Part shown: in pieces, positions 1 through 38,935 of the stretch
Position numbering within the stretch: the first letter of the stretch is position 1
Layout of the letters: each line of letters opens with the position of its first letter
Assembly: GCA_903944895.1 (NCBI GenBank)
Contig: CAJATL010000122.1
Coordinates: forward strand, 1 to 38,935
DNA length: 38,935 bases
Origin: an uncultured Bacteroidota bacterium
Lineage (GTDB): Bacteria; Bacteroidota; Bacteroidia; Bacteroidales; 4484-276
Reading direction: 5' to 3'
The notes under the pieces: model-generated
Told to the model about the DNA's origin: nothing
What the model saw: the letters and a program-made list of their open reading frames with translations, nothing else
Database searches by the model: none
Translations under genes and position numbers: made by a program

Positions 1-813
1 ATGGGCGACTATGACATGAATGATGCTGTTATCGGATATAGATTTAACCGCGTTACCAATTCTTCAAACAATCTTGTTGAAGGTATCGGAACTTTAACCC
101 TCAAAGCTAACGGAGCCTCACTTGACGCTGGTTTTGGTTTTAGCCTTCCAAATAACATCGTAAACGAAGACGATTTAAAGGTTTCAGGATATCAATTAAG
201 TGAACAATTTATTACCCTGAATCTTAATAATTCTGAAGCAGGACAGGATGATCTGACAGTTATTGTTGATGATAAGCTGAGGAAATTTGGTAATACCCAC
301 AAGGGCAAATTTACCGGTACACAAACATACACCGTAACATTAAGCATCACAGATGGTGTTTACAACATGGATGATTTTGGTTTCCAGACCTGGAACCCAT
401 TTTTATTTGTTAGCTACAAAGTTGGAAATCGCAGAGGACACGAAATTCATCTACCCGGCTATGCACCAACAAATAAAGTTGATATTCTTCTTTTTGATTC
501 CGCTGACGATGGTTCAGGTTATCCAACAGCCGGTGGCGGAAATTTGTGGTATAAAACAAACGTGAAAGCTATGGCTAGTCAAGATTCTGTTGGCCAGTAT
601 TTCCCCTGGGGTTTGGATATTCCCGGTAATTTTAGCTATACCATTGAATCTGATACAATTCACCAACCGGTTAACGGTTATTACAGACACACCATCTGGT
701 GGGGTTACAAGAAATTCAAACAATGGGCTGGAAGCAACGGAACTGAAGCATTAGACTGGTACTCAGTAAATAATTCGGTGTACCGTGATGAAGATTTCAT
801 TTACTCGCATTAA
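1..813 (+). CDS. LruC/DUF4842 domain protein, C-terminal part
   Basis: This is the end of a larger secreted or surface-exposed protein; its true start probably lies upstream of the window. The visible 270 residues begin at the hallmark GDYDMNDAVIGYRF motif, which in LruC-domain proteins normally sits several hundred residues into the chain after a signal peptide and other domains. The rest is beta-rich, with the GHEIHLPGYAPTNKVD stretch and a tryptophan-rich end (TIWWGYKKFKQWAGS) typical of this domain. No T9SS tail is visible. The function of the domain is not established; it is common in Bacteroidota and Leptospira envelope proteins. A clean intrinsic terminator follows. The ATG at base 1 is most likely an internal methionine. 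Confidence 0.75.
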   Translation: MGDYDMNDAVIGYRFNRVTNSSNNLVEGIGTLTLKANGASLDAGFGFSLPNNIVNEDDLKVSGYQLSEQFITLNLNNSEAGQDDLTVIVDDKLRKFGNTHKGKFTGTQTYTVTLSITDGVYNMDDFGFQTWNPFLFVSYKVGNRRGHEIHLPGYAPTNKVDILLFDSADDGSGYPTAGGGNLWYKTNVKAMASQDSVGQYFPWGLDIPGNFSYTIESDTIHQPVNGYYRHTIWWGYKKFKQWAGSNGTEALDWYSVNNSVYRDEDFIYSH

Positions 814-835
814 ATATTTAGCAAATAAATATTGC

Positions 836-870
836 AAAAGCCTGCTAAAAATTAGCGGGCTTTTCTTTTT
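836..870 (+). terminator. Rho-independent terminator after the LruC gene
   Basis: A 13-bp stem (836-848 with 852-864, one G-T pair) closes over a 3-nt loop and runs into a T-rich tract. It lies 23 nt after the stop codon of the LruC gene. Confidence 0.8.
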
Positions 871-904
871 AAGCATAGAACTATTCTGAATTTAACTTTA
901 TGTT

Positions 905-934
905 TTGATAAGAGTTACCGAAAGTTTTACTTTG
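905..934 (+). promoter_or_regulatory. Putative Bacteroidota-type promoter of malQ
   Basis: TTG at 905-907, a 19-nt spacer, and TTACTTTG at 927-934, which differs from the TAnnTTTG consensus at one position. It ends 25 nt before the malQ ATG. Confidence 0.45.
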
Positions 935-959
935 CACCATAATTTAAACCATCAAACAA

Positions 960-2465
960 ATGAATTTTAAACGCAGCAGCGGAATTTTACTCCATCCCAC
1001 CTCACTTCCCGGAAGATTTGGTGTTGGCTCTCTTGGGAAAAATGCATTCAGATTTATTGATTATCTCGCCAAAGCCGAACAAACCATCTGGCAGGTTTTG
1101 CCAATGGGCCATACCGGCTACGGTGATTCGCCTTACCAGTGCTTTTCGATTTACGCAGGAAATCCAATTCTGATCGACTTTGAGATTCTGATTAACGAAG
1201 GTTTGCTCTCCGAAACCCTGCTTCATGAAAATGAAACCTCCGAAAAAAACAGGGTTGATTATGGAAAAGTAATTAATTTTAAGAAATTGCATCTTAACAC
1301 TGCTTACGATAATTTCGTAAAATATAAAATTTCTGAGAACCAAATTTATCAGCAGTTTTTATATAAAAACAAACACTGGCTCACCGAATATGCGATTTTT
1401 ATCGAGTTAAAAGAATATTTTAACGGCTTACCCTGGTGGGACTGGCCTGAAGAATTCAAGTTCAGGGATAACGATGCCATCCAAACTTTTAAAGATGAAC
1501 ATTCATACAAAATTGGCTTTCATGAGTTTTGCCAGTTTGTTTTTTTTACGCAATGGAGCGAGGTAAAAAAATATGCCAACCATCATGGAATCTCCATTGT
1601 CGGCGACATTCCGCTTTACGTTGCTCACGATAGTGCTGATGTTTGGAGTAATCACCAGGTTTTTCAGTTCGATAAAAATCTTAAACCTTTAAAAGTTGCC
1701 GGGGTACCTCCTGACTATTTCAGCAGCACCGGTCAACTCTGGGGTAACCCACTTTACAATTGGGATTTTTTACAAAAACATCATTTCCAGTGGTGGGTCG
1801 ATCGCGTTAAAGCAACATTTGAAATGTATGATTTCGTGCGCATCGATCATTTCAGGGGTTTTGAGGCTTACTGGGCCGTCCCGTTTGGAGATAAAACTGC
1901 CGAAAACGGTGAATGGGTCAAAGCGCCAGGCACTGAGCTTTTTACAACGATTACCGAAAACCTTGGCGAATTGCCCATCATCGCCGAAGATTTGGGCATA
2001 ATTACCCCGGAAGTCGAAAAATTACGCGATGATTTTGGCTTTCCAGGCATGAAAATCCTTCAATTTGCCTTTCATTCTGACGATGGAAGTGGTTATCTAC
2101 CGCACAACTACACCCATAATTTTATTGTTTACACCGGAACCCACGACAACGACACACTGGCTGGCTGGTATCAAAATCTTGAGGATAATATTAAAAACAG
2201 GGTTTTGGAATATGCTGATGCAAACGAAAATAATGTGGTCAGAAAAATGATACGGGTTGCCTGGAGCTCGGTTGCTGATATGGCGATAATTCCTTTACAG
2301 GATTTATTAAACCTTGGCAGCGAATCGCGGATGAATACCCCCGGTACACCATCAGGAAACTGGCAATGGCGCTTTTCAGAAGAGCAACTAACTGATGAAA
2401 ATGCAGAATGGCTCGCAGGAATTACTAAAATTTTCAATCGCCAATCTTCAAAAAATGGACAATAA
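960..2465 (+). CDS. malQ: 4-alpha-glucanotransferase (GH77)
   Basis: Cytoplasmic amylomaltase that transfers alpha-1,4-glucan segments between maltodextrins, releasing glucose. The 501-residue length fits bacterial GH77 enzymes. The start RSSGILLHPTSLPGRFGVG and the stretch IWQVLPMGHTGYGDSPYQCFS are signature sequences. The core shows VGDIPLYVAHDSADVW, the YDFVRIDHFRGFEAYWAVP segment with the nucleophile Asp, the IIAEDLGIITPEV segment with the acid/base Glu, and YTGTHDNDTLAGW with the third catalytic Asp. It overlaps the next gene, a GH13 enzyme, by 11 nt, so both are probably translated from one mRNA for glycogen or starch breakdown. A promoter-like TTACTTTG lies at 927-934 with TTG at 905-907 (19-nt spacer). 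The assignment is secure. Confidence 0.96.
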   Translation: MNFKRSSGILLHPTSLPGRFGVGSLGKNAFRFIDYLAKAEQTIWQVLPMGHTGYGDSPYQCFSIYAGNPILIDFEILINEGLLSETLLHENETSEKNRVDYGKVINFKKLHLNTAYDNFVKYKISENQIYQQFLYKNKHWLTEYAIFIELKEYFNGLPWWDWPEEFKFRDNDAIQTFKDEHSYKIGFHEFCQFVFFTQWSEVKKYANHHGISIVGDIPLYVAHDSADVWSNHQVFQFDKNLKPLKVAGVPPDYFSSTGQLWGNPLYNWDFLQKHHFQWWVDRVKATFEMYDFVRIDHFRGFEAYWAVPFGDKTAENGEWVKAPGTELFTTITENLGELPIIAEDLGIITPEVEKLRDDFGFPGMKILQFAFHSDDGSGYLPHNYTHNFIVYTGTHDNDTLAGWYQNLEDNIKNRVLEYADANENNVVRKMIRVAWSSVADMAIIPLQDLLNLGSESRMNTPGTPSGNWQWRFSEEQLTDENAEWLAGITKIFNRQSSKNGQ

Positions 2466-4182
2466 ATTAACGATTTACCAGGTATTTACGAGGCTTTTCG
2501 GCAACAAAAATTCATCCGTTAAAGCCGATGGATTTATCGAAGAAAATGGCGTCGGAAAATTTGATGATTTCACCGTGCAAGCATTGGCAGAAATCCGTAA
2601 TCTGGGAATCAGCCACCTCTGGTACACAGGGATTATCCGCCATGCCAGCGTTTCCAATTACCAGAATGCGGGAATCGGCAACAGCCACCCTTCGCTGGTA
2701 AAAGGATTTGCCGGATCCCCTTACGCCATCAGCGATTATTACGACGTTGATCCCGACCTTGCCAACAACGTTGATAAGCGAATGGCTGAATTTGAAGCTT
2801 TGGTTAGCCGCACACATGATGCTGGTTTAAAGGTTATCATTGATTTTGTTCCCAACCATGTTTTCAGGCAATATCATTCGATCCAAAAACCTGCCGGCAT
2901 TGCCGACCTCGGCGAAAACGACAATCCGGAACAGGCCTTCTCTCCAAATAATAATTTTTACTACCTGCCCGGAACTTCATTTAAATTGCCTGAAGGCATC
3001 GAACAACCTGAAAAGCTCAAAACGCTTGTTGCTTTGCCTCCTTATTACGAAAATCCGGCCAAAGCAACAGGCAATGATCAGTTTACGCCAAATCCCGGCA
3101 AAGACGACTGGTATGAAACCATAAAATTAAATTATGGTGTCGATTTCCTAAATAAGAAAACCAAGCATTTTAGCCCGATACCTGATACCTGGAAAAAAAT
3201 GCTCGACATTTTACTTTTTTGGGCATCAAAAAACATTGATGGCTTCAGGTGCGACATGGCCAAAATGGTTCCTGTCGAATTCTGGCAATGGGCAATTTTA
3301 CGAACCAGGGAAGTTTATCCCAACATCATCTTCATCGCCGAGATTTATAACCCGCTCGAATATCACAACTACATCAAAACCGGCAAATTCGATTATCTCT
3401 ACGATAAAGTTGGTTTGTACGACACGCTCAAAAATATCCTTACCGAAAATGGTTCGGCACGGTTAATCACCGGATGCTGGCAAATGCTCGAAGGCATCGA
3501 CCGGCACATGTTGCGGTTTCTCGAAAACCACGATGAGATCAGGCTGGCTTCCCGTTTTTTTACCGAAAATCCTTTGGCAGGAATTCCGGCAATGACTATT
3601 GCTGCTGCTTTAAATACAGGCCCTGTCATGATTTATTCGGGTCAGGAAGTTGGCGAACCAGCCGCAGGAGTTGCCGGTTTCAGCGGCGACGATGGAAAAA
3701 CCACGATCTATGATTACTTCAACATCCCGGAACATCAAAAGTGGATGAACAATGGTGCTTTTGACGGTGGAAAATTATCGCAAAACCAAAAAGAGTTGCG
3801 CGATTTTTATCGGAAAATACTTACGCTTTGTAAATCATCGCCGGCAATTAGCCGCGGAAGATTTTATGATCTGATGTGGGCAAATGGCCAACACACCGAG
3901 TTTGACAGGGATAAAGTGTATGTCTTTTTGCGCTACAACGTCGAGCAGGCACTGCTTATCCTTGTAAGTTTTGATAAGACAAAAAAACAAAAAGTTAGGG
4001 TAAAAATCCCGGAACACGCCTTCGGAGAAATCGGCCTTCAACAATTCAGTTTTTTAAATGCCAGGGAAATACTTTGGCAAAGAACATCAATGATTTTCCC
4101 TAAGGACGAAGCTATTAAAAGAGGCATCGAAATCGAATTAAATCCCCTGGATGCAGTTATTTATGAACTAAGGCCGGTTTGA
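2455..4182 (+). CDS. Alpha-amylase family glycosidase (GH13)
   Basis: Predicted cytoplasmic GH13 hydrolase or transferase acting on alpha-glucans, partner of the malQ product. Counting from the ATG at 2455 (MDNKLTIYQVFTRLFG), the 575 residues carry GH13 region I DFVPNH (about 130-135), region II DGFRCDMAK with nucleophile D267, region III IFIAEIYNP with acid/base E296, and region IV LENHDEIR with D360. A C-terminal beta domain follows. No signal peptide is present. The frame is open further upstream, but the start at 2455 matches the family N-terminus and overlaps the malQ stop by 11 nt, typical of translational coupling. The exact specificity (amylase, neopullulanase-like or debranching) cannot be read from the motifs. 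Confidence 0.9.
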   Translation: MDNKLTIYQVFTRLFGNKNSSVKADGFIEENGVGKFDDFTVQALAEIRNLGISHLWYTGIIRHASVSNYQNAGIGNSHPSLVKGFAGSPYAISDYYDVDPDLANNVDKRMAEFEALVSRTHDAGLKVIIDFVPNHVFRQYHSIQKPAGIADLGENDNPEQAFSPNNNFYYLPGTSFKLPEGIEQPEKLKTLVALPPYYENPAKATGNDQFTPNPGKDDWYETIKLNYGVDFLNKKTKHFSPIPDTWKKMLDILLFWASKNIDGFRCDMAKMVPVEFWQWAILRTREVYPNIIFIAEIYNPLEYHNYIKTGKFDYLYDKVGLYDTLKNILTENGSARLITGCWQMLEGIDRHMLRFLENHDEIRLASRFFTENPLAGIPAMTIAAALNTGPVMIYSGQEVGEPAAGVAGFSGDDGKTTIYDYFNIPEHQKWMNNGAFDGGKLSQNQKELRDFYRKILTLCKSSPAISRGRFYDLMWANGQHTEFDRDKVYVFLRYNVEQALLILVSFDKTKKQKVRVKIPEHAFGEIGLQQFSFLNAREILWQRTSMIFPKDEAIKRGIEIELNPLDAVIYELRPV

Positions 4183-4203
4183 TTTAAATTCTAATTTCAG
4201 ATA

Positions 4204-4247
4204 AAAACCCAGCCACCATTTGAAACACCGGCTGGGTTTTAATTTTT
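4204..4247 (+). terminator. Rho-independent terminator after the GH13 gene
   Basis: Perfect 11-bp stem, 4204-4214 with 4230-4240, loop of 15 nt, followed by a T-rich tract. It starts 22 nt after the GH13 stop codon. Confidence 0.85.
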
Positions 4248-4365
4248 GATTAGAGTTCGGTTGTCGCTTTCGCAGTTTCAATTGTTTTTGAATTCTTACC
4301 CTTAGTGATTTTATTTAAACCATAAATGTGGCTGGTCTAAAAAGATGCCGCAGAAGAAATCAATG

Positions 4366-4454
4366 GGGCTAAAGCCCAGAATAATAAGGACATAAATTGC
4401 CCCGACCTTAAGGTCGGGGCAATTGAAAAACAGTCAGTTACCGGGCTTTAGCCC
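4366..4454. repeat. Nested palindromic intergenic element
   Basis: Outer 12-nt arms at 4366-4377 (gggctaaagccc) and 4443-4454 (gggctttagccc) are exact reverse complements of each other, and each arm is itself nearly palindromic. Between them lies a perfect 30-nt palindrome at 4395-4424, centred on CTTAAG. The 89-bp unit can fold into a cruciform or long hairpin. It sits in the gene-free stretch 4183-4550, which otherwise holds only the GH13 terminator and the rlmH upstream region. It resembles the short interspersed palindromes or MITEs of Bacteroidota; no transposase gene is nearby. Confidence 0.75.
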
Positions 4455-4550
4455 AAAAATAACAGTTTTTATACTTGACTCATAATTTCAAAACAAAAAA
4501 ATTGTACCATCCTCCAAAAGCTGCTTACTTTACACTAAAATTCTACGCTG

Positions 4551-5021
4551 ATGAAAATCAAACTTTTGATGATCGGAAAAACCCAGGAAAAATATCTCAT
4601 CGAGGGTTTTGAAATTTATAAAAAACGGATCGTTCATTATCTTCCTTTCGAAGAGATGATGATTCCGGTTTTGAAGGATAATAAAAACATGAAAGACGCC
4701 GAGGTTAAGCAGAAAGAGGGTGAATTACTCCTAAAAAATCTTCGCGAAGACGATTTCGTGGTTTTGCTTGATGAGCGCGGCAAACAATACGATTCGATCG
4801 AATTTTCGTCATTTTTGCAGCAACGCATGAATGTTGCCACAAAAACGCTGACATTTATTATTGGTGGCGCCTTTGGATTTTCGGATGAAGTTTATGCGCG
4901 GGCAAATCACCAATTATCCATTTCAAAAATGACGTTTTCACACCAGATCATCCGGGTAATTTTTATGGAACAGTTGTACCGCGCCTTTTCGATCATCAAC
5001 AACGAGCCTTATCACAAATAA
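4551..5021 (+). CDS. rlmH: 23S rRNA pseudouridine(1915)-N3-methyltransferase
   Basis: RlmH is a small SPOUT-class methyltransferase that methylates pseudouridine 1915 in helix 69 of 23S rRNA, using S-adenosylmethionine. The 156-residue length is exactly that of the family. Diagnostic stretches are the N-terminal MKIKLLMIGKT, the middle VVLLDERGKQYDSIEFSSFL, the SAM-binding knot FIIGGAFGFSDEV, and the C-terminal FSHQIIRVIFMEQLYRAFSI with the closing NEPYHK. The gene stands alone after the palindromic element, with a weak TTACTTTA promoter-like site about 20 nt upstream. Confidence 0.96.
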   Translation: MKIKLLMIGKTQEKYLIEGFEIYKKRIVHYLPFEEMMIPVLKDNKNMKDAEVKQKEGELLLKNLREDDFVVLLDERGKQYDSIEFSSFLQQRMNVATKTLTFIIGGAFGFSDEVYARANHQLSISKMTFSHQIIRVIFMEQLYRAFSIINNEPYHK

Positions 5022-5086
5022 TCCAATAATTTTCCAGGATTAAGGAATGATTAAAAAAATATATTTTCCTTTTCAGGATGTCGATA

Positions 5087-5120
5087 TTTGCTGCGTCTTC
5101 GCAGGTTTTTAATATTTTTG
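5087..5120 (+). promoter_or_regulatory. Bacteroidota-type promoter of xdhA-xdhB
   Basis: TTTG at 5087-5090, a 22-nt spacer, and a perfect TAnnTTTG box (TATTTTTG) at 5113-5120. The box ends 24 nt before the ATG at 5145. The reading frame is open through this promoter back to a TTG at 5088, so the promoter is the main reason to reject the longer start. Confidence 0.7.
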
Positions 5121-5144
5121 CAGATAGCAACAAAAAACAAACTG

Positions 5145-6623
5145 ATGGCTCCATCAAAATCCGGCATTGCATTCATTTTAGATAACAAAATAACCGAAAT
5201 CGATTTTTCGGCAAACGATTCATTTAAACCAACAACCACGGTTTTGAATTATCTCCGATCGCTTCCCGGCCACAAAGGCGTTAAGGAAGGTTGCGCTGAA
5301 GGCGATTGTGGTGCTTGTACCATAGTTGTTGCAGAGTTGGATGGCCGAGGCGGTTTAGCTTACAAGAGCCTCGATTCGTGCCTGGTCTTCCTGCCGGCAA
5401 TCCACGGAAAACAGTTGATTACCGTTGAAAATTTAGCCATCAAAAAGGGTAAAGAAATCAAGCTGCATCCTGTTCAGGAATCGATGGTAAAAAAAGATGG
5501 CAGCCAGTGCGGTTACTGCACTCCAGGCGTTGTGATGTCGCTGTTTGCACTTTATAAAACCCATCAGAATCCTTCACGCGAAATCATCGAAGATTCTCTT
5601 ACGGGAAACCTTTGCCGCTGCACGGGTTACCGGCCAATCATTGATGCTGCCACCGAAGCCTGTGGTTTAGACGGTCGTGATCATTTTTCGGAAAATGAGG
5701 AAGAAATTTTTAGCACGCTTCAAAATATCAGTGAAGACAAAACATCTATCGAAATCTATAATCCTGAACAAATATTTTTAAAACCTTTCACCATCGCCGA
5801 AGCCATCCGTTTACGAAAAGAACATCCTGACTCACTGATTGTGAACGGTTCGACCGATGTTGCACTTTTACAGACCAAGAAAAAAATCCTGCTCCCCAAA
5901 ATCCTTGATCTATCGGCGGTTGATGAACTCAAACTCATTGTTGAAGATCACTCGAAAATAGCGGTTGGAGCGGGGACTTCGATGGAGGAATTATTACAGT
6001 TTTGCGAAACCAGGCTTCCTGCACTGGCCACAATTTTAAAAGTGTTTGGCTCGCTTCAAATCCGAAATGTGGCAACCCTCGGCGGAAATATTGCATCGGC
6101 CTCCCCTATCGGCGATACGCTGCCGCTTTTATTAGTCCTCGACACAAAAGTCAGGCTGTTGGCTCCGGGCCGGCAACGCGAATTATTACTCAGCGATTTT
6201 ATCACGGGTTACCGCAAAACAAGTATCGAAGCCGACGAAATCCTTGCATTGATCATTATTTCGAAACCTTTAAAAAATGAAATTATCCGGACCTATAAAA
6301 TTTCAAAACGCAAAGACCTTGATATTTCTTCGGTTTCGGCTTGTTTCAGGCTAAAATCTGATAAAAATAACAATGTAGCTCAGATTAAAATTATTTTTGG
6401 AGGAATGGCCGCAACCGCCCTGCACGCCACTAAAACCGAGGATTTTTTGTTGGGTCAGTCCTGGTCACGTGAAACTGTCGAAAAAGCCATGGAAATTTTG
6501 TATCACGAATTCAGTCCAATCTCAGATGCCAGAGCTGACGAAGAATCAAGGCGGATCATGGCTAAAAATTTATTGATGAAATTTTGGATCGAAACCCAGG
6601 AATCAAAAAATCATTCGGTTTAA
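5145..6623 (+). CDS. xdhA: Xanthine dehydrogenase small subunit, Fe-S and FAD
   Basis: Electron-transfer subunit of a cytoplasmic xanthine dehydrogenase. It would carry electrons from the molybdenum centre in the next gene's product to FAD and then NAD+. In 492 residues the order is: plant-type [2Fe-2S] domain (C50, C55, C58, C79 in GCAEGDCGACTIV), the second [2Fe-2S] helical domain (C122, C125, C157, C159 in QCGYCTPG and LCRCTGYRP), then the CO-dehydrogenase-type FAD domain from about residue 200 with IVNGSTDVALL, the flavin loop TLGGNIASASPIGD and the C-terminal FAD-linked domain. All eight cluster cysteines are present. The ATG at 5145 is chosen because a strong promoter overlaps the longer frame. 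xdhB follows after 25 nt. Confidence 0.93.
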   Translation: MAPSKSGIAFILDNKITEIDFSANDSFKPTTTVLNYLRSLPGHKGVKEGCAEGDCGACTIVVAELDGRGGLAYKSLDSCLVFLPAIHGKQLITVENLAIKKGKEIKLHPVQESMVKKDGSQCGYCTPGVVMSLFALYKTHQNPSREIIEDSLTGNLCRCTGYRPIIDAATEACGLDGRDHFSENEEEIFSTLQNISEDKTSIEIYNPEQIFLKPFTIAEAIRLRKEHPDSLIVNGSTDVALLQTKKKILLPKILDLSAVDELKLIVEDHSKIAVGAGTSMEELLQFCETRLPALATILKVFGSLQIRNVATLGGNIASASPIGDTLPLLLVLDTKVRLLAPGRQRELLLSDFITGYRKTSIEADEILALIIISKPLKNEIIRTYKISKRKDLDISSVSACFRLKSDKNNNVAQIKIIFGGMAATALHATKTEDFLLGQSWSRETVEKAMEILYHEFSPISDARADEESRRIMAKNLLMKFWIETQESKNHSV

Positions 6624-6648
6624 TCGAAATAACAAAAACTAATTTTGA

Positions 6649-8991
6649 ATGAAAATGGTTAAATCTGAAACAAATCCTAACATTTCGCTGCAGCACGAAA
6701 GCGCAATCAGTCATGTTACAGGTCAGTCGGCTTACATCAACGATATGCCGGTAAACGATCAGATGCTTGTGGGGAAGGTTGTTTACAGCAAGTTTGCACA
6801 CGCAGCCATCAAAAGTTTCAACCTGGACAAAGCCAGAAATTTTCCCGGTGTCCGGGCTGTGCTTTCGGTTCATAATATTCCGGGGGCAAACCAGATGGGT
6901 CCAGTAATTCATGATGAACCTTGCCTGGCGGATAAAGTGGTGAATTTTGCCGGTCAGGCCATTTTTTTAATTGCGGCCATTGATGAAGAGACCGCTCGCC
7001 ATGCCGAAAATCTCATCGAAACCGAATTTGAACCGCTTGAACCAATTTTGGATATCGAAACGGCCATACTGAAAAACAGTAAGATTGGTGACGAAAAGCG
7101 CATCGAAACCGGGGATGTTGACAAAAACCTTCAATCGTCGATGTTTCAGATTTCAGGCACGCTCAGAACCGGTGCCCAGGAACATTGGTACCTCGAAACC
7201 CAGTCGTGCGTCTGCATTCCGGGCGAAGGCAGCGAAATGATGGTTTACAGTTCCACCCAACACCCATCCGAAACACAGGCCATCGTTGCCGAAGTTCTGG
7301 ATATTCCGCGAAATGAAGTTACCGTTGAAGTAAAACGCATGGGCGGCGCTTTCGGCGGAAAGGAAACACAGGGAAACCACGTTGCAGCCTGGGCTGCATT
7401 GTTAGCCGACGCCACAAATTGTCCTGTAAAAATTCATCTTTTCAGAGATGACGACCAGATTATGACTGGAAAAAGACACCGTTTTATTTCGCATTATCGC
7501 GCTGGTTTTGATGCTGATGGAAAAATTCTGGCGCTCGATGTTGAATTGAACGCCGATGCCGGCGCGGCTACAGATTTATCCCTGGCCATTTTGGAGCGTG
7601 CACTTTTTCATATCGACAACGCCTATTTCGTACCAAATTTACGGGTAACCGGACAAGCCTGGAAAACCAACCTGCCTTCCAACACAGCTTTTCGGGGATT
7701 TGGAGGCCCTCAGGGAATCGCAGTGATCGAAACGGTGATCGACCGGATTGCCCGGCAACTCAAACTCGATCCGGCCCGGTTGAGACAGCTAAATTTTTAT
7801 CAGACCCGACAAAACAACATCACACATTACGGTGAAGAAGTTGAAAACAACCGGCTGCCAATGATTTTTGATAAGATTATCAGCAACTCCGGCTATTTTC
7901 GACTTAGAGAAGAAGTTGAAGCATTTAACCAAAAAAACGAATTTTATAAAAAAGGTCTGGCGCTCACGCCAGTTAAATTCGGGATTTCTTTTACTACTTC
8001 ATTCCTTAACCAGGCCGGCGCTTTGATTAACATTTTCAGAGATGGCTCTGTGGTGGTCAATCATGGCGGAACCGAGATGGGGCAAGGCCTTCATACAAAA
8101 ATCCTCGAAATTGCTTCAAAAGAACTTGGCATCAGTCACAACCAGATTAAAGTAACTGCTACAAATACTTCCAAAGTCCCGAATACTTCCGCTACTGCAG
8201 CATCCTCGGGCAGCGATCTCAACGGAATGGCCGTAAAAACCGGTATCGAAAAAATTAAAAACAGGCTTCTAACACTTGCCGCTGAACTTTTATCTGAAAA
8301 CCATGGAGGTGAAAATTCTTCTCCCGAAAATATTTCATTTAAAGACAATTTGGTTTTTGATAGCAAAAATCCTGATCGGACGATCTCATTTAGAGATTTG
8401 ATTTCGAACGCTTATTTTAGACAAATCAGCCTGAGTGCGACGGGTTTTTATAAAACTCCGGATATTCACTTCGACAAAATCAAAGGCCGGGGAAGGCCTT
8501 TTCACTACTTCGCTTTCGGAATGTCGGTTTCAGAAGTTCTTGTAGACACATTGACCGGTTATCACAAAATCCTTAAAACCTTTATTGTGCATGATGCCGG
8601 CGATTCATTAAGCGAAAAAATCGACATTGGTCAGATCGAAGGAGGGTTTATCCAGGGTGTTGGCTGGTGTACCTCCGAAGACATCAAATGGAACGAAAAG
8701 GGGCAGCTCCTCAATCATTCGCCCGACACCTATAAAATCCCCGGCGTGCGCGACATTCCGCTGGAATTTCACGTCGAATTACTCAAAGATGCTCCAAATC
8801 ACAGCACCATCAGGGGAAGCAAAGCAGTAGGCGAACCTCCTTTTATGCATGGTTTTTCGGTCTGGCTTGCGATAAAAGATGCCATTTCATCCATTGGAAA
8901 TAACCGGTTCGAGCCGGATTTCCAGATTCCGGCCACCAACGAAGTAATTTTAAAATCAATCGAGAATATCCGGAAAAAAATAAAAAGTTGA
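6649..8991 (+). CDS. xdhB: Xanthine dehydrogenase molybdenum-binding subunit
   Basis: Catalytic subunit that hydroxylates hypoxanthine and xanthine at a molybdopterin centre. The 780 residues match bacterial XdhB in length. Visible motifs are the substrate- and Mo-binding loop RMGGAFGGKETQG, the NTAFRGFGGPQG segment containing the purine-binding Arg, HGGTEMGQGLHTK, TAASSGSD, and KAVGEPPFMHG in which E729 is the proton-abstracting catalytic glutamate. The middle region (MERALFH-like ILERALFHIDNAY, FGISFTTSFLNQAGALI) closely resembles eukaryotic-type xanthine dehydrogenases rather than aldehyde oxidoreductases. No XdhC maturation gene is in the window. It shares the xdhA promoter and is followed by a palindromic repeat instead of a classical terminator. 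Confidence 0.93.
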   Translation: MKMVKSETNPNISLQHESAISHVTGQSAYINDMPVNDQMLVGKVVYSKFAHAAIKSFNLDKARNFPGVRAVLSVHNIPGANQMGPVIHDEPCLADKVVNFAGQAIFLIAAIDEETARHAENLIETEFEPLEPILDIETAILKNSKIGDEKRIETGDVDKNLQSSMFQISGTLRTGAQEHWYLETQSCVCIPGEGSEMMVYSSTQHPSETQAIVAEVLDIPRNEVTVEVKRMGGAFGGKETQGNHVAAWAALLADATNCPVKIHLFRDDDQIMTGKRHRFISHYRAGFDADGKILALDVELNADAGAATDLSLAILERALFHIDNAYFVPNLRVTGQAWKTNLPSNTAFRGFGGPQGIAVIETVIDRIARQLKLDPARLRQLNFYQTRQNNITHYGEEVENNRLPMIFDKIISNSGYFRLREEVEAFNQKNEFYKKGLALTPVKFGISFTTSFLNQAGALINIFRDGSVVVNHGGTEMGQGLHTKILEIASKELGISHNQIKVTATNTSKVPNTSATAASSGSDLNGMAVKTGIEKIKNRLLTLAAELLSENHGGENSSPENISFKDNLVFDSKNPDRTISFRDLISNAYFRQISLSATGFYKTPDIHFDKIKGRGRPFHYFAFGMSVSEVLVDTLTGYHKILKTFIVHDAGDSLSEKIDIGQIEGGFIQGVGWCTSEDIKWNEKGQLLNHSPDTYKIPGVRDIPLEFHVELLKDAPNHSTIRGSKAVGEPPFMHGFSVWLAIKDAISSIGNNRFEPDFQIPATNEVILKSIENIRKKIKS

Positions 8992-9002
8992 AAATTGATT
9001 TA

Positions 9003-9035
9003 AGAGTTCCGAACCCTTCAAGGGTTAGGAACTCT
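9003..9035. repeat. 33-nt interspersed palindrome, copy 1
   Basis: Arms 9003-9018 and 9020-9035 pair over 16 positions with one mismatch (9011/9027). A second copy at 27838-27870 has the same outer arms. It lies in the short gap between xdhB and the EamA gene and may slow or end transcription, although the T-tract is poor. Confidence 0.7.
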
Positions 9036-9060
9036 ACTATATTCTAATAAAAAAAACCAA

Positions 9061-9915
9061 ATGTTTTATATCATCCTCGCCATTCTCACTTCAACCGCCA
9101 TCATCGTAACTTTCAGGATATTCGAACGATTTGGAATCAGCATCGTTCAGGCTATCACCATCAATTACTTGGTTGCTTCAGTATTTGGATTTCTGAGCGA
9201 AACCGGAAACTTCAGTTTTTCAGCGATCCCTGATCAACCCTGGTTTCTATCGGCACTCGTTGTTGGCGCTTTGCTCATCATTTCGTTCAATTTCTTTGCT
9301 TTTTCGGCGCAATACTCCGGAATTTCCATTACTGCAATTTCGAGCAGAATGTCGGTTGTAATGCCTGTTGCACTTGGCTTTCTGATTTTTAATGACCCTG
9401 TAAATATTTTTAAAATTACCGGAATTGTCCTGGCTTTGATTGCATTTTATCTCACCAGCAAAAAAGACAAAAATATTATTGTAAACCCAAAATACGCATG
9501 GCTTCCGGTTCTACTGTTTGTAGCTGTGGGCACAAACGATTCGATGTTTAAAATTGCCGAACATTTTTATATTGGTGGTGATTTTGTAGTCTTTCTGGCC
9601 ACAGCTTTTGGGGTGGCATTATTTTTAGGATTAGCGGTTTTGTTGATTAAAAGGATTGAAAGTAAGGAAAAGTTTGCTGTTAAAAATCTTATTGCAGGTA
9701 TAATCCTTGGATTACTAAACTGGTTTTCGACTTTATATTTTTTAAAAGGGCTCGACATTTTTGATGTTTCAGTTTTTGTCCCTCTCTACAACATCGGCGT
9801 AGTGGCGCTTTCGGCGATTATCGGTTTTCTGGTATTTAAAGAAAAACTAACAAAATTAAACTGGCTGGGAATTTCATTGGCAGTTATTGCCATTTTTCTG
9901 ATTGCTAAATTCTGA
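9061..9915 (+). CDS. EamA/DMT-family membrane transporter
   Basis: A 284-residue integral membrane protein with about ten hydrophobic helices and two EamA-like halves of roughly 140 residues each. The C-terminal half ends in VVALSAIIGFLVFKEKLTKLNWLGISLAVIAIFLIAKF, the usual closing pattern of the drug/metabolite transporter superfamily, and the N-half ends with FLIFNDPVNIFKITGIVLALIAFYLTSKK. Substrates of this superfamily range from amino acids to nucleosides and cannot be predicted here. Its place between xdhB and the purine-type operon makes a purine-related export or import role possible but unproven. The next gene begins 4 nt after its stop. Confidence 0.82.
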   Translation: MFYIILAILTSTAIIVTFRIFERFGISIVQAITINYLVASVFGFLSETGNFSFSAIPDQPWFLSALVVGALLIISFNFFAFSAQYSGISITAISSRMSVVMPVALGFLIFNDPVNIFKITGIVLALIAFYLTSKKDKNIIVNPKYAWLPVLLFVAVGTNDSMFKIAEHFYIGGDFVVFLATAFGVALFLGLAVLLIKRIESKEKFAVKNLIAGIILGLLNWFSTLYFLKGLDIFDVSVFVPLYNIGVVALSAIIGFLVFKEKLTKLNWLGISLAVIAIFLIAKF

Positions 9916-9919
9916 ATTT

Positions 9920-10516
9920 ATGACGAACATTCGTAGAAAAGTATTTGTGGTGCAGTTTTGCCTGTTATTTTTGTTTTCCTGTTCACACCAGCAAAATCCA
10001 AAAGTATTGATCAGCACGGATTTGGGCGACATCGTTATTGAATTGTATAATCAAAAAGCCCCGGTGACGGCAAATCATTTTTTGCAATATGTAAAAGAAG
10101 GAAGGTTCGACAGCGCTTTTTTTTATCGGGCAGTTCGCCCCGACAACCAGGCAAATCCGGTAAAAATCGAAGTTTTGCAAGGCGGGCTGGAAGTATCAGT
10201 CAATAAAGACACGTTAAATCCAATCCCTCATGAAAATACGCTACAAACCGGTATCAGACATGAAAATGGAGTTATTTCGATGGCACGGTCAGCGCCGGGA
10301 ACTGCAAATTCGGAGTTTTTTATCTGCATCGGCGATCAACCATCGCTCGACTTTGGCGGAAATCGCAATCCCGACGGACAAGGATTTGCTGCATTTGGAA
10401 AAGTGATCCGCGGAATGGAAGTGGTAAAATCCATTCAAAAACTTCCAACTTCAGGCGAATGGCAGTTCCTAAAAAAGCCTGTTCTCATCAAAAATGTAGT
10501 ATTTCTTGCCGATTGA
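9920..10516 (+). CDS. Cyclophilin-type peptidyl-prolyl isomerase lipoprotein
   Basis: Predicted envelope-anchored prolyl isomerase that assists protein folding. The ATG at 9920 gives a classic lipoprotein signal (MTNIRRKVFVVQFCLLFLFSC) with Cys 21 as the lipid site. The mature part shows cyclophilin motifs: ISTDLGDIVIELYNQKAPVTANHFLQYV, FYRAVRPDN in place of the usual FHRV, GVISMARSAPGTANSEFFICIGDQPSLDFGG and FAAFGKVIRGMEVV. The GTANSEFFI substitution for the usual SAGSQFFI is a mild deviation. The frame extends upstream to a TTG inside the EamA gene, but the ATG is preferred. It is likely cotranscribed with the EamA gene. Confidence 0.9.
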   Translation: MTNIRRKVFVVQFCLLFLFSCSHQQNPKVLISTDLGDIVIELYNQKAPVTANHFLQYVKEGRFDSAFFYRAVRPDNQANPVKIEVLQGGLEVSVNKDTLNPIPHENTLQTGIRHENGVISMARSAPGTANSEFFICIGDQPSLDFGGNRNPDGQGFAAFGKVIRGMEVVKSIQKLPTSGEWQFLKKPVLIKNVVFLAD

Positions 10517-10712
10517 AGTTAAAAAAAATCGAATCAAACACGTCCAGGAAAACTGATGATTTATCATGCTATTTTTCAAGCCATTAATTCTGTCCAGACC
10601 ATCGAAAAAAGACATTTTAAAGCCAATTAACCCAGCTTTTTGAAAATCGTTTTGTAGTATTTATTTGGAATCACTAAAAATTTACGACTTTAAGTACTTA
10701 TTTTTAATAATC

Positions 10713-10745
10713 TTGAACAAAACTCTAATAAAAGATTTACATTTG
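10713..10745 (+). promoter_or_regulatory. Bacteroidota-type promoter of the ygfK operon
   Basis: TTG at 10713-10715, a 22-nt spacer, and a perfect TAnnTTTG box (TACATTTG) at 10738-10745, which ends 25 nt before the ygfK ATG. No comparable promoter was seen before any later gene of the run up to 25415. Confidence 0.7.
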
Positions 10746-10770
10746 TGCCACAGAATTCAAACAAGCTAAC

Positions 10771-13700
10771 ATGCCTGATAAATTTTATCCGCCGACCATT
10801 GATCATTTACTGAAGATTATTTTATCTGATCTGGAGACAAAAAACACAATTTTTGATATACCACGACAATTGTTTTTTGACCCGAGTAAAAATCAACACC
10901 TCCACACCGAAAAATTCGGAAAACTCCTACATAATCCGGTTGGTCTGGCAGCCGGACCACACACTCAACTTGCTCAAAACATTATTGCGGGCTGGCTTTG
11001 CGGTGCAAGGTTTATCGAACTCAAAACCGTGCAAACCCTCGATAAACTGGTTGTTTCAAAACCATGCATCGACATGCAGGATGAGGGCTATAATTGTGAA
11101 TGGTCGCAGGAATTAACCATCGAAGAATCCTACGATCAGTATTTGAATGCATGGATAATCATTCACATTCTCAATTATTTACTTTTTGGCTCCAAAAGAG
11201 AGATGCCGCCCCTGGGAACTATTTTCGATATGAGTATTGGTTACAATATCGAAGGCATCACCAAATATAATGTGCAGTGGTATTTACGGAAAATGAATAA
11301 TTGTAAAGAAGAAAAAGACCTGAAAACCGTACTTCTTTCGCCAATATATCCTGATATTAAATTCATCCAGATACCCGAGATTATGTCGAACAGCGTTACG
11401 CTTTCGACCATGCATGGCTGCCCACCGCGAGAAATCGAATATATCGGCAAGTATTTTATGCTCGAAAAAAATCTTCACACCACAATCAAGCTAAATCCAA
11501 CGCTTCTGGGTGAAGAATCAGTAAAAGCTATTATAAACCGTGAGCTTGAGTATAACATCGAAATACCAAAATCAACCTTTAAAAACGATCTGAGTTATCC
11601 TGATGCCATCAGAATTATCGAATCGCTAAGTAAAACATCAGTTGAACTGGGATTATTCTTTGGCATCAAACTCACTAACACCCTGGAGTGTTTAAACCTG
11701 AAAAACATCCTGCCAAAACGCGAACAAAAGATATATATGAGCGGCAAGGCACTGCATCCCATTGCAGTTAATCTCGCAGCTAAACTCCAAATGAAATTCG
11801 ACGGTCAGCTTAATATATCGTTTTCTGGAGGTGCCGATTGTTTCAACATTCCCAACCTGATACAATGTGGTTTCAGCCCGATAACGATGTGTTCGGACCT
11901 TTTAAAACCAGGTGGCTATGCAAGGCTCGCTCAATATTTTACAAATTTGTCCACTGCCTTTAACAAGAAGTCAGCACCCAATATTCCGGCATTTATAAAA
12001 AACGGAAATAAAATTTCAGATATTAAAAAAGCCGCCCTCGATCAGTTAAAAAATTACGCCATCAGTGTGCTCACCAACCCTGATTATCGTAAAAAGAAAT
12101 TGTTCGACAGCAGCATAAAAACGTCGCGTGAACTTGGTCATTTCGATTGTATTCATGCACCTTGTGTTGATACCTGCCCGACAAACCAGGATATACCGGA
12201 TTATTTATGGTTTACCGAAAAAAATGACCTGACCAAAGCCATGATCGCAATTTTGCGCACAAATCCTTTCCCTTCGGTAATGGGAATGATTTGCGACCAT
12301 ATTTGCCAGTTGAAATGCACCCGCATTAATTATGACGACCCGCTCCTGATCAGGGAGATCAAAAGATATGTAGCCGAAAACGCCGCCGATGTTCAGATAA
12401 AAACCGAAAAAATTACCAGGAATGGCCAAAAAGCGGCCATTATAGGCGCTGGTCCGGCCGGGTTATCGTGTGCATGGTTTTTAAATCTTGCAGGTTTTGA
12501 TGTTACGGTTTATGAAGCCAAAGAAAAATCCGGAGGTATGGTTTCCGGCGCAATTCCCGGCTTCAGGATTACCGACCAAACCATCGAAAAAGATATCGAA
12601 CGCATCCGCAACGCTGGAATAAACTTCCAGTTTGGTTATAAAATTGACCACAAACGATTTAAAGAGCTTAAAGCTAAGAATAAAGCCATTTTTGTGGCAT
12701 CCGGCGCTCAAAAAGCAAGCTTGCTCAATATTCCGGATATTGACGCCAAAGGCATTTTAGATCCTCTGGAATTTCTGCACCAGGCAAGAGAAGGCAAGCA
12801 GATGTCGCTGGGTAAAAACGTTGCCATTATCGGAGGCGGAAATACAGCCATGGACGCGGCCCGTACTGCATTCAGATTGGTCGGAAAAGATGGAAGTGTA
12901 ACAATTATATACCGGCGTACCATTAAGGAAATGCCCGCCGACAAAGGTGAAATTCAGGCGGTGCTTGATGAAGGAATTACGATTCTGGAACTGATGTCGC
13001 CAAAAAGAATTATCACCAAAAACAACCAGGCAACAGGTATCGAGTGCATGATGATGACCCTGAAGGACACCGACCAAAGCGGCCGGCCAAAGCCTGTCGA
13101 AATTTCAAAAACCGAATTTGTTCTCGCTTTCGACACCATTATTCCGGCAGTAGGCCAGGAATTGGCTATTGATTTTGTAGATCACGATTTACTGAAAACA
13201 AATCCCGGCTCTTATCAGACTCAAATCGAAAAAGTCTTTATCGGAGGCGACGCCTTACGCGGGGCATCTACAGCCATCAACGCGATTGGTGACGGACGAA
13301 AGGCAGCAGTTGAAATCCTGCGGAAAACAAAATTTGAAGGGAAAGAATATTTTATCATCAAAGAAAAACAAGTTGACATACAACAACTGAAACTGCGCAA
13401 AGCAACCCGCCAGTTTGCCATAAAACCTGTCGAAACTCCGGCAGATATGCGAAGGAATTTCAACCTTATCACGACCACACTTAAACGTGATGACGCTGTT
13501 AAAGAAGCATCCAGATGCCTGCAGTGCGATGTTATTTGCAATGTTTGCATCAGTGTTTGCCCCAATCACTCCAATTTCGGCTATGAGGTTCCTGAAATTC
13601 CCACGAAAGTTATTAAAGTAAAAGTAAAGGGTGGACAAGTCAAAACTTCTGAAAGTAAAACCTTTTCGGTTTCCCAAAAATACCAGGTTTTAAATATTGC

Positions 13701-14064
13701 CGACTGGTGCAACCAATGCGGCAATTGCGACACTTTCTGCCCTTCGGCAGGTGCTCCTTACAAGGATAAGCCCCGGCTGTTCCTGAATAGCGAAAGTTTC
13801 TCCAAATCACCCGATGGTTATCTTTTAAAAGATGAAGGCGACGGAAACAAGAGCCTCTCGATGAAAACCAAAAATTCATCGGCAACGCTTTCCGAAAACT
13901 GGGATGCCTATATTTTCGAAAATGACCACTGCATGATCGTACTCGATAAAAATACGTTAGATGTCAAACAATTTGAATGGATGGGCGATGACGATGCAGA
14001 AATTGAACTCCCTGAAATTCCACAAATGAAAATATTATTGGAAGCAACCAGAAATTTAATCTAA
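10771..14064 (+). CDS. ygfK: YgfK-type flavin/Fe-S oxidoreductase
   Basis: Large multidomain oxidoreductase, historically annotated as a putative selenate reductase subunit and found in anaerobic purine-degradation clusters. At 1097 residues it is slightly longer than E. coli YgfK. Domains: an N-terminal dihydroorotate-dehydrogenase-like barrel (VGLAAGPHTQLAQN, STMHGCPPREIE, KLNPTLLG, FSGGADCFNI, DLLKPGGYARL), a Fe-S linker (C465, C469, C508, C512, C516), FAD-binding IGAGPAGLSC at about 557, NAD(P)-binding IIGGGNTAMD at about 686, and two ferredoxin-like C-terminal Cys sets (C916, C919, C923, C926, C930 and C980, C983, C986, C990). The architecture resembles dihydropyrimidine dehydrogenase fused in one chain. 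It probably shuttles electrons between NAD(P)H and a purine-derived substrate. It starts the operon; the next gene begins 2 nt after its stop. Confidence 0.9.
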   Translation: MPDKFYPPTIDHLLKIILSDLETKNTIFDIPRQLFFDPSKNQHLHTEKFGKLLHNPVGLAAGPHTQLAQNIIAGWLCGARFIELKTVQTLDKLVVSKPCIDMQDEGYNCEWSQELTIEESYDQYLNAWIIIHILNYLLFGSKREMPPLGTIFDMSIGYNIEGITKYNVQWYLRKMNNCKEEKDLKTVLLSPIYPDIKFIQIPEIMSNSVTLSTMHGCPPREIEYIGKYFMLEKNLHTTIKLNPTLLGEESVKAIINRELEYNIEIPKSTFKNDLSYPDAIRIIESLSKTSVELGLFFGIKLTNTLECLNLKNILPKREQKIYMSGKALHPIAVNLAAKLQMKFDGQLNISFSGGADCFNIPNLIQCGFSPITMCSDLLKPGGYARLAQYFTNLSTAFNKKSAPNIPAFIKNGNKISDIKKAALDQLKNYAISVLTNPDYRKKKLFDSSIKTSRELGHFDCIHAPCVDTCPTNQDIPDYLWFTEKNDLTKAMIAILRTNPFPSVMGMICDHICQLKCTRINYDDPLLIREIKRYVAENAADVQIKTEKITRNGQKAAIIGAGPAGLSCAWFLNLAGFDVTVYEAKEKSGGMVSGAIPGFRITDQTIEKDIERIRNAGINFQFGYKIDHKRFKELKAKNKAIFVASGAQKASLLNIPDIDAKGILDPLEFLHQAREGKQMSLGKNVAIIGGGNTAMDAARTAFRLVGKDGSVTIIYRRTIKEMPADKGEIQAVLDEGITILELMSPKRIITKNNQATGIECMMMTLKDTDQSGRPKPVEISKTEFVLAFDTIIPAVGQELAIDFVDHDLLKTNPGSYQTQIEKVFIGGDALRGASTAINAIGDGRKAAVEILRKTKFEGKEYFIIKEKQVDIQQLKLRKATRQFAIKPVETPADMRRNFNLITTTLKRDDAVKEASRCLQCDVICNVCISVCPNHSNFGYEVPEIPTKVIKVKVKGGQVKTSESKTFSVSQKYQVLNIADWCNQCGNCDTFCPSAGAPYKDKPRLFLNSESFSKSPDGYLLKDEGDGNKSLSMKTKNSSATLSENWDAYIFENDHCMIVLDKNTLDVKQFEWMGDDDAEIELPEIPQMKILLEATRNLI

Positions 14065-14066
14065 AA

Positions 14067-15536
14067 ATGAAAAACACCGAAAAAATCCTACAGAACACCA
14101 TCGAAAGGTGCAGGGAAAAGCACATCATTATCCCGACCTATAAGCAAATGCGTAATCCGGAATTAATTCCTGAAAAAATTAAAAACAAGCTAAAAAATAT
14201 TGGTTTGTGGGATTTAAATTCGCTTAACCTTTTCAGGATCACCTGGAAAAACGAACCAGTCGAATTTGGCGGAGGTTACGGAGATGTAAACTTTATCGAG
14301 ATACCACCCGAACTCTCCGGAGTTAAGGCAAGGATTATCGTATTAATCGGTAAATTTTTCCCAACCGGCGCTCACAAAGTTGGCGCAACATTTGGGCCTT
14401 TGGTCGAAAAGCTCATAACCGGAAATTTCGATCCAACCCGTCAAAAAGCCTTGTGGCCCTCAACCGGAAATTATTGCCGCGGTGGCGCTTACGACTCTTA
14501 TCTGCTGGGCTGTGCCTCCATTGCAGTGCTCCCGCAAGGAATGTCGAGTGAGCGCTTCGAATGGCTGAAAACTGTTGGTGCCGAGATTTTTGCAACACCA
14601 GGCAGCGAAAGCAACGTAAAAGAAATATACGATAAAGTAAAAGTACTTGAAGCCGAACGTGGTGACGAGATTGTAACGCTCAACCAGTTTGGTGAAATGG
14701 GGAATCCCCGCTGGCATTATGCTGTTACCGGTCCGGCTATGGGAGAAGTTTTTGATCAGATTAAAACACCAAAATCCAGACTTGCTGCGCTTTTCCTGAC
14801 GCAAGGTTCAACCGGAACGCTTGGAAGCGGCGAATATCTGAAAGAAAAACATCCGCTCATGAAAATTTGTGCCGGAGAAGCTGCCCAATGTCCTACCATG
14901 CTTTATAATGGCTATGGCGAACACCGCATCGAAGGTATCGGCGATAAACACGTGCCCTGGGTTCATAATGTAAAAAATACCGACATGGTTGCCGCCATCG
15001 ACGACGAGTCGAACATGCATATCCTGCGCCTTTTCAACGAAGGTGAAGGACAAAAATTCCTCCAGCAAAATGCCGGAGTAAATCCTGAACTCATCGCAAA
15101 ACTTAAACTTTTGGGAATTTCTTCGATTGCAAATATGATGGGCTGTATAAAAATGGCCAAATATTACGAAATGACCGCGGATGATGTTGTTTTTACTGTG
15201 GCAACCGACAGCGTTGAAATGTACAGATCCCGCCTTGCAGAAGAAAACGAAAGACTCGGCAAATATTCCGAAATAAAAGCTGCTATCGATTTTGAAGCAC
15301 ATTTGCTTGCCATCAAAACCGACAATATGATCGAGCTGGATTTTTATGGCAAAAAAAGAATCCACAATCTAAAATACTTTACATGGATTGAGCAGCAAGG
15401 CAAGACTGTTGAAGAACTCAATGCCCAGTGGTATTCCAGTGATTATTGGACAAACGAATGGAATAAAGCTGACGACTGGGACGAAAAAATTGATGAATTC
15501 AATAAAAAAACTGGTGTGATAAAAGAATATGCTTAG
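14067..15536 (+). CDS. PLP-dependent fold-type II enzyme, unknown substrate
   Basis: A 489-residue member of the tryptophan-synthase-beta/cysteine-synthase fold. FPTGAHKVGATFGPL holds the likely PLP Schiff-base lysine K104; LWPSTGNYCRGGAYDSYLLG is the usual phosphate/substrate loop; FLTQGSTGTLGSGEYLKE is the glycine-rich PLP-phosphate loop. It is not similar to YgeX/DpaL (diaminopropionate ammonia-lyase) by eye, although it sits directly after ygfK, where such a lyase would be expected. The C-terminal about 130 residues (YGKKRIHNLKYFTWIEQQGK onward) form an extension of acidic and aromatic character. A beta-elimination or C-C cleaving step on an amino-acid product of purine ring opening is one possible role. 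Specificity is unknown. Confidence 0.8.
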   Translation: MKNTEKILQNTIERCREKHIIIPTYKQMRNPELIPEKIKNKLKNIGLWDLNSLNLFRITWKNEPVEFGGGYGDVNFIEIPPELSGVKARIIVLIGKFFPTGAHKVGATFGPLVEKLITGNFDPTRQKALWPSTGNYCRGGAYDSYLLGCASIAVLPQGMSSERFEWLKTVGAEIFATPGSESNVKEIYDKVKVLEAERGDEIVTLNQFGEMGNPRWHYAVTGPAMGEVFDQIKTPKSRLAALFLTQGSTGTLGSGEYLKEKHPLMKICAGEAAQCPTMLYNGYGEHRIEGIGDKHVPWVHNVKNTDMVAAIDDESNMHILRLFNEGEGQKFLQQNAGVNPELIAKLKLLGISSIANMMGCIKMAKYYEMTADDVVFTVATDSVEMYRSRLAEENERLGKYSEIKAAIDFEAHLLAIKTDNMIELDFYGKKRIHNLKYFTWIEQQGKTVEELNAQWYSSDYWTNEWNKADDWDEKIDEFNKKTGVIKEYA

Positions 15537-15560
15537 TTTTATCAAAAAATAATTAAAGCT

Positions 15561-16808
15561 ATGAACCTCAAATTTAAATACCAATGTGTCAATTGCGGCA
15601 ATGAGATTCAGACTGACGACATCATCTATCTCTGCCCAAAGTGTGAACCTCAAAATAAGCCAGGACAGCCACTTCTTGGGGTTCTAAAGATAATTTATGA
15701 TTACAAGGCCATCATCGAAGATTTCGGAGGTGAGGATTTGTTTTACAATCTTAAAAATGAGCTGTTTTTCGATTTATTGCCCATCGAACAATCAGGCAGC
15801 ATTCCAGGCCTGCATATCGGCAATACTCCATTTTACGAAGTTGACGAGTTCGATGGAAAGCCGCTCAAATCGACACTTTTCATTAAAAATGATGCCCGAA
15901 ATCCTACGCTCTCGTTAAAAGACAGAGCATCGGCTTTGGTTTCAGCCTTCGCAAAAGAAAAAGGCATTAACAAAATATTGACGGCCTCCACGGGCAACGC
16001 AGGTTCATCGTTAGCCGGCATTTGTGCAGCACAGGGCCAGGAATCGGTTATTGTGGTTCCTGAAAATGCCCCGCTGGCCAAGCTTACGCAGATGTTGATG
16101 TTTGGTGCAACCATTATTCCCGTAAAAGGAAACTATGACGATGCCTTTGAACTCAGCCTTAAATTGACAAAAGAAACGGGGATTTACAACCGCAACACAG
16201 CCTACAACCCAATAACTATCGAAGGCAAAAAAAATGTTGCTTTTGAAATCTACGAGCAGCTCGACGGCGAATTACCCGATACAATTTTCATCCCGGTTGG
16301 CGATGGAGTTATCATTTCGGCGGTTTATAAAGGATTTGAAGATTTATTGCTGCTCGGCATCATCGAACATATTCCAACCATTGTTGCCGTCCAGGCCGAA
16401 GGCAGTCCAAATCTTGTAAATAATCTCAAAAGCAAGGTTTTTAAATCGGTAAAAAGCAAAACCATTGCTGATTCGATAAGTGTCGACTATCCAAGTAATT
16501 TTTACATGACTTCGAAATTCATCCATAATTATAAAGGTGCAGGAGTTTTGGTGAGTGATGAAGAAATCCTTCAGGCCTCTCTGAAACTGGCAAGGAGTAC
16601 GGGCATTTTCGCTGAACCCGCCGCTGCCGCCGCCATGGCAGGTTTTCTGAAATGGCACCATGAAAACATGATCCCGGATGATTCGTCAAGTCTCGTTCTG
16701 ATAACTGGTTCCGGACTAAAAGACCTTGACTCGGTAAAAGGCATTTTAAAAATGCCGGAATCGATTTCGTGCGATGTCGATCAGGCCAAAAAAATATTGG
16801 GGTTTTAA
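15561..16808 (+). CDS. Threonine-synthase-like PLP enzyme with zinc ribbon
   Basis: A 415-residue fold-type II PLP enzyme. It begins with a zinc-ribbon knuckle (C9, C12, C25, C28), as in many archaeal-type threonine synthases. The PLP lysine is K120 in NPTLSLKDRASALV; TASTGNAGSSLAGICAAQG is the substrate/phosphate loop; FIPVGDGVIISAVYKGFEDL and LVLITGSGLKDLDS complete the PLP site. It could be a genuine threonine synthase (thrC), but the setting, 24 nt after another PLP enzyme and inside a purine-type operon with no other threonine genes, suggests a specialised lyase. The two adjacent PLP proteins could act on the same or consecutive substrates. Which is right cannot be settled from motifs alone. 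Confidence 0.8.
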   Translation: MNLKFKYQCVNCGNEIQTDDIIYLCPKCEPQNKPGQPLLGVLKIIYDYKAIIEDFGGEDLFYNLKNELFFDLLPIEQSGSIPGLHIGNTPFYEVDEFDGKPLKSTLFIKNDARNPTLSLKDRASALVSAFAKEKGINKILTASTGNAGSSLAGICAAQGQESVIVVPENAPLAKLTQMLMFGATIIPVKGNYDDAFELSLKLTKETGIYNRNTAYNPITIEGKKNVAFEIYEQLDGELPDTIFIPVGDGVIISAVYKGFEDLLLLGIIEHIPTIVAVQAEGSPNLVNNLKSKVFKSVKSKTIADSISVDYPSNFYMTSKFIHNYKGAGVLVSDEEILQASLKLARSTGIFAEPAAAAAMAGFLKWHHENMIPDDSSSLVLITGSGLKDLDSVKGILKMPESISCDVDQAKKILGF

Positions 16809-16859
16809 AATAGCAGGCAGAATAAGCATTGCTTTTTCGGCCTGTGATTAATTTTCCTA

Positions 16860-19268
16860 ATGGTAAAACTATTATTAACTGGATTGTTTTTTCTGACTTT
16901 TTTCGCAGCTTTTGCTTCGGAACCGGAACGAATTAAAATCCTGGTTAAAAATTTACCTGAAACTTCTGGTGAGGAGCGAAAGTCCATTCTAAAGGAGTTA
17001 ATTTTCTATTATTATGACACGATTGCCGAAAAAACCATTGAATATGCTACCGAGTATCTTGTTCTTATTAAAGACGACCAAAAAGCCACTGCTCTAACCT
17101 TTTTTTTATTAGGAAAAGCTTACCACAACCAGATTAACTATAAAGAATCATTGACTTATCACCTCAAGTCGTTCGAAATATACAAAATATTGGGAGTAGA
17201 AGACAGCATCCTATTTGCACAATTTTATGTTGGAAATGCCTATCTTAATTTAAATGATTATCAAAAAGCACTGGAATACACATTACCACTTATCGAAATT
17301 CACAAAAAAAATTCCAAGCCAAGGTTAATGACTTCAAGCATGATACAGGCAGGTAAATGCTATTTAGAGATGGACGAAAATGAAAAAGCGATTCAAGTCT
17401 TTGAAGAAGCTGAGCAAAATTCCATCGCTGAAAAATACACAGATTTTGTAGCATGGTGCCGCTATAATCTTGGCGTTGCGAATTTTAAGCTCGGAAACTT
17501 TAAAGTAGCCGAAGACATTCATTCCGAAAACATTAAACTTTATAATTCATTGAAAGATGTTTTTGGTTCGCTTGGAAGCAAACAAAAACTGGGTGATATT
17601 TACTTACTGAGCGGAAAATTCGGAAAAGCATATGATCTTTTCTTTGATGCGTATGAAAATCGTGCATATTTATTTGGCACAGCCGGGGAAAACCATTTTA
17701 TAGGAACAAATTTTGAAAACCTGGGTAAGATATTTATCCAGGCAGGTAATTATAATCAGGCTCTGGATTATTTTGACCGGGGTATTAAAATTGCCGAGGA
17801 ATACAATTTCGATGAGTTAAAATCTCAAATTCTTTATAGTAAAGGGCTCTGTTATTTTCTACTGGACTCCCTGGATAAGGCGTCTTCATACTTTTATGAT
17901 GCGATGCGTTTTCCCGACAAATCCGGAAATCGCTTTGAAATTGCAAAAACCATTAACAGCCTCGCCGAAATCGAATTAAGGAAAAGTAATTTCGATACTG
18001 CGATCAGGAAATTTAAGGAAGCGCTAAGAATTAATCAACAGATCGGAAATAAATTCGGCGAATCGCAAAATCATCTGAATCTGGCTACCTGCTTCTTAAA
18101 AACCAGAAAAATTGAATTAGCAAAAACTCACCTTGACCAGGGTTTTGTTTTGGCTCAGCGCATTGGTGTTGACGCATTATTACTGGGTTTCTATCATCTG
18201 TTTACTGACTATTATAATCAAAGTGGAAATGCTGTTGAAGCCGGCAAATACCTCGATTTGTATGTTCCGCTATCCGAAAAAATAAATGAAGATAATAAAA
18301 TGGAACTTACCAGGCTTTTGTTGAGATATTATAAAAATCAAACCGAGACCAACACCAAAGTACTGCAACAAGAGAACGAATTAAGTAAACTCGAATCAGA
18401 GAAAAGCAGGTATAAATCCAATCAATATCTTTTGCTTTTGGCAATTACCCTGATCACGTTAATTGCAGGAATCACGCGTTATTCCAGAAAAGCAAGAGCA
18501 GCACGCAAATTAGAAATATTGGTCGGCGAACGCACCAGGGAACTTACCAAAAGTGAAGAAAAACTGCGCGAAGTCAATGCCACCAAAGAACGTTTTTTTT
18601 CGATTATCGCCCACGATTTAAAAAGCCCGTTCACTTCACTGATTGGTTTTGCCGACTTGCTGCACAACGAATATGATGAGTTTTCGGAGGAACAACGAAA
18701 GGAGTTTATCGAAATCATCCGAAATTCATCCGAAGAAATTTTTACCTTACTCGAAAATCTGCTGGAATGGACACTCAGCAGTACTAACCAAATCCAGTTT
18801 TTTCCTGAGAACACCGACCTCCATCAAGTTGCTGAACAGGCAATTTCACTTCTTGAAAAGAATGCAGACAAGAAAAATATCAATATCCTAAATCAGGTTC
18901 AAAAAAATATGCTTGTTTTTGCTGACGAAAACATGATGCGAACCGTTGTTCGCAATCTCCTGTCGAATGCCATTAAATTTACCGGAAATGGTGGAGAAAT
19001 TAAGATAGAAACCATCCGTGAAAATGGCTCCGTCGAATTTGCGATCACAGATACCGGCATCGGAATCAGCAAGGAAAACCTCGAAAATCTTTTTGATATA
19101 AGCACCCAGTCAACACAAAATGGAACGGCTAATGAGCATGGAACAGGCCTTGGGCTGCTGCTTTGTAAAGAATTCCTGGCGAAAAACGGAAGCGAAATCA
19201 ATGTTGAAAGTGAGTTGAACCGGGGCACAAAATTCTCCTTCACACTTCCGGCAATCCAAAACTCCTGA
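16860..19268 (+). CDS. TPR-containing sensor histidine kinase
   Basis: An 802-residue hybrid of a periplasmic sensor and a cytoplasmic kinase. A signal peptide (MVKLLLTGLFFLTFFAAFAS) leads into a long array of tetratricopeptide repeats (about 60-480), then a coiled coil and one membrane helix (about 522-541, YLLLLAITLITLIAGITRY). The kinase core follows: the H box FFSIIAHDLKSPF with phospho-acceptor H585, N box NLLSNAIKFTGNGGE, G1 box DTGIGIS and G2 box GTGLGLLLCKEFL. No receiver domain and no adjacent response regulator are visible, so it is an orphan kinase. The Bacteroidota TPR-kinase layout suggests sensing in the periplasm. It lies inside the ygfK-ssnA run (51 nt after the PLP gene, 20 nt before the HAD gene), so it may control or be expressed with that pathway. 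Confidence 0.9.
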   Translation: MVKLLLTGLFFLTFFAAFASEPERIKILVKNLPETSGEERKSILKELIFYYYDTIAEKTIEYATEYLVLIKDDQKATALTFFLLGKAYHNQINYKESLTYHLKSFEIYKILGVEDSILFAQFYVGNAYLNLNDYQKALEYTLPLIEIHKKNSKPRLMTSSMIQAGKCYLEMDENEKAIQVFEEAEQNSIAEKYTDFVAWCRYNLGVANFKLGNFKVAEDIHSENIKLYNSLKDVFGSLGSKQKLGDIYLLSGKFGKAYDLFFDAYENRAYLFGTAGENHFIGTNFENLGKIFIQAGNYNQALDYFDRGIKIAEEYNFDELKSQILYSKGLCYFLLDSLDKASSYFYDAMRFPDKSGNRFEIAKTINSLAEIELRKSNFDTAIRKFKEALRINQQIGNKFGESQNHLNLATCFLKTRKIELAKTHLDQGFVLAQRIGVDALLLGFYHLFTDYYNQSGNAVEAGKYLDLYVPLSEKINEDNKMELTRLLLRYYKNQTETNTKVLQQENELSKLESEKSRYKSNQYLLLLAITLITLIAGITRYSRKARAARKLEILVGERTRELTKSEEKLREVNATKERFFSIIAHDLKSPFTSLIGFADLLHNEYDEFSEEQRKEFIEIIRNSSEEIFTLLENLLEWTLSSTNQIQFFPENTDLHQVAEQAISLLEKNADKKNINILNQVQKNMLVFADENMMRTVVRNLLSNAIKFTGNGGEIKIETIRENGSVEFAITDTGIGISKENLENLFDISTQSTQNGTANEHGTGLGLLLCKEFLAKNGSEINVESELNRGTKFSFTLPAIQNS

Positions 19269-19288
19269 ACATTTAAATCAGCCAACCT

Positions 19289-19957
19289 ATGAATCAACCG
19301 TTTGCCCTGATTTTTGATATGGATGGTGTAATCGCCGACACGGGAGATTTTCACGAAAAAGCCTGGTTTGCCTTTTGCAAAAATCACAATATCCCGATCG
19401 ATTCAAAACTTTTTCGGAATATACTTTTTGGCATGTCGAATCGTGAAACCCTCAAAATCCTTTTTTCACGCGAGATTCCCAGCGAAGAATTTGAAAAATA
19501 TGTTGATGAAAAAGAAAAACTTTTCAGGGAATTAGCGGCAAAAACTGTGAAACCTTTGAATGGCCTGAATAAGTTTCTGGAAGAAGCCAGAACTGCCGGT
19601 TTTAAGATGGCTGTTGCAAGTTCGGCACCGCTCAAAAACATCATTTTTATCCTCGAAAAAACTGAAACAGGAAAATATTTCGATCAAATCACCTCCGCTG
19701 ATGAAATTTTGAACAGCAAGCCTCATCCTGAAATTTTCGTTAAAACTGCCGCAAAAACCGGCTATCAGCCAGCGGATTGCTTTGTTTTTGAAGACTCTTT
19801 TGCAGGAATTCAGGCCGGCAACAGCGCAGGAATGAAGGTTATCGGCGTGGCATCAACACACAAACTTGATGAACTTTCCAATACTATCTTCAATATTCAT
19901 AACTTTGAGGAAATTAATATTCAAAAACTTCATCGTTTGTTCGAAGCAACTTCATGA
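19289..19957 (+). CDS. HAD-family hydrolase, beta-phosphoglucomutase-like
   Basis: A 222-residue haloacid-dehalogenase-type phosphatase or phosphomutase. Motif I is FDMDGVIADTGDFHEKAW with the nucleophile Asp and general acid Asp; motif II is VASSAPLKN; motif III is the lysine in SKPHPEIF; motif IV is VFEDSFAGIQAGNSAGMKVIGV. The DGV-x-x-D-T cap layout is that of the beta-phosphoglucomutase/phosphoglycolate-phosphatase-like branch (subfamily IA). The substrate is unknown. Because it sits between the histidine kinase and the XdhD-like gene, a nucleotide- or ribose-phosphate-directed phosphatase is conceivable, but it may equally be a house-cleaning enzyme. Confidence 0.88.
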   Translation: MNQPFALIFDMDGVIADTGDFHEKAWFAFCKNHNIPIDSKLFRNILFGMSNRETLKILFSREIPSEEFEKYVDEKEKLFRELAAKTVKPLNGLNKFLEEARTAGFKMAVASSAPLKNIIFILEKTETGKYFDQITSADEILNSKPHPEIFVKTAAKTGYQPADCFVFEDSFAGIQAGNSAGMKVIGVASTHKLDELSNTIFNIHNFEEINIQKLHRLFEATS

Positions 19958-20087
19958 AAAATGACTTTTATTCATATCTAAACAAAGTAACCCGGTTCAT
20001 GCGGCCGGCAAGCAGTTTATCTGTAAAAACTACCTTTTTCCGACTTTCCAAAGCTTTCTTAAATAAGCCTTCAACAAAACCTTAATC

Positions 20088-22646
20088 ATGATAAATTTTA
20101 ATCTAAACGGAAAATCGCTGATGTATGAGGGAGACGAAAACCTCAGTTTACTTGATTTTTTGCGTGAAAAACAAGGCATAATCTCCGTTAAAGATGGTTG
20201 TTCGGCGCAAGCTGCCTGTGGTGCCTGCATGGTTGAAATTGGCGGAAAAGCCAAACTTTCGTGTGTGACAAAAATGGGTACGCTGAACCAAAAAAATGTC
20301 ATCACTACCGAGGGAATTCCCGAACCGGTTAAGACAATTTTAGCCAATGCTTTTGTTGGAAAGGGTGCTGTGCAATGCGGTTTTTGTACGCCCGGATTCA
20401 TCATGCGCGCCAAAGTTTTATTTATCGAAAACCCACATCCAACTCGGCATGAAATTGCTGTGGCACTCAAGCAAAACCTTTGCCGCTGCACGGGTTATGC
20501 CAAAATAATCGATGCCATCGAACTTGCCATCGAAAAACTCCGCACCAATCAAACCCTCGAGTTACCGCCAGATGATGGAAAAGTTGGGACAAATCATTCA
20601 AAATACCTTGCTCACGAACTTGCCCTGGGCCAACAACCTTTTGTAAACGATCTTAAATTTGATGGAATGCTTCACGCGGCTTTGCGTTTTAGTGATCATC
20701 CCAAAGCAAAAATTCTGAAAATCGATGCCGCTGAAGCCATGAAATTAGCAGGTGTGATAAAGATTTTTACGGCTGAAGATATTCCGGGAAATCCTAAAAC
20801 CGGCCTTATTTTCAAAGATTGGCCGCTCATGATTGCTGAGGGTGAAACCACCCGTTACATCGGCGATGTGATTGCCGGCGTAGTTGCCGAAAATCGCCGG
20901 ATAGCCCGTAAAGCAGCAACTTTAATAAAAATCAGTTACGATATTTTCACACCAGTTACAAACCCTTTTGAGGCTTTGATGCCCGATGCTCCAAAGGTGC
21001 ATGAAAATATTTCGAACCTTTTGGAAAACTGCATCGTAAAGCGTGGTAATCCAGAAGAAACCTTCAAAAATGCAGCTTTCACTGCCGAAGGCGATTTTGA
21101 AACCCAGCGTATCGAACATGGTTTTCTGGAACCCGAATCAGCCGTTGCCATGCCCGAAGATGACGGGATCAGGCTTTTCAGCCAGGGACAAGGCGTTTAC
21201 GTTGACCGGAGTCAGATTGCAGGATTACTCGGTTTACCCGAAGATAAAATCAGGATAAGCCAGGTTCAGACCGGCGGAGGCTTTGGTGGCAAAGAGGATC
21301 TTACCGTGCAGGGACATGCCTGCCTTTTTGCATTAATACTCCAAAAACCGGTTAAACTTACCCTAAACCGCGAGGAATCAATCCGCATGCATCCCAAGCG
21401 CCACCCGGTGTGGATGAAAATGAAAATTGCCTGCGACCATTCCGGCAAGCTCACCGGCCTCAGACTGGATGCCATTGGCGACACCGGCGCTTACGCCTCC
21501 GTTGGCAACAAAGTGATGGAAAGGGTTGCCGGCCATGCTTCGGGGGCTTATTATTTTCCGGAAATCGACCTCCAGTCGAAAACCGTTTACACCAACAATA
21601 TTCCAAGCGGCGCTATGCGCGGCTTTGGCGTAAACCAGGTAACTTTTGCTCTGGAAGTGCTCATGGATGAATTATGCGAAAAAGGTGGATTCGACCGCTG
21701 GAAATTCAGGTACGACAACGCTTTAACCGAAGGTTCGATGACTTCCACCGGGCAAATTATGGAAGCCGGCGTTGGTGTTCGCAAAACACTCGAAGCTGTA
21801 AAAGCAGAGTTTTACCAGGCAAAATATGCCGGGCTGGCTTGCGGAATCAAAAATTCGGGCGTTGGCAACGGTATGGCTGACGAAAGTTCGGTAAAAATTA
21901 AGATCTGTGAAAATGGAAAAATCCTCCTAAGCCATGGCTGGTCGGAGATGGGACAAGGAGTGCACACCATGGCCCTTCAGGTACTTTGCCAGGAAACCGG
22001 CATTGCTCCTGAGCTGATCGAGGTAAAAGTTGAGACAACCGAAGAACTCAATACCGGGATGACAACTTCCTCCCGTGCCACCGCACTTGTTGGAAATGCT
22101 ATTATCGACGCCTCTAAACTTTTAAAGGAAGATTTGAAGACAAAAAAGCTTTCCGAACTCATCGGAAATGTTTACTCGGGTCGTTTCATCTGTGATTGGA
22201 CCACAAAACCAGGCGCAAAAACTGATAAAATAATCACCCATTATTCTTATGGTTACGCCACCCAACTTGTGGTACTGGATGAGAAAGGCAACATCGAAAA
22301 AGTTGTTGCTGCCCACGATGTAGGAAAAATCATCAATCCCACTTTGTTTGAAGGCCAGATTGAAGGCGCCGTGCACATGGGTCTGGGTTACGCCCTCACC
22401 GAAGATTTGCCCATGAAGGACGGAAGATTAATCTCAGAAAAATACCGGGATTGCGGAATTTTACGTGCGCACGAAATGCCCGAAGTTATTGTAAAAGCTG
22501 TGGAGGTGACTGATCCTGTAGGGCCTTATGGCGCAAAAGGAATTGGCGAAATTGGCCTCGTTCCCACCGCCGCCGCGGTAGCTAATGCATTGTATCAAAT
22601 CGACGGAATCAGAAAATACAAATTACCATTAAAGCGAAAAATATGA
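20088..22646 (+). CDS. xdhD: Molybdenum hydroxylase, Se-dependent xanthine dehydrogenase type
   Basis: Single-chain [2Fe-2S] plus molybdopterin hydroxylase without a FAD domain, 852 residues, resembling the XdhD / selenium-dependent xanthine dehydrogenase family of anaerobic purine clusters. N-terminal ferredoxin cysteines are C38, C44, C47 and C59; the second cluster set is C97, C100, C132, C134 (QCGFCTPG, LCRCTGYAK). The Mo domain shows QTGGGFGGKED, PSGAMRGFGVNQ, HGWSEMGQGVHTM, TTSSRATALVGNA and GAKGIGEIGL with catalytic E821. The first cluster has C-x5-C-x2-C rather than the usual C-x4-C-x2-C spacing. There is no in-frame UGA, so any selenium would be a labile ligand. Electrons probably pass to a separate flavoprotein, perhaps YgfK. 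Its last 4 nt overlap the next gene. The symbol is by analogy. Confidence 0.85.
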   Translation: MINFNLNGKSLMYEGDENLSLLDFLREKQGIISVKDGCSAQAACGACMVEIGGKAKLSCVTKMGTLNQKNVITTEGIPEPVKTILANAFVGKGAVQCGFCTPGFIMRAKVLFIENPHPTRHEIAVALKQNLCRCTGYAKIIDAIELAIEKLRTNQTLELPPDDGKVGTNHSKYLAHELALGQQPFVNDLKFDGMLHAALRFSDHPKAKILKIDAAEAMKLAGVIKIFTAEDIPGNPKTGLIFKDWPLMIAEGETTRYIGDVIAGVVAENRRIARKAATLIKISYDIFTPVTNPFEALMPDAPKVHENISNLLENCIVKRGNPEETFKNAAFTAEGDFETQRIEHGFLEPESAVAMPEDDGIRLFSQGQGVYVDRSQIAGLLGLPEDKIRISQVQTGGGFGGKEDLTVQGHACLFALILQKPVKLTLNREESIRMHPKRHPVWMKMKIACDHSGKLTGLRLDAIGDTGAYASVGNKVMERVAGHASGAYYFPEIDLQSKTVYTNNIPSGAMRGFGVNQVTFALEVLMDELCEKGGFDRWKFRYDNALTEGSMTSTGQIMEAGVGVRKTLEAVKAEFYQAKYAGLACGIKNSGVGNGMADESSVKIKICENGKILLSHGWSEMGQGVHTMALQVLCQETGIAPELIEVKVETTEELNTGMTTSSRATALVGNAIIDASKLLKEDLKTKKLSELIGNVYSGRFICDWTTKPGAKTDKIITHYSYGYATQLVVLDEKGNIEKVVAAHDVGKIINPTLFEGQIEGAVHMGLGYALTEDLPMKDGRLISEKYRDCGILRAHEMPEVIVKAVEVTDPVGPYGAKGIGEIGLVPTAAAVANALYQIDGIRKYKLPLKRKI

Positions 22647-23095
22647 CAACATTAAATCAAGTGAAAGAATTCCTGGATCAGAAACATATCGCAATTGCCG
22701 GGATTTCGCGCAAATCTCAAAAGTTTGGAAACGCAATTTTCAAGGAACTGCAAAAAAAGAATTATCAGCTTTATCCCATTCACCGGGAGATGACTGAATT
22801 TGAAGGGACGAAATGTTATCCGGATGTAAAATCACTGCCTCCTGAAGTTTCGGCGCTTGTTATTTGCACGCAGCCCGCGCAGAGTGCGGATTTAATGAAG
22901 GAAGCCATTGCAAAAAAAATCCGGCATGTCTGGCTTCAGCAAGGTGCTCAAAATGATGAAAGCATAAGTCTGGCTGAGCAAAACCAGATCAATCTCATTC
23001 AAAAAGAGTGCGTGCTGATGTTTGCCGAACCATCCGTTTTTATCCACCGTTTTCATCGGGGAATCAATAAAATTTTCGGCAAGCTTCCCAAATAA
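22643..23095 (+). CDS. CoA-binding (YccU-like) Rossmann protein
   Basis: A 150-residue CoA_binding_2 domain protein, the whole length being one Rossmann fold. The glycine/phosphate loop is IAIAGISRKSQKFGNAIFKELQ, followed by YQLYPIHREMTEFEGTKCYPDVKSLP and VSALVICTQPAQSADLMKEAIAKKIRHVWLQQGAQ, all typical. The family is widespread and its role is largely unknown; CoA or nucleotide binding is inferred from homologous domains of succinyl-CoA synthetase. It overlaps the XdhD-like gene by 4 nt (ATGA), which implies coupled translation, and is followed 13 nt later by the glycosylase-like gene. Confidence 0.88.
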   Translation: MTTLNQVKEFLDQKHIAIAGISRKSQKFGNAIFKELQKKNYQLYPIHREMTEFEGTKCYPDVKSLPPEVSALVICTQPAQSADLMKEAIAKKIRHVWLQQGAQNDESISLAEQNQINLIQKECVLMFAEPSVFIHRFHRGINKIFGKLPK

Positions 23096-23108
23096 TTCTC
23101 AAAACCTG

Positions 23109-24116
23109 ATGGAAAATACGCAAACCAGACTCAACCCGGACGTTTGTGAAAATGTTGCACAAACGATTAAAGGGCTAAAACTTCGAACCGACTTTTACAA
23201 CCGCGAATATTTAAATCCTGCTGTTGATGAAGAAACAAAATTCAGGATGAACTTCTTCGCCGTTGCAATCTGTCATCAAACCTACAAGCTACAAAACCTT
23301 CCCTTAAACCTTTTTGGCTGGGATTATCTGGAATATGGATTTGTCAGGTTTGCAAAATTAAATTCGCCCATTCTCGACCCTCAGTTTTTGGCGCATTCAA
23401 CTGTAAACGAAGTTATCGAAATACTCAGGCCGGCATTTTCGCCCGATGAAAAACCCGAAAACTGCACCCTCGACAGGTTGGACGAACGCGCTGAGCTAAT
23501 GATTCAGGCAGGAAAACTGATTTCTTCAGATTATCAGAACAGCGTAAAAAATCTTATCTGCTCTGCTGACGGATTTTTACTTCACCAGGGCAAAGGTTTG
23601 TATGAAATCCTTCCGCATTTTGAAGCTTTTGCCGATCCTTTACAGAAAAAATCCACCTTTCTCATCAAATTGCTGATGGAAGCCAACCTTCTTAAAATCA
23701 ACGATCCCGAAAATTTTATCCCCATCATGGATTACCATATGCAGCGTGTGCTCATGAGGCTTGGCTGCATCGAAATCGTTGATGAAACGCTTCGCCGGAA
23801 ACTGATCAACCGCGAAACCTTGCCATCCGATGAAGTGGTGCGAAACCGCTGCATTGAGGCCTTTAAACTCATTGCTGTAATTTCGGGACATCCGGTAACC
23901 AAAATGAACGATTTTTTCTGGTCGTTAGGCCGGAGCTGCTGCAACCAGACCACTTTGTGCCAGGCCAGGGTTTGCGAAAAAAATCCGTGTACCTTTACGC
24001 AAATTATCGAAATCAACGATCATTCACATTGCATTTTTGAGCCTGTTTGCAAAGGTTTCCGCCAAAGTGATTATCGAAATTTATGGCAACCGGTCATCGA
24101 AACACATTATTACTAA
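23109..24116 (+). CDS. Qng1/queuosine-salvage-like protein with Cys cluster
   Basis: A 335-residue cytoplasmic protein. Parts resemble the queuosine-salvage N-glycosylase family (DUF2419/Qng1), which hydrolyses the base from queuosine 5'-phosphate. Compare LDRLDERAELMIQAGKLI with that family's ERxxLLxxxGxxL pattern, and IPIMDYHMQRVLMRLGCIEI with the conserved [A/M]DYRxPQVLRxLG region carrying the catalytic aspartate, here D208. It differs by a Cys-rich tail (C277, C278, C284, C289, C294, C308, C314), similar to the [4Fe-4S] loop of endonuclease-III-type HhH glycosylases. The ATG at 23109 is chosen because the upstream frame overlaps the previous gene. In this operon it could be a nucleoside or nucleotide glycosidase supplying free purine base. 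That role is inference; family membership is moderately supported. Confidence 0.6.
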   Translation: MENTQTRLNPDVCENVAQTIKGLKLRTDFYNREYLNPAVDEETKFRMNFFAVAICHQTYKLQNLPLNLFGWDYLEYGFVRFAKLNSPILDPQFLAHSTVNEVIEILRPAFSPDEKPENCTLDRLDERAELMIQAGKLISSDYQNSVKNLICSADGFLLHQGKGLYEILPHFEAFADPLQKKSTFLIKLLMEANLLKINDPENFIPIMDYHMQRVLMRLGCIEIVDETLRRKLINRETLPSDEVVRNRCIEAFKLIAVISGHPVTKMNDFFWSLGRSCCNQTTLCQARVCEKNPCTFTQIIEINDHSHCIFEPVCKGFRQSDYRNLWQPVIETHYY

Positions 24117-24143
24117 TTTTGAGCAAATCCAAAAACCACAAAA

Positions 24144-25415
24144 ATGAGCATATTTTTAAAAGACGCCACGTACATCGATTGGGAAACGCTGGAATTTAAA
24201 AAATCCAATCTCAAAGTAAGTCATGGCCTAAATGGCAAAGTTGAATTCGTCGGAACGATTCCACCAAAAACCCGTGCAGATCAGATATTAAATTGCGAGG
24301 GAAAATTCGTTACAAAATCGTTTGGAAACGCACATCACCACATCTATTCGGTGCTTTCGCGCGGGATGCCTGCACCAAAAACGACTCCCGAAAATTTTTA
24401 CGAAATCCTCAAATATGTCTGGTGGAACCTCGACAAGAAACTCGATATTGCCATGATTGAGGCAAGTGCACTTTTTGCGGCCATGGAAAGCCTCAAATCA
24501 GGCGTAACTTTTGTTATCGACCACCATTCTTCGCCTTTGGCCATCGAGGGTTCGCTGGAAACAATCGCCGGGGCTTTCGAGTTTTTAGGCGTTTCGCATT
24601 TACTCTGTTACGAAATTTCGGATCGCGACGGGATGCAAACCGGCGTTGAAGGCTGCACAAATACCGAGCGGTATCTAAAAACATCTCAAGGTCTTGTTGG
24701 ACTGCACGCGTCATTTACGTTGAGTGATCATTCGTTGCGCCGCGCTGCTGTGCTCGTCGAAAAATTCAAATCAGGCATTCATATTCATGTGGCCGAGGAC
24801 CAATACGACCAGGACCATTGCAAGATCAACTATAAAAAATCGGTTGTTGAGCGGCTTGACGAATTTGGTTTCTTAAATTCATCCAAAACCATTCTGGCGC
24901 ATTGCCTGCATCTGAGCAAAAACGAGAAAAAGCTTATCAGCGATTCCCCGGCCTGGGTTGTCGAAAACATCGAAAGCAACCTCAACAACAATGTTGGTGT
25001 TTTTAACGCAAAAGGTTTGGGCGACCGGTTGATGCTTGGAACCGACGGCATGCACAGCGATATGCTGCGAAGCGCGCAATACGCCTATTTTGCAGGCCAG
25101 ATAACCAATCATTGTAGTCCGGGAGATATTTACACAAGATTCCGGAATGTCCATCATTATCTTCAAAATAATGGTTTTACCGGAGATGGCGAAAATAACC
25201 TTGTCGTTCTGGATTATGACAGCCCCACCGAAATGAACAGCGAAAACTTTTTGGGCCATTTTATTTATGGGCTAAATTCGAAAAATGTTGAGCACGTCAT
25301 TTCGAAAGGTGAAATTGTTGTAAAAGATCGTCGTTTGGTGAATATGAATGAAGAAGACATCCTGGGATTTGCCCGTGAAATGGGCAACAAACTTTGGGAA
25401 AAATTAAGAGAATAG
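24144..25415 (+). CDS. ssnA: SsnA-like amidohydrolase
   Basis: A 423-residue metal-dependent amidohydrolase of the guanine-deaminase/chlorohydrolase branch, resembling SsnA, a regular member of anaerobic purine clusters. Metal ligands are visible as the H-x-H of FGNAHHHIYSVLSRGMP, the His in GIHIHVAEDQYD, the His in TILAHCLHLS and the Asp in LGTDGMHSD. The N-terminal and C-terminal ends form the small beta-sandwich (KDATYIDWETLEF; HVISKGEIVVKDRRLV). It probably deaminates a purine or opens a purine-derived ring. It closes the ten-gene run that begins with ygfK, and comes 27 nt after the Qng1-like gene. A heptamer repeat follows instead of a terminator. Confidence 0.88.
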   Translation: MSIFLKDATYIDWETLEFKKSNLKVSHGLNGKVEFVGTIPPKTRADQILNCEGKFVTKSFGNAHHHIYSVLSRGMPAPKTTPENFYEILKYVWWNLDKKLDIAMIEASALFAAMESLKSGVTFVIDHHSSPLAIEGSLETIAGAFEFLGVSHLLCYEISDRDGMQTGVEGCTNTERYLKTSQGLVGLHASFTLSDHSLRRAAVLVEKFKSGIHIHVAEDQYDQDHCKINYKKSVVERLDEFGFLNSSKTILAHCLHLSKNEKKLISDSPAWVVENIESNLNNNVGVFNAKGLGDRLMLGTDGMHSDMLRSAQYAYFAGQITNHCSPGDIYTRFRNVHHYLQNNGFTGDGENNLVVLDYDSPTEMNSENFLGHFIYGLNSKNVEHVISKGEIVVKDRRLVNMNEEDILGFAREMGNKLWEKLRE

Positions 25416-25423
25416 GTAAATAA

Positions 25424-25472
25424 ACTTCAAATTCCAAATTCCAAATTCCAAATCTCAAACTTCAAATCTCAA
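25424..25472. repeat. Heptamer tandem repeat, seven units of AYYYCAA
   Basis: Seven uninterrupted 7-nt units: acttcaa, attccaa three times, atctcaa, acttcaa, atctcaa, followed by a degenerate atttctt. The C/T positions vary while the CAA end is fixed. It sits 9 nt after the ssnA stop and 11 nt before the next ATG. Confidence 0.85.
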
Positions 25473-25483
25473 ATTTCTTTATA

Positions 25484-25936
25484 ATGTTCCAAATGACACT
25501 CTTTTACGCAAGCCTGATGCTTTCTCTGGTTTCGTGTAAAAAGGATGATCTGGATTACAGGACTAAATACACCGGCAATTTTAAATTTACTATTGTTGAA
25601 GAATTTTGGCTTCTCGGACAACCCACCCAGTATGATACTTCAACATTTACTGGCACTATCAGACTATACTCAATCGAAGATGAAGAAAACGATATAGATG
25701 AAAACGAATTTCATTACAATATCATAGATGATGAAAAAAGAATTACAATTACCTTTACGAAAAACAAAATAATTACTCCTGAAATCACTGACGACGGCAC
25801 TTTTATGTTAATACAAGCACACCATTATTTTCATGAATGCGGCATTGTTGATGCCAACAGTATTGAGTTTTCGGTAACCAACCTGGGTGGCCTTGGCGGT
25901 AGTTGGAATTATTACGTTTCAGGAAAACGAAAATAG
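25484..25936 (+). CDS. Small hypothetical lipoprotein
   Basis: A 150-residue protein with a short lipoprotein signal (MFQMTLFYASLMLSLVSC) and an acidic mature part of likely beta structure (YTGNFKFTIVEEFWLL, FTGTIRLYS, GGLGGSWNYYVSGKRK). The YTGNFKFT beginning and the beta-strand spacing suggest a small beta-barrel or lipocalin-like fold, as in many Bacteroidota lipoproteins, but no family is recognised. It lies immediately after the heptamer repeat and 32 nt before the nucleotidase gene. No role can be given. Confidence 0.7.
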   Translation: MFQMTLFYASLMLSLVSCKKDDLDYRTKYTGNFKFTIVEEFWLLGQPTQYDTSTFTGTIRLYSIEDEENDIDENEFHYNIIDDEKRITITFTKNKIITPEITDDGTFMLIQAHHYFHECGIVDANSIEFSVTNLGGLGGSWNYYVSGKRK

Positions 25937-25968
25937 CCTTTAATTTATCGCATTAATCCCATTTCCCC

Positions 25969-27786
25969 ATGAATTTCAAAATCTATCAAAGACAAAACTT
26001 TATGTTTTCAAAATTAAAGAACTTCCTTGCTCTTCTCCCGATAATCCTGATTCTGGCTTCTTGTCAGCAAGTTCAGAAACCTGAATCTTTTAAAATCAAA
26101 ATCATCGAAACCAGCGATGTTCACGGCGCCATCTTTCCTTTTGATTTTAAAGATGATAAACCCACCGAAAATTCACTAGCCCGTGTGATGACTTTTGTAC
26201 GGGATGAGCGCGCCAAACCAGGGCAATTGGTGATTCTCCTCGATAATGGCGACATCCTGCAAGGCGACCCCATGGTTTATTATTCGAATTTTGAAAAAAC
26301 AAACGAGCCGCACATTTGCTCACAGGTGATGAATTATATGGGCTACGATGCCGCCACCATCGGAAACCACGATATTGAGGCCGGCCATCCGGTTTATGAT
26401 AAGTTAAATGCGGAGTTTAAATTTCCCTGGCTTGCTGCCAACGCTGTTGATGTAAAATCGGGGAAACCCTATTTTAAACCTTATTTTGTGATTGAAAAGG
26501 ACGGTTTAAAAATAGCCGTTCTCGGTTTGATTACTCCCGCAATTCCAAAATGGCTGCCCGAAAAAATCTATGCAGGGATGGAATTTGAAGACATGATCGA
26601 ATCGGCGAAAAAATGGGTTAAGATCATAAACGAAAACGAAAAACCTGATGTACTCATCGGGCTTTTCCATGCCGGTGTTGAGTATAATTACAACGGTCAG
26701 CAGGCCGAAACAGCTTTTAACGAAAACGCCTCCAAACTTGTAGCCGAGCAGGTTCCGGGTTTTGATGTCGTTTTTGTTGGCCATGATCACCATGGCTGGA
26801 ATGAATCGCTGAAAAACTGGGCCGGAAATGAAGTTCTGATTCTCGGAACAACAAGCCGGGCTTACGATGTAGCCGTCGCAAACATCGATCTTAAGCTTCA
26901 TAAAACAACGGGTCATTACGAAAAAACGATGTCGGGCGAAATTGTCGAAATGAAAAACCTTAGCCCTGATCCTGAATTTATGGCACAATTCCAGCCGGCT
27001 TTTGAGGAGGTAAAAAAATACGTATACCGGCCAATCGGCTCGTTTACCGAAAGTATCTCATCCAAGGACGCCCTTTTCGGGGATTCAAAATTTATTGACC
27101 TGATTCACCAGATTCAGTTGGAGATTACCGGAGCTGACATTTCGTTTGTTGCACCGCTTTCGTTCGACAGTCAGATTAATGAGGGCGAAATTTACGTCCG
27201 CGACATGTTTAAGTTGTACAAATTCGAAAACCTGCTTTACACCATGGAACTGGGAGGTCAGGAAATCAAGGATTACCTGGAATACTCCTGCAGCCTGTGG
27301 TTTAATGAAATGAAAGACGAAAACGACCATCTCATAAAATTCAGAACCGACAGCCTTGGAAATCCACAAAAATCGGCAAACGGTAAAACCTTGATGCTCG
27401 AAAATGCTTTCTACAACTTCGATTCAGGAGAAGGAATCCTTTATACGGTAGATCTCCAAAACCAAACCGGTGAAAGAGTTTCGATCATTTCGATGGCCGA
27501 TGGTTCACCCTTCGATCTGAACAAAAAATACAAGGTTGCAGTAAATTCATATCGCGGAAACGGTGGTGGAAATCACCTCACAGCAGGTTCCAAAATCAGG
27601 AGTGAACTCTTAAAAGACCGGATTTTGAATTCGACAGAAAAAGATTTGCGGTTTTACCTGATGAAATGGATCGAAGAAAAAGGAACCGTCACCCCGCAGA
27701 AAAACGACAACTGGAAAATCCTGCCTGAAAACTGGTTTGAAAAAGGGAAAGAAAAGGATTACCCGCTGCTTTTTGGAATTAATTAG
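25969..27786 (+). CDS. 5'-nucleotidase/metallophosphatase lipoprotein
   Basis: Surface or periplasmic enzyme of the 5'-nucleotidase/2',3'-cyclic phosphodiesterase family, removing phosphate from nucleotides. The metallophosphoesterase motifs appear in order: ETSDVHGAIFPFD, LLDNGDILQGDP, IGNHDIE, GLFHAGVEY and VGHDHHGW, followed by the C-terminal substrate domain with YKVAVNSYRGNGGGNHLT. The lipobox ILASCQQ anchors the protein. The start is uncertain: the ATG at 26002 (MFSKLKNFLALLP) gives the neatest lipoprotein signal, and 25969 adds 11 residues. Phosphate-free nucleosides from it could feed the upstream purine genes, which is an inference. A palindrome with a T-tract ends the unit. Confidence 0.9.
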   Translation: MNFKIYQRQNFMFSKLKNFLALLPIILILASCQQVQKPESFKIKIIETSDVHGAIFPFDFKDDKPTENSLARVMTFVRDERAKPGQLVILLDNGDILQGDPMVYYSNFEKTNEPHICSQVMNYMGYDAATIGNHDIEAGHPVYDKLNAEFKFPWLAANAVDVKSGKPYFKPYFVIEKDGLKIAVLGLITPAIPKWLPEKIYAGMEFEDMIESAKKWVKIINENEKPDVLIGLFHAGVEYNYNGQQAETAFNENASKLVAEQVPGFDVVFVGHDHHGWNESLKNWAGNEVLILGTTSRAYDVAVANIDLKLHKTTGHYEKTMSGEIVEMKNLSPDPEFMAQFQPAFEEVKKYVYRPIGSFTESISSKDALFGDSKFIDLIHQIQLEITGADISFVAPLSFDSQINEGEIYVRDMFKLYKFENLLYTMELGGQEIKDYLEYSCSLWFNEMKDENDHLIKFRTDSLGNPQKSANGKTLMLENAFYNFDSGEGILYTVDLQNQTGERVSIISMADGSPFDLNKKYKVAVNSYRGNGGGNHLTAGSKIRSELLKDRILNSTEKDLRFYLMKWIEEKGTVTPQKNDNWKILPENWFEKGKEKDYPLLFGIN

Positions 27787-27837
27787 TTAGCTCGTCACCA
27801 CGTTTCAACATAAAGATAATCCGGCTAACCAGGATTT

Positions 27838-27876
27838 AGAGTTCCGATCCCTTGAAGGGATCGGAACTCTTTTTAT
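27838..27876. repeat. 33-nt interspersed palindrome, copy 2, acting as terminator
   Basis: Perfect 16-bp arms 27838-27853 and 27855-27870 with a 1-nt centre, followed by TTTTTA. It is the second copy of the 9003-9035 element. It lies 52 nt after the nucleotidase stop and is well placed to end transcription. Confidence 0.8.
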
Positions 27877-28019
27877 GACCTGAATCAATTTAATATCCCG
27901 AAATTCAAAATTCCGTAAAACCTTTGTAAGCCAGTGCCTGCTTACATTATCTTACAGTTAGGCCATGCCAAAAAAAGTCCAAGTATTTTTGTGCCTTCAA
28001 AACTAAAAACCGATGAATT

Positions 28020-28418
28020 ATGGAAATGAAGATATTTTTTGAAGGAAATAAAAAAGTTAATGCCGAATTCAACGGGCAAATAATCATGACCGACCAACCT
28101 GTGCAGGCTGGCGGCGATGGAAGCGCACCAGCTCCATTTACCCTGTTTCTGGCCAGCATCGGAACTTGTGCAGGTATTTATGTTAAATCGTTTTGTGCGC
28201 AGCGCAACATCCCCACCGATGAAATCACGATTACTCAAAAAATGAATTACAACTACAAAACCCGCCTCGTCGATGACATCCAGCTCAATATTAACCTGCC
28301 TAAAGATTTTCCCGAAAAATACAAGGCTGCCATTATTAATGCGGCAAATTTGTGTGCAGTAAAAGAACACCTCAACAATCCGCCAAATATTGAAGTGTCA
28401 ACAATAATCGCTGATTAA
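28020..28418 (+). CDS. OsmC-family protein
   Basis: A 132-residue member of the OsmC/Ohr superfamily, thiol peroxidases or their relatives. The conserved first cysteine lies in FLASIGTCAGIYVKSFC and the second in INAANLCAVKEHL, the usual two-cysteine arrangement. The SAPAPFTLFLASIGTC stretch is typical of the YhfA-like subgroup rather than Ohr. A role in hydroperoxide handling is plausible but the subgroup is poorly characterised. A TAnnTTTG box (TATTTTTG) lies at 27984-27991, 28 nt before the ATG, and a terminator follows that also ends the convergent nitroreductase gene. Confidence 0.9.
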   Translation: MEMKIFFEGNKKVNAEFNGQIIMTDQPVQAGGDGSAPAPFTLFLASIGTCAGIYVKSFCAQRNIPTDEITITQKMNYNYKTRLVDDIQLNINLPKDFPEKYKAAIINAANLCAVKEHLNNPPNIEVSTIIAD

Positions 28419-28429
28419 TTATAACTCCG

Positions 28430-28456
28430 CCCGGCCCCAAAAGCCGGGTTTTTCTT
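28430..28456. terminator. Terminator between osmC-like gene and nitroreductase
   Basis: A 6-bp G+C stem (28430-28435 with 28443-28448), 7-nt loop, then a T-tract on the + strand. It stands between two convergent genes and serves at least the + strand gene. Confidence 0.7.
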
Positions 28457-28466
28457 TCCCGGTATT

Positions 28467-29009
28467 TCAATATTTATTAAAACTCAGCACCTCGTCCAGG
28501 CTTTTTCTTTTCTTTTTTGGGATCGTTTCGTAATCAGGATATCCCACCGAAATTAGTAATCCAATAGTATTTTTTTCAGGTATTCCGAGGAGTTTTTGGA
28601 TGGGTTTTTCGTTGTACCAGCCCAACATGCAGGTGCCAAGCCCTTCTTCGGCAGCCTGAAGACAAAAATGTTCGGCAGCAATGCCAATGTCGATGAGCGC
28701 CCATTCTTTATTTTTGAGCTTCTCCCCTATTTGCGTGATCAACTTTGGCTTTTCCAAAACAATAACCAAAATAACAGGCGCTTGCTTCACAAATTTATTA
28801 AAAGGCACCAGCATCGAAAATGTTTCATGAGCCACCTTTTGGACCAGTTCGGGATCATCAACCACTATAAATTTCCAGGGCTGCGAATTGCTGGCCGAAG
28901 GCGCCAGCCGGGCAGATTCGATGCACCGCTGTATTTTTTCCTTTTCGACAGGCTGAGGTTTATATTTTCTTACGCTGAAACGTTTTTTAACAAGTTCTTG
29001 AAAATCCAT
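28467..29009 (-). CDS. Nitroreductase-family flavoprotein
   Basis: The only clear gene on the - strand. A 180-residue FMN-dependent nitroreductase-like oxidoreductase. The start MDFQELVKKRFSVRKYKPQPV contains the family's RxSxRxY motif for FMN phosphate. ARLAPSASNSQPWKFIVV is the second FMN site, and AAEEGLGTCMLGWYN is the conserved C-terminal segment. The ATG at 29009 is chosen over the upstream extension (29054), as it matches the family N-terminus. Substrate is unknown; such proteins reduce nitro compounds, quinones or flavins with NAD(P)H. It converges on the OsmC-like gene. Confidence 0.9.
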   Translation of the reverse strand: MDFQELVKKRFSVRKYKPQPVEKEKIQRCIESARLAPSASNSQPWKFIVVDDPELVQKVAHETFSMLVPFNKFVKQAPVILVIVLEKPKLITQIGEKLKNKEWALIDIGIAAEHFCLQAAEEGLGTCMLGWYNEKPIQKLLGIPEKNTIGLLISVGYPDYETIPKKKRKSLDEVLSFNKY

Positions 29010-29150
29010 GCTGTTATTTTTAAGATAAAACCTACTCCAAAGTTTGATGGGCAAATTTGATCAGAAAAATCAATAAAACGCCCAAAATAAACATCAAAAT
29101 GATTTTGTATCCAAAAGGAGCTATTTTTGTAGGTACCAAATTCAAATGTT

Positions 29151-31301
29151 ATGAAAACTTTTACTTCGGTTTTTGTTATTATTTTTTACTCCCTTTTTCT
29201 TTCGTCAAATGTGTTGCAGGCAAATCGGTTTGAGCCGGTTAGCCGGGATAAGGCACAACTTGTAGCGAAAAACTTTTACTACGAACGAATCTCCCAAACC
29301 TGGCAAATATCTTTTGAAACGATGGTTTTGAAAGAAGTGCAAACAATAAGCCGGAATGAAGTACCACTTTATTATGTCGTCAACATCCATCAGGGTTTTG
29401 TGATGGTTTCGGCCTATGAAACGCTCCAGCCGGTGTTGGCATATTCGCTCGAAAAGTCCTGGTTTACTCCCGGTAATCAGGAAAATTTCAAAGCCTGGAT
29501 GAACCAGTACGAAGATCAGATCGAAGATGCCGTTGTCAAAAAGCTCACTCCCACACCTGAAATTACGGCCCGTTGGGAGAAATATTCGAATCCGGACTTT
29601 TTGCAGAATCCGATCGTCAGACTCAGAAATATTGAGCCGATGCTCACCTCAAAATGGGATCAGGGAAAATACTACAACGAAATGTGCCCGGCTGATCCTG
29701 CGGGTGCGGCGGGACATTGCGTTACTGGCTGCGTTGCGACTGCACTGGGGCAACTGGCTTATTATTTCAGGTTCCCCGAAACCGGAACCGGCTCTTACTC
29801 CTATTATCATCCAACCTACGATACAATTTCGGCCAATTTTGGCAACACAACCTACAAATGGGATGAGATGACGAATTCGCTGTACGAAAGTACGCCGGCA
29901 GCCGCCGAACTGATTTTTCATTTTGGTGTTTCGGTTGACATGGTTTACGGGCCAGGCAGTTCGGGTATGTACAACCACAAAGCCGCTTACTCCCTCAGGA
30001 CATTTTTTAAATATTCGCCCGAAACCCAATATTTATATCGCGACAGCACAACCCTGGATTGGGACAGCGTAATCATGGCCCACCTGGAACGAAAAATCCC
30101 TATGTATTATGCAGGTTGGTCGGTGCCAAATATCAATGGCCACGCTTTTATTTTAGATGGCTGCCAGGATACCGACTTTTACCATTTCAACTGGGGCTGG
30201 AGCGGCTCGTACGATGGCTATTTTTATATTGATCAGCTCAACCCGGGCGGCTCAAATTTTAACCTGGCGCAGGAACTGGTGATTAATGCCTTTCCTGACA
30301 CAAATCAATATGATTACCCAACTTATTGCGCCGGATTTAAACACTTCACCTCATTTAACGGAACTTTTGAAGATGGCAGTGGCCCAACCTGCAATAGCCA
30401 GCAAAACAGCGATTGCAGTTTCTTCATTGATCCACAAAGCGAAATCGATTCGGTTTCTTCGATTACCCTGTCTTTTCAAAAATTTGACCTTACCGAAAAT
30501 GAAGATTTTATAAAGATTTATGATGGTGAAAATGAAGGAGCTCCTTTACTGGCAACATTTACCGGCAATGAAATCCCGGCAGGAATTACTTCTTCCGGAA
30601 ATAAGATGTTTGTGGTTTATCATGCCGGAAACAGCACCTCTGAAGGCTTTTTTGCAAGTTATGCATCAAACCGCCCCGAATGGTGCAGCGGCATGACTCT
30701 TTTAAATGCACCTACCAGCGAACTTTCTGATGGCAGTTTTAACTTCTTGTATCAAAACAACACTATTTGTATGTGGCAAATCGTACCACCCGGGGCTGGC
30801 AGCACAACACTTTATTTTACAAAATTTGATACCGAACCCAACAACGATATTTTAAAAATTTATAACCTCGCCAACAGCACGCTTCTTGCGACAATTTCGG
30901 GGCATTACGATCCGGCTGATTTACCGCTTCCTGTGACATCCCCAAGCGGGAAAATGTTTATCACCTTCACAACCAACAGCACCGTCAGAGCCGATGGCTG
31001 GGATGCCTGGTACCTGGCTTCACCGGTGGGAATTGACGAAAAGGATGAAAATGCTGTTATCTCGGTTCATCCAAATCCTGCAAACGATGAGCTTTTTGTA
31101 AATATCACCGGTTTATCCGAGAAAAATCCGGAAATCAAAATGCTTAATTATCTGGGGAAAATCGTTTACTCCGGTTCGCAATTCACAAGCCCGGGAAACC
31201 TGCTGACAATCGACGTTTCCGACCTGACTATCGGGATTTACTTTGTTCAGATCAAAAACAATAATACGAATCTGATCAAAAAGCTGATCATTCAACACTA
31301 A
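29151..31301 (+). CDS. C10-family peptidase with CUB domain and T9SS tail
   Basis: Secreted cysteine protease of the streptopain (C10) family, 716 residues. Order: signal peptide (MKTFTSVFVIIFYSLFLSS), N-terminal Spi/inhibitory propeptide (about 25-150, with VPLYYVVNIHQGFVMVSAYETLQPVLAYS), peptidase domain with nucleophile C194 in CVTGCVATALGQLAYYF and H331 in INGHAFILDGCQD, followed by FHFNWGWSGSYDGYF. A CUB domain follows (about 395-505, FEDGSGPTC to FFASY), then a second CUB-like region, and the T9SS type A sorting domain ISVHPNPANDELFV ending in LIKKLIIQH. A TAnnTTTG box (TATTTTTG) lies at 29122-29129. It forms a tandem pair with the next gene. Confidence 0.93.
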   Translation: MKTFTSVFVIIFYSLFLSSNVLQANRFEPVSRDKAQLVAKNFYYERISQTWQISFETMVLKEVQTISRNEVPLYYVVNIHQGFVMVSAYETLQPVLAYSLEKSWFTPGNQENFKAWMNQYEDQIEDAVVKKLTPTPEITARWEKYSNPDFLQNPIVRLRNIEPMLTSKWDQGKYYNEMCPADPAGAAGHCVTGCVATALGQLAYYFRFPETGTGSYSYYHPTYDTISANFGNTTYKWDEMTNSLYESTPAAAELIFHFGVSVDMVYGPGSSGMYNHKAAYSLRTFFKYSPETQYLYRDSTTLDWDSVIMAHLERKIPMYYAGWSVPNINGHAFILDGCQDTDFYHFNWGWSGSYDGYFYIDQLNPGGSNFNLAQELVINAFPDTNQYDYPTYCAGFKHFTSFNGTFEDGSGPTCNSQQNSDCSFFIDPQSEIDSVSSITLSFQKFDLTENEDFIKIYDGENEGAPLLATFTGNEIPAGITSSGNKMFVVYHAGNSTSEGFFASYASNRPEWCSGMTLLNAPTSELSDGSFNFLYQNNTICMWQIVPPGAGSTTLYFTKFDTEPNNDILKIYNLANSTLLATISGHYDPADLPLPVTSPSGKMFITFTTNSTVRADGWDAWYLASPVGIDEKDENAVISVHPNPANDELFVNITGLSEKNPEIKMLNYLGKIVYSGSQFTSPGNLLTIDVSDLTIGIYFVQIKNNNTNLIKKLIIQH

Positions 31302-31411
31302 ATCAGTCACTTCATGACACTTTTGCCCAGAATATTTCAGAGCGGCTTGCATCTGAATTAAACTTAATTTTGCACCTGTTCAAATTTAACCATCCTTCAA
31401 AATTTTAACTT

Positions 31412-33529
31412 ATGAAGATTAAATTTTTATTTTCCACACTTGTTTTACTGCTCGTTTCGATCATTGCAAATGCAGCAATTGTTGACTTACAAACTGCCAG
31501 AACTGTCGCAAAAAATGCTTTTCACGAAAAAGCTTCACCACTTACCACAGTAAGCCCGGAAACCATTTCGATATCCAAAACCTGGATTGAAAAGGAAAAC
31601 CAGGAACCCGTTTTTTACATCTTTAATTTTGAAGAAGATGGTTTTATCATCATTTCGGCTGAGGATGCAATGCCTCCCGTGTTGGGGTATTCACCCGAAG
31701 GAATCTGCTCAGATATTGGTATTGATGCCAATTTTGACAGCTTTATGCAAAATTTCACCGCTCAGATTTTACTGATCCGGTCAACAAACATCCGGGCAAC
31801 ACCGGAAATTGTTGCACTTTGGGAAAATTATTCATCTGCAAATTTCAAAATAACCGATCCAGCCGACCTTAGTCGTGGAGTTACGCCTTTGTTAACCTGC
31901 ACCTGGAACCAGAACTATCCATACAATATGTTGTGCCCGGAAGACGGAATTGGTCCGGGCGGCCACGTTTATGCAGGCTGTGTGGCTACGGCAATGTCGA
32001 TGGTGATGTATTACTGGCGCTATCCTTTACAGGGACAAGGCTCTCACAATTATTATTACCCTCCTTATGGAAATATCTCAGCCAATTTTGGTGAAACGCA
32101 ATATTTGTGGAATCAGATGAAAGATGCCATGGATCCGGCTTACGAAGATGTGGCGCTCATCCAGTTTCATTGCGGGGTTGGTGTTGATATGATGTATAGT
32201 CCAAGTGGTTCGGGAGCTTACAGTTGGGATGTTCCGCCAGCAATAACCAACTATTTTGGGTATTCACAGGACGCTGCTTTTTTGGAAAAGGATAATTATT
32301 CGCTTGAAGTCTGGATCAACATCTTAAAAGAGCAGATTAACCAGAGTCAACCGATGTATTACTCAGGATTTAGCAACAGTGGCGGCCATGCCTTTGTTTG
32401 TGATGGTTACAATGATGACGATTATTTCCATTACAATTTTGGATGGAGCGGACAATCCAACGGCTACTACACCCTTTACAGCGTGGGTGGTTACAGCGAT
32501 GGCCAGGGCGCCGTAGTGAATTTTATTCCCGGAAGCGGCTATCCTTACTATTTTTCGGGACTACAAACGCTTACGGCCAAATCAGGTTCGTTTGAAGATG
32601 GAAGCGGACCAAAAGAAAACTACGCTGCTGGCAGTGAAGTAAGCTGGCTCATCGATCCGCAGGAACCGGGAGATTCGATTTCGATGATTACCCTGAAATT
32701 TTCGAGATTCGACCTTGCACAAAATGATGAAGTAACCGTTTACGACGGCGAATCGGCAACAGCCAGTGTTCTTGCAGTTTTAACCGGAACAACGTTGCCC
32801 GCCACGATAAATTCGACCGGCAATAAAATGCTTGTGGTTTTTAAGAGTAACGACTCCGAAAATGCTAATGGTTTTCTTGCTTCTTATTCCACTACAAAAC
32901 CAATCTGGTGCGCAGGCCTGGACGACTTAACCGAACCTATGGCAAATCTGAGCGATGGCAGCGCCCAGTTTAACTATTACAACAGCACGGTTTGCATGTG
33001 GCGCATTCAGCCTGAAAACGCCACTACGACAACGATGTATTTCACAGCTTTCGATACTGAGGAGGATGTGGATGTTGTAAAAGTTTATGATCTTGGAACA
33101 CAGCAATTACTGGCAGAATACTCAGGAACCTACAGCACCGGTAACCTTCCGGCACCTGTAACTTCACCCAGCGGCAAATTGTTTATCGCATTTTCGACGA
33201 ATAATTCGGTTTCCAAAGCAGGCTGGGAAGGATTTTATGTGGCAAACACCGTTGGCATTGGCGAAACAGCAACTACCAATCCGGAAATTTCGGTTTACCC
33301 AAACCCGGCGACCACTGTTTTAAATATCGGTTTGAAAAACTTCGAAAAAGGAGATGTTTCGATAAAAGTAGTGTCGATGGATGGAAATGTTATTGGAAAT
33401 TGGGCTGAAAACCTGAAAAATGACGGAATGTTAATTTCGGTTCCAATCGAAAAGTTCCCGCAAGGAATTTACCTCCTGAGCATCTGCCAAAGTAATCGAT
33501 TAGTTTACAAGAAGATAACGATACAATAA
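31412..33529 (+). CDS. Second C10-family peptidase, paralogue of the preceding gene
   Basis: A 705-residue secreted cysteine protease with the same architecture as its upstream neighbour: signal peptide (MKIKFLFSTLVLLLVSIIANA), Spi propeptide, C10 domain with nucleophile C190 in VYAGCVATAMSMVMYYW and H326 in SGGHAFVCDGYND, then YHYNFGWSGQSNGYY, CUB domain from FEDGSGPKENY, second CUB-like region, and T9SS sorting domain ISVYPNPATTVLNIG ending RLVYKKITIQ. Clear but diverged from its neighbour, so the duplication is not recent. A TAATTTTG box at 31365-31372 suggests its own promoter. A strong terminator follows. Both probably act as extracellular proteases; substrate specificity is unknown. Confidence 0.93.
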   Translation: MKIKFLFSTLVLLLVSIIANAAIVDLQTARTVAKNAFHEKASPLTTVSPETISISKTWIEKENQEPVFYIFNFEEDGFIIISAEDAMPPVLGYSPEGICSDIGIDANFDSFMQNFTAQILLIRSTNIRATPEIVALWENYSSANFKITDPADLSRGVTPLLTCTWNQNYPYNMLCPEDGIGPGGHVYAGCVATAMSMVMYYWRYPLQGQGSHNYYYPPYGNISANFGETQYLWNQMKDAMDPAYEDVALIQFHCGVGVDMMYSPSGSGAYSWDVPPAITNYFGYSQDAAFLEKDNYSLEVWINILKEQINQSQPMYYSGFSNSGGHAFVCDGYNDDDYFHYNFGWSGQSNGYYTLYSVGGYSDGQGAVVNFIPGSGYPYYFSGLQTLTAKSGSFEDGSGPKENYAAGSEVSWLIDPQEPGDSISMITLKFSRFDLAQNDEVTVYDGESATASVLAVLTGTTLPATINSTGNKMLVVFKSNDSENANGFLASYSTTKPIWCAGLDDLTEPMANLSDGSAQFNYYNSTVCMWRIQPENATTTTMYFTAFDTEEDVDVVKVYDLGTQQLLAEYSGTYSTGNLPAPVTSPSGKLFIAFSTNNSVSKAGWEGFYVANTVGIGETATTNPEISVYPNPATTVLNIGLKNFEKGDVSIKVVSMDGNVIGNWAENLKNDGMLISVPIEKFPQGIYLLSICQSNRLVYKKITIQ

Positions 33530-33535
33530 TTTAGT

Positions 33536-33575
33536 AAAAATGCCGGGAAGATAAATTTCCGGCATTTTTTTTATT
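33536..33575 (+). terminator. Rho-independent terminator after second C10 peptidase
   Basis: Stem of about 13 bp pairing 33536-33548 with 33557-33571 around a short A-rich loop, then a run of T residues. Confidence 0.85.
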
Positions 33576-33591
33576 TTTTTTCAGAAAATGC

Positions 33592-33621
33592 TTGTCAGAT
33601 TAAAAACAAAATCTATTTTTG
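33592..33621 (+). promoter_or_regulatory. Promoter of tRNA-Glu
   Basis: TTG at 33592-33594, 19-nt spacer, TATTTTTG at 33614-33621. This is the cleanest consensus promoter in the window, 34 nt upstream of the mature tRNA 5' end. Confidence 0.7.
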
Positions 33622-33655
33622 CAACTCGAAAATCAAACACGTTCTTTTAAAAAAT

Positions 33656-33729
33656 GGCCCGTTCGTCTAGTCGGTTAGGACGCCAGGTTTTCATCCTGGA
33701 AATCAGGGGTTCGAGTCCCCTACGGGCTA
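33656..33729 (+). tRNA. tRNA-Glu(UUC)
   Basis: Standard cloverleaf of 74 nt. The acceptor stem pairs 33656-33662 with 33722-33728 (one G-U at the first pair), discriminator A at 33729. D arm is 33665-33681. Anticodon stem CCAGG/CCUGG at 33683-33687 and 33695-33699 closes the loop UUUUCAU, giving anticodon UUC (33690-33692). T arm contains GGGGTTCGAGTCCCC. CCA is not encoded; the next bases are CAA. Preceded by a consensus promoter and followed by a terminator. Confidence 0.97.
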
Positions 33730-33742
33730 CAATTTCAAAAAT

Positions 33743-33785
33743 AAACCCGTTGTAAATCAAGCATTTGCAGCGGGTTTTTTCTTTT
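33743..33785 (+). terminator. Terminator downstream of tRNA-Glu
   Basis: Stem 33743-33757 pairs with 33762-33777 apart from a few G-T pairs, followed by TTTTTTCTTTT. It ends the tRNA transcript. Confidence 0.8.
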
Positions 33786-33917
33786 GGGGACGGTATGGTT
33801 GCCGGTTTTTTGAAAATCAATTTTTTTTAGTATAGAACATTGGATGAAAAAAATTTATGCCGGACTTCCAAAACCAAAAAATCATCATCATTCATTGATT
33901 GATTTTGACGCTGCCAG

Positions 33918-33970
33918 TCCGCCAGTTGGCGGACGCTGTCAGGTCACGTTCCGGTGTAGCCTGTCAGCGT
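33918..33970. repeat. Mosaic repeat block: family C palindrome joined to family B hairpin
   Basis: Family C palindrome tccgccagttggcgga occupies 33918-33933. Family B hairpin follows at once: arms 33933-33943 (acgctgtcagg) and 33960-33970 (cctgtcagcgt), 16 nt apart, with one mismatch. Further copies are at 37892-37907 (C) and 38713-38750 (B, with the same arm spacing and the same mismatch). Confidence 0.75.
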
Positions 33971-33979
33971 TGGGGTTTT

Positions 33980-34015
33980 AAAGGTTTCACCTTTTTAGAA
34001 AGTTGAAACCTTTTT
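33980..34015. repeat. Family A palindrome, copy 1
   Basis: The arms aaaggtttcac and gttgaaaccttt form an imperfect hairpin of about 36 nt. Two closely related copies lie at 37995-38029 and 38668-38702. Here it follows the family B hairpin after 9 nt; at 38.7 kb the order A then B is reversed. Confidence 0.75.
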
Positions 34016-34060
34016 GGCGAGCCGCAAAAGCCATTAAGCTTCCACAATTAAGTTTTATCC

Positions 34061-34110
34061 GGACAATTGCAAATTGTCCAATGTAGTGAGCGGCATTGCA
34101 AATGCCGCTC
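34061..34110. repeat. Twin REP-like hairpins with GCA loops
   Basis: Two adjacent perfect hairpins: ggacaatt-gca-aattgtcc at 34061-34079, and gagcggcatt-gca-aatgccgctc at 34088-34110. Both share the centre attGCAaat. The second is preceded by GTAG at 34083-34086, the tetranucleotide that marks REP sequences recognised by REP-associated tyrosine transposases. The gene-free stretch 33786-34389 otherwise shows only the family A-C repeats and an AT-rich leader before the next gene. Confidence 0.7.
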
Positions 34111-34389
34111 AGCGCTGGGAATTTGAAAGCAACTAATTTAATCTTCCCAAGAGACTTCCTGAAAGGTTGGTGACCGGATTATATTTCATGAATTTCGTAA
34201 TGGATTTGATAATTGTTTTACTTTTACACATGTGATCAATTGTGCATTTAATCCATTAAAAATGTTCGTTTACACATATTCCTTTTTAGCCGATTCCCGC
34301 AAAAATCCTTTGCTGCCAAATGGTTTTACCCCCATATCGTTGCTTTCCACCGAAATTCAATTTTTAAAATAATCTCAGAAAAATGTACC

Positions 34390-37300
34390 ATGAAAAACAC
34401 TTTACTCCTTCTTTCCTTAGTCGTGATGAGCATTTTTGCTTTCGCACAAACGCCTCAGGCCTTCAAATACCAGGCAGTAGCCCGCGACTTGAACGGCAAC
34501 CCTGTAATTAACCAGGGAATCTCAGTAAAAATCTCCATTTTATCCGGAAGCCCGGAAGGGACGGTTGAATACTGCGAATTGCACCAAACCAACACAAACA
34601 GTTTAGGGCTTATAAACCTTGAAGTTGGGCGCGGAACGGCAGTAACCGGCAACTTTGCGCAGATTTCCTGGGGCAACAACGCCAGTTTTATAAAAACCGA
34701 AATGGACCTTGCCGGCGGCGACAACTTTGTCTTTATGGGAACCAGCCAACTGCTGAGTGTGCCTTATGCCCTTTATTCAGCTAATGGCATTCGCAGCATG
34801 ACCACCGATGAACGCGATGCACTTGTAAGTCCTTTTACAGGAATGCAGATTTACAACTCAACCTCTAACTGCCTGAATTATTTTAATGGTACGGCATGGT
34901 TTGAAACCTGCGGCCAATGTACACCTTTGCCTACGCAGGCAGTTGCTGGTGAAGACCAGTATTTTGCCGATGCTACTCTGAGTACAAATCTTCAAGGAAA
35001 TATGCCGGTGTACGGAACCGGAACATGGACTATTGAAAGCGGGAACGGTGGAAGTTTTGCAAATGCAAACGACCCTCAAACTTTATTTACCGGGCAATTG
35101 TGTGATAGTTATTCATTAAAATGGACAATTAGCACAGCTTGTGCTTCAACTTCCGATGGTGTAAATATCAGTTTTGATGCTTCACCAACCCTTGCCGATG
35201 CTGGCCAGGATGTAACCATTACCACCGAGGCATTGTCGTTAAATCTTGCTGCCAACACTCCTGAACTGGGAGTAGGCCAGTGGACGATTTTTAGCGGCCA
35301 AGGTGGAACATTAGCCAACCCCGGCTCTCCAACAACGCTTTTTACAGGCCAATCCTGCACCACCTATCTCCTTGTTTGGAAAATTGCTTTGCCTTGCTAT
35401 TTCTCTTCAGATACTGTTTCAGTAACATTTTTTACAACTCCCACACCTGCCGATGCTGGAGAAGATCAAATGCATCTACAAGGTACATGGACAACTCTGC
35501 AAGCAAATGCACCAATAAATGGTACTGGTTTTTGGGAGATTATTTCGGGAGCAGGCGCTATGATGGTTAACGTTAATGATCCTCAAACAATATTTTTTGG
35601 ACAAAATGCTACTGTTTATAAACTTGCATGGACAATATCCACTTTATGTGCAATTTCAGTTGATTCCTTGTCTATCTCCTTTGGAGTTTTACCAATTGTT
35701 ACAACAAAATTGATTATTGATATTTCCCCTACTACAGCTACCTCAGGTGGTAATATTACAAGCGATGGTGGCACAGAAGTGACAGGTCGAGGAGTTTGTT
35801 GGAGTGCCTCACCAAATCCAACAATTTTCAACACTAATACAATAAATGGTACAGGAACAGGAGAGTTTACAAGCAATATTACTGACCTCAGTCCAAACAC
35901 AATTTATTACGTTCGCGCCTACGCAAACAACAACCAGGGCACATCTTATGGAAACCAATTGAGCTTTACCACATTGAGCGGAATTATAAGTTTGACAACC
36001 GTTGAAGTAACCGGAATTACCACAACAACTGCTATAGGTGGTGGCGAAATAACTGATGATGGTGGTTCGCCAATAACAGTAAGGGGTGTTTGTTGGAGCA
36101 CTTCCCAAAACCCATCCATTACCGACAGCACAACAAATGATGGAAGTGAAAATGGTGGTTTTGTAAGCAACCTTACCAACCTTACCCCCAATACTTTATA
36201 TTATGTGAGGGCTTATGCTACAAATGGAATTGGTACATTCTATGGAAACCAGTTAAGTTTTACAACCCCAAGCTGTGATATTAGTCTCACAACCACTGAA
36301 GTTACCGAAATAACAAAGGTTTCTGCCAAAAGTGGTGGTGAAATAACAAATGATTGCGGTTTACCAAATATCAGTCGGGGTATTTGTTGGAGTACAAATA
36401 TTACACCAACCATTGCCAACAGCCACACTACCAATGGCAGCGGCACTGGTAGTTTCACAAGTACCATCACTAATCTTATCACTAATACTAATTATTATGT
36501 AAGGTCTTATGCAACAAATAATGATTTTACAAAGTATGGCAACTTACTGTCGTTTAAAACGATAGGTATAATCGACCCTACTGTAGTTGATGGACAATTT
36601 GCCAAACCATACAAGCATAATGTTTATGCTTATGCTGGAATACATGATTCTACTGAAGCAAATTGGGTGATAACAAAACATGTTGCATGTGAAGATTGCC
36701 ATAACCCTGATTTAGCCAACACCACGACTGCGGTTGCTCCGTTTGTTAATGGATTTAATAAAGGAGTAAAAGGCATCAACCAAAGTGGGAATCCTGTGGA
36801 CCCGGTTCAATATGAATACGAAATTTGTTATCGTTGCCATTCAGGAAATCCCTGGTCTCCGGCGGCGGTTACTCCGCGAGTAATCGTGCAAAATAATACC
36901 CGTTTAGAATTTGCACCCGGAAATACTTCATTTCATTCGGTAGCCGCTGTTGGTGTAAATACATCCGTTCCCAGCCTGATCGCCCCATGGACAATCACAA
37001 GCAGAATTTACTGTTCCGATTGTCATGCCAGCGATGGAGCCAGTTCACCGGCAGGACCGCATGGCTCAACTTTTCCACGAATTTTAAAATTACAATACAG
37101 TACTGCAAACAATACAACAGAATCAGCGGCAGCTTATGCTTTGTGTTATAGCTGTCATAGCCGAACTTCCATTCTAAGTGATGTATCCTTTAAAGCACAC
37201 AAGATTCATATTGTCACCCAAAAAACGCCTTGCAATGCCTGCCACGATCCACATGGTATCAGCAGCACTCAGGGAAATAGCATCAACAATTCAAATCTTA

Positions 37301-37434
37301 TAAATTTCTGGACTGGAATCAACACACCAAGTCCAGGTAACGGAGCTATCAGATTTGAAGATCAAGGATTATATAGAGGACGTTGTTTTCTTACCTGTCA
37401 TGGTGAGAATCATGATGGGTGGAACTACCCCTGA
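34390..37434 (+). CDS. Surface protein with PKD/Fn3-like repeats and multihaem cytochrome c end
   Basis: A 1014-residue exported protein. Order: signal peptide (MKNTLLLLSLVVMSIFAFAQ); a common Bacteroidota N-terminal domain (FKYQAVARDLNGNPV to SVPYALYSANG); three PKD-like repeats of about 80 residues (about 183-430; AGEDQ or AGQD starts, GTGTWTIESGNGG-type centres); three Fn3-like repeats of about 95 residues (about 435-725; RGVCWS or RGICWST with TPNTLYYVRAYATN); then a cytochrome c region from about 740. Haem sites: CEDCH (C767), CYRCH (C813), CSDCH (C875), CYSCH (C919), CNACH (C948) and an unusual C-x3-C-H, CFLTCH (C999). No T9SS tail is present; the chain ends in NYP. Extracellular or periplasmic electron transfer is the likely role. 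No other cytochrome gene is adjacent. Confidence 0.85.
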   Translation: MKNTLLLLSLVVMSIFAFAQTPQAFKYQAVARDLNGNPVINQGISVKISILSGSPEGTVEYCELHQTNTNSLGLINLEVGRGTAVTGNFAQISWGNNASFIKTEMDLAGGDNFVFMGTSQLLSVPYALYSANGIRSMTTDERDALVSPFTGMQIYNSTSNCLNYFNGTAWFETCGQCTPLPTQAVAGEDQYFADATLSTNLQGNMPVYGTGTWTIESGNGGSFANANDPQTLFTGQLCDSYSLKWTISTACASTSDGVNISFDASPTLADAGQDVTITTEALSLNLAANTPELGVGQWTIFSGQGGTLANPGSPTTLFTGQSCTTYLLVWKIALPCYFSSDTVSVTFFTTPTPADAGEDQMHLQGTWTTLQANAPINGTGFWEIISGAGAMMVNVNDPQTIFFGQNATVYKLAWTISTLCAISVDSLSISFGVLPIVTTKLIIDISPTTATSGGNITSDGGTEVTGRGVCWSASPNPTIFNTNTINGTGTGEFTSNITDLSPNTIYYVRAYANNNQGTSYGNQLSFTTLSGIISLTTVEVTGITTTTAIGGGEITDDGGSPITVRGVCWSTSQNPSITDSTTNDGSENGGFVSNLTNLTPNTLYYVRAYATNGIGTFYGNQLSFTTPSCDISLTTTEVTEITKVSAKSGGEITNDCGLPNISRGICWSTNITPTIANSHTTNGSGTGSFTSTITNLITNTNYYVRSYATNNDFTKYGNLLSFKTIGIIDPTVVDGQFAKPYKHNVYAYAGIHDSTEANWVITKHVACEDCHNPDLANTTTAVAPFVNGFNKGVKGINQSGNPVDPVQYEYEICYRCHSGNPWSPAAVTPRVIVQNNTRLEFAPGNTSFHSVAAVGVNTSVPSLIAPWTITSRIYCSDCHASDGASSPAGPHGSTFPRILKLQYSTANNTTESAAAYALCYSCHSRTSILSDVSFKAHKIHIVTQKTPCNACHDPHGISSTQGNSINNSNLINFWTGINTPSPGNGAIRFEDQGLYRGRCFLTCHGENHDGWNYP

Positions 37435-37537
37435 TGAGATAAACTGAAATCTATGTTACTAAAACTTCTTAATGATTCGTTTATAAGATATTGAAAATTT
37501 AACAAGCACTTTTAATCGTTCAAAATTCTGAAAGAAA

Positions 37538-37690
37538 ATGAAAATAAATTTATCCACATTCCGGGCAAAAATTTTCATTACGCTGGTTTTGGTGATTTCT
37601 ACATTTTCATTTCTGTCATTTTATTTTTACAGCAGCTTTCATCTTTGGGTTCAAATCCCCGCCATCAGGAAGGGGATGAAAACCCTGTGA
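37538..37690 (+). pseudogene. Truncated membrane-protein start, possibly sensor kinase
   Basis: A 50-codon ORF starting MKINLSTFRAKIFITLVLV and continuing through one hydrophobic helix (ISTFSFLSFYFYSSF) before ending in IRKGMKTL and a stop. It reads like the first transmembrane helix of a sensor kinase or similar membrane protein. The reading frame ends inside a hairpin (37659-37667 with 37688-37696) at the edge of a repeat element, so the rest of the gene is probably lost. It could also be an intact small membrane protein. Confidence 0.35.
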
Positions 37691-37880
37691 TGGCGGTAAT
37701 ACGGTTTCAAAAATCAAGGGAAATGCGATTTGCACTTAGGTTGAGGAAGGGAAAATAAGGTTTTCTGCTCTGGCTAAGCATCGAAAACCTTATTCCGGTA
37801 ATTCCAACCTTAATGCAAAAGCGCGGGCCACGCTATTCTCAAACCTTATTAGCTTATTTTCATTGGGTTATTACCCCATC
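37689..37880. repeat. MITE-like nested inverted-repeat element
   Basis: Terminal arms 37689-37701 (gatggcggtaata) and about 37869-37880 (tattaccccatc, reverse complement apart from a one-nt bulge). Inside are a second pair of partly complementary arms (about 37730-37743 with 37805-37819) and a perfect 12-bp stem, 37754-37765 with 37783-37794, whose 17-nt loop has its own tgct/agca pairing. The arms are roughly concentric. No ORF is seen inside. It resembles a non-autonomous transposable element or a structured RNA. Confidence 0.55.
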
Positions 37881-37887
37881 CCCGGCA

Positions 37888-37911
37888 CTTCTCCGCCAGT
37901 TGGCGGAGAAG
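37888..37911. repeat. Family C palindrome, second copy
   Basis: cttctccgcca-gt-tggcggagaag; the inner 16 nt (37892-37907) are identical to 33918-33933. Confidence 0.75.
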
Positions 37912-37994
37912 GAGCCAAAGTTTCGGAGTTCGTGAATTAAGATTAAAAAAAATGCTTCGCTTTTACAGGATTAATCCTGACAAAGTCAGCATTT

Positions 37995-38029
37995 AAAGGT
38001 TTCACCTTTTGGAGAGGTGAAACCTTTTT
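37995..38029. repeat. Family A palindrome, copy 2, upstream of nuclease-like gene
   Basis: A 35-nt hairpin that differs from copy 3 (38668-38702) at a single position. It stands 41 nt before the ATG at 38071 and directly upstream of its promoter box. Confidence 0.8.
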
Positions 38030-38043
38030 AAACTAATTTGCTG

Positions 38044-38051
38044 TATCTTTG
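38044..38051 (+). promoter_or_regulatory. TAnnTTTG box of nuclease-like gene
   Basis: TATCTTTG fits the Bacteroidota -7 consensus and ends 19 nt before the ATG at 38071. No well-spaced TTG box was found. Confidence 0.4.
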
Positions 38052-38070
38052 CGCTTTAAACATCCAAAAC

Positions 38071-38658
38071 ATGGAAAACGATAACACAGCCGAAGAACCC
38101 ATGGTTCCGTACAACCAGCCGCTCGATTTTCAGCAGGTGTGGCGGATGTTTCAGGAAACCGACAGAATTCTTACCGAGAAGTTTCAGGAAACTGATAAAC
38201 AGTTTAAAGAAACAGATCGGAAAATCAGAGAGCTCGACAGACTGTTTACATCTCAATGGGGAAAATTAGTAGAATCGCTGGTTGAAGGCGATTTGGTAAA
38301 ATTGTTAAATTCCAAGGGCATCAAGGTGCGGCGAACCACCCAACGAGCAAAGGGAAATCACGAGGGGCAAAACTATGAATACGACATTATTGCTTACAAT
38401 GGGGAGGAAATAGTTATTGTGGAGGTTAAGACCACATTGAGACCAGAGGATGTAAATGATTTTCATGAAAAAATGTGGAAAGCAAAAGTCTATTTGCCCG
38501 AATACGCTAAAAAAACCGTTTATGGAGCTATGGCATTCATCACTGCCGATAGTTCCAGCGACCGGATGGCCGAAAAGCAGGGTTTCTTCGTTATCAGAGC
38601 TACAGGAAGCAGTTCCTTCATTATTAACCAGGACGATTTTAAACCAAAAGCGTTTTAG
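38071..38658 (+). CDS. DUF3782/PD-(D/E)XK nuclease-like protein
   Basis: A 195-residue cytoplasmic protein counted from the ATG at 38071 (MENDNTAEEP). The first third is a coiled coil with repeating ETD units (FQETDRILTEKFQETDKQFKETDRKIRELD). The C-terminal half has a nuclease-like core: YEYDIIAYNGEEIVIVEVKTTL places the Asp and the E-V-K in PD-(D/E)XK register, followed by YGAMAFITADSSSDRMAEKQGFFVIRATG. The frame extends upstream to 38038, but that start lies before the TATCTTTG box, so 38071 is preferred. The family is small and uncharacterised, and is thought to be nuclease-related. It is bracketed by two almost identical palindromes at 37995-38029 and 38668-38702. Confidence 0.85.
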   Translation: MENDNTAEEPMVPYNQPLDFQQVWRMFQETDRILTEKFQETDKQFKETDRKIRELDRLFTSQWGKLVESLVEGDLVKLLNSKGIKVRRTTQRAKGNHEGQNYEYDIIAYNGEEIVIVEVKTTLRPEDVNDFHEKMWKAKVYLPEYAKKTVYGAMAFITADSSSDRMAEKQGFFVIRATGSSSFIINQDDFKPKAF

Positions 38659-38667
38659 AACATAATT

Positions 38668-38702
38668 AAAGGTTTCACCTTTTGGGGAGGTGAAACCTTT
38701 TT
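38668..38702. repeat. Family A palindrome, copy 3, downstream of nuclease-like gene
   Basis: A 35-nt hairpin with a T-run at its end, starting 9 nt after the nuclease stop; it can act as terminator. One mismatch to copy 2. Confidence 0.8.
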
Positions 38703-38712
38703 GGCAACTAGC

Positions 38713-38770
38713 ACGCTGTCAGGTCTCATTCCACCGAAACCTGTCAGCGTCCGAAAGACCTGACAGCTGG
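38713..38770. repeat. Family B hairpin, second copy plus half copy
   Basis: Arms 38713-38723 and 38740-38750, 16 nt apart, as in 33933-33970. A further half-unit (acctgacagc) follows at about 38758-38767. Confidence 0.7.
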
Positions 38771-38856
38771 GGTGTTAAATTTGGTTTTGTGTTTTTCGTT
38801 CCATTTTTTAGTAATACTTTGTCATATCAGCTATTTTAAAAAACATTGTCATAAAA

Positions 38857-38896
38857 GAGATTTCTCAGTCGCTTCGCTCCATCGAAATGACAGAGG
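38857..38896. repeat. Probable interspersed repeat of Bacteroidota type
   Basis: The stretch gagatttctcagtcgcttcg followed by ctccatcgaaatgacagagg resembles a phrase I have seen scattered in intergenic DNA of Bacteroidota. Only one copy is present here, so its repeat nature cannot be shown from this window. Nothing else is recognised from 38771 to the end. Confidence 0.4.
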
Positions 38897-38935
38897 CCTT
38901 GACGGGGTGACTGGGAGGGGAAAAGCGGACGCTTC

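Follow-up and report, generated by a model that had tools for sequence, protein, structure and literature searches.

A divergent Qng1-superfamily protein with an invariant Cys/His cluster in a probable reductive purine operon of Bacteroidales

The stretch of DNA analysed here, 38,935 nucleotides in full and referred to throughout as the window, encodes a 335-residue protein that almost certainly belongs to the Qng1 superfamily, as a divergent member with the HhH-glycosylase fold. The active-site lysine and aspartate of Qng1 are conserved and a C-terminal insert, rich in invariant cysteines, very probably binds metal. An N-glycosidase activity is probable, and the neighbouring genes suggest a purine-type compound as substrate.

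The gene and its operon

The open reading frame starts with an ATG at 23109 and ends with a stop codon at 24114-24116. The frame stays open further upstream, as far as a TTG at 23022; the ATG is nevertheless preferred, lying 13 nt beyond the stop codon of the preceding CoA-binding gene and agreeing with the start of the closest homologue. The features of the window are listed in Table 1.

Table 1. Features of the operon and of the Qng1-superfamily protein, with positions in the window
Feature	Position	Strand	Evidence or remark
Xanthine dehydrogenase small subunit XdhA	5088..6623	+	TIGR02963, 537.9 bits (cut-off 467)
Xanthine dehydrogenase Mo subunit XdhB	6649..8991	+	TIGR02965, 999.9 bits (cut-off 849.5)
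EamA transporter	9061-9915	+	
YgfK (reductive purine dearomatase in the E. coli urate pathway)	10771..14064	+	TIGR03315, 899.2 bits (cut-off 835.3)
PLP-dependent enzyme (PALP), cysteine-synthase-like	14067..15536	+	PF00291; possible diaminopropionate-type lyase step
Threonine-synthase-like PLP enzyme	15561..16808	+	TIGR00260, 188.3 bits (cut-off 167.1)
Selenium-type xanthine dehydrogenase (or urate dehydroxylase), SeXDH, 852 aa	20088..22646	+	TIGR03311, 920.9 bits (cut-off 830)
YccU-like CoA_binding_2 protein	22643..23095	+	PF13380
Q_salvage/Qng1-superfamily protein with C-terminal Cys/His cluster, 335 aa	23109..24116	+	the gene under study
ICHQT segment, residues 54-58	23268..23282	+	at the place of Qng1 NFCFW/NFSFW
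K180	23646..23648	+	invariant; aligned with StQng1 K199
D208-G219, DYHMQRVLMRLG	23730..23765	+	D208 aligned with StQng1 D231
Cys/His cluster C277, C278, C284, C289, C294, H305, C308, C314	23937..24050	+	probable metal site(s); insert relative to Qng1
SsnA-like amidohydrolase, 423 aa	24144..25415	+	PF01979
5'-nucleotidase/cyclic phosphodiesterase	25969..27786	+	PF02872, PF00149

An earlier note on this DNA had placed the gene in a purine operon. This is confirmed and can be made more specific, with YgfK, SeXDH, the SsnA-like amidohydrolase and XdhA/XdhB all present, and from this gene content the cluster is very probably a reductive purine or urate operon. YgfK lies near the XDH-type enzyme and both exceed their cut-offs (TIGR03315 and TIGR03311). 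In E. coli, XdhD converts urate to yanthine, which is reduced and opened by YgfK and SsnA, and HyuA comes next (PMC12507026). The SsnA-like protein scores under the curated cut-offs, with 362.8 against 444 bits for NF005540 and 318.5 against 455.5 bits for TIGR03314. Bacteroidota are not among the phyla listed for SsnA in PMC12507026, an absence that such sub-cut-off scores may explain. Among 393 genomes of the order an SsnA-like gene is found in 98, SeXDH in 93 and both in 88. The YgfK/SeXDH/SsnA-like cluster in genomes of the Bacteroidales type is a probable reductive urate pathway.

Genes for a TPR histidine kinase and then a HAD phosphatase lie on the + strand between the PLP enzymes and SeXDH, and a small ORF separates the SsnA-like gene from that of the 5'-nucleotidase. 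The PLP pair that follows YgfK also stands ahead of SeXDH, with the gene order unchanged, in four other loci (L011, L017, L024 and L027), and the two enzymes may stand in for YgeX, the diaminopropionate lyase. In these same four loci a D-hydantoinase/dihydropyrimidinase is encoded after SsnA, that of L011 scoring over the TIGR02033 cut-off.

Family and overall fold

The sole Pfam match of the protein is PF10343 (Q_salvage), which scores 30.3 bits (cut-off 25) over residues 70-242. No further Pfam family was matched at E <= 1, HhH-GPD (PF00730) included, and a search of NCBIfam gave no match. Scanning of genome contigs provided a set of 54 homologous loci, nearly all from uncultured Bacteroidales; none was found in viral contigs or in plasmids. 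The alignment used below holds 49 sequences, that of the window included, with members 42-77% identical to the window protein, and 40 of the 49 match PF10343 (E <= 0.01).

AlphaFold2 calculations on this alignment gave a model with pLDDT 96.5 and pTM 0.94. A Foldseek search with the model placed Qng1/DUF2419 chains in the top eleven positions (E 8e-9 to 3e-7). VIA-align superposition onto StQng1 (PDB code 7uk3) gives Z 27.6 with 275 residues aligned at 2.6 Å, and onto human QNG1 Z 27.1; the Qng1 crystal structures overall span Z 26.6-27.6. After Qng1 the values fall to about 15 for AGOG (15.1 across 235 residues) and endonuclease III, and to 14 for MutY. The earlier note saw a resemblance both to Qng1/DUF2419 and to HhH-type glycosylases. 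The former is borne out by the Pfam score, by the breadth of matches across the homologues and by the structural comparisons. The latter holds for the fold, given the AGOG and endonuclease III matches, but not for the HhH-GPD profile. An unrelated fold did not emerge, the best matches being Qng1 itself.

Single-sequence phmmer against the PDB returned nothing at E <= 10, and a profile search there found Qng1 at E 0.1, level with spurious matches to Cas9. The link to Qng1 in the PDB therefore rests on fold and not on the sequence profile. A literature search found no Fe-S or purine link of DUF2419.

The active site

We take D231 and K199 to form the active site of Qng1, on the basis of PDB entry titles and general knowledge; 7ulc is entitled as the D231N mutant and 7u5a as K199C. 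In the PDB sequences of StQng1 the aspartate is located in ADYKVP and the lysine in FYKRAQ. Three MAFFT alignments set D208 of the window protein opposite D231, and K180 opposite K199. The same pairing of D208 is obtained with hhalign, but K187 rather than K180 is chosen for the lysine. Asp208, Lys180, Lys181 and Lys187 are all invariant in the 49 aligned sequences. Two motifs had been singled out in the earlier note, DYHMQRVLMRLG (residues 208-219, with D208 as the first residue) and DERAELMIQAGKLI (residues 125-138); both are found where it put them in the translated ORF, and D208, aligned with D231 and invariant, is the counterpart of the Qng1 active-site aspartate. An aromatic segment, FCFW or FSFW, is common to StQng1, human QNG1 and the canonical Qng1 described below. 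The window protein instead displays ICHQT, in which Cys55, Gln57 and Thr58 are invariant.

That canonical Qng1 (L056) occurs in the same assembly (G000) on contig C344, at 28111-28890, next to the gene of an ABC ATPase protein containing two ATPase modules. The GC content of the C344 stretch is 0.305, against 0.42 in the window, and the GC3 values of the genes are 0.22 and 0.47, respectively. It is the only canonical Qng1 among 296 genomes of the phylum. We considered whether this gene and the one under study are a paralogue pair and dropped the idea on account of the GC and GC3 mismatch and because no other of the 296 genomes has one. The contig may be foreign to the assembly and was left out as evidence.

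The C-terminal Cys/His cluster

Seven of the 13 cysteines fall in the last 60 residues, at positions 277, 278, 284, 289, 294, 308 and 314, which agrees with the number in the earlier note. The C-terminal bias, computed within the window protein alone, has a hypergeometric P of 0.003. All seven cysteines together with His305 are invariant in 49 of 49 aligned sequences, so the clustering is not a matter of chance; the note had made its reading depend on D208 and the cysteines being conserved, and none of them varies. The pattern GRSCC-x5-C-x4-C-x4-C-x10/11-H-x2-C-x5-C is kept in 47 sequences and shifted by one or two residues in the other two, whilst the GRSCC-x5-C-x4-C-x4-C part occurs in all 49. 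The exact spacing of the cluster is the same in 43, the remaining six differing by a residue or two. The cluster constitutes an insert of about 45 residues between the ND-F/L-W helix of Qng1 and the C-terminal end. It is missing from the C344 Qng1 and from StQng1; the alignment with human QNG1 stopped before this region.

An invariant set of this kind points to metal binding or to disulfides, with metal far likelier beside an anaerobic, Fe-S-dependent pathway. That the protein binds some metal is predicted with considerable confidence, and [4Fe-4S] is the somewhat favoured identity. Two sites are possible since eight ligands exceed the need of one [4Fe-4S]. The earlier note likened the cluster to the Fe-S site of endonuclease III. 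The placement after the last core helix agrees with this, but the spacing does not, C-x6-C-x4-C-x4-C when counted from C277 as opposed to C-x6-C-x2-C-x5-C in the endonuclease III loop, nor does the comparison with the host genome's own Nth, which carries HGRYVC-x6-C-x2-C-x5-C and gave no match to the protein profile in hhalign (probability 0.3%). The C-terminal region modelled by itself folds poorly (pLDDT 76, pTM 0.48) and gave no structural match.

Linkage and distribution

Within 6 kb and on the same strand, SeXDH is found at 18 of the 54 loci, SsnA at 12 and either at 20; many others are cut by contig ends. Mapped on the tree, this linkage requires 6 changes compared to 13.6 in shuffles and is present in several deep clades, so that it reflects neither one recent event nor random arrangement. 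Co-occurrence was examined in the 393 genomes of the order, 34 of which carry a homologue. SeXDH is present in 23 of these 34 and in 70 of the 359 others (Fisher P 1e-8), SsnA in 23 and 75, respectively (P 4e-8), both P values being uncorrected for descent. Ten carriers (approximately 30%) have neither gene, and 79 genomes have those genes without the homologue, which is thus neither required for nor restricted to the pathway.

A CoA-binding protein is encoded beside the homologue, on its upstream side, in 11 of the 54 loci. Other neighbours are a HIT protein (nine loci), a thiamine-binding protein, a radical SAM protein and a 5'-nucleotidase (three each), the last as a relative encoded directly downstream in L005, L007 and L050. 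A thymidine kinase gene lies beside the homologue in L055. The HIT, 5'-nucleotidase and thymidine kinase neighbours fit general nucleotide salvage. The gene of the thiamine-binding MTH1187 protein overlaps the homologue start by one base in L025 (7684-7995), L033 (4712-5023) and L037 (2489-2800), as does that of the radical SAM protein in L034 (7201-7989), and we note these proteins as further possible functional partners.

The homologues of L013 and L055, on contigs labelled Micrarchaeota and Patescibacteria, pair on the tree (SH-aLRT 97); a canonical Q_salvage match is present in the L055 genome as well. The placement would be due to transfer out of Bacteroidota or else to a binning error. 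Purine nucleoside phosphorylase scores over cut-off in 26 of the 34 carriers and in 30 of 34 controls; the idea that the gene substitutes for this phosphorylase was dropped, given its presence in those 26.

Assessment of function

What might such a protein do? The best explanation, to which we assign an even chance, is a soluble hydrolytic N-glycosidase acting on a free purine-type nucleotide or nucleoside and carrying a structural metal site. The components of this proposal differ in strength. We expect the protein to be an N-glycosidase, presumably hydrolytic, whilst the judgement that its substrate is a free purine nucleotide or nucleoside, which derives from the operon only, is evenly balanced. 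A role on plain purine nucleosides is disfavoured because most carriers already have the phosphorylase. The enzyme would cut the bond between base and ribose, and the freed base would be passed to the xanthine dehydrogenase/YgfK/SsnA chain. Lys180 and Asp208 would act as Lys199 and Asp231 do in Qng1, holding the substrate and stabilising the positive charge on the ribose during attack by water. A metal centre, or a pair of them, would be enclosed by the C-terminal insert; a [4Fe-4S] cluster positioned as in endonuclease III is the likeliest, and its role would be structural and not redox.

Queuosine salvage in the manner of Qng1, releasing queuine from Q-5'-monophosphate with the operon context incidental, might be expected given that no fold is closer than that of Qng1, that no other Pfam family is matched and that the active-site residues align. 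Moreover, 34 of the 54 loci, some of them cut by contig ends, are without a SeXDH or SsnA neighbour within 6 kb. Nevertheless we regard this task as unlikely, since all 34 carriers, like all 34 controls, have a queA that scores over its cut-off, and the carriers therefore make queuosine de novo. The near absence of canonical Qng1 from the phylum (one of 296 genomes) and the lack of any queuosine gene among the annotated neighbours also count against it, and the replacement of the aromatic FCFW segment by ICHQT may do so too. A nucleic-acid glycosylase, excising damaged or deaminated purines from DNA or RNA with the help of an endonuclease III-like Fe-S loop, appears similarly doubtful. Qng1, an enzyme of free nucleotides, gives a Z almost double the values of 15 for AGOG and endonuclease III and 14 for MutY that would recommend the idea, there is no HhH-GPD match in Pfam (E <= 1) and no Nth profile match, and the operon holds catabolic enzymes rather than repair genes. 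In its favour, one homologue scores weakly for AGOG (E 0.0076), the Cys loop opens with GR-x-x-C, much as the organism's own Nth has HGRYVC, and deaminated purines would suit the purine context.

The position of the homologue directly downstream of SeXDH in many loci, with overlapping ends in L004, and the invariance of the cysteines could indicate a non-hydrolytic protein that serves the Mo/Se enzymes in maturation or electron transfer, the Cys cluster being the working part. This we consider improbable. Eleven of the 34 carriers lack SeXDH and 70 genomes have SeXDH without the homologue; each occurs without the other, hence the protein is not a dedicated SeXDH maturation factor. In addition, a partner without catalytic activity would have no need of Asp208, Lys180 and other core Qng1 residues, yet the protein retains them. 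An alternative that concerns only the metal is that the same enzyme binds structural zinc through its Cys/His set. The eight ligands include a histidine, their spacing is unlike that of the endonuclease III loop and two four-ligand sites would use them all. Against this, the cluster sits after the last core helix, where endonuclease III and MutY carry [4Fe-4S], and the pathway of the operon is anaerobic and rich in Fe-S; neither point is decisive, and zinc remains a minority option that deserves to be taken seriously.

Returning to the hydrolytic N-glycosidase with a free purine-type substrate, a more specific version can be put forward tentatively. The protein may represent an Fe-S branch of the Qng1 superfamily and, by hydrolysing a free purine ribonucleotide such as xanthosine or urate monophosphate, carry out the first step in the anaerobic degradation of purines by Bacteroidales. 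If true, this would give the Qng1 family a new substrate and its first metal-cluster member acting on free nucleotides; to our knowledge queuine salvage is the one role described for Qng1. A branch with a conserved metal site and ties to urate and xanthine genes would mean that other nucleotides are within the reach of the superfamily, would connect free-nucleotide glycosidases with the Fe-S DNA glycosylases and would bring a so far unrecognised enzyme into anaerobic purine catabolism. The breakdown of urate by bacteria has a bearing on gout.

Comparison with known systems

The window protein shares with Qng1 (DUF2419, PF10343; PDB codes 7u07, 7u91, 7ulc and 7ugk) the fold, the Pfam family and the active-site lysine and aspartate, as well as conserved ER and ND/W helix positions and a C-terminal T/Y end. 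It differs in an identity of only 17-19%, in ICHQT for FCFW, in the Cys/His insert of about 45 residues after the last core helix and in its setting, a purine operon in genomes that make their own queuosine.

Endonuclease III and MutY display the same glycosylase fold (Z 13-15) and a Cys loop after the last core helix, starting GR-x-x-C. Their spacing is C-x6-C-x2-C-x5-C, whereas the window protein has C-x5/6-C-x4-C-x4-C and an extra H-x2-C-x5-C; there is no sequence-profile match between them and those enzymes act on DNA. AGOG (PF09171), the archaeal 8-oxoguanine DNA glycosylase, provides the next best fold after Qng1 but is a DNA repair enzyme and is scored by only one of the 49 sequences (E 0.0076). 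We know of no such Cys cluster in AGOG.

The reductive uric-acid cluster of E. coli and C. difficile comprises XdhD, YgfK, SsnA and HyuA and, as described in PMC12507026, the published clusters are without a Qng1-like gene. In other respects the window resembles them, with YgfK, an XDH-type enzyme, an SsnA-like protein and a PLP enzyme, and the likeness extends to a HyuA-type hydantoinase after SsnA in L011, L017, L024 and L027.
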